A stretch of 64,000 bases of DNA from Nitrosospira sp. Nsp11 (GTDB lineage Bacteria > Pseudomonadota > Gammaproteobacteria > Burkholderiales > Nitrosomonadaceae). Below are positions 1 to 64,000 of this stretch, in pieces. The notes beneath the pieces were generated by a model. That model was not told the DNA's origin and made no database searches. It saw nothing but the letters and a program-made list of their open reading frames with translations. The position numbers and the translations under genes were made by a program. Location: contig NZ_FRBV01000011.1 of the NCBI RefSeq assembly GCF_900142705.1, positions 1 through 64,000 of the forward strand. The letters run 5' to 3'. The stretch's first letter is position 1. Every line of letters starts with the position of its first letter.

Positions 1-90
1 GGAAATAACGCCAATTCTGGCAATTTCCTCAGACCTTGTATACCCCTCAACGTTAATATCTGCAAGGCTTACGGACGTATTTCAGGGACG

Positions 91-198
91 ACTACATAAT
101 GAAATTTACTGGATTTCTCTAGTGAAATTTCGGCCACCTCTTCAATCGCAATATTAACGGCTTGACCCAATCTGCCCTTGAATCCTCTCCCGATTCTC
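91..198 (-). pseudogene. Detached copy of the 3' end of a CapK/PaaK-like ligase gene
   Basis: This 108-base stretch aligns without gaps to 9403-9510, the 3' end of the intact ligase gene at 9381-10733. I count eight differences, all transitions. Read on the minus strand it still encodes the ligase C-terminus (GRLGQAVNIAIEEVAEI), then diverges just before its stop. Similarity ends abruptly at 198, so the remainder of the gene is missing. It is a relic of a duplicated or displaced ligase gene. Confidence 0.75.
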
Positions 199-232
199 AG
201 ACCATCCAGACGAAGAAAAAACATCTTTGCAC

Positions 233-343
233 TTATAGCGGAACTTCATGGCCGTATTTCTCCATTTGTAACCGTTTGCCCGAAAGGACGAACGTGCGCA
301 ATAGCACAAACAAGAAAGCCGCCACAACGATAATCGCCACACC
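233..343 (-). pseudogene. C-terminal scrap of a membrane protein, possibly a flippase
   Basis: The minus-strand frame reads GVAIIVVAAFLFVLLRTF, one hydrophobic helix, followed by a short basic tail and a stop. It has no start and is closed upstream by a stop codon. A second hydrophobic stretch (NSLMLVLLVDWFGF) sits in another frame just upstream at about 355-400, as expected of a frameshifted membrane gene. A single terminal helix with a basic tail would fit a Wzx-type transporter, but the family cannot be fixed from this little sequence. From 400 to 492 I see nothing further. Confidence 0.3.
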
Positions 344-492
344 TTAAGCAATCTGGTGGCAAACCCAAACCAGTCCACGAGCAATACCAGCATCAATGAA
401 TTCAAAAGATAGCCAGTAAATGTGCGATTAGATAACGGAGACCCGAGCGTGGCAATCGTCCATCATGCCGAAAGGTAAAGCGCCGGTTCTGC

Positions 493-1452
493 TCATCCGC
501 GCGGAATGCCGGTTTGCCCGTCGCGATCAAACAGCAGCAGCACCCCACCCAGCAGGGACGGGATGCCGATGACCAATAGGTAGGTCAGCAGTGAAACGCC
601 CACTGCCACCTCCGCAGGTACGCCGACCAGCGAATAGAAAAACACGAACGCCCCTTCCCGAACCCCAAACCCGCTCACGGTCAAGGGCACCACCGTCAAC
701 ATCCCGATCAACGGGTACAGCAACAGGTTCTGCACGAAGGGCACCGGTTGATCAAAGGCCAAGAAAAGCAGATGAACGACAGTGACTAGCGACAGTTGAA
801 AGGCCGCGAGCCACAGCACCGTGGGAAGCAAGCCCAGACGGTAGGGAAAGCGCTGTACCGCCTGATGCAAGCGATGCAGATACTGCAACGCCCGACCCAC
901 CATCCTGGCGATGCGCGAACCGCCCGGCGCAGGCGCCTTCCAGCGTACCAGAAAGACCGCCAGTAACAGCAAGAACAGCCCGCCGTCCATCGCCAGCACC
1001 AGAACCAGAATAGGGCGGAACCGCTCTCCATCATAGACAAAAGGCAGGGCCAGAAGGGCAAACAGGCCGAGCAGCAGGAAACCGATCATCCGCTCGATGA
1101 CTACCGTGCTCCCTGCCACGCCGCGACTGCCGGGGTGACGACGCTCGATGAACAGGATGCGGAAAAAATCCATACCCTGGGATCCGGGCAGGAAGAGACC
1201 GAGAAAGGTTGCCTTCCAGTTGAACCCCCAGAGCACGGTCATGCGCTCTTTGATACCACTTAAACCCAGCAAATAACCCCAGCGGCTGGCAGACACCCAT
1301 GGGATCAATGTCAGCGGCAGCAGGGCCGCGACAACCACAAAGCCAAAATTGCGCAGGCGGTCGAGGATGCCGGCAAGGGAGATATCCACCAAATGGAACA
1401 ACGCCAGCAACAGAGCCAACGTCAACGCGAGTTTGATCAGACCGCGTTTCAT
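493..1452 (-). CDS. Lysylphosphatidylglycerol-synthase-TM / UPF0104-type integral membrane protein
   Basis: A 319-residue protein with about eight hydrophobic helices over its whole length and the family hallmark VSGFGVREGAFVFFY near residue 265. Proteins with this domain alone (no lysyl-transferase domain) are common in polysaccharide loci and are thought to move or modify lipid-linked material, but the substrate is not known. The start ATG overlaps the stop of the truncated capA fragment by four bases (ATGA), so the two are translationally coupled. The first 22 codons lie inside the 637-bp repeat and are identical to the fragment at 3085-3348; the rest is diverged from it. Confidence 0.75.
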   Translation of the reverse strand: MKRGLIKLALTLALLLALFHLVDISLAGILDRLRNFGFVVVAALLPLTLIPWVSASRWGYLLGLSGIKERMTVLWGFNWKATFLGLFLPGSQGMDFFRILFIERRHPGSRGVAGSTVVIERMIGFLLLGLFALLALPFVYDGERFRPILVLVLAMDGGLFLLLLAVFLVRWKAPAPGGSRIARMVGRALQYLHRLHQAVQRFPYRLGLLPTVLWLAAFQLSLVTVVHLLFLAFDQPVPFVQNLLLYPLIGMLTVVPLTVSGFGVREGAFVFFYSLVGVPAEVAVGVSLLTYLLVIGIPSLLGGVLLLFDRDGQTGIPRG

Positions 1453-2022
1453 TGCTCCAGGTGGCCGATGACTGCGGCGGCAAGACGGTTCATCACGTCC
1501 TGACCGTTGAAGCTACGATAGACCTTCAAGAGGTCAGCCGAACTGCCGGCAACCGCCGTCTGATGCTCTTTGCGGATGCGCACGTTTTGCCGGGCAATGG
1601 CCGGGGTTTGCCGGAAATAGGCGCGAAGATAGGGTAGTCGCGGCCCCGCCAATAGGGCCGCCAGGGCCGCCATCTGGGTCTGGATGGGAGCACTGCCGGT
1701 GGCGTCCAGCAGGCGCGCGCTGGTATCCGTCAGCCGGACCACGTGCACAGCGGCATCATACTGATGATTGGGCCGGATTTGGACGCTAATGACCAGTCCC
1801 TCCTGCAAGCGCGGGTCGTTCGGCACAGGCGACAGGCCATCGAACACCCGCGAGTGGAAGATGAAATTGCCGAGGCTGTAATAGATCTGCCGACCACGGT
1901 ATGTCTCACACGCCTGCCAGACATGGGGATGGGCACCGATGACCAGATCTGCTCCGGCATCGATGCAGGCATGGGCGATACCGCGCTCCCGCGGCGACGG
2001 CACATGGACGTACTCATAACCC
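1386..2022. repeat. 637-bp direct repeat, copy 1
   Basis: Aligns with 3282-3918 at a fixed offset of 1896 bases. The only difference I found is T at 1458 versus C at 3354 (His versus Arg near the CapA C-terminus). It spans the first 22 codons of the membrane-protein gene and the last 190 or so codons of the capA gene. Both edges cut through coding sequence, so it arose by recombination and not as a mobile element; I see no terminal inverted repeats. Confidence 0.93.
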
Positions 2023-2051
2023 ATCAGCCTAACAAATGTCCGCGGATTCAT
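1449..2051 (-). pseudogene. 5'-truncated capA copy in a new coupled reading frame
   Basis: The 200 codons begin with about ten unrelated residues (MNPRTFVRLM) and then match the C-terminal half of the CapA-like protein at 3345-4427 exactly, except for one residue. It keeps the metal-site motifs GAHPHV and YSLGNFIF but lacks the N-terminal GD, GNLE and NNH motifs, so it cannot form the metallophosphatase active site alone. Its ATG overlaps the stop of the methyltransferase upstream (ATGA), so it may still be translated. I judge it an inactive duplicate, although a small translated product is possible. Confidence 0.8.
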
Positions 2052-2995
2052 GAGCCAGCACTTCCGATTACCTTATTATTTGTGTCGCTATTGCGCACAA
2101 GATAGAACACCGTCTGTTCCAGTGAGTGATGGGAACCAATTAGCCGCAGCAGCACGGTCAACACCGGCGAGGCTATCTTATAGGCGAGAAAGGTCGCCAA
2201 ATTGTAGGTAGGGCCCGACCAAGGCCGGTCAAACACCTCAGCCTCCATACCAGCGTAGTGGAACTGTTCGAGCACCTGGCCGACCGTGTATTCCGTAACA
2301 TGGAGGCGAGACATAAACAATACCGGTCGCCCCACCAGCACCCGAACAAGGTTACCAAAGCGGTAGCGACTTGGCGTCGAGACTACCACAAACCCGCCAG
2401 GCTTCAGCACCCGACGTACGGCCGCCAGTAACCGCAATGGGTCCGGAACATGCTCCCAGATGTTGTTGAGCAGTACTAGGTCGAACCAACCATCCTGGTA
2501 AGGCAAGTCGTAAGCATCACCACAGCAAAAGGTAAGTGTAGGATATTCAGTAACCGCCTTATCGACGGCGGTTATTGAGTAATCGATCCCATACAGCTCC
2601 GCCATCGGAAACTGCTCAGACACCGCAGCGGTCAGATGGCCAGCGCCGCAGGCTACATCCAGGATCCGCACTGTCCCGGCCCCGCCTGTCGGTGATATTC
2701 GCGACAGCGCGGTAGCTACCAATTTCAGGGTCGTCTCGACACGCCGCTGCTGGAAACCGGAGCCACTTTCCAGCCCGTCCTGCACCAGATAGGGATCACC
2801 GTTGGCATACTCGTCGGAAGCGGTTATTGACGCACCCGGCAGGAATACGGGAAAACCTCTCGGATGCATTGCCAGCAGCGCACCACGCGGATTGCCAGCG
2901 CACCACTCGTTTAGCGGGCAGGCGTCATCGGGTCCCAGAGAGCGGCTGTGCGCCTGACTCCAATAGGTACAGCTGATATTGTAATTCTGAGACAT
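2048..2995 (-). CDS. Class I SAM-dependent methyltransferase
   Basis: A 315-residue protein. The SAM-binding motif I (ILDVACGAGHL) is near residue 110, followed by the acidic loop GIDYS, then NIWEHVPDP and LKPGGFVVVSTPSRYRF, the usual order of a Methyltransf_11-type fold. Residues 1-95 form an extra N-terminal region containing cysteines, which may be a small treble-clef-like segment seen in some sugar methyltransferases; that is inference. It sits between the two copies of the 637-bp repeat, so it was trapped or brought in by the rearrangement. The likely role is methylating a sugar or lipid-linked sugar; the acceptor is unknown. Confidence 0.8.
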   Translation of the reverse strand: MSQNYNISCTYWSQAHSRSLGPDDACPLNEWCAGNPRGALLAMHPRGFPVFLPGASITASDEYANGDPYLVQDGLESGSGFQQRRVETTLKLVATALSRISPTGGAGTVRILDVACGAGHLTAAVSEQFPMAELYGIDYSITAVDKAVTEYPTLTFCCGDAYDLPYQDGWFDLVLLNNIWEHVPDPLRLLAAVRRVLKPGGFVVVSTPSRYRFGNLVRVLVGRPVLFMSRLHVTEYTVGQVLEQFHYAGMEAEVFDRPWSGPTYNLATFLAYKIASPVLTVLLRLIGSHHSLEQTVFYLVRNSDTNNKVIGSAGS

Positions 2996-3084
2996 GGGTG
3001 AAGCCTTGGATTAGTAAGATGGATTGGGTGAATTCTGGATGCAGATGCACCGGCAACTCACGCTTGAAAACGCACCGCACTGAC

Positions 3085-3348
3085 TCATCCGGGGCGCCCC
3101 GCAATCTGCCTGCCACGGTCGAACAGCAGCAACAGGCCGCCTAATAACGCTCGAACACCGATGACCAGCAGATAGTTGAGCAGCGAAACACCCACCGCCA
3201 CTTCGGACGGAACACCGACAAGCGAGTAGAAAAACACACAAGCCACCTCCCGCACACCAAATCCGCTAACTGTGACAGGTACCACCAAATGGAACAACGC
3301 CAGCAACAGAGCCAACGTCAACGCGAGTTTGATCAGACCGCGTTTCAT
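3085..3348 (-). pseudogene. Internally deleted LPG-synthase-TM gene
   Basis: 87 codons. The first 22 residues equal the start of the protein at 493-1452; the reading frame then jumps in frame to the C-terminal region (VTVSGFGVREVACVFFY), losing about 205 residues. The C-terminal part differs from copy 1 at roughly one residue in five, so this is a diverged paralogue joined to a recently copied 5' end. The ATG overlaps the capA stop by four bases. It retains only two or three helices and is unlikely to work. Confidence 0.8.
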
Positions 3349-3918
3349 TGCTCCAGGCGGCCGATGACTGCGGCGGCAAGACGGTTCATCACGTCCTGAC
3401 CGTTGAAGCTACGATAGACCTTCAAGAGGTCAGCCGAACTGCCGGCAACCGCCGTCTGATGCTCTTTGCGGATGCGCACGTTTTGCCGGGCAATGGCCGG
3501 GGTTTGCCGGAAATAGGCGCGAAGATAGGGTAGTCGCGGCCCCGCCAATAGGGCCGCCAGGGCCGCCATCTGGGTCTGGATGGGAGCACTGCCGGTGGCG
3601 TCCAGCAGGCGCGCGCTGGTATCCGTCAGCCGGACCACGTGCACAGCGGCATCATACTGATGATTGGGCCGGATTTGGACGCTAATGACCAGTCCCTCCT
3701 GCAAGCGCGGGTCGTTCGGCACAGGCGACAGGCCATCGAACACCCGCGAGTGGAAGATGAAATTGCCGAGGCTGTAATAGATCTGCCGACCACGGTATGT
3801 CTCACACGCCTGCCAGACATGGGGATGGGCACCGATGACCAGATCTGCTCCGGCATCGATGCAGGCATGGGCGATACCGCGCTCCCGCGGCGACGGCACA
3901 TGGACGTACTCATAACCC
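3282..3918. repeat. 637-bp direct repeat, copy 2
   Basis: The partner of 1386-2022, differing at one base. This copy lies within the intact capA gene and the deleted membrane-protein gene, so it is probably the donor. The match breaks at 3281/1385 and at 3919/2023. Confidence 0.93.
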
Positions 3919-4427
3919 CAATGGAAATAGGTCACGACAAAACAGCCGTCGGCCTTAAGTCGGCGGATGACGCGCCGCAATTGCGATGGCCGCTCGCTTG
4001 CGGTGCCAAGCAGGCCGTCCCTGGCATTGGCGTAACGGGTGGCACCGAGCAGGGCGAGGCGCACCCCATCACGTTCGAGAACCAGCGGCGTGAGCGCGGA
4101 GCGCTGATCCGGCCCGAGACCAAAATGACCAATGCCTGTCTGCCCGAGTGCTGCGAGCGTATCCCGGCAGCCCGTCTCGCCGTAATCCTGTACATGGTTA
4201 TTCGCCAGGGACACGGCAGCAAAACCTTGCAGTAGAGCCAGCGATTCCGCCGGCGCGCGGAGGTTGCATACCTGGAGCGGCTTCGGAACCTCATGGAGGG
4301 TGATCGGGCACTCCAGGTTACCGACATTGACGGCACCGTCCATCAGCGTCCGTAATGCCGTGTCGAACTCAAATCGTTGCCAGTCGATGCCCTCCAGGCA
4401 GATATCGCCAAAGAAATTGACTTTCAT
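3345..4427 (-). CDS. CapA / PgsA-like metallophosphatase-fold protein
   Basis: 360 residues of the PGA_cap family (capsule biosynthesis CapA, calcineurin-like fold). Motifs in order: FFGDICLEG at the N-terminus, GNLECPI near 37, LANNHVQDYG near 84, then FHWGYEY, GADLVIGAHPHV and YSLGNFIF. These make the two-metal site. The family is needed for poly-gamma-glutamate or other capsule polymers; the reaction is not settled. I chose the ATG at 4427, whose A is shared with the upstream ligase stop (TGATG). No signal peptide is visible, unlike Gram-positive CapA. It is coupled to the CapK-like ligase, suggesting both act on the same acyl or peptide decoration. Confidence 0.85.
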   Translation of the reverse strand: MKVNFFGDICLEGIDWQRFEFDTALRTLMDGAVNVGNLECPITLHEVPKPLQVCNLRAPAESLALLQGFAAVSLANNHVQDYGETGCRDTLAALGQTGIGHFGLGPDQRSALTPLVLERDGVRLALLGATRYANARDGLLGTASERPSQLRRVIRRLKADGCFVVTYFHWGYEYVHVPSPRERGIAHACIDAGADLVIGAHPHVWQACETYRGRQIYYSLGNFIFHSRVFDGLSPVPNDPRLQEGLVISVQIRPNHQYDAAVHVVRLTDTSARLLDATGSAPIQTQMAALAALLAGPRLPYLRAYFRQTPAIARQNVRIRKEHQTAVAGSSADLLKVYRSFNGQDVMNRLAAAVIGRLEQ

Positions 4428-5818
4428 CAAGGGGGTCCACTCAGTCGCTCAATGTTCTTGAACTTGCCGGTGCGCGCATCCACCGGCATGATGGCGCCGA
4501 CGAATTCCACCGCCAGCGGCACCTCGGCAAAGCGCGTCCGCCAGCGCGCTAGCGCTGCGTCGCGCACCGCCTCCGGCGCCTCACCGTTGCGCAGGCGAAG
4601 CCTCAGGGCCAGCCGGCCGTCCGGGTATTGGACGAACTTGAACTGGGCGCAGAGCGGGAAGTCCATGAATAGCGCATGCGCATGGTGATGGGCGAATCGC
4701 CGGCCGTCGGGCAGGGTCAGCACATCATCCACCCGGCCGAGGATCAGCCCCAGCACTTTGGCGGGGCAGTCGGGCCGAGGCAGGACCTCGCTGGTATCCC
4801 CAGTCCGATAGCGAATGAAGGGCATGGTGTGATTGACCAGATTGGTCAGCACCACGTCCCCCAACGTGCCATCTTCCTCCCCCTCAATCCGGGTGTTAAC
4901 GAGTTCCAGCATGCAGGCATGGCTCTGGATACGAAAATAACCGCCGTCGCCGGGATCGTGACCGATGGTCGGGCATTCCTGCAGGCCATAGTGGCTCACC
5001 ACCGGCGCGCCGAGCAGACGCTCGCAGCGCGCGCGCAGCGTCCGGCTGAGCGTCTCGGAGGTCAGCACCACTAGCCTGAACTGGTAGCGCCGGCCCTGCT
5101 CCTCGAGAAAGTCGCACAGTATGGTGATGATACCCGGCGTGGACCAGAGTACAGGTGCGTTCGCGTGTGCGTCGAGCCAGCGCAGAACCTCCGCCAACGG
5201 GGTGTAGATCGAGGCGATATCGCGCTCGAACAGCCCAAAGCCCCTACGCAGCCGTGTCAGCAGCCCCAGGTCCTGTTCCACCGGCAAAACCGCCTCGGGT
5301 TCCAGCCGGGTCAACATCAGGATGCGCTGCCAGGGGCGCCAGCCCAGCTCCCACAGCATCGCGAACACGCGCACATGCGAGGTGTATTGTTCCATCCGGG
5401 CCTGATAGATTACGAAGGGCTCGCCGCTGGACCCGCTGGTGGTGATACGCACCAGATCCGGTGTGATCGGCCCGGTCATCAGGTCCTGAGTGGGCACCGT
5501 CCGCAGAAGGGCCTTGTCCACCATTGGCACACGCTCGATGTCGGCCCAGTCGCGGATCACCAACCGGTCCACGCCGGCCTCGCGGTACAGGCGCCGGTAG
5601 AAAGGCGAATGTTCGCGGGCGTGCTCGAACAGGCGCCGGAAGCGGACGAGTTGGCGGCGGCGGGTCGCGGAGGAGGACAGTCGCGCAAACCGCACACTGT
5701 CGGCGTAGTGGCCGACCAGGGAAACGTATCGAAAGATCAGGGCAGCGTTCTCCCGGTGGGCGACAGTTGCTGAAGATCCGACGACATGCCTCGAATAATG
5801 TCTTGCCGTTGCAGGCAA
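4427..5818 (-). CDS. CapK/PaaK-like adenylate-forming ligase (first of three)
   Basis: About 460 residues of the phenylacetate-CoA ligase-like family found in capsule loci. Visible motifs: the phosphate loop TTSGSSGEPF near residue 128, YGLQECPTIGHDPG (base-binding region) and NHTMPFIRYRTGDTSEV (the conserved RTGD). The family activates a carboxylate as acyl-AMP; the natural acceptor in EPS loci is unknown. The frame opens with a TTG at 5818 and no Shine-Dalgarno sequence, and there is no in-frame ATG in the first 90 codons. The same DNA just upstream carries an IS-transposase start in another frame, so the true N-terminus has probably been replaced by an insertion. It may be 5'-truncated. 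GC-rich compared with the other two ligases. Confidence 0.7.
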   Translation of the reverse strand: MPATARHYSRHVVGSSATVAHRENAALIFRYVSLVGHYADSVRFARLSSSATRRRQLVRFRRLFEHAREHSPFYRRLYREAGVDRLVIRDWADIERVPMVDKALLRTVPTQDLMTGPITPDLVRITTSGSSGEPFVIYQARMEQYTSHVRVFAMLWELGWRPWQRILMLTRLEPEAVLPVEQDLGLLTRLRRGFGLFERDIASIYTPLAEVLRWLDAHANAPVLWSTPGIITILCDFLEEQGRRYQFRLVVLTSETLSRTLRARCERLLGAPVVSHYGLQECPTIGHDPGDGGYFRIQSHACMLELVNTRIEGEEDGTLGDVVLTNLVNHTMPFIRYRTGDTSEVLPRPDCPAKVLGLILGRVDDVLTLPDGRRFAHHHAHALFMDFPLCAQFKFVQYPDGRLALRLRLRNGEAPEAVRDAALARWRTRFAEVPLAVEFVGAIMPVDARTGKFKNIERLSGPP

Positions 5819-5856
5819 TGTACGATTCGCTCGTATTGGGCTTGAGTGATTTCCAT
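5803..5856 (-). mobile_element. Relic of an IS5-type transposase start
   Basis: From the ATG at 5856 the minus strand reads MEITQAQYERIVHCLQRQ, which resembles the opening of IS5-family (IS1031-like) transposases; the frame then loses the resemblance and stops after about 38 codons. No full element or inverted repeats are seen. It abuts the 5' end of the ligase gene and probably explains that gene's missing start. Confidence 0.5.
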
Positions 5857-6133
5857 GCCTATAAGTATACGTGAATAATGCAATATGGTTATTAGAGTTA
5901 ACAGGACCTAAGTTATGGATGTCAAGTTGTACAAATCGGTTGGGTATGAGGTTGTGTTGTTTTACTTACTATATGCTGCCATGCGCAGTAGTTCTTTTTT
6001 CTGTTCTTGGTAGTGTCGGGAATTGACACTGACCCGCTTCGGCTTCATTCCGGCAGCCAACTGATTCGCCCCTCACCAGCCAATCATCATCAGGGGTCAG
6101 GCAAGCATTCGTCTTGAGGGCGGTTCTTTCAGG
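5857..6133. other. Spacer between ligase and methyltransferase
   Basis: A stretch of about 280 bases with no credible reading frame. It is AT-rich at 5860-6010. A short palindrome (AGTGTC...GACACT near 6011-6030) could be a weak hairpin. Nothing else is recognised. Confidence 0.4.
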
Positions 6134-6877
6134 TTAAAGCATGCATTCTGCTGTAGCCCTAACAACAAAATAGGCGGGATTATCGGGAGCTAGATCACCT
6201 GATTGGCAGAGAGCCCAAAGAACAGAGTCCGGCAAGATTTGCATCTGTTGATGCGTAATTGGCTTTAATCCGACCGGTGTAACTTCTGAAATGAAAAAAC
6301 CGGCAGCGGTCAGATGATGTTTCAGCAAGTCCAACGTATAAACTCTTCTGTGCCCAACCTTCAAGTCGCTTTTGGATAGCTCGTCGATCTTAGGGATCAG
6401 GCCGGCGCGCATCGCTACGATGCGATGAATAGACAAAGCATTGGGGACAGCGACAAAAATAGAACCATCCGGGTCACATGCTCTTTTTGCTTTGACAAGT
6501 ATGTCAATGGGGTCCTCCACATGCTCGAGCAACATGGTCAAATAGACATGATGCCAAGTGCGTCCTGGCGATTCCAGGAAATCCTCGATCAGATTAACAT
6601 GCCCGCGAAGAGTAGCACCTTTGTTCTTCATCTCGTTGACTACATGGGCAACAAGTTCGGCGGCAGCATCAACCGCATCCACTTCCTGATAGCGTTCACA
6701 CAACACCCCGGTCCATCGCCCGCTGCCGCAGCCCAGCTCCAGGGCAGACCGTCCACCCTCCCGAGGAATTGCTATATCTCTTAAATAGAGATGAAAATGA
6801 TCCACTGCCTGAGCTGCTTCACTTGAATGATAAAACCCGGCGATCTGCTCCAAACGATCCTTTTCATTGTGACTCAT
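6134..6877 (-). CDS. Class I SAM-dependent methyltransferase
   Basis: 247 residues. Motif I is ALELGCGSGRW near residue 47, followed by VDAVDAA and LTMLLEHVEDP, typical of the UbiG/Methyltransf_23 type. I chose the ATG at 6877, which has AGGA eleven bases upstream; a longer frame to 6976 would overlap the ATP-grasp gene and lacks support. It lies directly downstream of the ATP-grasp gene in the same transcript, so it may methylate the product of that ligation or the sugar carrying it. Substrate unknown. Confidence 0.8.
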   Translation of the reverse strand: MSHNEKDRLEQIAGFYHSSEAAQAVDHFHLYLRDIAIPREGGRSALELGCGSGRWTGVLCERYQEVDAVDAAAELVAHVVNEMKNKGATLRGHVNLIEDFLESPGRTWHHVYLTMLLEHVEDPIDILVKAKRACDPDGSIFVAVPNALSIHRIVAMRAGLIPKIDELSKSDLKVGHRRVYTLDLLKHHLTAAGFFISEVTPVGLKPITHQQMQILPDSVLWALCQSGDLAPDNPAYFVVRATAECML

Positions 6878-6917
6878 CTTGTTTTTCCTGTTGATTCCAA
6901 AAATATCAGTGGGAGAC

Positions 6918-8111
6918 TTAGGCGAACACAATTTCCACAAGGGAAGCCAAATCAGCGGCCAATTGCTCGGCTTCATTGACTGATGCGCCTGTGACGATCA
7001 CATCCCCGATGCGATCCGGTCCAACGCGAAACCGGCGTACGCTGTCGCCCGGTTTGGCATAGATCGACAACCGATGAAGATTCGGATGCAAACGTACCGA
7101 TTCCGGGACCCGAACTTGAAGCACCACGCCATCCTGCGGGCTTTCTATCATTCGAGATGCATTCGGCATTCCCTTATATATATCTGCCGCTACAAGCGGC
7201 TCGCCCAGAGCTAGAGACAGCACTACATCATAGGCATTGAAGCCGCCAAAGATGGAAATTGTCTCCGGGAGACAGGTCGCACCCATGCGAGCAGCGATTT
7301 CAAGGATGTAGGGCGTATCGCCGACAAGCATCAAGTCCACATTCGACACCGTGTCACAAATGCCCAAAGCCTCAATCGCGGCTGCGATCTCCATACATGA
7401 ACGGGCTTGCTGATCAGGGCTCAAAGTGCAGGGAATCGAGTGTCCGACCGGCGCGTGGTCCGGAGGCGAAGTCAGTTGATCATTGTGAAGAAACACCGTT
7501 TTGACACGACTTCCCTCAACAATAGCCTGAGCCCCAAATTCAATGCCTTCGAGATACTCCTCCAGAACGACCCGCCCTGAACTGGAAGCCTGCTTTGAAG
7601 CGTTCCAGGCATCATGAAGCTCTTCCGGTCGATCGACCTTAAAGACGCCTTGACTGCCTGATGAATCCACTGCTTTGCTCATCAAGGGAAAACCGATTGT
7701 TTCCTTCGCTAGAGTCAAAGCATCAGGCATGTCGCAGACCAAACCTCGCGCAGTCCTGACGCCTCGCCTGATGAGGCCCTGTTTCATTAACCATTTGTCT
7801 GAACATGCAACAGCCGATTCATAGCCGGTTCCATATAAACCAAGTTCATCGATCACACGACCAATTGTAGGAACAACAACATCAGTTCCCGTGCAGGCAA
7901 TACCGTCAATGGCGTAGTGTCTCGCGTATTCGAGAATCGTTTCGGTGTGACGAAAGTCACAGTGGACCTGATGGTCGGCGAGTTTCAAGCCTTTATAATC
8001 ACCGTCCGGGCTGACGACAATCGTAACAAGCCCACGTCGCTTGGCTTGTTCAATCAGAGGAGTGACGGTGTTGCCGGCCCCCAAAATCATAATTTTCTTC
8101 GCGCCAGTCAA
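6918..8111 (-). CDS. ATP-grasp carboxylate-amine ligase-type enzyme
   Basis: 397 residues. The N-terminal Rossmann-like pre-ATP-grasp region begins MILGAGNTVTPLI. The central ATP-grasp fold has KAVDSSGSQGVFKV (ATP-binding loop, near 150) and VVLEEYLEGIEFGAQA, and the metal site is ILEIAARMGATCLPE. Such enzymes join a carboxylate, via acyl phosphate, to an amine. In EPS loci they can attach an amino acid or amide to a sugar acid, or build a small peptide; here that is inference. The ATG overlaps the GT2 stop upstream by four bases (ATGA), so it is coupled to a polyprenyl-type glycosyltransferase. Confidence 0.82.
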   Translation of the reverse strand: MTGAKKIMILGAGNTVTPLIEQAKRRGLVTIVVSPDGDYKGLKLADHQVHCDFRHTETILEYARHYAIDGIACTGTDVVVPTIGRVIDELGLYGTGYESAVACSDKWLMKQGLIRRGVRTARGLVCDMPDALTLAKETIGFPLMSKAVDSSGSQGVFKVDRPEELHDAWNASKQASSSGRVVLEEYLEGIEFGAQAIVEGSRVKTVFLHNDQLTSPPDHAPVGHSIPCTLSPDQQARSCMEIAAAIEALGICDTVSNVDLMLVGDTPYILEIAARMGATCLPETISIFGGFNAYDVVLSLALGEPLVAADIYKGMPNASRMIESPQDGVVLQVRVPESVRLHPNLHRLSIYAKPGDSVRRFRVGPDRIGDVIVTGASVNEAEQLAADLASLVEIVFA

Positions 8112-9079
8112 AAACGTTCCCCCTTGTCTGTCGTATCTTCCGGAAAGCCGATAGTCTGACGGACCGTAGTGACCTTCGATTTTTGCAATTCGCCTAATAC
8201 GCGAGCAATATACTCTCCGATGACTCCAAGAGACAGAAGAATCAATCCAGCAAAAAACGTGATTAAAATCACAAGACTAGTCCAACCAGCCTGAGAAATA
8301 CCACCCATAAGGTATTTGATCAGGAAATAGCAAAGCAATCCGCCACTCAGCACGGAGGCCAATAGCCCGGCTGCGGAGATCATGCGCAACGGCAGCATGC
8401 TCACGCTGCATATATTGTCAAAAGCTTGCTTGAATTGCTTAGCCACAGTGTAATTCGATTTGCCGGAAAACCGCTCGTTGTGGGGGATGGGAACGGACTT
8501 TATTCGCGCGGCGTTTGCAATAATCAGACCACCCACAGTAGCGCTTGCCGACTGGTTTTGGCGAATAATCTGGGCCATGTATCCGCGCATCAGTCGAAAC
8601 GACGAAACTTTGATCTTCTCGTTGGATCCAAACGCTCGCGAGTTAATCCCGCTTATGATTTTGGAGCCAATATTGCGATAGCCTGCATGTTTTTTCTCGG
8701 GAAAATAGGCAAAAACACAGTCGTAATCTCCCTTCTTCTCTAACTCGTCCAACAAAAGCGGAATGAGTTGAGGATCGTGCTGAAGATCGTCATCCATAGT
8801 GATGACGATTTCACCACTGGCAACTTTAATCCCAGCCATGGTTGCTCTGGTCTGGCCAGAGTTTGTAAGTAATTGAACGCCTTTGTAACGCAGCCGAGTT
8901 CGTGCCAGTTCTGAGACCACGTTCCAACTGTCGTCCGGGGAACAATCATCAACCATGATAATCTCATAGTCCAAGTTCAGTTCACCGAAAACAGTATCCA
9001 GCCGATTAGCCAGTTCCAGCAAACACTTACTTGATTTATATACGGGTATTACAACGCTGTAAGAAGGCATAGAAGTCAT
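8108..9079 (-). CDS. GT2 glycosyltransferase, polyprenyl-phosphate sugar synthase type
   Basis: 323 residues. An N-terminal GT-A domain (SVVIPVYKSS; MVDDCSPDDS; MDDDLQHDP as the DXD region) is followed by two C-terminal membrane helices near 230-300 and the tail LGVIGEYIARVLGEL, the layout of ArnC/GtrB-like enzymes that make polyprenyl-phosphate sugars at the cytoplasmic membrane. Together with the coupled ATP-grasp and methyltransferase genes it could form a side-branch modification unit. The starts at 9079 and 9070 are both possible. Confidence 0.85.
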   Translation of the reverse strand: MTSMPSYSVVIPVYKSSKCLLELANRLDTVFGELNLDYEIIMVDDCSPDDSWNVVSELARTRLRYKGVQLLTNSGQTRATMAGIKVASGEIVITMDDDLQHDPQLIPLLLDELEKKGDYDCVFAYFPEKKHAGYRNIGSKIISGINSRAFGSNEKIKVSSFRLMRGYMAQIIRQNQSASATVGGLIIANAARIKSVPIPHNERFSGKSNYTVAKQFKQAFDNICSVSMLPLRMISAAGLLASVLSGGLLCYFLIKYLMGGISQAGWTSLVILITFFAGLILLSLGVIGEYIARVLGELQKSKVTTVRQTIGFPEDTTDKGERF

Positions 9080-9380
9080 GAATCCAGATTATCCACATCA
9101 AATTTCTAACCGATTGACGTTTAGAGCAAACTCACATAAGCCTGCCACTTGGGTTGAGACTAACGATCTTTTTTCTCGCACAACGCTTTGCTCGCTCCAG
9201 CGAGAGAATAGCATTCGGGCTTGAGCCGAAACCCGGCCAACGTGGGTGCTTTACATGCTCATGGATATCGCCTCCAACGGCATGACGCTCGTTACGAATT
9301 GCTCGCTTGATTCAATAGCAACCAGCGCGAAAAAACGATGTAATTTCACAATAAGACGTTGAGATTAACTCCTCGTCCGA
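9080..9380. other. Spacer, no gene seen
   Basis: Three hundred bases without a supported reading frame. A compact hairpin CTCGCT-CC-AGCGAG occurs near 9190-9205. No IS ends or promoter elements could be identified with confidence. It may be relic sequence. Confidence 0.35.
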
Positions 9381-10733
9381 TCAAACCGTTGCGACTTTGC
9401 TCACTACGTAACGAAACTTGCCGGATTTCTCTAGTGGAATTTCGGCCACCTCTTCAATCGCAATATTAACGGCTTGACCCAATCTGCCCTTGAATCCCCT
9501 CTCGATTCTCGCGATAGTCTTTGGGCAAAGCTTTGCTTCCCCGACTACCCATACGCGAGTGAGATCCAGACTTTCTTGAACGATTTTGAAGTTGCTTATG
9601 TGCGGTAGTTCGCGCAGGATATAGATCAAAGCCAGACCGTGCATGACTGTACCATCTTGAGCAACCAAAAAATCAGAACTGCGTCCCTGAATTTTCTTGA
9701 TCAGAGGAAGGCCACGTCCGCAAATGCAGGGCTTGCTGTCCAGTACGCCGATATCGCCGGTACGATAGCGGATGAAGGGAAAATCTCCAGTGGCCAGATG
9801 GGTGACGATGATTTCTCCGGCCTCGCCACAGGGTAGCGGAATACCCTGCTGATCCACGATCTCGACAATGATATCCTCTGCGGTAATATGCATGCCGCCC
9901 TGCGGACATTCATGGGCGATAAAACCGGCGTCACGCCCACCGTAGCCATTGGCCACCGAACATCCGAATGTTTTGCTGATCTGCTGGCGCTGCTCGTCGT
10001 AAAGGCGTTCTGAAGTAACGAATGCGACGCGGATGCCCAGATCGTCCATCCGGCACCCGCAGGCTTCGGCATGGCGGGCGATATGCGATAGCGCAGAGGG
10101 ATAGCCGAAAAGCATTTTAGGACGAATGGCTCGGATTTCTTGCAGGAACCGGTCGAGCTTTTGCGCTGACATTTCGAAGGCGGGGAGCAGGCAAGTCCTG
10201 AGCAACTTGTCGCGGAGCGCGCGAAGGCTGTCCTGAGCGCCGAGTTCAATGGGTGATCCCCAGATAACAACCTCGGGGTCGCCGATATCTACATCCCACC
10301 AGCGTGTAGCGCGCCACTTGGCGGCGACATCATGGCTGATGCGCTCTTTTCCGATATAAAATATCAGCGGTTCGCCACTGGAACCGCCGGTGTTAAAACG
10401 GGCGAGGTCTCGGCCATTTGCAGATTTCAATGCTTCGGTGTTGGCGCGAATTTTTGGTTTATCCAGAAGAGGCAGGCGTGCCAGGTCCGCGAGACTGCGC
10501 AGGTGGGACGCCTTGAACCCAATGCTTGTGAACAGATTGCGGTAATAAGGGACATGCGCCTCGACGTGGGTAAGGAGTCGCTGCAGTTTGGCAAACTGGA
10601 ACGCTTCCAGATGTCTGGTATCCCACCATTGAGATAGCTCCATCTCTTTGCGAACCGCAACGCTACTGTGGTTTTTGATGCGCTCGTGAAGGGGAAAAAC
10701 AAGGCTGGAGATCAGAGATGTATATAAGCTCAT
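9381..10733 (-). CDS. CapK/PaaK-like adenylate-forming ligase (second of three)
   Basis: 450 residues, full length for the family. Motifs: NTGGSSGEPLIFY near 115, NGYGGRDAGFIAHEC, FPFIRYRTGDIG, and the cysteine pair CICGRGLPL often seen in capsule CapK-like members. It should form an acyl-AMP; whether the acceptor is CoA, a carrier protein or a sugar is not known. Its last 108 bases are found again at 91-198. An acyltransferase fragment lies just upstream, consistent with acyl decoration of the polymer. Confidence 0.83.
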   Translation of the reverse strand: MSLYTSLISSLVFPLHERIKNHSSVAVRKEMELSQWWDTRHLEAFQFAKLQRLLTHVEAHVPYYRNLFTSIGFKASHLRSLADLARLPLLDKPKIRANTEALKSANGRDLARFNTGGSSGEPLIFYIGKERISHDVAAKWRATRWWDVDIGDPEVVIWGSPIELGAQDSLRALRDKLLRTCLLPAFEMSAQKLDRFLQEIRAIRPKMLFGYPSALSHIARHAEACGCRMDDLGIRVAFVTSERLYDEQRQQISKTFGCSVANGYGGRDAGFIAHECPQGGMHITAEDIIVEIVDQQGIPLPCGEAGEIIVTHLATGDFPFIRYRTGDIGVLDSKPCICGRGLPLIKKIQGRSSDFLVAQDGTVMHGLALIYILRELPHISNFKIVQESLDLTRVWVVGEAKLCPKTIARIERGFKGRLGQAVNIAIEEVAEIPLEKSGKFRYVVSKVATV

Positions 10734-10792
10734 TTTAAGAATTTAGCAGGCTTGGCGTTGCCTTGTAATGAATTATGCTTCAAGAGATGATA

Positions 10793-11173
10793 TTAAATAT
10801 TCGGCGCAAAAAGGGAGGCAGCAGCCACGCTTTGCGAGAAAGCTTTGAGGTGGTGCGGTGTCATCCAGAACCAGGCATACGGAAGACTTGCAAGCATCAC
10901 CAGGAACAGGGGTGGCAGGATGCGGCGCGCGCGCCTCTCGTAGAAGCTAACGTTAGAAAATTTCCCGGCCTTGTGCTCACTGAGAATTATCGAGGTGATG
11001 AGATAGCCGCTGATAACAAAGAACACGTCCACGCCGATGTAGCCGCCGCTAAACCACTCAAAACCAGCATGGAAAAGAACGACGAGGATAACTGCGATGA
11101 CCCTCAGTCCATCAACTTCAGCGCGGTATCTGAATCCCCCGGCATGCTCTTTCACCACGCTTTGCGGTATCAC
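10793..11173 (-). pseudogene. Truncated acyltransferase-3 (OafA/YrhL-type) gene
   Basis: 126 codons matching only the N-terminus of membrane O-acyltransferases: RYRAEVDGLRVIAVILVVLFHAG with the family histidine, GGYIGVDVFFVISGYLI and YERRARRILPP. Complete members have ten or more helices and 350-650 residues; here the frame stops after the third helix (LFAPNI). The rest of the gene is not present nearby, so this is a remnant of an O-acetylation gene. Confidence 0.8.
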
Positions 11174-11360
11174 GGCAGCTTCACCTTGTGCTTTTATTCA
11201 CTTTATCGCGCTTAATCAATTTATCGCGGTCATGGAGCAAGACTTGGGCGGTTTTGCAGGATAGCGCGCTTGGAGGGCATAGGCACCGCCACAGCCTGAG
11301 CAGACATGCATTGGATTTAGCTGTGCAAGGTGGCGACATCGACGCTGATCACGACATGCA

Positions 11361-12452
11361 TCATTTTTGCAGGGCCTGCTTGTAAACACGGAGCAGACAA
11401 TCCCGAACATTGGGCCATGTGTAGCGCTGCACAGCCTCGACGCCGGCCTTGCTGAGCTGCATAGCCTTGGCAGGGTCGTTCAGCAGTGCAAGAACGGCGT
11501 TGGCCATGGCCTCCGGGTTTTGCGGGGGGACAAGCAAGGCCGTCTTTTCATGTTCCACCATAAAGGGCACTCCGCCGACATCTGTGCTCACCACGGGAAC
11601 GCGACTCGCCAATGCCTCCAGCAATGAGATGGGCATGTTATCGACCAGGCTGGGATTGATCATGATGTCGGCGCTCTGATATAGAGCGGCCATGCCCTCA
11701 TTATCCACGCGGCCCGTGAATGCAACCACATCCGCCACGCCCAGCCTGCATGCAAGTTCTTCCAGCATCCGCCGCTCTGGCCCGGACCCGGCCAAGGTAA
11801 GTTTTGCCGCCGGAAACGCCTGTTTTATGATAGTGAAGGCGCGCAAGGCAGTGGCATTGTCGTAAATCGGCTCCAGGTTGCGGGTAACGATGATATGCGG
11901 AAAACTTGCTTTCGGCAGAGGCGCGGGGCGCGTTGGCATCCCGAAGCGGCTAAGGTCGATAATGTTGGGTACGATGCTGGTAGCGAAACCCCGCTTTCCA
12001 AATACAGCTTCAAGAAAACCGGAAGGAACGACGATCGCATCGGCCCGGTGCAGGCTTGGCCTTACCCAAAAAAATGCTTTACTGAAAAAGACATCCGCCT
12101 CGCCGCCGCGGTAATTGATAATAACGGGTATGTTTCTGATTCTGGCTATCCAAATGGCCGGGGCGGCAAAAAGGTGCCATGACCAGCCGGAATTAGCCAT
12201 CACGTGAAATAACTGGACCCTGCTTGCCGAAACCCAGAGGTGAGCAAGATAAGGGAGCAACCGAAAACCCGCTCTTATCCCCTTGAGCCTGCCAACCCAA
12301 TGGGGATGGTAGGGGCGATTGACCTGAATCAACTCCACCGTGGCATCTTCCTCTCGCAGCAACCGGGCTAGTTGCAGCATCTGGTTCGCCATCCCCCCCG
12401 ATGGAGGCGGTAGGGGCCCAATCAGGCCGATGCGCAAGCCAGCCGCTTTCAC
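11361..12452 (-). CDS. GT4 glycosyltransferase
   Basis: 363 residues from a GTG at 12452 whose GTGA overlaps the stop of the upstream glycosyltransferase; a longer frame to 12518 would overlap it by 70 bases. N-terminal GPLPPPSGGMANQ loop and C-terminal retaining GT-B signature (INPSLVDNMPISLLEALASRVPVVSTDVGG, with the E-X7-E pattern). It should transfer a hexose from a nucleotide sugar to the growing EPS unit. The two GT4 genes are co-transcribed and coupled. Confidence 0.85.
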   Translation of the reverse strand: MKAAGLRIGLIGPLPPPSGGMANQMLQLARLLREEDATVELIQVNRPYHPHWVGRLKGIRAGFRLLPYLAHLWVSASRVQLFHVMANSGWSWHLFAAPAIWIARIRNIPVIINYRGGEADVFFSKAFFWVRPSLHRADAIVVPSGFLEAVFGKRGFATSIVPNIIDLSRFGMPTRPAPLPKASFPHIIVTRNLEPIYDNATALRAFTIIKQAFPAAKLTLAGSGPERRMLEELACRLGVADVVAFTGRVDNEGMAALYQSADIMINPSLVDNMPISLLEALASRVPVVSTDVGGVPFMVEHEKTALLVPPQNPEAMANAVLALLNDPAKAMQLSKAGVEAVQRYTWPNVRDCLLRVYKQALQK

Positions 12453-13669
12453 GACGATACCCGCTTGGCGACAAGCGGGGCGTAGACGCCTCGGTAACGG
12501 GCAACACTGATGGGCCAATTACGTTGTGTTTCCACAAAGCTTCGGGCGGCGTCGCGCAAACCAGGCCATTGACCGGGACTGGCAAGAAGGTTCAACACCC
12601 TGGATGCCAGGGCATGCGGATCGCCAGCCTTGAAAAGGACGCCGGTTTTTCCGTCGTCGATCAATTCCAGATGGCCGCCGACATCCGATGCCACGACAAG
12701 CCTGCCTTGTGCCATGGCTTCAAGGGGCTTGAGCGGCGTGACGAGGTCGGTGAGCCGCATTTGCAGACGGGGATAGATGAGAATATCGATCAGATTGTAA
12801 TAAAGAGGTACCTGCTCATGAGGGATACGGCCGGTGAAGATCACCTTGCCTTCGAGGCACAACTGTCTGGTTATCGCCTTTAATTCTTTTTCCTGTGGGC
12901 CCCCACCGACCAGCAGGACGCGAATATCGGGGTTTCCGGCCAACATTTCCGGTAGTGCCCGCAACAGGACGGTCAAACCCTCATAAGCATAAAATGAACC
13001 AATGAAGCCCAGCAGCGTTTTTCCCTCAACGCCAAGATCTGCGGCAAGCTGCGGGTCCCTGCTTTTGCCCACGCTGAAGTTTTCGATGTTGACGGCGTTG
13101 GGGATAACCGTTACCTTTTCCGATGCAATGCCGCGCCCGAGAATGTCAGTGCGCAGGCCTTCGCAAATGGTGGTGATGGCGTCAACGCGCCTCAAGGCGT
13201 AACTCTCCAATCCACGCGTAAGGCGATACCTTAATCCCCATTCACGGCTGGTGCCGTGATCCACTGCTGCGTCTTCCCAGAACGCTCTGATTTCATAGAC
13301 GACCGGGATGCTCAACTTGCGGCCTACGCGAAGCGCGGGTATGGCGTTAAGTACCGGGGAGTGGGCGTGCAGGATATCAGGCTTGATGATTTGGGCTGTC
13401 TCGCTGAGGCGGCGAGTCAGGTTTTCGATGACGGAAACCTGATTCAGGACGGGAAGTTTCGACCCGAAACCTGTTGCCTCCGGTGTTCTATAAAAGTGCC
13501 AGCCTTCAACATCTTCTTCCAGCACGCTGCAATTTTCCTGTTTTGATCCGGTCAGGTGAAAGGTTTCCCATCCCAGAGCGCGCTGCTCTTTGAGAATGGA
13601 GAGCGTCCTGAATGTATAGCCACTGTGGAGGGGAATGGAATGGTCAAGAATATGCAGGATTCGCATCAA
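12449..13669 (-). CDS. PEP-CTERM/exosortase-associated GT4 glycosyltransferase (TIGR04063-like)
   Basis: 406 residues. The opening MRILHILDHSIPLHSGYTFR with EQRALGWETFHLTG and later EIRAFWEDAAVDHGTS matches my recollection of the Daro_2409-type glycosyltransferase family, which is found next to exosortase A EPS loci. The C-terminal GT-B region contains TDLVTPLKPLEAMAQGRLVVASDVGG. It supports the view that this is an exosortase-linked EPS locus, even though the exosortase present at 58.3 kb looks like type B. The second methionine may be the start. Confidence 0.87.
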   Translation of the reverse strand: MMRILHILDHSIPLHSGYTFRTLSILKEQRALGWETFHLTGSKQENCSVLEEDVEGWHFYRTPEATGFGSKLPVLNQVSVIENLTRRLSETAQIIKPDILHAHSPVLNAIPALRVGRKLSIPVVYEIRAFWEDAAVDHGTSREWGLRYRLTRGLESYALRRVDAITTICEGLRTDILGRGIASEKVTVIPNAVNIENFSVGKSRDPQLAADLGVEGKTLLGFIGSFYAYEGLTVLLRALPEMLAGNPDIRVLLVGGGPQEKELKAITRQLCLEGKVIFTGRIPHEQVPLYYNLIDILIYPRLQMRLTDLVTPLKPLEAMAQGRLVVASDVGGHLELIDDGKTGVLFKAGDPHALASRVLNLLASPGQWPGLRDAARSFVETQRNWPISVARYRGVYAPLVAKRVSS

Positions 13670-13873
13670 TTTACTTAGGTTATTTTGGCATGCTCTAGAG
13701 CTATTATTACGGCGGATCAGCGAAAAGATTCAAGTTCTGCGCCTAATCGTGGACATATACCATGTTAATAAATGGTTTGGTCTATAACCATTGGTTTTCG
13801 ACTTTATCCTTCCCCTGGTCGATGTTATTCGAGCTTGGGAACGCGAGCCGCATATTCCGGGGAAACAGCTTAT

Positions 13874-15583
13874 TCATAGGGATTTGTTCTGTTGGGGCTT
13901 CAGTTTGATTTCCATGCCCATATGCGGCAGTGGAATAACGAGACCACCCGCCTGTTCCTTTTTATCCAGGTAGCGGTAGACCCGGATTGACAGATTATCA
14001 AACTCCGGCACATTGGTTAGTACCGGGATTTCCTTAATCATCTGGAACCGGTGGTCATCCATGGCTTTAGCCAGGAGTTTAAATTCAGGCAGATCCACTA
14101 CGTCGCGGCTCTCGATCACGATGATCCCTACCCCATAACGGTCGATTAACCCGATGACATCTTCCACGTTCTGGACATAGGAGACCATGCCGAATGCCTT
14201 GTGTACCGCCATGGATACCAGGATCTTGTCGGCTCGCAATACCGCCTTGTTCTTCTCGGGATCAACGGCGCGCAGGTGAAAGATGAAATTTCCGTCATGT
14301 TTTCCGGCAAACAGAATCAAGCCGGTATCGTCCTGCCGCACGACAAATTCAGCTGCTTGTTCGTATCCGGCTACATAGGTGTGGGTCTTGGTCGATCCCA
14401 CATATACATTCCAACTGGCAAGCACAGCCAGAAACACGAACGCGGCTCGACGTATACCGGCGTTCAGCACGACTCCCGGGCTTAATGGCATACAGGCCAG
14501 CAATGCCAGCGGGGGCAAGGCATACATGGTGTAGCGCAAAACATTCCCCTCGCCGCGTCCGACGACTAATACCGTAAACAGGTATGAGGCCGCAAGCCAA
14601 AAAAAGATCAGCGAATCCTGCGGCTTGCCCCTGGTACCCATATGTGCCCGGAACGCAACGCCTATCAGAATGGCGATACCAAGCGGCCATCCGCAAACAT
14701 CCCACAGTGCTGACCAATAATATCCCCAGCGCCTTCCGTTGAACAGTTGCGAGCTGTTCGGACCGAATTGATTCACCAGAGCATTGACCGGTATTGCACC
14801 GAACTTGAGCGCATGCATTGTGAGCAATGCGCTGGCAGCTCCAACTATGACATACGCCAGCGCAGCCTCTTTACGCCATAGCAACCGTCCATGTCCGGTG
14901 AGCAATGCGTAGGCCAGCAAGGCGGGCAGGATGAATACGGTAGTTTGCTTGAGCAGCAGCATGGATGCCAGCGCAAGCCCGGCAAGTGCGGCGCGGCGCC
15001 AACTTGGATGACTCAGATAACGATCAAATGCCAGAATGGACACAATGATCATCGCCACTGCCGGGACCTCCAGCATGATGGAACGTGTCCAATCGAGCAC
15101 GCCCGGCGTCGAAAGATAAAGCAGGCAGGACAGTACTGTAGCTGCGCGCCCCCAGATTGGCCGCGCCCAGGCATACCATGCTGATACGCCAACCAGAGCG
15201 AAGACCATTACGGTGAGATGGGCGCTGAATTCGGTGATTCCGAAAATAGCGAAAAAAACAGACTCCACGACGGGGAAAAACGGCGGATACCAGTTTAATG
15301 CCAGGGCGGGATATTGAGCAAAATACTGAAGAGCGTACTCATAGGGCGCCCTCCAGGGCACGTCCTGCCAGAGATCAAAAAAGAAGACGCCGTTCATCGC
15401 ATGGCGGGATTCATCGGTCCACCAGAATTCTCCAGGATTCAGCGCGTTCCAGAAGAGCACGCACACGCCACACCACAGCACCAGCAGGGCGAGCGCATCG
15501 CGAGAATTGAGCCGTATGCTCGAATCAAGTCTTGAATCAGCCTGATCAGGTTGCACCGTAGGCCGGGCGCCCGGCGTTGTCAT
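13874..15583 (-). CDS. GT39 / ArnT-like membrane glycosyltransferase
   Basis: About 569 residues with ten or more hydrophobic helices and the first-loop acidic motif WWTDESRH near residue 55, the catalytic DE of PMT/ArnT-type enzymes that use polyprenyl-phosphate sugars on the periplasmic side. I chose the ATG at 15583, five bases after the wecE stop, over an upstream TTG. Next to WecE and an EmrE/ArnF-like transporter it could add an amino sugar from a lipid carrier to the polymer, as ArnT does for aminoarabinose; this is inference. Confidence 0.8.
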   Translation of the reverse strand: MTTPGARPTVQPDQADSRLDSSIRLNSRDALALLVLWCGVCVLFWNALNPGEFWWTDESRHAMNGVFFFDLWQDVPWRAPYEYALQYFAQYPALALNWYPPFFPVVESVFFAIFGITEFSAHLTVMVFALVGVSAWYAWARPIWGRAATVLSCLLYLSTPGVLDWTRSIMLEVPAVAMIIVSILAFDRYLSHPSWRRAALAGLALASMLLLKQTTVFILPALLAYALLTGHGRLLWRKEAALAYVIVGAASALLTMHALKFGAIPVNALVNQFGPNSSQLFNGRRWGYYWSALWDVCGWPLGIAILIGVAFRAHMGTRGKPQDSLIFFWLAASYLFTVLVVGRGEGNVLRYTMYALPPLALLACMPLSPGVVLNAGIRRAAFVFLAVLASWNVYVGSTKTHTYVAGYEQAAEFVVRQDDTGLILFAGKHDGNFIFHLRAVDPEKNKAVLRADKILVSMAVHKAFGMVSYVQNVEDVIGLIDRYGVGIIVIESRDVVDLPEFKLLAKAMDDHRFQMIKEIPVLTNVPEFDNLSIRVYRYLDKKEQAGGLVIPLPHMGMEIKLKPQQNKSL

Positions 15584-15587
15584 TTCT

Positions 15588-16709
15588 TCATAACTCTGCA
15601 ATGACCTCCAGGATGACTTCGCTTTGGAACTCCTCCAACCCCAGCCATAACGGCAACCGTACCAACCGTTCGCTCAGCAATTGCGTCTGGGTTAGCGATC
15701 CGGATCTGCGTCCGTATTTTTCCCCCATGGGGGAGCTGTCAAGTGGAATGTAGTGAAAGACGGTTCCTATTCCCTTCTGTTTGAGTGCGGCGATGAAAGT
15801 GCTGCGCTTGTCGAGATTCGGCAACAAAAGGTAGTACATGTGCGCGTTATGCGTGCAACCCCGGGGAATGATGGGACGACGTATCTTGCCCTGTATTTCC
15901 ACGGAGCCGAAGTTATCGTGATAGGTGTTCCAGATACCCAACCGGCGATTCGTGATGGAATCAGCCTCTTCCATTTGAGCCCATAAAAAGGCAGCTATCA
16001 GTTCACTCGGAAGATAGGATGAACCGAAATCAACCCAAGTGTATTTATCGACCTGACCCCGAAAAAAAAGGCTGCGGTTGGTACCCTTTTCCCTGATTAT
16101 TTCGGCTTTTTCAGCAAAACTCGGCGCATTTATCAATAGGGCGCCGCCTTCTCCGGAAATGATGTTCTTGGTCTCATGAAAACTCAATGCGGCGAGATGG
16201 CCTATACTCCCCAGCGGCCGCCCTTTATAGGTGGACATGATGCCCTGCGCGGCGTCTTCGATTACCAGCAAGCCGTATCTTTCCGCTAACGACATGATGG
16301 TATCCATCTCGCAGGCGACGCCCGCGTAGTGAACCGCCACGATCGCCCTTGTTTTCGGCGTGATTGCCGCCTCTATCAAGGTCTCATCGATATTGAAGGT
16401 GTCGGGCCGAATGTCGACGAATACCGGTACGCCTCCCCTCATTGCAAACGCATTGGCGGTCGAGACAAAAGTGTAGGAGGGCATGATGATCTCATCGCCG
16501 GCGTGAATGTCAGCAAGAATCGCCGCCATCTCCAGCGCAGCTGTGCACGAATGCGTCAGCAATGCTTTCTCACAGCCGATGCGATTCTCCAGCCATGCGT
16601 TGCACTTTCTGGTAAAAATTCCGTCACCGGCGAGATGGCCGCTGGCATGAGCCTGGCTTACGTACCACAGCTCTTTTCCGGTCATGTAAGGCTTGTTGAA
16701 TGGGATCAT
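15588..16709 (-). CDS. wecE: dTDP-4-amino-4,6-dideoxygalactose transaminase
   Basis: 373 residues, very close along its length to enterobacterial WecE/RffA (MIPFNKP..., GDGIFTRKC, MPSYTFVSTANAFAMRGG). PLP site: the lysine of SFHETKN (residue 181) and the aspartate of VIEDAAQG (residue 152). It converts dTDP-4-keto-6-deoxyglucose to dTDP-4-amino-4,6-dideoxygalactose. The substrate can come from RfbA and RfbB at 32.8-35.7 kb, so this enzyme competes with the rhamnose branch. Downstream genes (GT39) and upstream ones (EamA-type, WbqC) are likely partners. Confidence 0.92.
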   Translation of the reverse strand: MIPFNKPYMTGKELWYVSQAHASGHLAGDGIFTRKCNAWLENRIGCEKALLTHSCTAALEMAAILADIHAGDEIIMPSYTFVSTANAFAMRGGVPVFVDIRPDTFNIDETLIEAAITPKTRAIVAVHYAGVACEMDTIMSLAERYGLLVIEDAAQGIMSTYKGRPLGSIGHLAALSFHETKNIISGEGGALLINAPSFAEKAEIIREKGTNRSLFFRGQVDKYTWVDFGSSYLPSELIAAFLWAQMEEADSITNRRLGIWNTYHDNFGSVEIQGKIRRPIIPRGCTHNAHMYYLLLPNLDKRSTFIAALKQKGIGTVFHYIPLDSSPMGEKYGRRSGSLTQTQLLSERLVRLPLWLGLEEFQSEVILEVIAEL

Positions 16710-16756
16710 GGCCGCGCTTGCTTTTGGGTTGTATTCTTGAAAATAAGGTGAAAGAG

Positions 16757-17164
16757 TTAGGCGCGCGCGATGATAATCAAGCCGCCGACTACCATTATGG
16801 TACCGATTACGCTCTGGATGGTGAGTAACTCATTCAGAAAAACCACCGAGAAAACCATGACGATGACAAACGCCAGGCTCATGAAGGGGTAAGCGTAATT
16901 GAGTTCGAAACGAGTCATTGCCGCCATCCACGCAAGCGAAGCAAGAAAAGCAGAAAGTAAGGCCGATATGATCCATGGATTGAAGAACTGCTGGAAAAGA
17001 AATAAGAGTTTGTCGCCCCCCCCTTCCGGCATGCCGCGCGTTTGCGCCATCTGCCACCTGAGCACCAACTGACCATATACCGTGAACAGCAGGGTCAGCA
17101 GGATATAAATATGTCCCGCCATATCGAATCGTCCGTTCATCTTTCTCTCATGCTTGATATTCAT
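16757..17164 (-). CDS. EamA/EmrE-like small membrane transporter (ArnF-like)
   Basis: 135 residues with four hydrophobic helices, the size of small multidrug resistance or ArnE/ArnF proteins. The C-terminal part (AYPFMSLAFVIVMVFSVVFLNE) is typical of the EamA fold, which includes flippases for undecaprenyl-phosphate aminoarabinose. I chose the ATG at 17164, which overlaps the wbqC-like stop (ATGA); longer frames run into that gene. Its neighbours suggest flipping of a polyprenyl-phosphate amino sugar. Confidence 0.75.
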   Translation of the reverse strand: MNIKHERKMNGRFDMAGHIYILLTLLFTVYGQLVLRWQMAQTRGMPEGGGDKLLFLFQQFFNPWIISALLSAFLASLAWMAAMTRFELNYAYPFMSLAFVIVMVFSVVFLNELLTIQSVIGTIMVVGGLIIIARA

Positions 17165-17862
17165 TCTGGCGCCATTCCCCAGATGTAATGAGGCGCTTCC
17201 GGACCCACATTCATTAGCAGGTCGAGTATGGTAACGAAGGGTGAGAACGGCGGGAAGCATTGCCGATAAGCGGGATATACGGGGTATTCCTTATACACCA
17301 GTTCAATGCCGGCCTCAGCAAACATAGGTTCATCAATATAATCCCTGGCTGAAGGACCGCTGATATATTTTGTCGCGCCTACGCTCTCAAGGATACCGAT
17401 CAACCGCTCGGTTTTGCGTCCATAGACGCCCAGAAGCCGGCTGTCGGTAAACTGTGTATGAATTCCTAAAATATTGGAGAGATGTTTTATGGCACTCTGA
17501 TTGTAATCAGAGAGATTTGTTATCGAATTCACATATAGAAAATCCAGCAACGATTGTGATTCCTTGATGAAAGGCGCATGCCGGTAATTCTGCTCAATTA
17601 TGCTGCGGTGTTGCTGCTTCCAGCTTTGATCGGGAATTTCAACCTCGCATATCAGGCGCTTCAAATCGTGCCCTGCTGGAATGGTAAGCCATCGTGGCCC
17701 GCCCCGGGTCATCAATTTGTTCCGGTGGCGCCAGTCGGAGTGCGTATATTGGACGTCGTCATAAAAGATGAAAAGATCAACGTCATGGATGAGGTCGAAA
17801 TAGCCCTTCCAGGGGATATAGTTCGATTGAAGTATGGCAACCTTCTTGCAGCTCGTATGCAT
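17161..17862 (-). CDS. WbqC family protein
   Basis: 233 residues matching the WbqC-like family: VAILQSNYIPWKGYFDLI, FIFYDDVQYTHSDWRHRN and SGPSARDYIDE. Members sit in O-antigen and EPS loci beside 4-amino-deoxysugar genes and are suspected N-acyl or glycyl transferases for amino sugars, though the reaction is poorly shown. Here it is between a hexapeptide acyltransferase and WecE, consistent with modifying the amino group that WecE creates. Confidence 0.87.
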   Translation of the reverse strand: MHTSCKKVAILQSNYIPWKGYFDLIHDVDLFIFYDDVQYTHSDWRHRNKLMTRGGPRWLTIPAGHDLKRLICEVEIPDQSWKQQHRSIIEQNYRHAPFIKESQSLLDFLYVNSITNLSDYNQSAIKHLSNILGIHTQFTDSRLLGVYGRKTERLIGILESVGATKYISGPSARDYIDEPMFAEAGIELVYKEYPVYPAYRQCFPPFSPFVTILDLLMNVGPEAPHYIWGMAPE

Positions 17863-17917
17863 AAATTATTCGGCTAGAGTAGTCAGAGTAGTGATTGCAG
17901 CCGTTGGCTTGGGACAC

Positions 17918-18051
17918 CTGCTTCGGGGCTGGCTACGGCGAGATGAGCGGTATTCTCCTTGGTGCTCGCGATAACCAGCGCACCAGCCCCAACCAGAGTC
18001 CGCTCTACCAAGGAACCTGAATGAGCGGCCGGTAGAGAAGGACCGAAGCAG
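17918..18051. repeat. Nested inverted repeats in the spacer upstream of the wbqC-like gene
   Basis: CTGCTTCGG at 17918-17926 pairs with CCGAAGCAG at 18043-18051; inside it, GGGGCTGG at 17925-17932 pairs with CCAGCCCC at 17983-17990, and CCTTGG at 17957-17962 can pair with CCAAGG at 18008-18013. The last pair would form a pseudoknot-like crossing or an alternative fold. No gene lies in 17863-18139. It may be a structured leader or a relic. Confidence 0.45.
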
Positions 18052-18139
18052 TGGATCCAGCTTCTGGCATGAAGGATGCAAAGCGGCCCATGAGAAACTT
18101 GCGCACGAGTATCTACTCCCGATCTTCAAAGAAAACCTC

Positions 18140-18736
18140 TCATTTACTCTCTGTTGCTGATGATCGTTCTGCCAAATATCTTTTTTCCAGCTCCAGGAGA
18201 TTCTGGCTTCTATTTTTTATTTTTTTGGCCGGCGTTCCGAAATACACCGTCCATGGATCAGTTGACTTGGTGACCATGCTACATGAACCGATTGCTGACC
18301 CCTCCCCAAGTATTACACCGGGCACAATAACGCTTCCTGCACCGACAATTGCATGACGACCTATTTCAATTCGCGCTCTCAGGATTTTACGAAATTCGAG
18401 GGGTACGGTCGGATTTGTTAACGCATTTCCACCATAATCGTCCGACTGGGCAAATATGGTTACGCCGAATGCCAATCCCGAAAAATCTGCCATAACGATG
18501 CCATCGCGGCCGGCAATAACGCGGCAGCCATGAGCAACGTGAACATTTTTACCGATCTCCACATTTCCGGAGAGAATACAGAAATCGTCTACGATAGAAA
18601 AATTGTCTATCGAGATATACTCCGGAATGTAAATACGTGAAGTACGGCTTATAAGTACATCGTGGCCCAATTTTCTGAATCTCATTCCCTTAAGTTCTTG
18701 TCTTGTGTAGTAACGGTCTTTTTCTTGCTGGCTCAT
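18140..18736 (-). CDS. Left-handed beta-helix (hexapeptide) acyltransferase
   Basis: 198 residues. The C-terminal half shows hexapeptide repeats (IEIGRHAIVGAGSVIVPGVILGEGSAIGSCSMV) and the middle holds IGKNVHVAHGCRVIAG. This is the WbbJ/NeuD-like or VioB-like fold that acetylates sugars with acetyl-CoA. Placed beside WecE and the WbqC-like protein, it is a candidate N-acetyltransferase for the dTDP-4-amino sugar or an O-acetyltransferase for the repeat unit. Confidence 0.82.
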   Translation of the reverse strand: MSQQEKDRYYTRQELKGMRFRKLGHDVLISRTSRIYIPEYISIDNFSIVDDFCILSGNVEIGKNVHVAHGCRVIAGRDGIVMADFSGLAFGVTIFAQSDDYGGNALTNPTVPLEFRKILRARIEIGRHAIVGAGSVIVPGVILGEGSAIGSCSMVTKSTDPWTVYFGTPAKKIKNRSQNLLELEKRYLAERSSATESK

Positions 18737-18792
18737 TGCATTTCGAAACGAAAAGAATCGGATTAAATACTGAATGATATAAACGAAATGGT

Positions 18793-19746
18793 TCAGCGGT
18801 AAATATCCCTGACAATATAGGTCGGTCGATTCTGCACCTGAGTAAATACTTTTCCCAGATATATACCGACCACGCCCGTCGCCGTGGTCAAAATACCAAG
18901 ACTAAGTGTCATGACTATCATTAGCGAGGTGAAACCCAGCAGGGCGTCGTCAAAGAATAATTTCCGAAAGATCAGGTAGAACGCGAAGGAGAAACTTAGC
19001 AGGGTAATGATTATCCCCGAGTTGAACAGCCAAACCAGAGGCTGAACGGAAAACGAACTCACTGCGTTAACCATCAAGCCAATGCGCCGCGTGAGCGTAT
19101 AAGTGCTGCCACCCGCGCGCTGTTTTTTAAAAACGGGCAGCCCGAGCTGCTGGAACCCGGTCCAACTCATCATGCCCCCAAGAAACAGATTGCGGTCGCC
19201 CATTTGCAGCAGCGCTTCGACATAGCGGCGCGACATGATTCTTTCGGTAACGATGTTTTCGGGAATCTTTATCTCGCTGAGCAAATTGAATCCCTTCCAG
19301 AACAGGCCTCCGCTTAGCTGCTCGAATCGTCCGCCCTTGCGCGCTTCCTGGTAACCGAAAACAACGTCGCAGCCCGATTCGCGAAGCTTATGGCGAAACT
19401 CGGCTAATATTAAAGGCGATACTTCCAGGTCGCAATCGATGAGGAAAACCAGTTCTCCTCGCGCATGCTGCAACCCGGCTTGTATCGCATAATGATGGCC
19501 AAAGTTGCGTGAAAGATCGATTATCGCCAATTGGGAAATGTCAGCTCTGCGTTCCAGCGCGTAGGCTAATGAGTCGTCCGGAGACCCATCATTGACGAGC
19601 AATATCTCAAAGTGATCACATTTTATATCGGATAAAGCTTGCAGGCACTCGGCGAGAAACCGTTCAAGGAACGGCCGCGATCGATACATGGTAGAGACGA
19701 TGGTAATCTCGGGCAGTATTTCGGCAGTCTGGGATTGTTTTGTCAT
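18793..19746 (-). CDS. GT2 glycosyltransferase with C-terminal membrane helices
   Basis: 317 residues. GT-A motifs: ITIVSTMYRSRPFL, LLVNDGSPDDS and FLIDCDLEVSP. Two hydrophobic helices follow near 240-300, then the tail TATGVVGIYLGKVFTQ. It belongs with polyprenyl-phosphate glycosyltransferases acting at the inner face of the membrane. Together with the EamA-like transporter and GT39 enzyme it could complete a lipid-carrier sugar pathway: this protein loads, the transporter flips and GT39 transfers. Confidence 0.84.
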   Translation of the reverse strand: MTKQSQTAEILPEITIVSTMYRSRPFLERFLAECLQALSDIKCDHFEILLVNDGSPDDSLAYALERRADISQLAIIDLSRNFGHHYAIQAGLQHARGELVFLIDCDLEVSPLILAEFRHKLRESGCDVVFGYQEARKGGRFEQLSGGLFWKGFNLLSEIKIPENIVTERIMSRRYVEALLQMGDRNLFLGGMMSWTGFQQLGLPVFKKQRAGGSTYTLTRRIGLMVNAVSSFSVQPLVWLFNSGIIITLLSFSFAFYLIFRKLFFDDALLGFTSLMIVMTLSLGILTTATGVVGIYLGKVFTQVQNRPTYIVRDIYR

Positions 19747-19930
19747 CTACCGCCATCCTGCCGCAGGGTAAAGGATCCTCGGGTTTTCCTGGAGATTACG
19801 CCTCGAAAAAAGCAAATCAACCTACGGTGAACGAGTGGACTTCGTCGCGAAACGCGGCCCCATTGCGCCTGAACTTCCGATAGTTTTGCACTATCACACC
19901 CCGAATTAGCCATATTTCCTCACGTATCCA

Positions 19931-20420
19931 TCATGCACCCGGGAGTGCAGCAAGTGCAGCAACCCGTTTCTTTGAATTCAACATTTCATTTCTAATCCAG
20001 GCAACATACGCGATAACAAATGGCATGACAGGAAAGTGATAACGCGACTGCCCGGAAAAAACGGGACTGATAGAGTGAAGTAGATTGCGATCACCAAACC
20101 GTAATACATTGCTGGCTTTGCCGGGGTACGCAGGAGTTTCCAGATCGCGACCGCGAAGCCGCCCAACAGGAGAAAATAGTAAATCTGATTGATTACGCGC
20201 ACCGACCGAAACCATTTGGCATGCTGGCCATACTAGGTAGTACCGGCTTGATAACCCCACTCTCCTTCCCCATCCATGCCCCAGAAGCGGAAGAATTTCT
20301 TGGGCATCATGCCGATAAACGTGCCGGGGTTTTCCAGAATCCACTCCGTTGGCAAGCTTGCGAGCGCGTTTATCCGACCGCGACCAGAGCGTTGCAAAGC
20401 CTGACTCACCCACGCTTTTG
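19931..20420 (-). pseudogene. Decayed C-terminal half of a GT39-type membrane glycosyltransferase
   Basis: The frame reads LPTEWILENPGTFIGMMPKK and FFRFWGMDGEGEWGYQ, then an in-frame TAG at 20233, resumes (INQIYYFLLLGGFAVAIW), and needs a frameshift near 20050 to recover SRYHFPVMPFVIAYVAWIRN before its stop at 19931. This is the usual end of an ArnT/PMT_2-like protein. The N-terminal half is absent, replaced by the gtrA-like gene. At least three inactivating events are visible. Confidence 0.72.
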
Positions 20421-20870
20421 CGTGAAGACATAATATCGGCAACCAAGATAAAAGACGACGGTATAAGGCACTATGCCAATGGTCTGTGCGAAATATGAAT
20501 TTATTCCGGCACCATCCCGCAACCCGTAAAGAGTCATCAGATTTACGATATAGGCAAGCAGAAAGGCCAGCAGGAAACGCGCAGCAGTAGGATAAATGCC
20601 GCCATTGTGGCGAAATGTCCATTTCCTGTTGAAAAAGAAACTCAGCAGCAATCCAAAACCGTATCCGAGCAGATTAGAGGCGAAGTCATCAAGTCCTGCA
20701 AGGCCCTTCGCAGCAAAAATAACCGATAGACCGAGTAACGTATTGGCAACCCCCACCAGAATAAAGCGCAATGGTTGCAGTAAGCTTGCAAGCACCTGTG
20801 TTCTCCACTTGCCGTTGGCGAAAAACGCGACGTAATGGAAGAGGCTAGTCACCTTTTGCGGCGGTGACAT
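20406..20870 (-). CDS. GtrA family membrane protein
   Basis: 154 residues with four hydrophobic helices and the family signature LRFILVGVANTLLGLSVIF followed by GLLLSFFFNRKWTFR. GtrA-like proteins are proposed to flip polyprenyl-phosphate sugars made by GtrB-like synthases; one such synthase is encoded at 21579-22511, two genes upstream. I prefer the ATG at 20870; it overlaps the methyltransferase end by 26 bases, and a GTG at about 20852 is another option. Confidence 0.82.
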   Translation of the reverse strand: MSPPQKVTSLFHYVAFFANGKWRTQVLASLLQPLRFILVGVANTLLGLSVIFAAKGLAGLDDFASNLLGYGFGLLLSFFFNRKWTFRHNGGIYPTAARFLLAFLLAYIVNLMTLYGLRDGAGINSYFAQTIGIVPYTVVFYLGCRYYVFTQKRG

Positions 20871-21549
20871 AATATTGGGCGCCAAGCGGCAGCCACCTCA
20901 GCGACGCCTCGATGCTCCGGATAAAGCTGAGCAATCTGGGAAAAAAAACCCGGTAACTCACCGACGCAGACGAAAAACCCGCTGACCTGAAATTGCTGTA
21001 CATGGCGCCCGCCTTGATTAACACAGCATTTTCGTCAAAGGGACAGGAATTGACCGCGCGAACGGTAAGCGGATTGAAGGGATTGTGCTCATAAATCATG
21101 ACGATCCCGTTCCGCTTCAGAACGCGCCGCAGTTCCCGCAATAAATAAACATGTTCCTCGGGGGAAATATGATGGAAAACACAACAGGCGTAAGCGGCAT
21201 CAAAACTGTTATCTTCGAACGGAAGCGCCTTCCCGTCAAAAGCGATATATTCCGCCATGTTGCCGAAATTCGCAGCCGCAATTTCAAGACTGGCTTCTGA
21301 AACGTCCAGGCAAGTAAGGTGTGCAGAAGGAAAATACTTGCGGAAGAAAGGCACTGAAGCACCTACTCCCGCTCCAAAATCCAGGAAGGACCCATCCATC
21401 TCGACATCCTTGGCCGCCTCAACAATTGCTTTCAGGTCCTTCATTTTGTACTCGGCGAAGTACTCCGGTTTTTCGCCCGAAGCGGCGATATTTTCGCCAT
21501 GAAGCGACTTGTATTCTTCGGCAAATTTATCAAACTCTGCGCGGTCCAT
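20845..21549 (-). CDS. Class I SAM-dependent methyltransferase
   Basis: 234 residues with motif I as FLDFGAGVGASVPFF near 56, then LDVSEAS, LPFEDNSFDAAYACCVFHHI and a LRRVLKRNGIVMIYEHNP strand. It is of Methyltransf_11/25 type. It lies between gtrB-like and gtrA-like genes in one transcript, so a methylated lipid-linked sugar or a polymer end-cap is possible. No acceptor can be named. Confidence 0.82.
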   Translation of the reverse strand: MDRAEFDKFAEEYKSLHGENIAASGEKPEYFAEYKMKDLKAIVEAAKDVEMDGSFLDFGAGVGASVPFFRKYFPSAHLTCLDVSEASLEIAAANFGNMAEYIAFDGKALPFEDNSFDAAYACCVFHHISPEEHVYLLRELRRVLKRNGIVMIYEHNPFNPLTVRAVNSCPFDENAVLIKAGAMYSNFRSAGFSSASVSYRVFFPRLLSFIRSIEASLRWLPLGAQYYVTAAKGD

Positions 21550-21578
21550 TTTAGTTACCTGATCGGTTGGTCGTGCCG

Positions 21579-22511
21579 CTAAATCATTTTCTCAATGATG
21601 TACCGGGGCCTGCGTTTCGTCTCGGTGTAAATTTTCGCAATGTACTCTCCTATAATCCCCAGGCTCAAAAGCTGGATCCCACCTAGAAAATACATGGGAA
21701 TCACGGTGGACGCCCATCCGGGCACGCTTCCATCGAAGAAAATGCGCGCTATCAACGCCCAACTCCCGATGGCGAAACTGAACATGGATACGGTGAATCC
21801 CAGTAGTGTAATCCATCGCAAAGGAAGCGATGAGAATGAAGTCAGGCCGTCCCATGCCAAGGCAAGCATCTTTTTTAAAGGATATTTTGATTCACCGGCA
21901 AAACGCTCGGCGCGCCTGTAATATACATTTTCGGTTTTGAAACCAAGCTGGGGAATAATTCCGCGCAAGAATACATTGGCTTCGCCATACTGCTTCAACG
22001 CCTCTATCGCGTGATAGCCCATCAGGCGATAATCCGCATGGTTAAATACGATATCAACACCCAGCAGCCGCAGCACCCGATAGTATCCTTCGGCGCTCAT
22101 TCTTTTGAATCGCGCATCCGTTCTGCGATCCACCCTGATACCATAGACGATCTCGGCGCCTTCCCGATATTTGAGCACCATATCCCTGATTGCGGATAAA
22201 TCATCCTGAAGATCTGCGTCAACACTAATTATCGCGTCCCCCCTGACGGTCATGAGCCCGGCGATCAAAGCGTTCTGATGCCCGCGATTTCTCGACAGCT
22301 TGATGCCGTGCATCGAACTATCACATCTTGCGACAGTTTCGATCATGCTCCACGTTTTGTCCTTCGAACCATCGTCTATAAAGGTTATCGTACTCTCGGG
22401 ATCAACAAGTCCTTCGGCTATAAGCTGATTCAGCAGTTCCCGGAGGTGGTCGATCGTGGTTCCAAGCACTTCTTGCTCGTTAAAGCAAGGAACTACTATT
22501 GCGAGATTCAT
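21579..22511 (-). CDS. GtrB-like polyprenyl-phosphate glycosyltransferase
   Basis: 310 residues: GT-A domain with IVVPCFNEQEVL, FIDDGSKDKTW and VDADLQDD (DXD), then RAERFAGESKYPLKKML, two membrane helices at about 230-290 and the ending LGIIGEYIAKIYTETKRRP. It is the typical bactoprenol glucosyltransferase layout. With the GtrA-like protein it would form a gtrAB pair that adds a side-chain sugar after polymerisation or flips a precursor. Confidence 0.88.
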   Translation of the reverse strand: MNLAIVVPCFNEQEVLGTTIDHLRELLNQLIAEGLVDPESTITFIDDGSKDKTWSMIETVARCDSSMHGIKLSRNRGHQNALIAGLMTVRGDAIISVDADLQDDLSAIRDMVLKYREGAEIVYGIRVDRRTDARFKRMSAEGYYRVLRLLGVDIVFNHADYRLMGYHAIEALKQYGEANVFLRGIIPQLGFKTENVYYRRAERFAGESKYPLKKMLALAWDGLTSFSSLPLRWITLLGFTVSMFSFAIGSWALIARIFFDGSVPGWASTVIPMYFLGGIQLLSLGIIGEYIAKIYTETKRRPRYIIEKMI

Positions 22512-22916
22512 CTATACCTCATCTTTACTCCGTCTATCCCGCGCACATGATGGATTACAAAAGAAAAACGCACCTCTTCCTATTTCAGCATTGCACCTGA
22601 GAACTATTTGTTGGAGTGATCCCGATGTAGCTGACGACGATCATTCTTGCTCATCTACGGCATATTTGCGGAATTCCGTTGCAGGATAGACCGAGCATGG
22701 CGCATGAGACCAGTATTGATCAGAATGATATATCAGCAGGACGGAATTATCTCCTTCGATAAGAGGCGATTCCACGTAGCTCCCTCGTTCAAGAGGGAAA
22801 GGAAAGCCTGTCGGTAATGGTCGCAAATTTCAAATTGCCTTTTACGCGGGGAGCAAAGCACGGACATTTCGGAAAGTCGTGTCAAGTACTTCTGACTGCG
22901 ACTGAGGAGAGCGCCA

Positions 22917-23150
22917 GCTTTGTTGGCGCTTCGGTATTTGTTGACGCCTGCGAGCAAGCTATCCAATCAGGCCAAGCCCCACCAGCAAAAGCGCATAAAT
23001 TTCCGGTTCCGGAACAACCCCCACGACCGGCTTGTCGTACGTATGCGCACATTGTGGCGCCGCGCTGTCGACGACAAACCCATGAGAGTCTATTCCGCTT
23101 GGCAGAGAGCCGCGCTCCCAGTTGCGTGTAGCATCATCCCATACGTCCAT
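22917..23150 (-). pseudogene. Dead PEP-CTERM protein gene
   Basis: The frame ends VVPEPEIYALLLVGLGLIG, a PEP motif plus hydrophobic helix, and then meets TAG at 22959-22961. Reading through that stop gives LARRRQQIPKRQQ, the basic tail that normally closes a PEP-CTERM signal. A single nonsense change has therefore removed the arginine cluster. Upstream the frame is open for only about 40 more codons before a stop, so the body of the protein is gone too. Confidence 0.75.
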
Positions 23151-23541
23151 ACATACATCTTATTACCCAAGTAATTCGCGTGACCGCCACCCTAAAGCAT
23201 CATTTATCCACGCTTGGATCCCGGGCTGAAAGAACTTCAGCTATTAACAATAGCGCCAGGCCAGCTATTCGGTACCGCATCCGCCTACCGGTCAAGTATC
23301 AGAAAAGAGGTTGTTGCTTGCCTTGACCCAACCGCCCTCAAGCGTCGCGGCCAGCAGTGATGAGCATGTACGAATCCTATGAAGAATGGCGGTGAACTGG
23401 TGACTAGGAGAGCGGAAAATGCAAAATTTGCCACCCGAAGATTGTTTCCTGCATGTATGCTCATGTTGGCTCCCCGTTTTTTTTTGTAAGCAGATTCAAC
23501 CCTGAAGTGCAATTTTTTTTAGCGTACAAGAAAATACATTG

Positions 23542-23565
23542 AAAAGTAAAGCGATTTCTACTTTT
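23542..23565. promoter_or_regulatory. Palindrome in the divergent region, possible operator or promoter element
   Basis: AAAAGTA at 23542-23548 and TACTTTT at 23559-23565 are a perfect inverted repeat with ten bases between. TTGACG occurs at about 23597 and could be a -35 box for the plus-strand operon, but I see no convincing -10 at the right distance. Low confidence. Confidence 0.25.
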
Positions 23566-23927
23566 AGAATTAACCTTCCATGACTTATAGTACTATTGAC
23601 GCGTTTTTACGAAGAGTAACAAAATAACGCCGTAGGGAGCAGAATCGAATTGATTTTCTACCGGAATCATGACGATTTCAGTATCAGAAAACCGCCCTTC
23701 CGAGCTAGAGGCTGCAGCAGCGGAAGTTACCAAAGTCCGCGGATAAGATAAAAGAGCTGGATTGAAGACGCTGGCGCTTTATTCCAGATTGCTTATAAAA
23801 TTTTCAGGTCGCCAGAACGGCCTTATTATGTCGTAATTTTTCATTGCCACCGGTATCTGATATCTTGGCTACTCAACGGTTTTGCGTGATGACCTCAATA
23901 GCAGGGCGGAAAAAAGAATTTCATCAG

Positions 23928-24623
23928 ATGCTACAGCACTGGGGTTGGTTCAATGTCGGACTCTTCGTACTCAACAAGTTTTTGGGGACGATATCGAGAG
24001 GAAAAGTTCGTCTATACAGGTATTATTTAATCGCCCAGCCAGTCGCAAAGACAGCTTTACTTCCACCGGGAAGGGGCAGGAAAATAGAAATTCGGCTGAT
24101 TCAAGAACAGGACGAAATCATCCAGGAATTTCCCCGACCTGCCAAGGCGATTCAAACCAGGTTCCAGCAAGGAGCCAAATGCCTGGTCGCGTTAAGAGAG
24201 CAACGCTTTATTGGCTTTTTGTGGCTGTTACTGGGAAGTTATCAAGAAGATGAAGTGCGTGCCCGTTACACACCGCTACCGGCAGAGCGGGCCGCTTGGG
24301 ATTTCGATGTGTATGTGGCGCCGGATCTACGGCTGGGATTGGCTTTTCCGCGTCTATGGGAACAGGCCAACCGCATCTTGACTGAAAATAATATCTTATG
24401 GTCGTGTAGCCGTATTTCCGCGTTCAATTCCAGCTCGCTGGATGCCCATGCACATTTTGGAACATTATCCCTGGGCAGTGCACTTTTTTTTTGCGCAGGG
24501 CGGTGGCAAATTACGCTCTCCTCTATATCGCCCTATTTTCATTTGTCGTCCCACCCCGATTCATTCCCTGAGTTTCGCCTCGATACTCAGGGGCTTGAGG
24601 CGCAGTCCTGCTCAAAAAGATAA
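23928..24623 (+). CDS. GNAT-like acyltransferase of exosortase-type EPS loci
   Basis: About 231 residues. After an N-terminal stretch (GKVRLYRYYLIAQPV) comes a GNAT-like fold: ALREQRFIGFLWLLLG, then WDFDVYVAPDLRLGLAFPRLWEQANRIL, where GNAT proteins bind acyl-CoA or acyl carrier. It is the first gene of a plus-strand operon with an acyl carrier protein and two hydrolases, a combination known from PEP-CTERM EPS loci. Starts at 23889 (ATG) or 23844 (TTG) are possible; I prefer 23928 from its length and a weak purine-rich stretch upstream. Confidence 0.65.
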   Translation: MLQHWGWFNVGLFVLNKFLGTISRGKVRLYRYYLIAQPVAKTALLPPGRGRKIEIRLIQEQDEIIQEFPRPAKAIQTRFQQGAKCLVALREQRFIGFLWLLLGSYQEDEVRARYTPLPAERAAWDFDVYVAPDLRLGLAFPRLWEQANRILTENNILWSCSRISAFNSSSLDAHAHFGTLSLGSALFFCAGRWQITLSSISPYFHLSSHPDSFPEFRLDTQGLEAQSCSKR

Positions 24624-24641
24624 ATCAATTATGGAGTAAAC

Positions 24642-24893
24642 ATGCAGCATCTGGAAGAAGTAAAGAATATTCTGTCCGACGTCCTGAGCCTTGGAGCAAG
24701 AAAGAATTCCCTCAAAGAAGATTCCTCCTTGCTCGGCAGCATTCCGGAATTGGACTCCATGGCGGTCGTTAACCTGATTACCGCCATGGAAGAGCATTTT
24801 GATATCACTGTTGATGATGATGAGATCACCGCAAGCACCTTTGAAACCGTTGGAACACTGACACGCTTTGTTGAGCAAAAATTGACTGAATGA
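24642..24893 (+). CDS. Acyl carrier protein
   Basis: 83 residues, acidic, with the phosphopantetheine attachment serine in PELDSMAVV (Ser39). GGAG lies six to nine bases before the ATG. It is not the fatty-acid-synthesis ACP by context: it is coupled by ATGA overlap to an exosortase-associated hydrolase and preceded by a GNAT-like gene. It should carry an acyl or carboxyl group for transfer to the EPS or its lipid carrier. A capsule CapK-like ligase could load it; that is inference. Confidence 0.9.
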   Translation: MQHLEEVKNILSDVLSLGARKNSLKEDSSLLGSIPELDSMAVVNLITAMEEHFDITVDDDEITASTFETVGTLTRFVEQKLTE

Positions 24894-25747
24894 ACTCATC
24901 CTTGGATGACGCGCCTGCCATGCCTTTTTTTTTAAAAGCGGAACCGGGCGAGCGTTTTTGTCTTTACTACCCCCCTCCTCCCGGTTGGGAATGCCGTGGT
25001 GCACTGATTTATGTTCACCCCTTCGGTGAGGAAATGAATAAATCGCGCCGCATGGCTGCGATGCAGGCAAGGGCTTTTGCCGCCGTGGGGTTCGGCGTAT
25101 TGCAAATAGATCTCTTCGGCTGCGGTGATAGCGACGGTGAATTCGGGGATGCACGCTGGAATATCTGGAAGCGGGACCTGGTTACTGCGTGGAGTTGGCT
25201 GGAGGATAGGGTTGCCGCTCCGATCAGCCTCTGGGGCTTGCGCTTGGGTGCACTGCTTGCACTTGACTTTGCCAGGAGTTCCGAAAACCCAATTCATAAG
25301 ATTATTCTTTGGCAGCCTGTAATAAGCGGAGAATCTTTCCTGACCCGGTTTTTGCGCCTTCGGCTCGCCAATGAAATTCTTTTGGCCGATGCCGGTGTAG
25401 AAAAAAATACAGGAACGAATGCGATGCGCAATTCTTTGAGGGCTGGGAATTCGCTTGAAGTAGCCGGTTACGAACTCTCACCGGAAATGGCTGCCGCTAT
25501 TGATATTTTGCGAGCGGCTGAGCTATTCGTAACCCGGTGTCCCGTTCACTGGTTCGAGATTGTGGCTGAACCGGGCCGTTCCATGGCAGCGGCCGGAGCG
25601 AAGGCTATAACCGCGTGGAAGCAGAATGGCGTTGATCTGCGTTTGCATCTTGTGCCTTGCTTATCGTTTTGGGCGACACAGGAAATCTCGGAATGCCCTG
25701 AACTCGTGTTGGCGACAGCTGATATTTTTTCTGAACAAGTCAGATGA
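24890..25747 (+). CDS. Exosortase-associated alpha/beta hydrolase, type 2 (TIGR03101-like)
   Basis: 285 residues. ALIYVHPFGEEMNKSRRM near the N-terminus, then IDLFGCGDSDGEF and the region SLWGLRLGALLALDFA, where the nucleophile elbow GXSXG is replaced by G-L-R-L-G, as I recall for this family. The serine nucleophile therefore seems absent. The family occurs with exosortase A loci and its substrate is unknown. It overlaps the ACP gene before it and the second hydrolase after it by four bases each. Confidence 0.85.
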   Translation: MNSSLDDAPAMPFFLKAEPGERFCLYYPPPPGWECRGALIYVHPFGEEMNKSRRMAAMQARAFAAVGFGVLQIDLFGCGDSDGEFGDARWNIWKRDLVTAWSWLEDRVAAPISLWGLRLGALLALDFARSSENPIHKIILWQPVISGESFLTRFLRLRLANEILLADAGVEKNTGTNAMRNSLRAGNSLEVAGYELSPEMAAAIDILRAAELFVTRCPVHWFEIVAEPGRSMAAAGAKAITAWKQNGVDLRLHLVPCLSFWATQEISECPELVLATADIFSEQVR

Positions 25748-26613
25748 ATTTCGAGGAACGCGCGCTCACCCTTCGATGCAATGGCTCATGGATGTACGGA
25801 ATTTTGAGTCTGCCTGAGCGAACCGCTTCGAGAGGTGTGCTGATCGTTGTGGGCGGACCGCAATATCGGGTGGGAAGCCATCGCCAGTTCACGTTGCTTG
25901 CTCGTCACCTTGCCTCTCTTGGTATACCCGTTCTCCGTTTCGATTATCGGGGAATGGGAGATAGCGAAGGCGCCCCAAGAACTTTTGAAGATCTGGAAGA
26001 TGATCTCCACTGTGCAATAGAACGTTTCTTTGAAGAAGCGCCGGCGCTCAGTAATTTAGTAATTTGGGGGTTATGCGATGCTGCCTCAGCTGCGCTTTTC
26101 CATGCACACCTTGATCCGCGCATAACTGGCCTGGTATTACTGAATCCCTGGGTAAGAACGGATCAGGGCGCCGCAAAAGCTTATCTAAAACATTACTATC
26201 TCACCCGTCTTCTCGACCCCGAATTCTGGAGCAAAGTATGGAACGGGCGTTTTAATTACGCCAACGCAGCTCAATCTCTTGCGAAGACTGTTGAGAAAGT
26301 CCTGCCGGGACGAAAAATTGCAGCTGGAAGGGATACGACTGGTGATGGATCCTGTGATTTCGCTGATTTGCCAGAACGGATGCTGAATGCGCTCAGCCGT
26401 TATAAAGGAAAGATATTATTGATAACAAGTGGTAATGACCTCACTGCCCAGGAGTTTCTGGAGCTGGTTAAAGGTTCGCGTGAGTGGCAGCAGCTGCTGG
26501 CCCCTCCACACGTCACGCATCGAAATTTGCCGGAGGCCAACCATACTTTTTCGCGACGTGAGTGGCGCGATCAGGTGGCGGATTGGACAAAGGAATGGCT
26601 TTACACATGGTGA
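25744..26613 (+). CDS. Exosortase-associated alpha/beta hydrolase, type 1 (TIGR03100-like)
   Basis: 289 residues. GVLIVVGGPQYRVGSHRQF, RFDYRGMGDSEG (the aspartate and oxyanion region) and LVIWGLCDAASAALFHA, where GLCDA stands at the nucleophile elbow with cysteine in place of serine. A late LPEANHTFSR holds the likely catalytic histidine. The pairing with the type 2 protein is characteristic of exosortase-linked EPS operons. A thioesterase or transacylase acting on the coupled ACP is a reasonable guess. Confidence 0.85.
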   Translation: MNFEERALTLRCNGSWMYGILSLPERTASRGVLIVVGGPQYRVGSHRQFTLLARHLASLGIPVLRFDYRGMGDSEGAPRTFEDLEDDLHCAIERFFEEAPALSNLVIWGLCDAASAALFHAHLDPRITGLVLLNPWVRTDQGAAKAYLKHYYLTRLLDPEFWSKVWNGRFNYANAAQSLAKTVEKVLPGRKIAAGRDTTGDGSCDFADLPERMLNALSRYKGKILLITSGNDLTAQEFLELVKGSREWQQLLAPPHVTHRNLPEANHTFSRREWRDQVADWTKEWLYTW

Positions 26614-26800
26614 TATGGCACGGCAACATCACGATCTTGACCTAATGTGCTTGAGAATTATCGACCCCATGAACTTCAGGCGGTTGGGTTAAGGCAGGTG
26701 CTAGTGGCCTGATCGCAGTAGCAAGCTGAACACTTTCGCATGAAATGAAGATATCCGGATTGTTGTCGCTCTGTTCAAGGTGTAATTGGGGTAAGTCAAG

Positions 26801-27436
26801 ATGTACTTAATAGCAGGGAGTGTCGTGAAAATCATATCCAGCGTTGTCATATTGCTGATTTCAATTATCTCCACCAATCTCCAGGCAGCTTCTTATTGTG
26901 GAGAATTAGATAATGCCTATGACTATAGAGATAATACACAGAGGTCGTTTTTAGCGACTGTTGAGAAGCATCACTTTACTCCTAACGTTGAAAGCCTGCG
27001 CCATGGAAATTCCGGTACCCTCGGAGGAGAACTGAGCTATACGCTGATGATATTCCCTAACCATCACCGTGCACTCGCCGCATTCGGCAAGCTTTCGCTA
27101 AGAGATAAGACTTTAAAACCCGCTGGCTCAAAATATTCAGTGGAATGCTTTTTCGAACGTGCCATCCGGTACAAGCCAAATGATGGCATTGTCCGTATGG
27201 TATACGGTAATTATTTGTTAAAAGCCGGGCAAATTGATAAGGCTACCGAACAATTCCAGATTGCTGTTGACCTTGATCCCGAAAATCCCACCATCAACTA
27301 CAATCTTGGCTTGCTCTATATGAAGAAAAAAGATTACGAACAGGCAAATATCTATGCAAAGAAAGCGTATGAACTGGGTTTCCCGCTGCCAGGCCTAAAG
27401 AATCAGTTGATGGAAGCGGGCAAATGGAACGATTAG
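26801..27436 (+). CDS. Exported tetratricopeptide-repeat protein
   Basis: 211 residues. A signal peptide (hydrophobic IISSVVILLISIIS, cleavage near LQA-AS) is followed by a middle region without motif and by two or three TPR units from about residue 120 (FERAIRYKPNDGIVRMVYGNYL; AVDLDPENPTINYNLGLLY). GTG at 26825, with GGGAG five bases before it, gives a more classical signal peptide and may be the true start. It follows the hydrolase operon after 190 bases. A periplasmic adaptor role is likely; partners are unknown. Confidence 0.75.
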   Translation: MYLIAGSVVKIISSVVILLISIISTNLQAASYCGELDNAYDYRDNTQRSFLATVEKHHFTPNVESLRHGNSGTLGGELSYTLMIFPNHHRALAAFGKLSLRDKTLKPAGSKYSVECFFERAIRYKPNDGIVRMVYGNYLLKAGQIDKATEQFQIAVDLDPENPTINYNLGLLYMKKKDYEQANIYAKKAYELGFPLPGLKNQLMEAGKWND

Positions 27437-27451
27437 TCTTAGTCTAAAAAA

Positions 27452-28096
27452 AGTGAATAAGTCCAGGGAAAAACCTTGGCCAAGGCCAGCGCGGTCTTCA
27501 TTGAGAAGCTGTGCGCGTAGTGGGTCTTTACCTGAACACCCCCTAGAACGCTTTGGTGCTGTGCGTGGATGAGAAGAGCCAGTGCTAGGCGCTGGGAACG
27601 CACTCAGCCAATGCCGCCCATGGGCCTAGGTTATGACGAAGGTGTCACCCGGCGACTATGTCCGTCACGGCACAACTACCCTGTTTGCCGCACTGGATGT
27701 ACTCGACGGCGCGGTGCGGGCCGATGTAAGCCGGGCCATCGACACCAGGAGTTCCTCGCGTTCTTGCGCTCAATCGACAAGGCGGTTCCCGCCGAACTTG
27801 ATGTGCATTGCATCGTGGATAACTACAGCAGCCATCCCAAAGTCAAGGCGTGGCTGGGCCGGTCCACGCTGGCACATGCGTTTCATGCCCACCTGCAATT
27901 CCTGATTGAATCAAGTCGAACGCTTTTTCTCGATCATCACCGGCAAGGCCATCCATCGCGGCTCCTTCACTCCGGTCAAGGAACCGGGTTTCAAAAGATC
28001 AATCACTTCGTCGCGCACTACAATCAGAACCGCAAACCAATCACCTGGACCGCTACTGCCGATTCGATCCTCGTCAGGCTAAATAGAACTTTGTGA
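27452..28096 (+). mobile_element. Broken IS630-family transposase
   Basis: Fragments in several frames match one transposase: CVDEKSQC near 27570 (first catalytic aspartate), a TQPMPPMGLGY segment, RHGTTTLFAALDVLDGAV, then KAVPAELDVHCIVDNYSSH, LITGKAIHRGSF-like remains and NHFVAHYNQNRKPITWTATA at the end. At least two frameshifts and a stop codon interrupt it. No clear terminal inverted repeats were found. It sits between convergent operons. Confidence 0.8.
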
Positions 28097-28117
28097 ACGA
28101 ATCAGCGGAACAAAACA

Positions 28118-29176
28118 CTAGGCCGATGCATCGATTTTCTCTTTCTCGGATGCAAGATGCGCGATATACCATCCCAAGGCTTGCCTGAGCCCTTCATCAA
28201 TCCGGTGGGTCGGCTCAAAGCCCAACATTTTGCCAGCTTTCGAAATGTCCGCCTGAGAATGCCGCACGTCCCCTTCGCGAAAATCAGCATATGCGGGTTT
28301 ATGGTCCCGCAGGCGGGGAAATTCCTCTGACAGTAGCGCGCGCATCATCTCGTAGAGCTGATTCAAGCTTGTGCGGTCACTGATCGCTACATTGTAAATC
28401 TGGTTGACGGCTTGCGCATTTTCAGTCAGTGCTGCAAGAAGATTGGCCTGAATGACATTCTCGATAAAACAGAAATCTCGGCTGGTGTCGCCATCTCCAT
28501 TGATGTACAACGCCTGGTTGCGGATGAGTGCGGCAATCCATTGAGGAATTACTGCTGCATAAGCGCCGTTTGGGTCCTGCCTGGGACCGAAAACATTAAA
28601 ATAGCGCAAACCGATGGAGTCCATTCCATAGCAGCGGGCGAATACATCGGCGTAGAGCTCGTTAACATATTTGGTAACGGCATAGGGCGAGAGGGGCCGG
28701 CCAATCACGGATTCGACCTTGGGCAGTGCCGGATGGTCGCCATAAGTGGAGCTGGAAGCTGCGTAAATGAAGCGCTTCACACGGGCATCACGGGAGGCTA
28801 CCAACATATTCAGGAAACCCGAAATGTTGCTCTCGTTTGTATGGATGGGGTCTTGAATGGAACGCGGCACTGATCCAAGAGCCGCTTCATGTAATATATA
28901 ATCCACCTTCTTGCACGCATTCCTGCATGTTTCCAGCTGGCGGATATCACCTTCGATAAAAGTGAAATTGAGCCAAGCGTTTTCCCCGACCAATTCTCTT
29001 ACCTGCTCCAGATTGTGGCGGTAGCCAGTCGAGAAATTATCCAAACCGGTCACCTTCTGGTTCCGCTTGAGCAAGGCTTCCAGTAAATTAGACCCGATGA
29101 AGCCGGCAACGCCGGTTACGAGCCAATGTGACTGGTGATTTTCCAAATGCTGAAGCACGTGTTGATATCTCGTCAT
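28118..29176 (-). CDS. wbpP: UDP-N-acetylglucosamine 4-epimerase (WbpP/TviC-like)
   Basis: 352 residues of the extended SDR family. NAD-binding [17 protein letters not shown] near 27, catalytic SSSTYG and YAVTKYVNE (Y-X3-K), and [20 protein letters not shown]. Length and the N-terminal extension before the Rossmann motif fit WbpP/TviC. It interconverts UDP-GlcNAc and UDP-GalNAc (or the uronic acids). It lies 14 bases downstream of the dehydrogenase, together giving UDP-GalNAcA, as in Vi antigen and Pseudomonas O6. I chose the ATG at 29176 over a TTG at 29194. Confidence 0.87.
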
Positions 29177-29190
29177 TACCAGGCCTTTTT

Positions 29191-30471
29191 TCAAAGCCGC
29201 CAGACGTTGAAACCAGCATCACGCAGGGCTGCTGGGTCAAACTGGGATTTAACATCGATAAAGCAACCTTTATCGGTAATTTTGGATTGGAAATCGGTCA
29301 AGGGTCTGTTTATAAATTGCCGATGCGAGACGGCAACAATGAGTGCATCAGCGCATGGAAGATTTTCCCACGACTCAAGCTCCAGGCCATATTCATGGCG
29401 AGCTTCTTCGGGATCGGCCACAGGATCATGGATGTGAATTTCTATGCCATAGGACTTGAGTTCGCTGATCAAGTCGGCAGTTTTAGAGTTTCTGAGATCG
29501 GGACAGTTCTCTTTGAAGGACAAGCCCAGCACATTCACTCTGGCGCCCTTGACATTAATGTCAGCCTTGATGATGTGTTTTATTGTCTGCTCGGCAACGA
29601 ATTTGGCCATACTGTCGTTGATACGGCGGCCAGCCAGAATAACCTGCGGTATGTAGCCGATCATTTCAGCCTTGTGGGTAAGGTAATATGGATCAACACC
29701 AATACAATGCCCTCCAACCAGGCCGGGGCGAAAAGGAAGAAAGTTCCATTTCGTGCCGGCAGCCTGAAGAACCTCCATGGTGTCGATTCCCAGCTTATCG
29801 AAAATGATGGCTAGCTCGTTCATCAATGCGATATTCAAGTCACGCTGCGTGTTCTCGATGACTTTAGCGGCTTCAGCCACCTTGATACTGGATGCACGGT
29901 ATACGCCAGCGGTAATGATGCTTTCGTAAAGCACGGCTATTTTCTCCAACGTATCCCGGTCGTCTCCCGACACAACCTTCAAGATGCTGGTAAGCGTATG
30001 CTGCTTATCACCAGGGTTAATACGTTCGGGAGAGAAACCGACGTGAAATTCATCCTTCCATTTCTTACCAGAATGCTTTTCGAGAACCGGAACGCAGATT
30101 TCTTCTGTTGCGCCTGGGTAAACCGTAGATTCGTAAATAACGACGGCCCCCCGCTTCATATGTTTTCCGACGACCCCGCTGGCGCCGATGAGCGACGAAA
30201 AATCCGGCTGATGAGCAAGGTCTACCGGGGTGGGAACTGCGACAACAATATAATCAGCCTCGGACAGCTCAGCCGAATCGGTGGTAACAGACAGGTGACA
30301 TGCCGCTTGCAGATTTTCAAAGGAAACTTCGCCGGTCGGATCGATGCCGCGCTTGTAACTGTCGACTTTGCTGCTGGAAAGATCATATCCTATGGTTCGC
30401 CGCTTTTTTCCAAATTCAACTGCCAGGGGTAACCCTACATACCCCAATCCAACTACAGCCACCAGGCTCAT
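29191..30471 (-). CDS. wbpO: UDP-HexNAc 6-dehydrogenase (TviB/WbpO-like)
   Basis: 426 residues. N-terminal [16 protein letters not shown] nucleotide-binding fold, central helix [18 protein letters not shown], and catalytic cysteine 256 in [15 protein letters not shown]. It oxidises C6 of UDP-GlcNAc or UDP-GalNAc to the uronic acid. GGGAGATAACTG precedes the ATG as a ribosome site. With the 4-epimerase it forms the classical pair for a GalNAcA-containing polymer. A uronic acid here matters because the PEP-CTERM lyase at 42.4 kb belongs to a uronate-cleaving fold. Confidence 0.9.
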
Positions 30472-31017
30472 CAGTTATCTCCCACTCCGTTTATCATTCA
30501 TATCGGCAAAGCGACCTGCCGTACTGTACTCCAACTCCCTATCATCCGGCAGTATCTCCTTGAATAACATTGTACTAAAGTGCAATTTCCACATGACTTA
30601 CTTCAGCATATCATGCGGGCAGGTGACTCAGAGAAAAAACGTGGGAAAACCCAGCAGCAAATCAATTTCAGGAGGAACAGCCTGAGCAACGCGCCAGCCC
30701 GGGCCGTAAGTGCTTCGCGGATTGCCTGGAGGCAGGGATCGAAAACGCAACAAACATGACACGGCCTCGGCAAGAATAAACAAGAGGGCGAAGATTGTTA
30801 CCGGGTCAGGGGAACTATTACTTGATACGCCGCCGCTTTCGCAAATCTGCCGGGCACGGGAATGGTCAGCTTGCTTCGAGCTGATGCATTCGTTTTTTAG
30901 TGGCTCGCTTCCTGTCGGCCTTGTACGTTTAGGCATGATAACGCCCATTGCCTGACGTGTTTATTGGAGTTTCAGATTTTTTTGTCGGTGGCGCAACAGC
31001 AGCCCAGTTGTTCTTTA
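30472..31017. other. Spacer with no supported gene
   Basis: 546 bases. A minus-strand frame of 106 codons (30628-30948) has one hydrophobic stretch but no ribosome site, no motif and irregular composition, so I do not call it. Promoters for the wbpO-wbpP unit should be at 30480-30620. Nothing else is seen. Confidence 0.4.
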
Positions 31018-32130
31018 TCAGGCATTTCTTTGTCTGCGTACGGTATCCTCAAAGGTCGTATCAGAATTGGCCGCGTCAGCTTGCCGTCTATAGGTATAGG
31101 TAGACGCTTCACCCCATATACGCTGCAACGCGTCCCACATGCTGGTTCGTATCGTCTTCAGATAAACTGTGTTATCGCTCAACCCATTTACCAAACGTCG
31201 TTGCGCCTCGCCCAAATTGTGGTAGGGCAAGCTCATGAAAAGATGGTGGGTCGCATGATAGCGCAAGCCAACCGGAGCCCATAGGGCGGTAATGAACAGG
31301 TTGCCTGGAACATTTATCGAGTCGAGATATTGCTCGTGGAATTCCATGGGTTGATCACCAGGATTGCGATAAGCATGTGCGCTTAGCGTACGCAAGGAAT
31401 TTATAAAAAAGATGAACATGGCAATGACGTACCAAAAGACCAGAAAGTGATAGGTCAGCACGCCCAGCGCAATGCAGGTAACCACCGCTGTTATGAATAC
31501 GAAAGCTGCAAACTCCTGGAGTTTCCAGTTCTTGTCGCTGCGAATCGCATTCTCCTCGCGCTTATAATTCATATCGATGGTGAGAGAAGAGGCGCGTTCC
31601 CAGACCAGTTTACGCAAAGGGGGGATGAAATACGATAACGGCGTAAGAATCAAAAAACGGATGATAAAAAAGAGCGGCAAAATAAATGAGAGCATTACAT
31701 AGCCAACCATGATCATCGGTCTCAAGGTGGCGAAAGGGACGTATTCCCCATCCTTGTCGGTGCCATAGACGTCACGCTTGTGATGATCGTTGTGAACGCC
31801 ATCATAGGTAAAAGAGGGAATCAGCAATGGTATGCCGCAAGTAACGTTCCACACCAGGCGGAATAGCCCGAATGTTCCCGTTTTCAGGTGGGCCAGTTCG
31901 TGAATGAAAATAGCTGCACGATAAAACGCAAGCGTAGCGACAATAAAAAGTGGGAGCTGCCAGGCGGAAAACAGCGGCAGGGACAGGACAGCCAAAAAGG
32001 CGCCCCAACCCAGCGAGATATGGAAGAGAAAGTCGGCCCAGTAAATCCAGGGATTAGGGGTCATGAGATCGCGGACGAGACTGTGCGCCTCCCGTAACGG
32101 AAATTCCTGGCCAGTTGTCGTTTCTATCAT
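31018..32130 (-). CDS. Membrane fatty acid desaturase
   Basis: 370 residues with four to six hydrophobic helices and the three histidine boxes of acyl-lipid desaturases: HELAH (77-81), HNDHH (113-117) and HATHH near 293. The di-iron enzyme introduces a double bond into membrane acyl chains. It is alone between the rfb genes and the wbpO unit. Its presence in an EPS locus could be chance, or it could act on the acyl chain carried by the ACP; the second idea is speculative. Confidence 0.87.
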   Translation of the reverse strand: MIETTTGQEFPLREAHSLVRDLMTPNPWIYWADFLFHISLGWGAFLAVLSLPLFSAWQLPLFIVATLAFYRAAIFIHELAHLKTGTFGLFRLVWNVTCGIPLLIPSFTYDGVHNDHHKRDVYGTDKDGEYVPFATLRPMIMVGYVMLSFILPLFFIIRFLILTPLSYFIPPLRKLVWERASSLTIDMNYKREENAIRSDKNWKLQEFAAFVFITAVVTCIALGVLTYHFLVFWYVIAMFIFFINSLRTLSAHAYRNPGDQPMEFHEQYLDSINVPGNLFITALWAPVGLRYHATHHLFMSLPYHNLGEAQRRLVNGLSDNTVYLKTIRTSMWDALQRIWGEASTYTYRRQADAANSDTTFEDTVRRQRNA

Positions 32131-32282
32131 TCCTGGATACTCATCGAATCGTTCGTTTTGTGATTGAATCAGGTGCCGGCATTTCAGAATTTACTACCTG
32201 ATGAAATCATCCATATGTCGATACACAACCCAAAGGGTTCCTCGGCCTTGGGACGCTATAAGAGTGCAGGCTGAGGGACATA

Positions 32283-32831
32283 TCAAAATACTTCGGCATC
32301 AGCCAGTGCTGGCGCAATTGCGTCTTTCGCTGAAATAATGGGTTGCGCACCTGCTTCGATTGGCCATGAAATCGCGATTTGTGGGTCATTCCAGACAACG
32401 CTGCGCTCAAAGTCGGGAATGTAGTAATCAGTCGTTTTATACAAAAAATCGGCACTTTCGCTTAGTACATAAAAACCATGGGCAAAGCCGGGTGGCACCC
32501 ACACTTGACGGTAATTGTCTTCGGTTAACTCCACCCCGACCCATTGACCAAAGGTTGGAGATGACCTGCGGATATCGACTGCCACATCAAAAACCGCACC
32601 ACGTACCACACGCACCAGCTTGCCTTGGGGCTGGCGGATCTGGTAATGCAAGCCGCGCAATACACCTTTGGTTGAGCGACTATGATTGTCCTGCACGAAG
32701 TTTACGCCAAGCCCGGTAGCCTGGTTGAAATTTTTCTGATTGAAGCTTTCAAAGAAGAATCCCCGGCTGTCACCAAAGACTCTCGGTTCGATTATCAGCA
32801 CGTCCGGAATGGTGGTGGAAATTACCTTCAC
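32283..32831 (-). CDS. rfbC: dTDP-4-dehydrorhamnose 3,5-epimerase
   Basis: 182 residues with the RmlC cupin motifs: [35 protein letters not shown] (catalytic His region) and [16 protein letters not shown]. It epimerises dTDP-4-keto-6-deoxyglucose at C3 and C5. It is the last gene of an rfbB-rfbD-rfbA-rfbC operon in which each pair overlaps by one or four bases. Confidence 0.95.
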
Positions 32832-33715
32832 ATGACCACCCGTTCACTCAATAGCCGCAATAAATACTGGCCGTAGCCATTTTTTGCCAAGGGTTTCGCC
32901 AACTTCTCAAGCTGTGTGGCATCTATAAAACCTTGACGATAAGCGATCTCTTCCGGACACGCTACCTTGAGACCCTGACGGTGTTCAATGGTTTCGATAA
33001 AATTGCTGGCTTCAATCAAGCTTTCGTGAGTACCTGTGTCCAGCCACGCATAACCACGACCCATGATTTCGACGCTGAGCTGACCATGCTCCAGGTAGCT
33101 TCGGTTTACATCGGTGATTTCAAGCTCGCCCCGAGCGGAAGGCTTGAGCCTGCTCGCAATATCGACAACCTGATTATCGTAGAAATACAAGCCTGTCACA
33201 GCATAGTTGCTCTTGGGTCGGATTGGTTTTTCCTCCAGTGACGAAACCTGATTATGACTATCAAAAGTAACCACGCCGTATCGCTCGGGGTCTTGTACGT
33301 GATAGGCGAATATGGTCGCTCCTTCCTGCTTTGCCATGGCGCGCTGGAGTCGCAGGTGCAAATCGTGTCCATAAAAAATGTTATCGCCGAGCACCAGGGC
33401 GCTGGGATTATGCCCGATAAAATCTTTACCAATGGTAAAGGCATGAGCCAACCCATCCGGGCTGGATTGCACCGCGTATTGCAAGTTCAGCCCCCAATCG
33501 CTCCCATCACCCAGAAGCTGTTCGAAACGCGGGGTGTCTTGCGGCGTGGAGATAATGAGGATATCGCGAATACCCGCCAGCATGAGGGTGCTTAACGGGT
33601 AATAGATCATCGGTTTGTCGTAAATAGGCAAGAGTTGCTTTGAAACCGCCTTCGTGACGGGGTAGAGCCGGGTGCCGGATCCGCCGGCGAGGATAATGCC
33701 TTTACGCTGGGTCAT
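32828..33715 (-). CDS. rfbA: Glucose-1-phosphate thymidylyltransferase
   Basis: 295 residues. Nucleotide-binding [18 protein letters not shown] at the N-terminus, [11 protein letters not shown] (metal-binding aspartate) and [19 protein letters not shown]. It makes dTDP-glucose from Glc-1-P and dTTP, the first step for rhamnose and for the WecE branch. Start and stop overlap the neighbouring rfb genes by four bases (ATGA), indicating coupled translation. Confidence 0.95.
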
Positions 33716-34614
33716 TGATTCTTCTCAAGGGTTTCAGTGAGCATGCGCGCTACACCCGTTTGCCATGACGGCAAGCTCAGATCGAAGGTGCTTTGCAGTT
33801 TTTCGGTATCCAGGCGCGAATTTTTCGGCCGTGTGGCGGGTGAAGGAAATGCACTGGTGGGAACGGGGAGAATATTTTCGGGCGCGACCTTGAGCCTGAG
33901 CCCACTTTCGCGAGCGCAGTTTAAAACAAACCGGGCATAACCATACCAGGAGGTTTCGCCCGCCGCGACCAGATGATAAAGACCGGATATGTTCGGCCGC
34001 TTTACGGCTGCCCGCAGGGCATGGGCAGTAACGTCGGCCAACAGATCGGCGCCGGTTGGTGCACCGATCTGGTCGTCGATAATAGTGAGACGGTCACGCT
34101 CCTGCGCCAGACGCAACATTGTTTTTGCAAAGTTACCGCCCAGCGCGGCAAAAACCCAACTGGTACGGAAGATTAAATGGTGGCAGCCTGACTCTAAAAT
34201 TGCGTTTTCGGCTTCCAGTTTTGTCTGACCGTATACATTCAAAGGTCCGGTAGGGTCGGTTTCCACCCGCGGTTTGCTTCCACTGCCGTCAAAAACATAA
34301 TCAGTAGAGTAATGGACCAGCCAGGCATCGAGCTTGCCTGCTTCCTTGGCAAGCGTAGCGGGAGCAAGGGCGTTAATAACATGAACTCGCTCCGGCTCGT
34401 CTTCAGCTTTGTCCACGGCGGTATGAGCAGCCGCATTCACTATCACATCGGGTGAAACCATTCGAACAGTTTGCGCAATGCCATCGAGACGTGTGAAATC
34501 GCCGCAGAAATCCCGGCTGTCAAAATCGACCGCTATCAATTCTCCCAACGGTGCGAGACTGCGCTGTAGCTCCCACCCCACCTGCCCATTTTTACCGAAC
34601 AGCAAAATTTTCAT
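33712..34614 (-). CDS. rfbD: dTDP-4-dehydrorhamnose reductase
   Basis: 300 residues, RmlD-type [48 protein letters not shown] and YGQTKLEAE (catalytic Y-X3-K). It reduces the RfbC product to dTDP-L-rhamnose. Its ATG shares a base with the rfbB stop (TGATG). Confidence 0.95.
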
Positions 34615-35675
34615 CAGTCGCGCCTGTTGTAATTCTTCTCAACCCAGGTCCGGTAGGTACCGGACTGAACATTGGCAACCCAGGACGGATTGTCCAGGTA
34701 CCATTGCACGGCTTTGTGTATGCCTGTTTCAAAAGTCTCAACAGGCTTCCAGCCCAGTTCGAGTTCGATTTTACTCGCATCGATTGCATAGCGGCGGTCA
34801 TGGCCGGGACGATCGGTGACGAAATTGATCAGATTGCGGTAGGGCTCGTTTGCTCGGGGTTGTAGCGTATCCAGCAATGCACAGATTGTATGGACGATAT
34901 CAATATTAGGTTTCTCGTTCCAGCCGCCTATATTGTAAATCTGCCCGGGAACCCCTGCTTCCAGTACACGGCGGATGGCACTGCAATGGTCTTTTACATA
35001 TAGCCAATCGCGAATTTGCTGGCCGTCTCCGTACACGGGCAAGGGTTTATTCGCAAGCGCGTTGACGATGATCAACGGAATAAGTTTTTCCGGGAACTGA
35101 TAAGGACCATAGTTGTTGGAGCAATTGGTGGTGAGGACAGGCAGACCGTAGGTATGATGATAGGCGCGCACCAAATGATCGCTGGCGGCTTTGCTCGCCG
35201 AGTATGGACTATTCGGCTCGTAACGGTGCGCTTCATTGAAGGCCGGTGCGTCCTTGGCGAGGGAACCATAAACTTCGTCGGTGGAAACCTGGAGGAAGCG
35301 GAAATCCCGCTTGGCATTTCCATCCAGGCCATTCCAGTAACCGCGTCCGGCTTCCAAAAGACGAAAGGTACCGACGATATTCGTCTGTATAAAGTCTTCC
35401 GGACCATGGATGGAACGGTCGACATGGCTTTCCGCGGCAAAATTGACGATGGCGCGGGGTCGGTAGCGCTGGAGCAGATCAGTAACGAGGGTAGAGTCAC
35501 CAATGTCGCCTTTTACAAAAAGGTGCCGCTCATCTTCTGCCAGTGCTGAGAGGTTCTCCAGATTACCCGCGTAGCTGAGTATGTCGAGGTTGATTACCGC
35601 CTCATCGGACTGTGCCAGCCAATCCAAGACAAAATTCGCGCCAATGAACCCGGCGCCGCCTGTTACTAAAATCAT
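34614..35675 (-). CDS. rfbB: dTDP-glucose 4,6-dehydratase
   Basis: 353 residues. [22 protein letters not shown] site, [16 protein letters not shown] with the catalytic threonine-aspartate-glutamate, [20 protein letters not shown] (Y-X3-K) and [17 protein letters not shown]. It forms dTDP-4-keto-6-deoxyglucose, the branch point for RfbC/RfbD and WecE. GAAGGATAAT precedes the ATG. First gene of the operon, so its promoter should lie at 35676-35733. Confidence 0.96.
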
Positions 35676-35733
35676 TATTATCCTTCAGATTTAAGAGGGT
35701 GACCGCGTGGTGGCATCTAGCGGAAATGCTGGG

Positions 35734-36465
35734 TCAAAACTCCTCGCCATGCCGCAAAAAACGCCATTTTCCTACCGGCAATTCACCCAATTTCACTCGA
35801 CCGATGCGCACACGCTTTAACCCGGTCACTTTCAACCCGACCAACTCGCACATTCTACGGATTTGACGTTTCTTGCCTTCGCGTAAAATAAAGCGTAACT
35901 GGTCCTGATTTTGCCGGATCACTTCGGCGCGCTTTAATGCCTGGCCATCCAGGCTCAAGCCATGGTTCAGCAGAGCCAGCGCGGATTTCGACAAGGTTCC
36001 CTCGATGCGCACCAGGTATTCCTTCTCAATCCCCGACTCGGCGCCGATCAACTGCTTGGCGATGCGGCCGTTCTGCGTGAGCACCAGCAAGCCGCATGAA
36101 TCTATATCCAGCCGCCCCGCAGGAGCCAGGCCTTTCAAATGCATCGGACTGAAGCGTTTTGGTGTTTGGTCGCCCTGAGAACGAGACCCCTCGTTGACCA
36201 GGCTGATCGCTGGCGCATACCCCGGTTCCGGTTGCCCCGATACATAGCCGACAGGCTTGTTCAGTAGTATTGTAACTTGACCTGACTGCTGGGCAGCAGC
36301 CATGCTATGCAGTCTTATTTTCTGCAGGGGATAAATCTTTGTACCCAATTCAACGACAGGTTCATCATCGACATATACCCATCCGCGTTCGATGTAATTA
36401 TCCGCTTCCCTGCGAGAACATAGTCCTTGTTGAGACATGAGCTTGGATAACCGGATTTTTTCCAT
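35734..36465 (-). CDS. 23S rRNA pseudouridine synthase, RluF/RsuA type
   Basis: 243 residues. N-terminal S4 RNA-binding domain ([30 protein letters not shown]), then the synthase domain with catalytic aspartate in [17 protein letters not shown] and the late motif [20 protein letters not shown]. It is closest to RluF or RluB/E; the exact rRNA target cannot be set from sequence. A housekeeping gene, it probably marks a point where the EPS genes were inserted beside core genome. Confidence 0.88.
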
Positions 36466-36564
36466 GGATTCCCATGAGTTCCTGTAGCGACTTTATGGTC
36501 GACATTGAAAGGAATTCTCCTCCTTGCCAACCTTTTTGCCAAAATTTTGCCAGAGTTCGATTAT

Positions 36565-36570
36565 TATAAT
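36565..36570 (+). promoter_or_regulatory. Candidate -10 box for the tRNA-Val gene
   Basis: A perfect TATAAT about 40 bases before the tRNA 5' end, followed by a C-rich segment (CCCC) of the kind found at stable-RNA promoters. No -35 box stands at standard spacing; TTGCCA occurs 12 and 24 bases upstream. It also faces away from the divergent pseudouridine synthase gene. Confidence 0.4.
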
Positions 36571-36609
36571 TTGAACCCCTGTTCTGTTTCATATAAAATT
36601 CAGTTTTCC

Positions 36610-36686
36610 AGGCGCGTAGCTCAGCTGGTTAGAGCACCACCTTGACATGGTGGGGGTCGTTGGTTCGAGTCCAATCGCGCCTACCA
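36610..36686 (+). tRNA. tRNA-Val (anticodon GAC)
   Basis: 77 bases with a full cloverleaf: acceptor AGGCGCG / CGCGCCT, D arm GCTC-AGCTGGTTA-GAGC, anticodon arm CCACC-TTGACAT-GGTGG with GAC anticodon, TPsiC arm GTTGG-TTCGAGT-CCAAT, and an encoded 3' ACCA. It closely resembles enterobacterial valV/valW tRNAs. It is a possible integration site, but I see no repeat of its 3' end elsewhere in the window. Confidence 0.97.
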
Positions 36687-37021
36687 GAACATTGGCTGAA
36701 ACTTTCGGGGATTATCAAACGTCTCCCAATCCGTCTCAGTTCCTGCGAAAGAAAATGAATGCCTAGACAAAGTTCAGTGATGGCAATGAACGACAAACGC
36801 TCACTGCGAACTACTCGTAATTCTCACGGTTATTATATAGTGTGTTGAATGAGCCACGGCGGATAGGCTCAAAAACGATCAAATCAAATGCGCAATCTCG
36901 ACTGGACGTCCTGCCAATCCATCGACAATCCGTCCGTTAGTTTAAGCTTAGATTCGGCAAAGAGCAGGCACCTCATTGATCACTTGGCAATCATGTAAGG
37001 GACGCCTGTCAGGAGTGGAAA
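36687..37021. other. Spacer downstream of tRNA-Val
   Basis: No reading frame of note. Nothing recognisable as an integrase, attachment site copy or small RNA was found. It leads into a purine-rich tract. Confidence 0.4.
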
Positions 37022-37043
37022 GGGAAAGGGAAAGGGGAAGGGG
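37022..37043 (+). repeat. Purine tract with a four-run G-quadruplex motif
   Basis: GGG (37022), GGG (37028), GGGG (37034) and GGGG (37040) are separated by AAA, AAA and AA, satisfying the G3+N1-7 rule on the plus strand; the purine run continues to about 37060. It lies just downstream of the terminator of the minus-strand PEP-CTERM gene. Confidence 0.75.
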
Positions 37044-37054
37044 AAGGATAAGGT

Positions 37055-37088
37055 AAAGATAGTGACCCCTAGAGGGCTCACTATCTTT
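37055..37088 (-). terminator. Hairpin downstream of the PEP-CTERM gene
   Basis: A perfect 11-bp stem, AAAGATAGTGA (37055-37065) with TCACTATCTTT (37078-37088), around a 12-base loop that can add further C:G pairs. It begins 27 bases past the PEP-CTERM stop codon. In the minus direction the stem ends in TTT with a pyrimidine-rich tail, consistent with an intrinsic terminator. Confidence 0.7.
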
Positions 37089-37115
37089 AAAGAGCCGAAA
37101 CCGGCGCGAATTCAC

Positions 37116-37679
37116 TTAGGAAGTTTTGCGGCTCCGGCGGCGGACAACCGCACCCATCAGTCCGAGACCGGCGAGAAGCATGGCATAAGTCTCAGGTTCC
37201 GGAACTACTGCCGCTGCTATCGCGCCAGCATAGATACCGCCCTGGCTGCCATTTGTTACCCCCGTGATATTGATATATGCGGGGCCCGTGATCGGCTGGT
37301 CCCATCTCAAACCTAGGTTGTCACTGCTATTTCCCGGCGAAGGAAGCACGGTCGACTGCAGGATATGATCGTCAAAATCCCCTACAATTCCGTTATCATT
37401 TGAAACCAACGTCATTGTGGCGAGGGCTGTGTTAAAATTTCCATTCGAAAAGGTTAGTGGAACGTTGACGACATCGTATCCAGAACCCACGTTAGGTTGC
37501 TCGAAATTGAACGTAAAGATATCATTAATTCCGATCCCGGCTCCTTGTATAACCCCGGTGAAGGTAGTGGGCGTGCTACTGGATATGGTCCCAAGATCGG
37601 TAGTTGTGGCGTTGGCTCCGACGCTGGCACCGGCCAGTACGGCGACAGCCGCAATCTGTTTCAAGGAAAACTTATTCAT
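37116..37679 (-). CDS. PEP-CTERM sorting domain protein
   Basis: 187 residues. Sec signal peptide (MNKFSLKQIAAVAVLAGASVGANA), a beta-rich serine/threonine/asparagine-rich body, and the complete C-terminal signal: PEP in VVPEPETYAMLL, a hydrophobic helix and RRRSRKTS. It should be exported, cut by the exosortase and attached to or released at the cell surface. A strong GGAG ribosome site precedes the ATG. It is a single gene with its own terminator. The function of the body is unknown; no cysteine or enzyme motif is seen. Confidence 0.9.
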   Translation of the reverse strand: MNKFSLKQIAAVAVLAGASVGANATTTDLGTISSSTPTTFTGVIQGAGIGINDIFTFNFEQPNVGSGYDVVNVPLTFSNGNFNTALATMTLVSNDNGIVGDFDDHILQSTVLPSPGNSSDNLGLRWDQPITGPAYINITGVTNGSQGGIYAGAIAAAVVPEPETYAMLLAGLGLMGAVVRRRSRKTS

Positions 37680-37887
37680 TTTTTATCTCCTATAAGTGTA
37701 TTTCAGGCATCTGTTCCAGATAAACCCGCTCTGTTGATATACGTTGGTCACGAAACGCAACAGAATGGGTTTCTTAAAACACTCCACCGAGTTCAAAATT
37801 AACTTAACGTTTGAAACTCGACGCTGACAGCTTACCCTACGGAGGAGAAGGGTCAATAGGCCGTTTGGACTAGATAAAAAGCGTGAG

Positions 37888-39336
37888 TCAGCCTTCTCCT
37901 CTACCATAAACGTCCTCAAACCGCACGATGTCATCTTCGCCCAAATATGAGCCGGATTGGACCTCGATCATCTCAAGGGGCACGCAGCCTGGGTTTTCCA
38001 ATCGGTGGCGCGTGCCTAACGGAATAAAAGTCGATTCATTTTCCGACACAAGATAGCTTGTATCGCCCCGCGTCACCTGTGCCGTTCCGCATACCACGAT
38101 CCAGTGTTCCGCACGGTGATGATGCATCTGCAGCGATAGGGCGGCCCCGGGTTTGACAACAATGCGTTTTACCTGAAAACGTTCCCCGGCATCGACAGCA
38201 TCGTACCAACCCCAGGGGCGAAATACTTTGCGATGCAACTCGCCCTCGGGCCGACCCTTACGCTTTAAGCTATCAACAATTTTCTTGACATGTTGTGTCT
38301 TGTTCATATGCGCCACTAGGACGGCGTCCGCCGTCTCTACCACCACCATATCCTCTACCCCTACGCATGCTACCAAACGGTGCTCCGCCATGACCAGCAG
38401 GTTATGGCAATCATCCAGCAACACATCTCCTTGCGACACATTGCCTAGATGATCCTTGGGCAATACCTGCCACAAGGAGTCCCATGCACCAACATCCGAC
38501 CAACCGGCGGATAGCGGAATCACCGCACCTATCGGCAATGAGTTATTGCCGGCAGCAACGCGCTCCATAACTGCGTAATCGATCGAGTCGCTCGGACATC
38601 GCATGAATGCTTCTTTACTGACGCGTAGAAAATCGCCATCAATTGCACCTTGATCCCAAGCTGCACGGCATGCCTCCAGGATATCTGCTCGACAGCAACC
38701 AATAGCCCCAACCCATACGGAAGCGCGCAGCATGAATAAACCACTATTCCAGAAGTAAGAGCTCGCATCAAGATAAGCTTGCGCCGTCTCGAGAGACGGC
38801 TTCTCCACAAAACGGGCTATACGGCTGGCTCCCTCCTTTCCGAGAGGCTCACCAGATTGAATGTAGCCGTAACCCGTCTCGGGTGAGTCCGGCTTGATTC
38901 CGAAAGTCACTACCATGCCTTCGTTGGCAAGCGTCATGCCTTTGCGTACCGCCGCCTGAAAACTCGCAATATCCAAAATCAAATGATCGGCAGGCATGAC
39001 CAGCAGAACTGGGTCGTCTCCGCCACGCATTGCAGCCAAGGCAGCCAGAGTCAGGGCGGGCGCGGTATTACGTCCGACAGGTTCAAGCAGGATCGTGCCT
39101 TGGGTTTCCATCAGGCGCAGTTGTTCCGCAATTACGAAACGGTATTCCTCGTTGCAAACGATCAGCGGCGATCCGAGTTCAACGCCGGCGAGGCCCTCCA
39201 TGCGTCTTACAGTAGACTGGAACAGCGAATCTTCCCCAATAAGAGGCAAAAGCTGCTTAGGGTACTTCTCGCGTGAGAGCGGCCAGAGGCGCGTGCCGGA
39301 GCCCCCAGAGAGCACAACAGGAATCAATGGCTGCAT
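37888..39336 (-). CDS. manC: Mannose-1-phosphate guanylyltransferase / mannose-6-phosphate isomerase
   Basis: 482 residues, the usual bifunctional AlgA/ManC/CpsB length. N-terminal pyrophosphorylase: PVVLSGGSGTRLWPLSREKYPKQ, VMPADHLI, and FVEKPSLETA. C-terminal cupin isomerase domain: HHHRAEHWIVVCGTAQVT. It provides GDP-mannose. The ATG at 39336 has GGAAGG upstream; a TTG at 39339 is one codon before it. No separate phosphomannomutase gene is in the window. Confidence 0.93.
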   Translation of the reverse strand: MQPLIPVVLSGGSGTRLWPLSREKYPKQLLPLIGEDSLFQSTVRRMEGLAGVELGSPLIVCNEEYRFVIAEQLRLMETQGTILLEPVGRNTAPALTLAALAAMRGGDDPVLLVMPADHLILDIASFQAAVRKGMTLANEGMVVTFGIKPDSPETGYGYIQSGEPLGKEGASRIARFVEKPSLETAQAYLDASSYFWNSGLFMLRASVWVGAIGCCRADILEACRAAWDQGAIDGDFLRVSKEAFMRCPSDSIDYAVMERVAAGNNSLPIGAVIPLSAGWSDVGAWDSLWQVLPKDHLGNVSQGDVLLDDCHNLLVMAEHRLVACVGVEDMVVVETADAVLVAHMNKTQHVKKIVDSLKRKGRPEGELHRKVFRPWGWYDAVDAGERFQVKRIVVKPGAALSLQMHHHRAEHWIVVCGTAQVTRGDTSYLVSENESTFIPLGTRHRLENPGCVPLEMIEVQSGSYLGEDDIVRFEDVYGRGEG

Positions 39337-39469
39337 CAACCTTCCATAAGGGCGGTAACTCCCATCCGTTTAAAATCTATTTCTTGACCTTGATAAAGCC
39401 ACTGGTATGCGGCTTTGATTGCTGACCACCGGGTTAATAAAACGGGAGCCTTTCTTCATCTCGCCAACT

Positions 39470-40513
39470 TCAGGCTCCAAAACCCTCAGGGTTGGTGCTC
39501 TGCCAGCGCCAACTGTCGGCGCACATTTCTTCCAACCCACGCTCAGCCCTCCAATCCAGCAGATCAAATGCCAATCTGGGATCGGCGTAGCAGGAGGCGA
39601 TGTCGCCAGGGCGGCGGGGACCAATCTTGTATGGCACTGGCCGACCGCTTGCCTGCTCAAAAGCCCGAACCATATCCAGTACGCTATAGCCTACACCCGT
39701 CCCGAGATTTACGGTCAGGCATCCCGACTGCGTTTGCACGTCTGGAGAATTCGGGGCCGCAGCAGTTTCCAGCACTTTCAATGCCTTAAGGTGCCCTAGC
39801 GCCAAATCCACCACATGAATGTAATCGCGTACGCCAGTGCCATCCGGCGTTGGATAATCATTGCCCCAAACATTGAGAAATTCTCGCCGCCCTATCGCTA
39901 CCTGGGCTACGAAAGGCATCAGATTATCGGGGATGCCCTGCGGATCCTCCCCAATCAGGCCGCTAGGATGGGCGCCCACCGGGTTGAAATAACGCAGGAT
40001 ACCGCAGCGCCAGGAAGAATCACTGCGGTATAGATCGCGTAAAATGTCCTCGACCATCAGCTTACTGCGCCCGTAAGGATTTGTGGCAGAAAGAGGATGG
40101 TCTTCGGTTAATGGAAGCCACTTGGGGTCGCCATAAACCGTGGCAGAAGAACTGAATACCAGCGTTTTTACATTGCACTCACTCATTGCCTCCAGCAATC
40201 GAAGAGTACCGACGACGTTATTATCGTAATAATCCAACGGCTGTTTAACAGATTCCCCCACTGCCTTGAGGCCGGCGAAATGGATAACCGCGTTGGCGCT
40301 GCTCTCACGCAATGCAGAAACCAGTGCGGCACGATCCCGGCTGTCGCCTCGCACAATGCGAAGTTTTTTGCCGGCAATGCGTTCCACCCGGGCTAATGCC
40401 TCGGGATGGCTGTTGCAGAAATTGTCGAATACCGTGACATCGAAGCCTGCGCTCAGCAATTCTACGCATGTATGCGACCCGATATAACCTGCTCCGCCGG
40501 TGACAAGAATCAT
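39470..40513 (-). CDS. galE: UDP-glucose 4-epimerase
   Basis: About 347 residues. [19 protein letters not shown] at the N-terminus, [18 protein letters not shown] and [14 protein letters not shown] (Y-X3-K), and the GalE-specific [17 protein letters not shown]. It interconverts UDP-Glc and UDP-Gal. Of several starts (TTG 40525, ATG 40516, ATG 40513), the last gives proper spacing from GAGAG. Confidence 0.94.
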
Positions 40514-40561
40514 CATCGCTCTCAATTAAAAATCACAATAGTTCGAAACAATTTTTTTAAG

Positions 40562-40577
40562 GCCTCAACCCTGAGGC
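40562..40577. other. Small hairpin between wecG and galE
   Basis: GCCTCA and TGAGGC pair around a four-base loop, ten bases past the wecG stop codon. On the minus strand it is followed by an A run, not a T run, so it is not a normal terminator for that strand. It may be a processing or attenuation site. Confidence 0.3.
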
Positions 40578-40586
40578 TGAAGTATG

Positions 40587-41324
40587 CTAACGACGAACCA
40601 GTTCTTTTAGCAGCAGCCAGAGAAAGAACATATCATCTATGAAATAGCGTTTGAACATGCGGCGAGGCTCCTGCAAGAACCGGTAAAACCACTCAAGTCC
40701 AGACTTCTGCATCCAAACTGGGGCGCGCTTGACCTTGCCCACCACAACATCAAAACTGCCGCCCACGCCCATGGCAAAAGGAATTTTCATCTCTGCCTGG
40801 TAACGCCCAAGAAAATGTTCTTTTTTTGGCGAACTGATCGCAACGAATAATATGTCCGCCTGCGTGGCTTTAATGCGCTCCACAACCTCTGCCTCTTCCT
40901 CTGGCTTCCAATAGCCATTGCGGTAGCCAGCAATGGTCAAGCCGGGATACTTGCCCGTGTAAACTTGCTTCACAGCGGAAACCACCTCTTGCCGAGCACC
41001 AAGCAAGTATACGCGCCAACCTTTCTCGGCTGAACGCCGCATCAGCGACTCGAACAGATCTACCCCGGCTACGCGTTCTTTCAGTGGCTTGCCCAGCAGG
41101 CGGGATGCCCACACGACCGGCATCCCATCCACATTAATCAATTGGCAATCATTGATAATACGTCGCAATTTATCGTCGCGGCTGGCCTTGACGAGCTTAT
41201 CGACATTGATAACAACATGCTGGTGAGGTCGCCCGGTCTGAATGAATGTTTCGATGGTCTGCAACGTCTCTTCCATTGATAGATTATCGATTTGACAGCC
41301 CATCATCTCAATGCGAGATCTCAT
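40587..41324 (-). CDS. wecG: WecG/TagA/CpsF family glycosyltransferase
   Basis: 245 residues. Family motifs: VVINVDKLVKASRD, NVDGMPVVWASRLLG, VAGVDLFESLM, VYLLGARQEVV and GVGGSFDVVVGKVKRAP. Members transfer ManNAc or ManNAcA to undecaprenyl-PP-GlcNAc. The ATG overlaps the wecB stop (ATGA), so donor synthesis and transfer are coupled. The C-terminus is WFYRFLQEPRRMFKRYF, typical of the family and membrane-associating. Confidence 0.9.
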   Translation of the reverse strand: MRSRIEMMGCQIDNLSMEETLQTIETFIQTGRPHQHVVINVDKLVKASRDDKLRRIINDCQLINVDGMPVVWASRLLGKPLKERVAGVDLFESLMRRSAEKGWRVYLLGARQEVVSAVKQVYTGKYPGLTIAGYRNGYWKPEEEAEVVERIKATQADILFVAISSPKKEHFLGRYQAEMKIPFAMGVGGSFDVVVGKVKRAPVWMQKSGLEWFYRFLQEPRRMFKRYFIDDMFFLWLLLKELVRR

Positions 41325-42430
41325 GACAACTCCCTCGCGAGTACTTCGACAATCCGCTGAGCAGCTCTACCATCCCACAGATGTGGCCGACGGCCCTGCT
41401 TGCCTTCGCCGCGAAGCACCTTCCGTACCTCGCCGACAATCCGTACGGGATCCGTACCCACCACCACATTGGAACCTTCATCCACCGTTACCGGACGCTC
41501 GGTGTTTTCGCGGATAGTAATGCATGGTACGCCAAGCGCAGTGGTTTCTTCCTGGAGGCCGCCGCTGTCAGTCAACACCACAGCGGCATCTTTCCATAAA
41601 TGAAGAAAGCTCATGTAGGGTTGCGGTCCCACCAAAGTGATATTCGGCCCAAGGTCGATGTCAAATTTTTCAAGAGTTCCCCTGGTACGGGGGTGTACAG
41701 GAAAAGCCAGCGGTAGCTCGGTTGCTATCTCGCGCAACGCTCCAACGATGCGAGCCAATGTCTCGGCGTTATCAACATTGCTCGGCCGATGTAGAGTGAC
41801 TACTCCATACGGTGTATCATTGCCCGCACACGCCGTCTTGAAATCACTTGTTTCAAAACTCGAAGTATCGGAGCAAGCCAGCTTTTCCGCCTGGTACAAT
41901 AAATTATCAACCATCACGTGCCCGACGTAATGAACTGACGCGTCCGCCCTCCCCTCGCGCTTCAAGTGCGCAATGCCGCTTGGCTCAGTCACAAAAAACC
42001 AGTCCGCGATACTGTCGGTAACCACGCGATTGATCTCTTCCGGCATGGTCATATCGCCACTACGCAATCCGGCTTCTACGTGCGCAACGGGAATGCTCAG
42101 CTTCTTGGCTACAATAGAGCAGGCCAACGTCGAATTTACATCGCCGACCACCAGCACCGCATCAGGCCGCTCTGTGTTGCAGAGCTCCTCAAAAGCCAGC
42201 ATAATCTTGCCCGTCTGCTGCGCATGACTACCTCCGCCCCCCGCCATGAAGATATCTGGTTGAGGAATGCCCAATTCCTCAAAAAAAACTTCATTCATTT
42301 CGCGATCATAATGCTGACCGGTATGGATAATCTTGTATGCCAGCCCGCCATGGGCTCGCAGCGCACGCACGATGGGCGCAATTTTCATAAAATTCGGGCG
42401 CGCACCTGCAACCAGATGAAGATTTTTCAC
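41321..42430 (-). CDS. wecB: UDP-N-acetylglucosamine 2-epimerase (non-hydrolysing)
   Basis: 369 residues. GARPNFMKIAPIVRAL, HTGQHYDREMNEVFF, HVEAGLRSGDMTMPEEINR and DSGGLQEETTALGVPCITIRENTERP are all present. It forms UDP-ManNAc. No WecC-type dehydrogenase is in the window, so ManNAc itself is the likely residue unless the WbpO-like enzyme oxidises it. It is coupled to the PEP-CTERM lyase upstream by an ATGA overlap, an odd partner. Confidence 0.93.
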   Translation of the reverse strand: MKNLHLVAGARPNFMKIAPIVRALRAHGGLAYKIIHTGQHYDREMNEVFFEELGIPQPDIFMAGGGGSHAQQTGKIMLAFEELCNTERPDAVLVVGDVNSTLACSIVAKKLSIPVAHVEAGLRSGDMTMPEEINRVVTDSIADWFFVTEPSGIAHLKREGRADASVHYVGHVMVDNLLYQAEKLACSDTSSFETSDFKTACAGNDTPYGVVTLHRPSNVDNAETLARIVGALREIATELPLAFPVHPRTRGTLEKFDIDLGPNITLVGPQPYMSFLHLWKDAAVVLTDSGGLQEETTALGVPCITIRENTERPVTVDEGSNVVVGTDPVRIVGEVRKVLRGEGKQGRRPHLWDGRAAQRIVEVLARELS

Positions 42431-43359
42431 GTATTAGTCCCGGCAAACTTGGGTGAAAAGCGCCGCCTGGAGGCAAAGAACCCGATACTTAGGAGTCCTG
42501 CCATCATCATCATATAGCTGCTCGGCTCGGGAACAACCGACATGGACATGGACTGAAACGTTTCTTTCCCATCTCCGATGAGAACTCCCGTCGAATAGGC
42601 CGAAATTGATTCTGTACCTGGTGTCCAGCTGTATATACCGTTCTTGAACCAGACCCCCGCTTTGTCATTAAAAGTATTGATGTGATTATGCTCTTGAAAA
42701 AGCAGTACCCCATCCTTCCAGAATTCAAGAGAACCGGTATCGTCCGCTGCCCACTTCACATGGAGATCCAGATAAGTCCACTTTTCCGTTTCGAGTTCCC
42801 ATGAAGTCAGCTCCCGTCGTTCAAAATCGACCCCCACTGTGGACTTGATGCCGGATGGCGATGTGATAGCGTCGTGGTCGAATGCATTGATCAGCTTCAC
42901 TTTATTATCTTGAATGATAAGCCCGAGAGTCGGATTTCGAAAACCGCTCTCATCCTTATCGGGCGTATCGTGGATTTGCGCAATGGCACTATCGACCTTG
43001 ACGTATTTCCAGGTATCAGGAAGATAATAACCCCAGGAATACCAACGTTCCGAGCCGATAGGGTCTTTGAAAGCACTTGCTTCGGAGCGGTAACCTGAAT
43101 TAGTCGCAATATCGCCAGAGATATAAGTCGCGCGCATCACGGAATTTGCAGATCCTGCAGGATCGTAAACTCTTTCGAGACGGGCTTGAATACCGTTCGC
43201 CGTCGATGCACCGCTAACGACATTACCGTTCGCCTCCAGTACCCCATACCTCGAGAAATCGCCCTCACTGAATCTTCCGTCGAAAACGATCTCGGCATAA
43301 GTATAATTACTGGAAAGCGCAAAGATGAAGCTGATAAAAATAATTATTGATCGAATCAT
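42427..43359 (-). CDS. PEP-CTERM-tailed polysaccharide lyase (heparin-lyase-I fold)
   Basis: 310 residues. Signal peptide (MIRSIIIFISFIFALSSNYTYA), then a jelly-roll lyase domain recalling the Polysacc_lyase (PF14099) family: GYRSEASAF, RWYSWGYYLPDTWK, SAIAQIHDTPD, and FQEHNHINTFNDKAGVWFKNGIYSW cut by me to EHNHINTFND and WFKNGIYSW. It closes with VVPEPSSYMMMMAGLLSIGFF and RRRFSPK, a full PEP-CTERM signal. It should be sorted by the exosortase and cleave a uronic-acid polymer outside the cell. The ATG at 43359 has GGAAG before it; its stop overlaps wecB. Confidence 0.82.
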   Translation of the reverse strand: MIRSIIIFISFIFALSSNYTYAEIVFDGRFSEGDFSRYGVLEANGNVVSGASTANGIQARLERVYDPAGSANSVMRATYISGDIATNSGYRSEASAFKDPIGSERWYSWGYYLPDTWKYVKVDSAIAQIHDTPDKDESGFRNPTLGLIIQDNKVKLINAFDHDAITSPSGIKSTVGVDFERRELTSWELETEKWTYLDLHVKWAADDTGSLEFWKDGVLLFQEHNHINTFNDKAGVWFKNGIYSWTPGTESISAYSTGVLIGDGKETFQSMSMSVVPEPSSYMMMMAGLLSIGFFASRRRFSPKFAGTNT

Positions 43360-43690
43360 GACCACTTCCATATAAGAGAAATAAGAGAATCAAAATTTCC
43401 TACAAAACGCCCTGGTGATACAAGCGTACAAGGCACATTGCTGTCTCGGGCCTGCTCATTGAAGTTAATCTTGTTCGATTTCCCGGCTCTCTTCGCTTAG
43501 AAACCTTGCTTTAGAACTCATCGATATGATGAGGCCCCACCTGAACTCGCGGCTTACTGTGAGCGACGTAATAATCCATACCAGCAAAGCGCGTTATCAA
43601 GTCGACGGGAGATGAACACAGCGTATATCAACGCGACATCACGTTGGCGCGCCATCTGGAGGATTGTTCACTAGGGGCTTTTTAAAATGC
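43360..43690. other. Spacer upstream of the PEP-CTERM lyase
   Basis: 330 bases without a gene. It separates the lyase-wecB-wecG unit from the ligase gene, so a promoter for the lyase unit is expected here. I looked for a sigma-54 (-24/-12) element, which controls some PEP-CTERM genes, and found none with correct spacing. Confidence 0.4.
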
Positions 43691-44962
43691 TTACGCTCCG
43701 CAATGGGCTAGCGCCACGTCTACATCATCCACACGCATCACAAACCTGTGCTTACCACTTGCCGGCAATACGAAGGAATGATTTTCCAGAAAATCGATAT
43801 GCTCGAACTTGAGGGCTTCCCGCGTTCGCTTCAAATAGCTCGACCATTCATTTTCGGTCTTGTAACAGTGCAGATTAATCACAAGCCTTCGCTCATCATA
43901 TAATACCTGGAAGGCTGAGATTCGACTGTCCTCTCGAAACATATAAGCAAAAAACATAAAATGCACCGTATTTCCTTCCTGATCGGAAACCAGATCATCA
44001 TTCCGTCCGATCACCTCGCGGATCAGCGGAAAACCCCGACCACAGGGACAAGGATTATCATCCATCACCACTAGATCACCGGTATCATAGCGTGGCAGGA
44101 AAAAAGTCTGATTGGAAAGATCAGTGGAAATAAGCTTCCCGGATTCAAGTACTTCCGGATAGCTGCGGGTGGTAATAAGATGAAGGCCCTGCTTGCGCTC
44201 ACATTCATAAGCTGAAACTCCCCCATCGTTACATCCATATTGGTTCAAGCAAGGTGCGCCAAAAGCTGTTTCGATTATCTCGCGCATCGTGGGTGTCAGC
44301 ATTTCCGCCGTACATACTACGCCGCGCAAGTTAAAGCGCGGGCGTTTGGGAGATGCGAGAATGTACTGGGCGAGTTGGTAAATTGCCGATGCATAACCAT
44401 AGAGTAGCCGGAAACCACCCGAGGCCATCGCGTCCGCATAGCCTCGCATCCGCGCCTGCGACAGATCAAAGGCAGAGAATAGACTTATGTTCATTAGCTT
44501 GTAATAAACCATCTCTTTGAAGCCACTGCTAAATAGAGATGACCCAGCGAGGAAAGCTACCGGCTCGCCCAACCGATAACCAGTCACGCGCCAGCTTAAA
44601 AGTATCCCGGCCCAAAGATAAGATTGAGATAGCGCCCCAGTAAAATAAACAAAAGGCTCTCCCGTGGAACCCCCAGTCTTCTTGCGCACACGTTTACCGT
44701 TGTAATTTGAATTCATGAGACCCTCGCGGTGTTGATTCGCGAAGCTCTTATCGATCACCGGTAATTGTTCAAAAGAATGGTAGCCGGCATAGAGCGGAAT
44801 GGAACTCCGAAGCGCATCGAAATAGTTCATTTGCGATTGCTTCTGCCGTTGCTGGATGGCGGCGGGTGACTCAAACTGGATGATTTCTAGTTGGCGAAGT
44901 AAACCTAACGTGCTGGTTCTACGCATTAAATCAATAAGAAAAAAACCTCCGTGACCTAACAT
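43691..44962 (-). CDS. CapK/PaaK-like adenylate-forming ligase (third of three)
   Basis: 423 residues. KKTGGSTGEPFVYFTGA near 95, YGCNDGGVSAYEC, PRYDTGDLVVMDDNPCPCGRGFPL (the family RTGD is YDTGD here) and a C-terminal GKHRFVMRV. The cysteine pair suggests a metal site. The ATG at 44962 has GGAGAG six bases upstream; the longer start at 44989 has none. It is quite different from the other two ligases, so it was acquired separately. The acid it activates is unknown. Confidence 0.82.
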   Translation of the reverse strand: MLGHGGFFLIDLMRRTSTLGLLRQLEIIQFESPAAIQQRQKQSQMNYFDALRSSIPLYAGYHSFEQLPVIDKSFANQHREGLMNSNYNGKRVRKKTGGSTGEPFVYFTGALSQSYLWAGILLSWRVTGYRLGEPVAFLAGSSLFSSGFKEMVYYKLMNISLFSAFDLSQARMRGYADAMASGGFRLLYGYASAIYQLAQYILASPKRPRFNLRGVVCTAEMLTPTMREIIETAFGAPCLNQYGCNDGGVSAYECERKQGLHLITTRSYPEVLESGKLISTDLSNQTFFLPRYDTGDLVVMDDNPCPCGRGFPLIREVIGRNDDLVSDQEGNTVHFMFFAYMFREDSRISAFQVLYDERRLVINLHCYKTENEWSSYLKRTREALKFEHIDFLENHSFVLPASGKHRFVMRVDDVDVALAHCGA

Positions 44963-45091
44963 CGGTAACTCTCCTCGCCCGATCAACATGTCAGTGGTAC
45001 AGGCGATCTAAAGGGATTAAAAACAGATTACCGGCCGTTCAGCGGCGCCATCAGCGACAAATGCTATACCTTTGAAGTTGATCCCATTCTA

Positions 45092-46228
45092 TCAAGCATC
45101 GACCTGGCGTTTTGTACTTTCCTGGGCCTCAATCTTGGTTTTGCTCACATAAGGGAGCAAACCGAAGCGCGCCCATATCGCCTCGAGCTGCGGGAACACC
45201 ACCTCATCAGAGAATAGATGTTGGATGCGTCTTCTCCCGTTAGCGCCCAAGCGCTGTCGGAGTGGTTCATCATCGAGTAACTGGCGCAGTGCCGCTGTCA
45301 GTCCGTCGATATCACCGGGCTGTACGATAACTCCCTCTTCACCCTGCCGCACCACCTCGGGAATACCGCCTACCGGGGTGGTAATCACTGGCAACCCCCA
45401 TGCCATCGCTTCCAGCACTGACATGGGTAAGCCCTCGTTATATGAGGGCAATACGAATATAGACGCCCTCGATAATACCGCCTCTTTATTTTCACCCGTT
45501 ACCCATCCCAGCATTTGTATTCTCTCCGAAATACCCAACCGTCGCGCGAGCTCGCTTGCCTTTTTGACATCGCCATCACCCCCGAGCGCCAATTTCACAC
45601 CCCCACTTACAACAGCGAAGGCTCGGATCAGGTCGAAAGCTCCCTTGCGCATACCGATCTGCCCGAGAAAAAGAATCCCATTCTTGACGTCGTTGTGCCC
45701 GAAGGTTTTTGGCTTGGGGGGCAATGATACGGAGTTGTAAACGACTTCCACGTGCGCTCCCGGAGCCAGTTCGCGCAACTTAAGCGCCCAACTCTCCGAC
45801 AAAGCTATTACAGTAGCCGCGTTTCTCAAAAGAGCACGGACGATTCCACGCCTTAAAGGGCCACATTCTCCACGGACAAACTTTTCGAACTCAGCCCCGT
45901 GCATATGCAACACGTAAGGGACACGGAAGAGGAAGGCAGTGAAGGCAAAAGTGGATTTCCTCCAGACGCTTACTCTGGATGCGGCATGAATGTGGACCAA
46001 GCCGACACGGCCCATAACGAGCAGTTGGATCATTTGCCAATATGCGGAAAGAGCTATCATAAATTTTCTATAGGTAGAGACCTCCGCATGAGTGCAAATA
46101 TACGTTACCCGCCATTTTTCAAATAATCCAAACTGGCGATATTTTGCAACAACAGTCGCGATTCCCCCTTTCGCCTCAGGGTGAGTCCCAATCATCACCA
46201 ACCCCCGATGAGCGCTTGAACCCTTCAT
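45092..46228 (-). CDS. GT4 glycosyltransferase
   Basis: 378 residues. N-terminal GTHPEAKGGIATVVAKYRQ and C-terminal GT-B signature VLPSYNEGLPMSVLEAMAWGLPVITTPVGGIPEVV (retaining E-X7-E). HMHGAEFEKF holds a conserved catalytic-region histidine. It likely extends the repeat unit in the cytoplasm. It lies between the third ligase and the GT2 gene in one direction. Confidence 0.86.
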   Translation of the reverse strand: MKGSSAHRGLVMIGTHPEAKGGIATVVAKYRQFGLFEKWRVTYICTHAEVSTYRKFMIALSAYWQMIQLLVMGRVGLVHIHAASRVSVWRKSTFAFTAFLFRVPYVLHMHGAEFEKFVRGECGPLRRGIVRALLRNAATVIALSESWALKLRELAPGAHVEVVYNSVSLPPKPKTFGHNDVKNGILFLGQIGMRKGAFDLIRAFAVVSGGVKLALGGDGDVKKASELARRLGISERIQMLGWVTGENKEAVLSRASIFVLPSYNEGLPMSVLEAMAWGLPVITTPVGGIPEVVRQGEEGVIVQPGDIDGLTAALRQLLDDEPLRQRLGANGRRRIQHLFSDEVVFPQLEAIWARFGLLPYVSKTKIEAQESTKRQVDA

Positions 46229-46311
46229 GTTTTTAAGACCTGCTCTTGAATATCAAATGCATATAGCCGGCTCGGGTCTACTGAATGAAATATAAACATC
46301 AGGCTCGGCAG

Positions 46312-47331
46312 TTAAGTGATCTCACGCGCTGAGATTGGTACGCTTGGATCAGCCAGAGCCCGGCTCGCGCCAAGCAGCGCCGCCATGGTCACAACGTTCC
46401 AATTGATAAGAGAGAAACATGCTAATGACAGGTTGCGTTTTTTAATACAGAGCACAAGCCACAGAAATGTCCATACCCCCAGTTCCAGCGCCAGCCATTT
46501 TCCAACCGTATCAAGCAGGTTAGTGCCAAGTAAAATCGCCATTCCCAAGACCATGAGATGTATTCCGGATGTGAGAACTACGGACCATTGGTATCGCACA
46601 ACCCGCCACCACCATGCTTTACCGAGAGCAGCACGCAGAAACATACCGCTGGCGTGAGCACGACGATTCATCCAAAGCCGGCGCAGCATGCCCCAACTTG
46701 ATTCCGCATGACCAGTGTGCAACACCGCCACGTCGGGCAAGCGAAGCAGGCGCCAACCCGCGGCACGCAAGCGAAATCCTAACTCAGCCTCCTCAAAGGC
46801 CGGAAGCCAGCGATGAGCAAGATAACCTACAGATTCAATTGCATCACGCCGGTAGAGAGCGCCGCCACCCAATGCATCGACTTCTGCTCGGCTGTTCACG
46901 CTCCCAACCGTCTCTGCCCGCTTCAAGTCCATAGCGTTCCGGATGTGTGTATCGAGGAGCTTACCGCCAATCCCCGCGACATCCGGTTCGGTGTTTAGCA
47001 CGGCCAGAGCCTTGGCGATAAAACCAGTCTGCAATTCCATGTCGCCGTCAAGAACATAGATATACTCGCCTTTTGAGAATTGATAGCCAAGCTGAACTGC
47101 TGCGCCACAACCTCGATCTTCCAAGAAAGAAAATTGCACGATACGGACGGGATAAGACCGCGCAATTTCGACCGTTCTATCAGTCGAAAGCGAATCAACG
47201 AGAATCACTTCCCCACCGACAGATTGCGCCTCGCGCACGGCGGCCGCCAAACAACTGGCAATCTGCGCTTCTTCATTGAACGCCTTAATAAGAATACTAA
47301 CACCACCCTTGTGTTTCATCGCGATACTCAT
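46312..47331 (-). CDS. GT2 glycosyltransferase
   Basis: 339 residues. VSILIKAFNEEAQIASCL, VDSLSTDRTVEIA, VLDGDMELQ (DXD) and ALGGGALYRRDAI with FEEAELGFRLR give an inverting GT-A fold; two or three hydrophobic helices follow at about 245-320. It is probably membrane-bound. A second start (fifth codon) is possible. No gene lies for 1 kb upstream, so the promoter of this cluster should be nearby. Confidence 0.86.
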   Translation of the reverse strand: MSIAMKHKGGVSILIKAFNEEAQIASCLAAAVREAQSVGGEVILVDSLSTDRTVEIARSYPVRIVQFSFLEDRGCGAAVQLGYQFSKGEYIYVLDGDMELQTGFIAKALAVLNTEPDVAGIGGKLLDTHIRNAMDLKRAETVGSVNSRAEVDALGGGALYRRDAIESVGYLAHRWLPAFEEAELGFRLRAAGWRLLRLPDVAVLHTGHAESSWGMLRRLWMNRRAHASGMFLRAALGKAWWWRVVRYQWSVVLTSGIHLMVLGMAILLGTNLLDTVGKWLALELGVWTFLWLVLCIKKRNLSLACFSLINWNVVTMAALLGASRALADPSVPISAREIT

Positions 47332-48385
47332 GCTCCGGGCTTGCGGGTCTGAAAATCGTCAGGTCGGTCACGTCATAGAGGTAAATCAACCGGAGCCGCA
47401 ACACTGGATATTCGACTACAATGAAATAAATTAAATCCTTACCGATTGCCAAGCACAATATTAAACATTGCGGTTCGCCCCACCTCCCCGAGCGCTAGAA
47501 ACCAATCTCCTCCCAACAGACCATGGATCGGGACAAAACAGTGTCTGCGGATATCAAGCTTGATCACATATTCGACCATTGGCTTAGAGGTTTATTTTGG
47601 AGCCTTCACGGCGCAATGCGTGTTTCCCCAGACCGAAGCTTACAGGTGAAATAATCCCGCACGGCAGCTAGCATGTTGGTGGGATATTATCAGAACGCTA
47701 TCAGAACTGGCAGACGCCTTAATCTAATCTACTCAACAAGCCACCTTTCCCGTGTGGCCCCGAAAGCGTGCATATTTATTTTGATTGCAGAGAAACTTTG
47801 AAAGCGGGCAAACTCATCTTACATATATTCATTATATTCAAGTTTCATTTCAATCTGTAAATCTGCAAAAGTAGAATCGAAGAAAACCCAGATGCAAAAT
47901 CATCAGTCTAACGGTATTTGCCTCGGAATGGGAAGACTGCAATGCATTCCCACTTGTTTCAGTCACGCTTGTGGCTGGCAAGGCTCATCAGGCGAATTAG
48001 ACCGCGCACATCTTTTGGCGGTGCCATTATTCGAGTTCGGTTGCACATTCGTGCCCAGTTCTGCTTCCAGAAAGAAGGAACTAAACGCAAATGAACAGGC
48101 AGGTACCTAAACGTCAAAAAATCGAGGTGTTCGCTTTTTCGCCGTACTCCAGCTGCAGATTTTCAGAGTTATATCCCGGGGTTGTATTTGACCTCACTAA
48201 ACTCAACGCCCGGCATAAGCCGAGAAAACCGTCGTTCCAGCGCAGGAAAGATTGATGTGCCCTGAAATAGCGCTAGCGATTTACCGAGGTTAGGCTAAAC
48301 ATGGGAATACGTCATCGCTTGCCGTGGGATCGAAAACCTGATCGGGTCAGCATCAGTTTAGGCTCCTTGGTACGCGTATAAATAC
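47332..48385. other. 1.05-kb region without a recognised gene
   Basis: It contains only short frames on both strands (for example 47446-47649 and 47892-48110, plus strand), which show no motifs or ribosome sites. It is AT-rich around 47760-47880. Probably a promoter region plus decayed sequence. Confidence 0.45.
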
Positions 48386-49015
48386 TTAGATACGCTCGAC
48401 TATAAATGATTTAGTGAGCCCTAAAACCTTCTCTTTCCGCATTACACACCCAGGAAAAAGTGCGGCAAACTCATTTCCGGACAGCAAATTGATCCCTTTC
48501 AGCACCTCATCTATCCTCTTCTGGCTCGGCTTTTCTACCAATCCCCATATGCTGAAATAACGTACCAGCCTGCGTTTTACCGAGAATGGGAACCAATGGA
48601 CAAACAAGGTCAGGATGTGCGGTTCTATCGGAAACCACTTGTTTGGAGTCTGGCAGTAAAGTTGTTTGCCCGCGCTTAACATCCCTCTAGCAAACTGATG
48701 CTGTTGTGCATGATTTCCGACGTGCTCTATGACGGAATTTGAAAATACCAAATCAAAAGCCATTGGATTGAATGGCATGCGCAAGGCATCACCTGCCACA
48801 AATTCGATTCCTGGGTAATTCATTATCGACTCTGGTAGATCCAGATTCATCACAATGATTTTAGCTGATGGCTTTATGTAGGACCATGGGAATGCCCCGC
48901 CGCCGATGTCAAGAACTCGCGCCGCTGGATCTGAGAGTACACCAAACCGATCAGCTATATCCTTAGCTCTTGCCGGCCTGAAGATACTCATAATGAATTT
49001 GTAAACGCGTTTCAT
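48386..49015 (-). CDS. Class I SAM-dependent methyltransferase
   Basis: 209 residues with motif I as VLDIGGGAFPWSYI near 35, NLDLPES, LRMPFNPMAFDLVFSNSVIEHVGNH and QLYCQTPNKWFPIEPH. The last motif (QTPNKWFPIEPH) is common in methyltransferases of EPS and O-antigen loci. AGGA precedes the ATG. AT-rich relative to the 1-6 kb block, as is the next methyltransferase. Confidence 0.83.
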   Translation of the reverse strand: MKRVYKFIMSIFRPARAKDIADRFGVLSDPAARVLDIGGGAFPWSYIKPSAKIIVMNLDLPESIMNYPGIEFVAGDALRMPFNPMAFDLVFSNSVIEHVGNHAQQHQFARGMLSAGKQLYCQTPNKWFPIEPHILTLFVHWFPFSVKRRLVRYFSIWGLVEKPSQKRIDEVLKGINLLSGNEFAALFPGCVMRKEKVLGLTKSFIVERI

Positions 49016-49272
49016 GAGCTTCCTCTTGAACTCAAAACATTTATCGAGTTACCGTTAATGCGTATCCTTGTCTCGCTTTCTGAGCAAGGCAAGAGAAAGT
49101 CTTTTTTCTGAAAACATCTATTTGTCTTAAAACTATACGCAGTTAACCCGGCTGATAAAAAAAACATCAGCAAGCTTCTCTTTACATGACATGCTGGAGC
49201 TCTTACGTTTCGTTAGAATTTAGCTTTCCGCTTGAGTTACACAAAGTCGGGCTGTAGAACTCCGTGTCTTTT

Positions 49273-49974
49273 CTATCTAGCAAGAACCAATAACGAAAAT
49301 CCACCTAGCACTCTTGCAGCCAGATCAGAATGAAGTTGAAAGAAAAGCTTTCTAGGAATTTTCAGGAGATCGGCTTTCCATCCACGATTGGAAAGCTCTA
49401 ACGAACCGTGTGTATAGCAGTAATCCACTACTTCATATCCCGTATCCCGTAAGGTTGCCAAGGCTGTTTCCTTGATAAAATAGTGGATGTGACCCACTGA
49501 TGACCTTGAGCGTAATATTGGGGAAAGGCGAAAAACTGATTGAACGGATAAATCCAGAGGAATATGAAACACTTTATATACAGCTTTCTTTTTAAGTTCC
49601 CTTAGAAATCCAAAATAATCCTCCACGTGTTCAAATACGTCGATGGCCATTAATACATCGAACGCGGGATTTTCATAGTCAAGTAGATTTTCGAGAAAAA
49701 AGTGAAGATTTTCCTTTTCCTTATTCTTGCATATCTCAAAAGCTTGAGGGGAAATTTCATATCCAGAGAAAACTACTTCGTTACTGTATTCATGTGATAG
49801 ACAATTCAGTATTTCACCGGCTCCACAGCCTATTTCACCTAATGTCAAAGGAGCAATGTTATTTTTCCTGAGTATTTTTAATATCTGCTTTGCTTTCCAT
49901 GCCGAATCCTCTTGATGCCAAGTCGGATGGCTCTCCAAGTACGTCCCATCCTTATAAATATTACCAGCGTTCAT
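49273..49974 (-). CDS. Class I SAM-dependent methyltransferase
   Basis: 233 residues. Motif I is TLGEIGCGAGEILNCL near 42, then FSGYEISPQAFEIC and DVLMAIDVFEHVEDYFGFL. It matches Methyltransf_23-like proteins. The GGGGAAGTAAAT before the ATG gives a plausible ribosome site. Its base composition is the most AT-rich of the coding genes here, suggesting separate acquisition. Acceptor unknown. Confidence 0.82.
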   Translation of the reverse strand: MNAGNIYKDGTYLESHPTWHQEDSAWKAKQILKILRKNNIAPLTLGEIGCGAGEILNCLSHEYSNEVVFSGYEISPQAFEICKNKEKENLHFFLENLLDYENPAFDVLMAIDVFEHVEDYFGFLRELKKKAVYKVFHIPLDLSVQSVFRLSPILRSRSSVGHIHYFIKETALATLRDTGYEVVDYCYTHGSLELSNRGWKADLLKIPRKLFFQLHSDLAARVLGGFSLLVLAR

Positions 49975-50982
49975 ATTTACTTCCCCGTGGTCTACCGATA
50001 AGCAGTAGCTTCTAAAATGTCCGGCACTATGTTGTACTCATATTACTAGCCATCGATCGGCTGCACACGAATTCCCACAGCGGACAGCGTGTTAAGCACA
50101 TCATTAATGCACACAATAATCCGTGGATAATCATGTAGCACTGAGCTAATTGAGTGGGTCCGGTTTTCATTTGTACCAACACAGCAGGAGTAACATAATC
50201 TACCAGAGCATTACGCCCAAGATAGCATAAATTATTAAACCAATATCTTCCAGAGGAGATACGCTCCCATCGGCCACCCCACCATGCCGGATAATGAGTA
50301 CCGCAATGCAGTAACCTCTGACCAGCCTCGGTTTTTCGTCTTCCAACAACAGGTGTGTTTACGCTATCCATTGTTTCTTCTGCTGAGCAGCGAGCTTGTC
50401 ACCAAGGAACGGGATTAACGACTTACAGCCAAGCGTCGAGTGTCGCCAGTGCCCTGATTGTAGAATACCCTCATATACTTGAGGATTGCCGCGGTCATCG
50501 TGTTTCATAGCAATGCACCCTCTCGTTCTTAAGATTATTCAACCCACTATCAGCCGAAGCATTATCCCCAGAGCTCACCTTCGCGGCTCATCCATGCCTC
50601 GTTCCTGTGATTGCTTGAGCATCCTCGGATTCCACGCATGCACCCTTGAGTTCGTCATGGATGGACTGGATTAAGCCAGCATTTGGCTCATCGGCCATCT
50701 GCGCCCGGCTTGCCGATACGCTTCTACGGTCGGGTAGTTACTTTCGCCTGACATCCAGTATCTCGAATATCTCATCCCGCCCAATTCCGACCGCCGCACA
50801 TCAATCCGAGCGAGCCCCTTTGCGTTCCTGCTTCGGTATCTTTCTCATCTCTTCCCCCCCAATGGAATTTCAATTTTACCTTACCATCGGAAGACGATTT
50901 TTCGGGAAAGCTCGCTGCGCATCTACATCTGTAGAAAAGTGACGCAATCTCAGCGTCAACTTGGTGCCCGGTAATTCATCAA
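49975..50982. other. 1-kb region with only doubtful frames
   Basis: A minus-strand frame of 114 codons (50027-50371) and, in another frame, the tail INDVLNTLSAVGIRVQPIDG before a stop at about 50047 look like pieces of one frameshifted gene that I cannot identify. The right part (50400-50980) has no supported frame. I treat all of it as relic sequence. Confidence 0.35.
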
Positions 50983-52509
50983 TTACCAAACAAAAATCTT
51001 CCGGCCGAGCAAGTGGTTCAGACTTGCCCGTTCTTCCATCCGAAAAGGTTTGAGCAGATAAGATGCCAACAAAAAAAAACCGCAGGCGAGTGCAGCCATG
51101 ATGATCAATGCTAACCAGCCTTGTGGCGATATTGCAATCTGTTGTGCCAGCAAGAATCCCGTTAAGGCTGCCGCCGCCAATTTATAAATTCCGATAACAT
51201 CCGGTCTGTAAGCAGTGGTACGCACCAAGGCGATAATAACCGTGCCGTTGAAAATTATTTCGCTCACAACAATCGCGATGATGGGGCCCCACAGGCCCAG
51301 ACCAGATTTCAGCAGCGAATAAGTCAAGGGCAACACCAGCACTCCAAATGCCGCCCCCCGCAAACATAGGTGACTCTTACCGCTGGTTACTGCCACAGTC
51401 TCCAGTATCTGACGCTGGCTGTAGAGAATGAGCGCCATCAGCAAGCCCGCCAGATAATGACCTGATTGCGTAAACTTGCCGCCGCTGAGCAAGGTTAACA
51501 GTTCGCCTCCGGCAAGCCAGGCGAATACCAAGATGGGCATCAGAACAAACAGGCTCAGCTTCCCAACAAGATTGGCGTTGCGTGTCAATTCCACCATACC
51601 ACCTTCTCCTACATAGGAGGCCACCAACTTGGGCCTGACAAGGCTGAACAACATAGTCGCGGGCAAATAGCGGCAAACTTGCCCGTAGAGCCTGAGCAAA
51701 AAGCCAAACAACGCCGTAACTTCCAGACCGAGATAACGCTGAATTAAAAAGACGAAGATTTGTGGGCTATAAGTTAGCGTAACGAGGTGGCTGAAATACA
51801 TGTGGCGGGCCATAAGCCACATAACAGGCCAACTTGGCGGCTGCCACCCATCTCGTTTCAATAAACCGCCGTGCGTGCGCAAATGCTTAACCAAGCTGTA
51901 TAAGGCGAGCATTGTGCCTAAGGCGGATGCCGTTATCTCAGCCAATACCACTTGGTCTAGATGAACCGCTCCCTGTACCGCCGTGATAATCAAAAACAAC
52001 AGTAAGGCAGCATTACGCATTACAAGACTTATTTGCGCTTGGCCCTGTTGCAAAAGCGGCTCCAGGATGCTTTCACGCATGTGTCGGCCTAAACCGTCCA
52101 CTAACAGCACGAGCAGATAAAGACGCGCTATATCCACCTGTTGCACAAGTTTCAGAGGGATCAGAAGCCAAGGCATCACCACATAAAGCAGCAGCGAAGC
52201 AGCGACTAGCACTAATCCGATCCACGCGGCAATCTTCCAGACAAAATGTGCGAGCATCTCGCCGCTAGCATGCAGACGAAATTCCGGCAAATAGCGCGCC
52301 GCAATCCATGGCAGGCCAAGCGATGCTACTGCCAGCGCAAACTCCATTCCGGCAATCAGGGTGACGTAGGCGCCGTATTCTTCCACAGTCAGCAAACGCA
52401 CCAGCCAAAACAAAATAATCAAAGTGAATAGCGCGGAGATGGCTTTGCCGATGAGAAAATGCGCCGCGCTACGCTTCAGCGCACGACGGGAATAGGGCGA
52501 AGCACTCAT
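50983..52509 (-). CDS. Wzx-type polysaccharide flippase
   Basis: 508 residues with about 12-14 hydrophobic helices, starting with a short basic N-terminus and ILFWLVRLLTVEEYGAYVTL, the usual first-helix region of the Polysacc_synt/MATE-like family. It should flip undecaprenyl-PP-linked repeat units to the periplasm for Wzy. The Wzy-type protein is encoded at 55.8 kb, and EpsE/EpsF complete the Wzx/Wzy route. Confidence 0.85.
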   Translation of the reverse strand: MSASPYSRRALKRSAAHFLIGKAISALFTLIILFWLVRLLTVEEYGAYVTLIAGMEFALAVASLGLPWIAARYLPEFRLHASGEMLAHFVWKIAAWIGLVLVAASLLLYVVMPWLLIPLKLVQQVDIARLYLLVLLVDGLGRHMRESILEPLLQQGQAQISLVMRNAALLLFLIITAVQGAVHLDQVVLAEITASALGTMLALYSLVKHLRTHGGLLKRDGWQPPSWPVMWLMARHMYFSHLVTLTYSPQIFVFLIQRYLGLEVTALFGFLLRLYGQVCRYLPATMLFSLVRPKLVASYVGEGGMVELTRNANLVGKLSLFVLMPILVFAWLAGGELLTLLSGGKFTQSGHYLAGLLMALILYSQRQILETVAVTSGKSHLCLRGAAFGVLVLPLTYSLLKSGLGLWGPIIAIVVSEIIFNGTVIIALVRTTAYRPDVIGIYKLAAAALTGFLLAQQIAISPQGWLALIIMAALACGFFLLASYLLKPFRMEERASLNHLLGRKIFVW

Positions 52510-53179
52510 AAATGACTCTCGGCAGTTAGGGCAGCATGCCCATAATACAGCCCAGCAAGAATACCCCCATGGCAGAACTTTGGAAATTCATACTGCGCGG
52601 CACCGGCGGGGCGATAAAAAAGGGATAAAGGTAAGACAATGGCTTAACAGTCCGTTTGGCGTAAATAGAAGTTATCGTTCGTGAAATACATCTCGCCAAT
52701 TTTGCCAAAAAGCGGCGAGCGGAGATTCGCACGAGTAGGCATGCGCGCCCGCCCCTCTTGCGCCGATGCGGCGGAGCTATAAAATCTTAAAATGAGATAT
52801 TTGATGAGTTGTAGGATTTACAGGTACTATAAAATTTATAGCTTGGGGTGGTTAAGCTTCATATCTGAAGCAGGGGAGATCGATCGGATCTCCCCTTAGA
52901 TTCTCAACTCTGCATGAGGCACAAGCTATCATTCGACCCGGACATGGATACCAGGATTGCTTCATAGTTCGTTTGCTATATCATAACGCTCAATCCGCAG
53001 CTAACGTCACTCTGGATTTTCTGAGCGTGATCAAACCGGTCTAACTATTATCAGCCTGATCCGTATCAAAATCCGTTGACCGATATCCCCGTCGTTTTTT
53101 GCGAGCAGTAAGTCCCGCAAAAGATTATCTCGTGTCCGCATCAGAGCACAGGATCAACACTGAAATATATTGGCCTTAA
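52510..53179. other. 670-base spacer between flippase and glycoside hydrolase genes
   Basis: No supported gene. It contains one perfect hairpin (52873-52895, listed separately). A promoter for the flippase unit is expected in 52510-52870; AT-rich sequence at 52780-52850 would suit it. Confidence 0.4.
52873..52895. terminator. Candidate terminator hairpin
   Basis: GGGGAGATC and GATCTCCCC form a perfect 9-bp GC-rich stem around a five-base loop. It is about 285 bases downstream of the glycoside hydrolase stop on the minus strand, with a weak T content after it in either direction. It could end the operon coming from the epsD side. Confidence 0.5.
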
Positions 53180-55447
53180 TCATTCCCCTGCAATCTCGAA
53201 AAAGAGCGCTGGACCATCCGGTAGCGCTGCTGTATCAACGTGCAGTTCGATGGCGTCTCCTGTCCTCATAAGAGGAATCGCCTGACGCCGAGTACCCCCC
53301 AGCGTTAGCGGCCACGCCTTGAGCCCAGCGCTATTCTCGGATGCGACACGTAACGTAGCCGAGATTGTCTGAACCTGCGGCGGGAATTTACCCAGAGTTT
53401 TAATTGTAGTGCGTTCCGCATCCGCGAAGGTCATGCCCGTATTGATGGCATCCGTCAATACCCACAGCAGCAGGTGGCGGCTCTGAGCAATCGGCTTTTT
53501 GTCCAGCGATGAAACCGCAAACAGTGCTGGCCCACTCGCAGTACCTACGGTCAATGTCCCAGCTGAGGCATTCCCGCCCTTAAGCACCAGTGCCACCGTG
53601 CGATCGGTTACAACCTGGATAATGCCAGCCCCAGAGTCGATGACAAGTTGCCCAGTGTCGGATTGGAATAGCTGATTCTCCGGTCGAGAGCGGTTACCCG
53701 AGCCTATTAACCCTGCACCCTGCAAGGCTGCGACGGCGTCCGAGCGCAGGTCCCGCCCAGCGGCCGGGCCATTCGCCGATTTCACGAGCCACCAAGGTTG
53801 CGATCCTGTCAGGTTGACCCAAAGTTCACCAGGTTTTGGCCGCCCCGGTATCGGGCCGAAATCCAACCCCAAAGGAGAGATAAGGGCCAGCTTTGAAAGT
53901 GGTTCCGGTACTTGTTCCCAACCACCGCTGCTGGTCAACACCTTCTCAGCATCCAGGTGCAGATGGATTCGGTGTTGTGAACTCGCGACATCGCCGCGCA
54001 GGTACAGCATGGCGGCGAGACGCTCAGCAGCGTGGGCGATCGGATCGCCTCCGACGCTAAATGGGTAGATCGCTTGCCGCCGCACAAATGGCGACGGTCC
54101 ATAATCGAACTGAATTGGTGATTCGGCGAATTGGCAAATCGCATCCCAACTTTGATGCGCAGCAACAGCGGGCATCAAGGCGGCCGATTCGTGGCGCCAT
54201 CGATTCCAAAAAGGTTGTCCATATTCGGTGACGGTGAATGGTTTGCCCCACTGTCGCGCGTTACTTAGAGCGCGAATATATTGGCCCGTATTTTTATGTA
54301 AGCTCGACTGCACCAATCGCGAGCCTGGCTCGCCATGATTGTTCGGTAAAACGTGGTAGCTGTGCAGGTCCACCCATTGAAGGCTGGAACGAGTAATGTC
54401 GGCGCCAAGATAGCTCCAATTGTCGAAAGCAGTAGTTAGACCTTTGAAGCCCAAATCGCGCACTCGTTTCTCCATCGCGCGATAGGCTCGCTGTTCCACA
54501 TCGACGATGAAGCGGGCAAAATCAATATCGCGGGGACCTTTTCCACGGACTGTGGCAGGCAGGTCGACTATTCCGTCGAGGGATTCGCGATCTTTTAGTT
54601 CAGCGCCCCACGCTGATCGTAACGCCGAGTAGTTGCTGTAGCGCGCCTTCAGCCAATCACGGAACTGTGGAGCCAATTGCGGTGGATACAAAGGCCCATC
54701 GCCGGCTTTTGCCGGGTGTGGGCGATATGCCTCCACTAGATAGAAAAAACTTCCTTCATTGACCAGGATCATGCCCAGCATTGCCGGATCATGCATGGGA
54801 GCGATTCCAGTATAGGGATTTTTCGCGCCCCATAACCGCTCGATCAGGGTCGCCCAATGGGCGAAGGCCTTGGGATCGGTGAGCACATCCATTTTGGTGC
54901 GGTATTTTTTTACCCAACGATGGGGACGCACATCGCCCCAAGCAGCATTGTCGGACGTCAGGCCATCGACGATCCAATAGATACCTGCTGCCTTGAGTTG
55001 GGCGAGCAAGTAATGCAGGCGGTCGAATTGCTCAGGATCAAAGTCGAAGTCCTTGAAACGGCCGGTCATCAGGAGTGCGTCAACCGAAGCCAATCGAACC
55101 AGGTTATAGCCAGTGCGCGCCAACTCCCGTACAAGTCGTTCGCTGCCTGCTTTGTCCGGCATCCCTCCGCTCAGCGGGCTTAGGGCTAACGAAGCACAAA
55201 GAAAGCGTTCTGGAGTGCTGCGGCGCTCGAAGCCAATATGTCCATCTGATAATACAATGGCCGAGCCGTACTTTCCTGCCGGCCCAGTTGCGACCATTGC
55301 GGAGAAATCAAGCGCACTCCCGGAAGAAACAGTAAGATCCTGATCGGTCACAGTTTTCCAGCTATCCTCCGCCAACACGTTACGCGCCGCTATAAGTAAT
55401 GTTATTAGCAATGGTACGACGATGAGGCTGCTAAGTAATCGGAACAT
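53180..55447 (-). CDS. Exported glycoside hydrolase, clan GH-A-like
   Basis: 755 residues: signal peptide (hydrophobic LIVVPLLITLLIAA, cleavage near VLA), a TIM-barrel domain to about residue 480 and a beta-rich C-terminal region. Probable catalytic acids are Glu231 in MILVNEGSFF (the N-E of GH-A acid/base) and Glu408 in FTVTEYGQPFW (nucleophile). Similar large proteins occur next to EPS polymerases. It may trim the polymer or release it. AGGAGG lies eight bases before the ATG. There is no PEP-CTERM tail, so it is likely periplasmic or secreted. Confidence 0.8.
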   Translation of the reverse strand: MFRLLSSLIVVPLLITLLIAARNVLAEDSWKTVTDQDLTVSSGSALDFSAMVATGPAGKYGSAIVLSDGHIGFERRSTPERFLCASLALSPLSGGMPDKAGSERLVRELARTGYNLVRLASVDALLMTGRFKDFDFDPEQFDRLHYLLAQLKAAGIYWIVDGLTSDNAAWGDVRPHRWVKKYRTKMDVLTDPKAFAHWATLIERLWGAKNPYTGIAPMHDPAMLGMILVNEGSFFYLVEAYRPHPAKAGDGPLYPPQLAPQFRDWLKARYSNYSALRSAWGAELKDRESLDGIVDLPATVRGKGPRDIDFARFIVDVEQRAYRAMEKRVRDLGFKGLTTAFDNWSYLGADITRSSLQWVDLHSYHVLPNNHGEPGSRLVQSSLHKNTGQYIRALSNARQWGKPFTVTEYGQPFWNRWRHESAALMPAVAAHQSWDAICQFAESPIQFDYGPSPFVRRQAIYPFSVGGDPIAHAAERLAAMLYLRGDVASSQHRIHLHLDAEKVLTSSGGWEQVPEPLSKLALISPLGLDFGPIPGRPKPGELWVNLTGSQPWWLVKSANGPAAGRDLRSDAVAALQGAGLIGSGNRSRPENQLFQSDTGQLVIDSGAGIIQVVTDRTVALVLKGGNASAGTLTVGTASGPALFAVSSLDKKPIAQSRHLLLWVLTDAINTGMTFADAERTTIKTLGKFPPQVQTISATLRVASENSAGLKAWPLTLGGTRRQAIPLMRTGDAIELHVDTAALPDGPALFFEIAGE

Positions 55448-55806
55448 TTGCAAGTCCTCCTACGGTGTGTCTGGCTAGGTGCGAGACTAGATAAAACGTC
55501 TCTCTCGTGCGGTACGTTTTGGCGTCTCGTGCGTTTGATTTTATAAAAGTGTAGGGCCCGTAACCTATTTTCGACAATATATGAATTTGGCATTCCCTTC
55601 CGACTTGCCGATCAATTGGAGATTTTTTTCGAGCTCCGTCACCTTCGGGTTGAACTTTCACAACGACGAGGCCTAAATCTTGGCACGTATGATTGCGGCC
55701 GCTTGAACTAGCGATCCAGCGCACTTCGCTTTTGCACCAGAACTTATCCGCAGCCGGCCGTGTGCGCACGAGCCACAATGCTTTGCCAAGCTGAGCCTGC
55801 TTTCAG
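55448..55806. other. Spacer with a doubtful small frame
   Basis: A minus-strand frame of 115 codons (55431-55778) overlaps the glycoside hydrolase start by about 17 bases. It has no motif or ribosome site that I can support, so it is not called. Nothing else is visible. Confidence 0.35.
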
Positions 55807-57276
55807 TCATGCTCGGCCACGTACAGAACCATAACGAGGACTTGCCGGTTCGAAAGACCTGCGCGGTCTGGCACCCCTGTCTATCACATAGGTAAAATGA
55901 GCCATCATTACAAAAAACTCTCCTGCGAGAACCGAGTTGAGTTGAAAATTTGCCTCGAATGCAGACCGCATCAGGAGGACGGCCAATATGGCCATACTTC
56001 CGCCCCGGGTGTGTTTGGCTGCACGTATTGAGTACTGGACAAGGAAATAAAAAAACACGAATAACGCGATAAGCCCGACGAATCCTGATCGGCTGAATGT
56101 CTGCAGGAAGAGGTTGTGCGCGCTGGCAGCACCTGTCAGCCCAAGCCGCAGCCGATTCTTGAGCCCCCAAAAATCTGCCCCCTGCCCAAATAAAGGGTTT
56201 TCCAATCCTCCCTCAATCGCGGCGTCCCATATCAACGTTCGCCCGGTTGCCGTAGACAGATGACCTACTGCACGTGCATCCAATCGACCCTCGAGTGCGG
56301 CCAGAATGTCCATATCCAAAAATATTGCGAGTGCACCAACCACTGAAACTAAGATGATGAAACCACCGAATAAGCCAATCGGAATTGAGCTGCCGCGTTT
56401 ACTGTCGGCAATGACTTCATCGGTTCGGCTCAATAATCGCCAGCAAAAAATGATGGAAAAACCTACGAATGCGGCTAGCATAGATGATTTTGACTGCGTT
56501 AAAATCAACGTCAGTCCCGCCGCGGCAAGTATGCACGTTCTAAGCCATGCCCTAGCTGACGGCTCGGCCAACTCCAGCACGAGAAACATACATGCAACCG
56601 CGCCCAGCGTGTTCGCATGGGATGTCACCCCCCAAAACCTTAAATCGAAACCGGGAATCAGCCCAACATAGCCGGACTGCATGACAAGTCCGGGAGCGAC
56701 TATCGCTGCGATCAAGCTGGAGAATACTATCAAGCCAAGACATCTTTTTGCTACGATAACCGGATCGGCACTTGACAACCTAGCCCAGAGAAACAACGCA
56801 AGATATATGAAGAACGGGTAAATCAAGTTTACGTGGAAATAATAATGCTGCCCGAATAAAATCGGTAAAACGCTGAATGCAACGTAGAACACCATGAACG
56901 CAATGGTGATGTCGGTTGGCGCTTTCAGTCCCCTATTACTAAAACGGTCAAAGCTTGTTTTATAATTTCTGAAATTGAGAATCCACCCCACACAGAGCGC
57001 CACGGAGCATCCAATCACAACCATAAGAAGCAGCTTTGTCGACACGGCACTTCCGACATCGGCCTCGGACGAGACAACCAGATTTTCATCCACAAAAGTC
57101 AGGACCCGGCCGGATAAGATAGTGGTCGCTACGCTCGTGCTCGCGATCAACAGCATTAGATAACTGAACATCCGGCCCGGCCAGCGGAATCCGGCCGCCG
57201 CCACGATAACGATTGCCATGATCAAAAGCAGTGCGAGAACAAATGCAGCGAGTGGCAAAACCGTGAGTTGCAGCAC
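55807..57276 (-). CDS. Wzy-type O-antigen/EPS polymerase or ligase
   Basis: 489 residues, 10-12 hydrophobic helices, and the O-antigen ligase (Wzy_C/WaaL) pattern: RFWGVTSHANTLGAVACMF, TQSKSSMLAAFVGF, and a long periplasmic loop with TATGRTLIWDAAIEGGLENPLFGQG and GAASAHNLFLQTFSRSG (conserved His), each part shortened here as needed. It begins with GTG. It would polymerise repeat units delivered by the Wzx protein. It lies downstream of exosortase and EpsI genes. Confidence 0.85.
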   Translation of the reverse strand: MLQLTVLPLAAFVLALLLIMAIVIVAAAGFRWPGRMFSYLMLLIASTSVATTILSGRVLTFVDENLVVSSEADVGSAVSTKLLLMVVIGCSVALCVGWILNFRNYKTSFDRFSNRGLKAPTDITIAFMVFYVAFSVLPILFGQHYYFHVNLIYPFFIYLALFLWARLSSADPVIVAKRCLGLIVFSSLIAAIVAPGLVMQSGYVGLIPGFDLRFWGVTSHANTLGAVACMFLVLELAEPSARAWLRTCILAAAGLTLILTQSKSSMLAAFVGFSIIFCWRLLSRTDEVIADSKRGSSIPIGLFGGFIILVSVVGALAIFLDMDILAALEGRLDARAVGHLSTATGRTLIWDAAIEGGLENPLFGQGADFWGLKNRLRLGLTGAASAHNLFLQTFSRSGFVGLIALFVFFYFLVQYSIRAAKHTRGGSMAILAVLLMRSAFEANFQLNSVLAGEFFVMMAHFTYVIDRGARPRRSFEPASPRYGSVRGRA

Positions 57277-57341
57277 GATTAATTCCCGCTCATGATTGAA
57301 ACGCCTTTCGTATGAGGCAATGCGGGCGAAATCGCAGGCAT

Positions 57342-57581
57342 TTACTTAGCCCCTGACGCGATAAGCTGAAACATCAACCATGCCATGTCGGGCTTCATTG
57401 CAGATGTGTATCCAAACCTCTTAGCGCACGGAATGCCGGGGTATAGGCAACCCGCAGGCCAAGCCTGATATGTGCGATATGCAAATGATCTTGCGAGTGA
57501 TGGGTTCGCCGCGAACAGGGCTTCGGTGATTAAATAGCCGCGGTGCGCTGCTATGCCGCCCATAATCACAATTTCTTTCAT
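57342..57581 (-). CDS. Small coupled frame of unknown function
   Basis: 79 codons starting at an ATG that overlaps the epsI stop by four bases (ATGA), the usual sign of coupling in this locus. The sequence starts MKEIVIMGGIAAHRGYLI and has no motif that I recognise, no signal peptide and three tryptophans. It may be the 5' end of a gene cut short by a deletion before the polymerase gene, or a genuine small protein. Confidence 0.35.
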   Translation of the reverse strand: MKEIVIMGGIAAHRGYLITEALFAANPSLARSFAYRTYQAWPAGCLYPGIPCAKRFGYTSAMKPDMAWLMFQLIASGAK

Positions 57582-58270
57582 TGATGACCTGAGCCCGGCA
57601 TGCCATTCAGCTTTTGGCGATGTTCAGATGTTAACGCGCCAAGCATCTGATCGATAAACTGGGCTTGCATCTCATATGCTCGAGGTGCTTCAGCATCGAT
57701 GGAAGAAACACGTATCAGCATTCCATCTGGAATTTTTCCATTCAGGCCGTAGCTCATTTCCGCAAGTTTTTTTTGAAGACCACCTTGAAACACGCGATTA
57801 CCAACCGTTGTCCAGTAAGTAACCGGTTCGTTCCGCTGGCCGAGATTGGTCAGGATACGCGTGACCGGAATTAAACCGTTCTCGGTAGCCAAGGTACCCG
57901 TTTGTTTACTCTGGAGCGAGAATCCCTGTGCAGGATAGCAAACCTCAGGGTAATGCATCTGCATGGAATCCCTTTGATCATCTCCATAGGCGATCGCGAG
58001 CATGATGCGGTAGTCATGGTTATCCTTATAAACACGGCTGAGTGTCTGGGTATAAATTTTCTCAATCATTTCCTGCTGCTGTGGATCTACCATTTGCACT
58101 GAGTTCTGCTGCTCTTCACTCCAATTTCCGAATGCATGCGGAATCATTGTATTTAGATTGATACCGGGCCCCAGGTCCGCAATTTTTTGGGTAGGACGCA
58201 GAGCCAGTGCGAGACCTGAGGCCGCGAGCATGAGTACTAAAAGAATGAAATTTCTGAATAGGAGATTCAT
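57578..58270 (-). CDS. epsI: EpsI family protein (exosortase partner)
   Basis: 230 residues: one N-terminal hydrophobic segment (FILLVLMLAASGLALAL) and a periplasmic EpsI/DUF3485 domain with YRIMLAIAYGDDQRDSMQMHYPEVCYPAQGF, shortened here to AIAYGDDQRD and HYPEVCYPAQGF; the H-X-P-E-X-C-Y pattern is the family hallmark, and VTYWTTVG follows. EpsI goes with exosortases in EPS loci and is required for EPS in Methylobacillus. The start is two bases after the exosortase stop. Confidence 0.92.
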   Translation of the reverse strand: MNLLFRNFILLVLMLAASGLALALRPTQKIADLGPGINLNTMIPHAFGNWSEEQQNSVQMVDPQQQEMIEKIYTQTLSRVYKDNHDYRIMLAIAYGDDQRDSMQMHYPEVCYPAQGFSLQSKQTGTLATENGLIPVTRILTNLGQRNEPVTYWTTVGNRVFQGGLQKKLAEMSYGLNGKIPDGMLIRVSSIDAEAPRAYEMQAQFIDQMLGALTSEHRQKLNGMPGSGHQ

Positions 58271-58272
58271 TC

Positions 58273-59193
58273 TTACGCTCCGCTCAAGGTCCTATTACTG
58301 CCACGCTGCAGCTTGACGCCGAGTTGCAACAGCGAATCCACCCCAATAATCAATAGCAAGGCACTAAGGAAGAGCACCATGCCTGCGAACCCATGTAAAA
58401 AACCCTGTCCGGCCTCATCACCAAAATGATAGGTAATAAGCGTTAACACGATTACACGGATAACGTTAGCCGTAAAGGAGATGGGCACGATCAAAATGGC
58501 TAAGGTAACGTTGCGAAACAGAGAGTCGTGCCGGATAATGTTAAGGTAGAGCAAACCCAGCGCTTCGAGCGTAAAAAGAGTATGCAATCCTGCGCATGCG
58601 TCAGCTACCAGCAGCTTGTATTGCCCGATTTGGAGTATGACGCCGGTGCGGGCGATGGGATAGTTTGCCCAGAAAAGTATGCTTTCAGCTACATAAGAAA
58701 CCGCCATCTTCATCGGCATCGTTAGAGCATCCACCACCGTGGCGGGTAAGGGGATCATGAAAAGCATGAAGAAAAGCGGAAACCATTGCGCCTTGAGTGC
58801 TGCGCTACCGCGCATGAGCAGGAGTATGGCGGCCAGCATCCAGATGACTGAACCGATCTCCATGAGCAGAATGCCTTGCGAACGGCCAATCACATAGAGC
58901 ATCAACGCAAAGATAAAAATGGGCCAGCCGGCTGAAGGCGCCGCTGACCGATTTTCGCTCAGGCGCCACATTTCAGGCCATTTGCGATAAATAAGCCAGC
59001 AAGCAATACCGAGTACAATCGGACCATGCGCCTGCTGATCGGTACTCCAGATGCCGCGAAAGAGGTCGACCAGACTAGGTAAATACAGTACGATTAATCC
59101 GGCAATAATCGGTAGCCAGATGAGCAGCCGACCGCGCCAGCCTTCGGGTTGTCCAGATGATCCGTTGAACATAGTTGCCAAATTGGTACTCAT
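58273..59193 (-). CDS. xrtB: Exosortase B
   Basis: 306 residues, eight or so hydrophobic helices. The catalytic triad of exosortases is visible: Cys200 in VADACAGLHTLFTLE, Arg246 in ANVIRVIVLT and His267 in FLHGFAG. The N-terminal STDQQAHGPIVLGIACWLIY agrees with the type B group (EpsH of methanolan loci), not the type A one. It is a membrane transpeptidase-like protease that cuts PEP-CTERM tails. The two PEP-CTERM proteins at 37.1 and 42.4 kb are its likely substrates. Confidence 0.92.
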   Translation of the reverse strand: MSTNLATMFNGSSGQPEGWRGRLLIWLPIIAGLIVLYLPSLVDLFRGIWSTDQQAHGPIVLGIACWLIYRKWPEMWRLSENRSAAPSAGWPIFIFALMLYVIGRSQGILLMEIGSVIWMLAAILLLMRGSAALKAQWFPLFFMLFMIPLPATVVDALTMPMKMAVSYVAESILFWANYPIARTGVILQIGQYKLLVADACAGLHTLFTLEALGLLYLNIIRHDSLFRNVTLAILIVPISFTANVIRVIVLTLITYHFGDEAGQGFLHGFAGMVLFLSALLLIIGVDSLLQLGVKLQRGSNRTLSGA

Positions 59194-59194
59194 T

Positions 59195-59569
59195 TTGTTT
59201 TTACAACACGCGCTATCCCGTCACCTTCGTATTGCAGCCACGCTGCTGGCGCTCGGGATTATGGGTAGCTTGTTCATTGGAGGAACGCAACCGATTGCCG
59301 TGAATCTGGTGCCGGAGCCATGGGACAAATTGCTTCATGGCGCCGTGTTTACTTTGCTCGCCTGGGCACTTGGCTTCGCTAGTGGATTTCATGACTGGCG
59401 CGGTCTGGCTGTTGCGTTTTTCGGCTCGCTGCTGATCGGATTGCTGGATGAGTGGCATCAGTTGTATCTTCCTGGTCGGCAAGCGGGTTGGCCCGACTTT
59501 ATTGCGGACATGGCAGGCAGCCTCATCGGCACGATAACCCTGGCATTGTGGAGCAGAAAGCGGGGCTAA
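59195..59569 (+). CDS. VanZ-like membrane protein
   Basis: About 124 residues with four hydrophobic helices and the VanZ pattern PEPWDKLLHGAVFTLLAWALGF, shortened to WDKLLHGAVFTLLAW, and then LLIGLLDEWHQLYLPGRQ with GWPDFIADMAGSLIG. The D/E-W-H-Q-X-X-X-P-G-R motif is diagnostic. It diverges from the exosortase gene with start codons two bases apart; TTG at 59195 is my preferred start, as there is no ATG before residue 22. VanZ-like genes occur in many exosortase EPS loci; function unknown. Confidence 0.78.
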   Translation: MFLQHALSRHLRIAATLLALGIMGSLFIGGTQPIAVNLVPEPWDKLLHGAVFTLLAWALGFASGFHDWRGLAVAFFGSLLIGLLDEWHQLYLPGRQAGWPDFIADMAGSLIGTITLALWSRKRG

Positions 59570-59766
59570 AATTCGATGATAGCGGAAAATTCTTATCGTC
59601 CAATTTTCCGTGCTGCTCGGAAAAGAGAAAGAATTGATGAAAGCTGCGGAGAACATGATTGCCTCCTGTAAAAATGCTTGAAGCACTTGCAGACTACTGT
59701 CAAGACTTGGACTGGTCGCTTTTGTTGCCGATTGCAAGCGAGGCTTTATCCTTCGTTTTCCTTCAG

Positions 59767-60696
59767 TCAGAATTCGTTCAGCACCGACCCCACGGGCGTT
59801 GTGCCCGTTTGCTGGAGGCTACGGACCAGCTCGATGGTTTGTGGGACTGATGTTCGATCTTTACGGGCAACTATGAGGGCAGCTGATGCGCGCGCCGCAA
59901 TAATCTGAGCTTCGGCGTATTCGTGCGCGGCAGGCGTGTCAATAATGACAACGTCAAAATCACGGACCACCGATTGCAATAATTCGGGAAAACCAGTTCG
60001 GCCGAGCAGTTCTTGCGGATTGGGCGGTACGGCACCTGCTGGCAACACGGAAAGCCCCAGCAACGAGGGTACACGCGCAATCGCCTCGATCCCGATACGA
60101 CCTGCCAGCATACTGGATAAACCAGCGTTGTTGCCTAACTTGAATAGCTCATGCTGACGCGGTGCACGCAGATTTGCGTCGATGAGTAAAGTGCGTTTTC
60201 CTAGTTGCGAGAAGACAACAGCCAAATTTGCAGCAATGAAGCTGCGTCCTTCCCCTATGCCGGGACTCATGATAGCGAGGGAGTTCAACCTCGCATCACT
60301 ATCGAACCACCGTAGCATAAGCTGACTACGCAAAGCGCGCAGCTTCTCGACGATCGGGCTGAACGGTTTATAGGCAGCTACCAGTTGATAGCTGAGGCTG
60401 TTATCCCCTGCCGGAAGGTAAAGGTTATTGAATTGACGGGAGAGTGCAAAACGGACGTCATCCTCCGTAAGCAGGCCCAGCTCAATGGCGGTGTCGCCAA
60501 AGCGTTTGCCCTGCTCTATCTGCAACCGGAGAACGCGGTCCGCGTTCTCGGCGGAGAGACGTCCCGTATCGACCAGGATGGCCCCTATTGAACTACCATT
60601 GCCGTTGACCTGCGCTTTACCGTAAATTGAAGACTCGCCGGGTTTCGCGGTCTGATTCCGCTTGATGATCGGGAGGCTAGCGCTTACGGGTTTCAT
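59767..60696 (-). CDS. epsG: EpsG-type chain-length tyrosine-kinase-like ATPase
   Basis: 309 residues. Residues 36-90 are a GspE-N/MshEN-like domain (GAILVDTGRLSAENADRVL). The BY-kinase-like domain has a modified Walker A, SPGIGEGRS (144-152), with arginine where lysine is usual, Walker A' LLIDANLR (170-177) and Walker B VVIIDTPA. No tyrosine cluster stands at the C-terminus. This agrees with the EpsG group that works with EpsF in controlling chain length at the inner membrane. Confidence 0.9.
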   Translation of the reverse strand: MKPVSASLPIIKRNQTAKPGESSIYGKAQVNGNGSSIGAILVDTGRLSAENADRVLRLQIEQGKRFGDTAIELGLLTEDDVRFALSRQFNNLYLPAGDNSLSYQLVAAYKPFSPIVEKLRALRSQLMLRWFDSDARLNSLAIMSPGIGEGRSFIAANLAVVFSQLGKRTLLIDANLRAPRQHELFKLGNNAGLSSMLAGRIGIEAIARVPSLLGLSVLPAGAVPPNPQELLGRTGFPELLQSVVRDFDVVIIDTPAAHEYAEAQIIAARASAALIVARKDRTSVPQTIELVRSLQQTGTTPVGSVLNEF

Positions 60697-60717
60697 GATC
60701 TGGTTCCGTTTTAGATA

Positions 60718-62100
60718 TTAACTGGCTACCGGGCCAAGCTGCTTGGGAATTTTTTGCACTGGTCTGCTGGAAATCACCGCAAGTACTGGTAGATCGATGG
60801 CCTGAATAAGATCTTCTGATGAGCGTACGCGACGTCTGCCGAGTTCAAGCATCAAGGCAATCCCTACACCGAGTAACGTACCGAGGAAAATGGAGATTAG
60901 AACGTTGAGGAAAATTCTGGGCCGCGAGTGTTTGGTTGGTATCGTGGCTGGATTCAGAATCGCGATGTTGGTCTGAGCCGATAGGCTTTCGAGACGGGTT
61001 TGAGCAGAACGCTGGCTCACACCGTCAAACGTATGCTGGGCAGCTTCAACATCACGCTTAAGGACGGCGATTTCATCGCGCTCCTTGTTGAGCTCGAGTA
61101 TACGTTTTTTTTGAGACTCCATCGCTTCAAGCAGTTCTTTTTCCTTTTGCTTACCTACCTCGTAGGAGGTACCGATACTGTCCGAGATTTGCCGGGTTTC
61201 GCTAGCCAACCTCCTCCTGAGCGAGGCAAGTTCACTTTCCGTACGTTTCGTTTGCGGATGGTTTACGCCGAGATTAACATTGCTTTCGTGGTGTTTGGCC
61301 TCGAGGCGCGCAATGTCCGATTTAAGCATATTGATCACTGGGCTTTGCATAACTTCAAACAGCGTTTCGGAATTGGCGGCAGATTTACGCTTGCTGCTGC
61401 TATCCGAAGTTTCAGCCTGCACGTTCGTCAATCGGGCAGACAATTCGTTGAGCTTGGCAGTTTCATGATCAAGTCGCTCGTCGGTAGCGATGATGCCGGT
61501 CTTCTGCTGGAATGCCGAGAGTGCCGCCTGCGCTTTTTCCAGTTTCTCACGCACCATTTTGGTTTGGTCTTCAAACCAGGTGGCAGATTGGCGGGCGGGT
61601 GTGACTTTCAACTCCAGGTGAACGTCGATGTAAGCCTGCGCAAAGGCATTTGCCACGGTTGCAACAAAGCTGGGCTCGATGCCGCTGAATTCAATGTTGA
61701 TTACGTTGCTTTCACGTGAAGGTCTGACCTCAAGCTTTTCCTTGAGCAGGTCAGCCAACCAAATCGTCAAGTCCCCTTCACCCTCCGTGGCATCCATCCA
61801 TTGTTCCCGTATAGCGGGGCTTTCGTCCATACGCAGCAGCTTGACCACACGCTGTGCCACACGGTCACTGGTGATTATATCCACCTGTGTCGCCATGTAT
61901 GCGGGCGTTGCCAGCCCTGGCATGATCATGCCGGCAACAGGATCAGGCGATCTGACATCGATTACTACGGCGCTGGTAGCAGTGTACTGCTTGGGTAACA
62001 GCAGGCTGATAAAAAAGGTGGCAGCCACCGTAATCAGTAGCGTAAGCGCGGCTACCTTGTAGCGCGCGCGGAGAATGAGCAGGAATTGTAGAAGGGTCAT
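60718..62100 (-). CDS. epsF: EpsF-type chain-length determinant (Wzz/PCP family)
   Basis: 460 residues. N-terminal helix (LTLLITVAATFFISLLL) and Wzz domain (ATSAVVIDVRSPDP), a long coiled-coil centre (about 170-370, rich in Lys/Glu/Gln/Ala) and a second membrane helix near 405 (FLNVLISIFLGTLLGVGIAL, each within the size limit). It lacks a C-terminal kinase domain, which EpsG supplies. It sets polymer length with EpsG and spans the periplasm to EpsE. Confidence 0.92.
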   Translation of the reverse strand: MTLLQFLLILRARYKVAALTLLITVAATFFISLLLPKQYTATSAVVIDVRSPDPVAGMIMPGLATPAYMATQVDIITSDRVAQRVVKLLRMDESPAIREQWMDATEGEGDLTIWLADLLKEKLEVRPSRESNVINIEFSGIEPSFVATVANAFAQAYIDVHLELKVTPARQSATWFEDQTKMVREKLEKAQAALSAFQQKTGIIATDERLDHETAKLNELSARLTNVQAETSDSSSKRKSAANSETLFEVMQSPVINMLKSDIARLEAKHHESNVNLGVNHPQTKRTESELASLRRRLASETRQISDSIGTSYEVGKQKEKELLEAMESQKKRILELNKERDEIAVLKRDVEAAQHTFDGVSQRSAQTRLESLSAQTNIAILNPATIPTKHSRPRIFLNVLISIFLGTLLGVGIALMLELGRRRVRSSEDLIQAIDLPVLAVISSRPVQKIPKQLGPVAS

Positions 62101-62116
62101 TACGCGTCGACCATTA

Positions 62117-62917
62117 TTAGAAGATACTTTCCCGAACGTAAATAATATCGTTCGGCTGTACCGAATCGGTCATTTCAGGAGAGAGTCTTTCCACTACCCC
62201 CTCGGCGTTTGTCCGGTGAAGGCGCAACCACCACTCGCTGCCCCGCACCGTTGGGCCGCCACCCTGAGCCAAGGCTTGCATGACCGTCATGCCGCGCTCG
62301 ATACGATAGGCGCCCGGGCGCTGAGCTTCACCATAAATATAGAATACGGGGGCACGATGGATATAAATTGTGTCTCCCCCCGCGAGAATGATATCTTCAT
62401 CCGATTTTTCCGCGAGGTAGAGTGCCGGAATATCTATCACTTTTCGGAAGGGTTTGCCGTCTCGTAAACCTGTAACGATGGCGAAGTCGTCACCCGTTGG
62501 CGTCGCTCCGCCGGCAGCGGCAAGCATGTCGCTTACCCGGCTGAGCGTTTCGAGCGGGAAACGCCCAGGCCGGTTGACCTGGCCAAGTACGCTTACTTGA
62601 CTGCCACGCATTTGCAGGATGACGATGTTTACTTGGGGTTGCCTGACGAAGCCGCCATTTTTGAGTGCGGCAGCAATCTTTCGCTCTGCAGCAGCGACAG
62701 CAAGCCCGCCGACTTCGACAGCGCCGACGAGTGGGTACGTAATAGAGCCATTCTCGGACACACGGGTTTCGGTCGTTAGATCAGGGTTCTGGAAAACCTG
62801 GATGCGTACGATATCTCCCGGCCCGAGGGGATAGTCGAGAATATGTTGTTGCGCGTACGCACTCACAGATAGCAGAGTAAATAAAAATGCGAGTAGCCTT
62901 ATCAAGGTCTTGGTCAT
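62117..62917 (-). CDS. epsE: EpsE-type polysaccharide export protein (Wza family)
   Basis: 266 residues. Signal peptide (LIRLLAFLFTLLSVSAYA), then the Poly_export domain (YPLGPGDIVRIQVFQNPDL, ENGSITYPLVGAVEVGGL) and SLBB repeats (SVLGQVNRPGRFPLE; FYIYGEAQRPGAYRIERG). There is no lipobox cysteine, unlike E. coli Wza, so it is probably not acylated; this is normal for this group. It should form the outer-membrane export channel. Confidence 0.93.
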   Translation of the reverse strand: MTKTLIRLLAFLFTLLSVSAYAQQHILDYPLGPGDIVRIQVFQNPDLTTETRVSENGSITYPLVGAVEVGGLAVAAAERKIAAALKNGGFVRQPQVNIVILQMRGSQVSVLGQVNRPGRFPLETLSRVSDMLAAAGGATPTGDDFAIVTGLRDGKPFRKVIDIPALYLAEKSDEDIILAGGDTIYIHRAPVFYIYGEAQRPGAYRIERGMTVMQALAQGGGPTVRGSEWWLRLHRTNAEGVVERLSPEMTDSVQPNDIIYVRESIF

Positions 62918-62959
62918 ACTGTCATATTTCCTTTAAGCATTTGCTAATTAAATGAGATG

Positions 62960-63907
62960 TTATTTCAAACCCGCAACGCCTTTCTCGATACCAATGTCAA
63001 CGTCGGATTTTACGGGGCTCGCTGCTGGAGCTCCGGATTGTGATGCCATGTTGCCATCCGTGTCAGAAAATCCACTCATATAAGTGATTTTAGCTTTCTC
63101 CTTAAGCCCCTTGAGTTCCTGCGTGGCAGCTTCCGCCGCACGTTGGTTACCCAGAAACTGTTGGATACGCGGCAGCGCGGCGGCTTCCGGTATGGGCACG
63201 GATTGCGAAGCGGCAAGTCGCATCACGGTGATGGATTGTGGCCCTTTGATAATCAACCCGTCGCCAACTTTAAGCGGGTGTATTTTAGGCAGCAGTTCAA
63301 GCGGAATCTGTTCGGCTGATCGTGTAGCGCTACCGCCTCCAAACTTTATCCCCTTGCCCTTGAGCCAATCGGCGATGTTTTCCATCGATTTCCCCGCATC
63401 AAGCATTTCGCGCAATTCCGTGTCTACCCCGGCATTTAACGGAACCACAATTTCCTGAATGTTGTAAATGCGGCGCTCGGCAAAGAGCTGGGGATGGTCA
63501 ACGTAATATTGCTTTGCTTCATCAACCGTCGGCTTCGCCATTTCCGCGGTGACTTGCTCAATATATGCCCGAGCAAGAATTTCACGACGAGCGTTTTCGA
63601 CAGCCATAAGAATATCAGGCGAACGGTCGAGTTTTTTCGCAACGGCTTGTTCAACCGCCAATTCCTGATCAATGAGCCGATCGAGAATTTGACGGCGGAT
63701 TTTAGGCGCTGTTTCAGGCGTGCCAGCATTGGCACCCGCCCGAGAGAGTATGTAGTTAATCTGGTGAACGGAGATTTCCCCGGAATTGACTTTAGCCGCA
63801 ATCTGACTGGCAGGCTTTTCGGTGTCTTTGCTGCCGCACGCACCCAGCGCCAGCGCCAGCGATGCAGAGAGTATTTGCAATATGATTTTTTTTTGGCTGA
63901 GTTTCAT
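62960..63907 (-). CDS. epsD: EpsD-type peptidyl-prolyl isomerase lipoprotein
   Basis: 315 residues from the ATG at 63907; an earlier TTG at 63934 would only add a poor leader. The leader ends in a lipobox (ALALGAC), so it is a lipoprotein. SurA-like N-terminal region (KVNSGEISVHQINYIL; RRQILDRLIDQELAVEQAV) and a PpiC-type domain (RIYNIQEIVVPL; LKVGDGLIIKGPQSITVMRL). It is the EpsD family, found only beside epsE/F/G, and probably folds EPS export proteins in the periplasm. It is the first gene of the operon within the window. Confidence 0.9.
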   Translation of the reverse strand: MKLSQKKIILQILSASLALALGACGSKDTEKPASQIAAKVNSGEISVHQINYILSRAGANAGTPETAPKIRRQILDRLIDQELAVEQAVAKKLDRSPDILMAVENARREILARAYIEQVTAEMAKPTVDEAKQYYVDHPQLFAERRIYNIQEIVVPLNAGVDTELREMLDAGKSMENIADWLKGKGIKFGGGSATRSAEQIPLELLPKIHPLKVGDGLIIKGPQSITVMRLAASQSVPIPEAAALPRIQQFLGNQRAAEAATQELKGLKEKAKITYMSGFSDTDGNMASQSGAPAASPVKSDVDIGIEKGVAGLK

Positions 63908-64000
63908 GTGGGCTTGAGTGAGGAATATCAACAATGTTCAAAACTTGGATAGCACGTCCTGCAATCGAGCAACCATCAACTAATACCATCGAGAATAAGA
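63908..64000. other. Sequence upstream of epsD
   Basis: About 90 bases to the window edge with no complete gene. It should hold the epsD leader or promoter, or an intergenic part of a longer operon. No motif could be fixed. Confidence 0.3.

Follow-up and report, generated by a model that had tools for sequence, protein, structure and literature searches.

In Vibrio cholerae O1, the tetronylation of perosamine (rfbKLMNO) involves an acid-activating ligase that serves the N-acylation of a 4-amino sugar, and the NeuD/PglD/VioB and WecD acetyltransferases, which act on 4-amino sugars, are dependent on acetyl-CoA. As for CapK-type proteins, Table 2 of Haft 2006 ranks a 'possible CapK protein' 15th among its phylogenetic-profile matches for PEP-CTERM/EPS genomes.

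The DNA analyzed here (the window, 64 kb of Nitrosospira sp. Nsp11) comes from an ammonia-oxidizing bacterium, and its genes sit in a polysaccharide (EPS) gene cluster. Coordinates with two dots refer to the minus strand unless marked (+), while those with a hyphen give an interval only. The original prediction had seen in the window a joint toolkit for installing a substituent. An open reading frame check recovered its ligases, ATP-grasp protein, GT2, methyltransferase, and CapA in their places, with CapA falling just beyond the stated limits; the third ligase starts at 43691 as predicted, with its far end at 44989 rather than 44962, a matter of start-codon choice. The reading that we favor, at roughly even confidence, is that this DNA forms a mosaic within the variable region of a Nitrosospira-type EPS cluster rather than one toolkit, and that the ATP-grasp carboxylate-amine ligase (ATPg) N-acylates a 4-amino-4,6-dideoxy sugar. 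The acid activators look like separately inherited gene sets.

The three ligases, CapK1 (4427..5818, 463 aa), CapK2 (9381..10733, 450 aa), and CapK3 (43691..44989, 432 aa), resemble PaaK/CapK proteins across most of their length. All match PaaK, DVU1553, FlxY, and F390-related NCBIfam models below the curated cutoffs, with scores of 72, 109, and 30 bits for the phenylacetate-CoA ligase PaaK equivalog model TIGR02155 (cutoff 646). CapK2 is the only one to match a Pfam family (AMP-binding, over cutoff), and a structure-database comparison of CapK1 and CapK2 returned PaaK-type structures for both; a family search of the host's own genome for LuxE gave no match. What we take to be the P-loop, the YG A5 motif, RYxTGD, GRxxD, and the C-terminal K are conserved inside each ligase group, in alignments of 5, 36, and 4 rows for CapK1, CapK2, and CapK3, with two genomes doubly counted in the first two sets. 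Together with the ATP-grasp protein, the ligases keep their catalytic motifs within a real EPS locus, which supports the original prediction to this extent. The further idea that all three ligases, ATPg, and CapA form one pathway installing a single substituent seems very improbable, even with all genes within one 64-kb window: the ligases are only 25-29% identical to one another, and CapK3 lies ~33 kb from the others in the half of the cluster that carries exosortase B (XrtB, 58273..59193; 462 bits, cutoff 275).

CapK2 belongs to a different gene company. It is found in 22 of the 23 Nitrosospira genus genomes, and among 33 CapK2 loci that were fetched, 30 have it next to two glycosyltransferases in the order GT4b-GT4-CapK2. 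In the window these are GT4a (11361..12518) and GT4b (12449..13669), the latter matching the PEP-CTERM/XrtA-system glycosyltransferase model TIGR04063 over cutoff (649 bits, cutoff 442). XrtA itself is encoded on another contig of the same genome (359.5 bits, cutoff 208), and the window holds the exosortase A system-associated hydrolases 2 and 1 (24890..26613 (+); TIGR03101, 323 bits, cutoff 203; TIGR03100, 352 bits, cutoff 168). Comparison of these loci shows CapK2, GT4a, and GT4b as a conserved unit tied to PEP-CTERM/XrtA loci. The suggestion of an undescribed system does not hold for the CapK part, because CapK in PEP-CTERM/EPS genomes has been in print since 2006, in the table cited above.

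ATPg (6918..8111) carries LAL_C2 and ATP-grasp_3 domains over cutoff (PF18603 and PF02655), and its closest solved relative is structure 4dim (5e-53). K106, K146, E184, D259, E271, and R275 are invariant across four orthologues and include what are presumably the ATP-binding Lys and Mg-binding acidic residues of an LAL-type enzyme. The predicted structures of ATPg and of a WbqC-family protein (17161..17862; PF08889, 235 bits) had mean pLDDT values of 51.7 and 41.4, too low to use, and a sequence search at E 0.01 found no solved structure related to the WbqC protein. The ATPg gene overlaps by 4 bases that of GT2a, an ArnC/PgfS-like polyprenyl-phosphate glycosyltransferase (8108..9079; PF00535 over cutoff), and is accompanied by the SAM methyltransferase MT2 (6134..6976; PF13489 over cutoff). 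ATPg occurs in 3 of 150 relatives; one of 369 class genomes and one of 398 phylum genomes carry it, in each case the window's own, as does one of 142 relatives of a MAG, namely the MAG itself. Wider genome searches for the cassette found none beyond the known carriers and a phage search for ATPg gave no match; as thresholds were strict (1e-40 to 1e-60), distant relatives fall outside these carrier counts. Three genus genomes carry the three genes in intact form, at 89-94% identity, and the MAG (locus L012) has them together again at 51-65%; by this comparison GT2a-ATPg-MT2 shows itself as a rare, transferred block.

A candidate acceptor is suggested by the neighboring genes. The window encodes a WecE-type transaminase (15588..16709; 618 bits with a cutoff of 375 and 617 bits with a cutoff of 435), the predicted maker of dTDP-4-amino-4,6-dideoxygalactose, and rmlC, rmlA, rmlD, and rmlB (32283..35675, each over a TIGR cutoff) for the WecE substrate dTDP-4-keto-6-deoxyglucose and for dTDP-rhamnose. 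WecE lies ~7 kb from ATPg here and is present in all four loci carrying ATPg; the MAG locus reads GT2-WbqC-ATPg-MT2-...-WecE. Of 14 genus loci that lack ATPg, however, 7 have WecE as well, so the 4-amino sugar does not depend on ATPg. On plasmids, a WecE-like aminotransferase was found within 5 kb of ATPg relatives in 7 of 14 neighborhoods, picked non-randomly by genus out of 46 records, versus none of a small set of 12 controls made of partial GT4 matches (Fisher p 0.005). Examples include pseC-pseF-ATPg in Aureibacter, sugar transferase-ATPg-DegT in Parabacteroides, and rfbB-ATPg-DegT in Streptomyces sp. 769, and the remaining seven show peptide, metal-compound, or unassignable contexts. Nsp8 has a non-orthologous ATP-grasp protein, a relative of which in Acetoanaerobium adjoins a WecE-like gene (44%) and a GT2 gene.

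These neighborhoods also bear on whether ATPg could instead act on a uronic acid (GalNAcA), activating its carboxylate and coupling an amino acid to it as an amide. O-antigens are known to contain amino-acid amides of uronic acids, and the predicted UDP-GalNAcA supply proved plausible, with TviC-like epimerase and TviB-like dehydrogenase genes at 28118..30471 whose best matches, TviC (500 bits, cutoff 760) and TviB (499 bits, cutoff 592), are below cutoff. However, these genes are ~20 kb from ATPg, and in the displayed stretches of the 14 plasmid neighborhoods the annotation names a nucleotide sugar dehydrogenase in 1 (Aureibacter, ~7 kb off), compared with 7 of 14 for the 4-aminotransferase within 5 kb. 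The uronic-acid target has less support than the 4-amino-sugar target, and we regard uronate amidation as unlikely.

In favor of the 4-amino sugar, a remnant of a NeuD/PglD/VioB-type enzyme (17886..18017, the C-terminal 44 of 226 residues) adjoins the WbqC gene; on the other side, the hexapeptide acyltransferase at 18140-18736 could be a replacement of NeuD. We weighed mutual exclusion of NeuD and ATPg as evidence that one replaces the other and discarded it, as five and three carriers among 23 genomes without overlap (p 0.46) are expected by chance. Literature searches covering few subscription papers turned up no description of an ATP-grasp enzyme that uses a 4-amino sugar, which does not prove absence.

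For CapK1, a search of 300 order genomes found one carrier, the genome of the window itself, and a plasmid search gave no match. Its gene overlaps by 4 bases that of CapA (3345..4430; PGA_cap, PF09587, 184.7 bits, cutoff 27), and the block ends with LPGtm, an LPG_synthase_TM/flippase-like membrane protein (493..1452; PF03706 and TIGR00374 over cutoff). GC is 0.59-0.65 for LPGtm (0.594), CapA, and CapK1 (0.647) versus 0.47-0.53 for GT2a, ATPg, and MT2. Within this region lies another SAM methyltransferase, MT1 (2048..2995), with counterparts in Nv6 (locus L011, 98%) and in the MAG. The two blocks were compared in five loci (the window, Nv6 L011/L045, G020 L044, Nsp8 L010/L046, and MAG L012), and CapK1-CapA-LPGtm shows as a second rare block, higher in GC and in most cases placed after the GT2, methyltransferase, and ATP-grasp set. 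That CapK1 does so in five of five loci, two remnants counted, and even with other versions of that set (Nsp8), is an argument for the single pathway introduced above. Against it, of the five loci that retain GT2-ATP-grasp-MT2 or some of the block, two (G020 and the MAG) have CapK1 and CapA only as remnants, with ATPg intact, and CapK2 and ATPg are very unequally spread across genomes. Of the joint toolkit, the joining of an acid to a 4-amino sugar agrees with the aminotransferase neighborhood; the union of three ligases and ATPg in one pathway is not supported, given distribution, decay, and distance.

Decay of this kind could also mean that the blocks share no product, and that a recombination hot spot has collected them as hitchhiking cargo, some of it dead. 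The window offers a 637-bp duplication (1386..2022, a partial second copy of the 3' part of CapA with its flank, which differs from 3282-3918 at a single position, 99.8% identity), a remnant of the CapK2 C-terminus at 91-198, a truncated acyltransferase-3 gene (10748..11173, which retains 143 N-terminal residues where the G006 homologue has 637), and further traces at 3107-3286 and in the NeuD-type remnant, to which the CapK1-CapA remnants elsewhere can be added. The original prediction mentioned neither the duplication nor the CapK2 remnant, nor the WecE gene. Yet the intact GT2a-ATPg-MT2 blocks, present together again in the MAG, and the invariant active-site residues of ATPg argue otherwise, and shuffling without a common product appears quite unlikely.

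We return to the mosaic with an N-acylating ATPg, for which a 4-amino sugar may serve as acceptor, its amino group receiving an acid or amino acid, both substrates being presumptive. RmlA, RmlB (both over cutoff), and WecE would supply dTDP-Fuc4N with a free 4-amino group; ATPg would convert a carboxylic acid (most likely an amino acid) to its acyl phosphate and join the acyl to the Fuc4N amine, a step that would replace or supplement an acetyl-CoA-type NeuD/WecD acyltransferase. MT2 might then methylate the sugar or the acyl group, GT2a would load the product on polyprenyl phosphate, and a small SMR-type flippase subunit (16757..17164) and the membrane glycosyltransferase PMT_2 (13874..15601; PF13231 over cutoff) could deliver it to the polymer. 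As adenylate-forming ligases, the CapK proteins would supply further acyl groups, each in its own unit. The acid, the acceptor, and the order of steps are what we infer. A bolder version, possible but doubtful, is that a cross-phyla family of ATP-grasp amide ligases N-aminoacylates nucleotide-activated 4-amino-4,6-dideoxy sugars instead of acetyl-CoA-dependent acetyltransferases, moving between EPS loci as GT2, methyltransferase, and ATP-grasp cassettes, while a second acyl group, derived from an adenylate, would come from CapK-CapA pairs. If ATPg does acylate a 4-amino sugar, a common neighbor of sugar aminotransferases gains a reaction that can be tested, and sequence could be used to predict which EPS bear charged aminoacyl groups. 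The mosaic is also a warning that ligases in a large EPS locus should not be counted as one pathway and should each be read in their own gene unit.

Among known systems, the Arn (aminoarabinose) pathway shares with the window the ArnC-like GT2a and GT2b (the second PgfS/ArnC-like glycosyltransferase, 18793..19746), the ArnF-like SMR protein, the ArnT-like PMT_2, and a sugar aminotransferase, but the latter is WecE and not ArnB, and the curated cutoffs for Arn membership are not reached (ArnC 136.7 of 529 bits, ArnF 42.4 of 99 bits). The proposed pathway position of ATPg is that of the NeuD/PglD/VioB and WecD acetyltransferases, which are unrelated to ATP-grasp enzymes, whereas the V. cholerae O1 rfbKLMNO system uses another enzyme set, with a carrier protein. 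ATPg has the LAL_C2 domain and ATP-grasp core in common with 4dim and the L-amino acid ligases (BL00235 3vot, BacD) and differs from them by its polysaccharide setting. The CapK ligases share fold family and motifs with PaaK, F390 synthetase, and FlxY but score far below all curated cutoffs, and the CapK2 group has Asp at the site of the A5 Glu of PaaK. Finally, like the CapK of PEP-CTERM/EpsH (XrtA) EPS gene sets (NE2015, Daro_2411, Nmul_A0291), CapK2 stands beside a TIGR04063 glycosyltransferase, while the window differs in having XrtB in place and XrtA elsewhere, and the ATP-grasp and CapK1 blocks as extras.

The window covers the first 64,000 bases of contig C22, which is 90,091 bases long and belongs to a 3.2-Mb genome; ORF and family checks found the genes of the original prediction in place. 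Gene identity, intact motifs, separate distributions and the aminotransferase neighbourhood described below are established. The PaaK/CapK-like ligases CapK1 (4427-5818), CapK2 (9381-10733) and CapK3 (43691-44989) share 25-29% pairwise identity and match PaaK-type models with scores far under the curated cutoffs. When aligned, all three retain the motifs of adenylate-forming enzymes; the A5 Glu is replaced by Asp in CapK2 homologues, constant over 36 aligned rows. Queried against its own genome, CapK2 retrieved these three ligases and one remnant. A PEP-CTERM-signalled polysaccharide lyase (42427-43371) adjoins CapK3.

The ATP-grasp gene ATPg (6918-8111), in a block with an ArnC/PgfS-like glycosyltransferase (GT2a) and a methyltransferase (MT2), was found in 3 of 150 relatives, with a further orthologue (60% identity) in the metagenome-assembled-genome locus L012. 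Six active-site positions are invariant among the four orthologues, and K106, K146, E184, E271 and R275 are invariant also in seven aligned plasmid relatives and the Nsp8 protein. Searching plasmids with ATPg matched 46 records at 1e-15, of which 14 neighbourhoods were inspected (one each for 12 of 13 genera plus two extra Streptomyces). A gene resembling the sugar aminotransferase WecE lies within 5 kb in seven (Aureibacter, Parabacteroides, Solidesulfovibrio, Enterococcus, Brachyspira, Bacteroides and Streptomyces sp. 769); the other seven have none within that distance, and their settings are mostly peptide or other non-polysaccharide. By contrast, none occurred within 5 kb in 12 control neighbourhoods spread over the ranking of matches to the glycosyltransferase GT4a (Fisher p 0.005, the control being small and its matches partial). 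Aminotransferases were detected by sequence probe rather than annotation, since one control record and the Acetoanaerobium record are unannotated in the stretch. The Parabacteroides and Bacteroides sugar loci (L088, L093) carry paired ATP-grasp genes close together, with a DegT aminotransferase.

RmlA, RmlB and WecE (15588-16709) all exceed their cutoffs, so that dTDP-Fuc4N can be expected as their product; WecE is present in all four loci with ATPg and also in 7/14 genus loci without it. The ATP-grasp protein may N-acylate a 4-amino sugar, with MT2 providing a methylation step and GT2a loading the sugar onto a polyprenyl carrier. Among the alternatives, the likeliest is that a uronic acid, the other acceptor named in the original prediction, is amidated. 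An intact NeuD-type acyltransferase adjoins WbqC in 5 of 23 genus genomes (>80% identity), and the window holds a 44-residue remnant of it. ATPg and intact NeuD never share a genome, though this is no more than chance gives (p 0.46). A hexapeptide protein (18140-18736) is a further candidate acyltransferase. The WbqC-family protein (17161-17862), with no solved relative, adjoins WecE in the genus and lies inside the ATP-grasp block of L012. In three Nitrosospira-type loci (L046 1518-4661, L050, L061) a VOC protein-FkbH-NeuD set adjoins WbqC, which suggests that the 4-amino sugar receives an acyl group bound to a carrier.

CapK1 stands with CapA and a flippase-like gene (LPGtm) in a block of 0.59-0.65 GC (window mean 0.517). 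CapK1 is intact in the window and in its named carriers, Nitrosovibrio sp. Nv6 and Nitrosospira briensis Nsp8, both placed in the window's genus; in G020 and L012 the block is reduced to remnants. In Nsp8 the block is preceded by a different GT2 (49% to GT2a), methyltransferase (32%) and ATP-grasp protein (22%). This repetition of the set with other versions favours a functional link to CapK1, while decay in two of five loci shows this link to be dispensable. At least 5 of 199 genomes have a CapK gene no more than 5 kb from a CapA gene (the three carrying this block, plus G037 and G064), and on a Deinococcus plasmid the two genes are direct neighbours; on a Rhizobium binae plasmid CapA immediately follows an ATP-grasp gene (L096 4998-7808). 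A 637-bp direct duplication with one mismatch covers the CapA 3' part (1386-2022 and 3282-3918), its second copy adjoined by a diverged flippase-gene remnant (3107-3286). The contig opens with a CapK2 3'-end remnant (91-198, 89% in protein), and in Nsp8 a short CapK2-like piece follows the flippase gene (L046 18369-18701).

A long-established member of a conserved gene unit, CapK2 is present in 22 of 23 genus genomes (the exception being about 80% complete), with an in-frame stop in one copy (G003). The order CapK2-GT4-GT4b recurs in 30 of the 33 CapK2 loci retrieved (16/16 inside the genus, 14/17 outside). An acyltransferase-3 gene (10748-11173) is shortened to the first 143 of 637 residues; the G006 copy (L042) is intact. 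A natural GT2-CapK/PaaK-like fusion on a Roseobacter litoralis plasmid (L103 5212-7428) supports CapK working with a glycosyltransferase. GT4b exceeds the cutoff of TIGR04063, the PEP-CTERM/XrtA-system glycosyltransferase, and two exosortase-A-associated hydrolases are encoded at 24890-26613; XrtA itself is encoded on contig C23, the exosortase of the window being XrtB. Haft et al. 2006 (PMC1569441) already name a 'possible CapK protein' as one of the families that co-occur best with PEP-CTERM in genomes.
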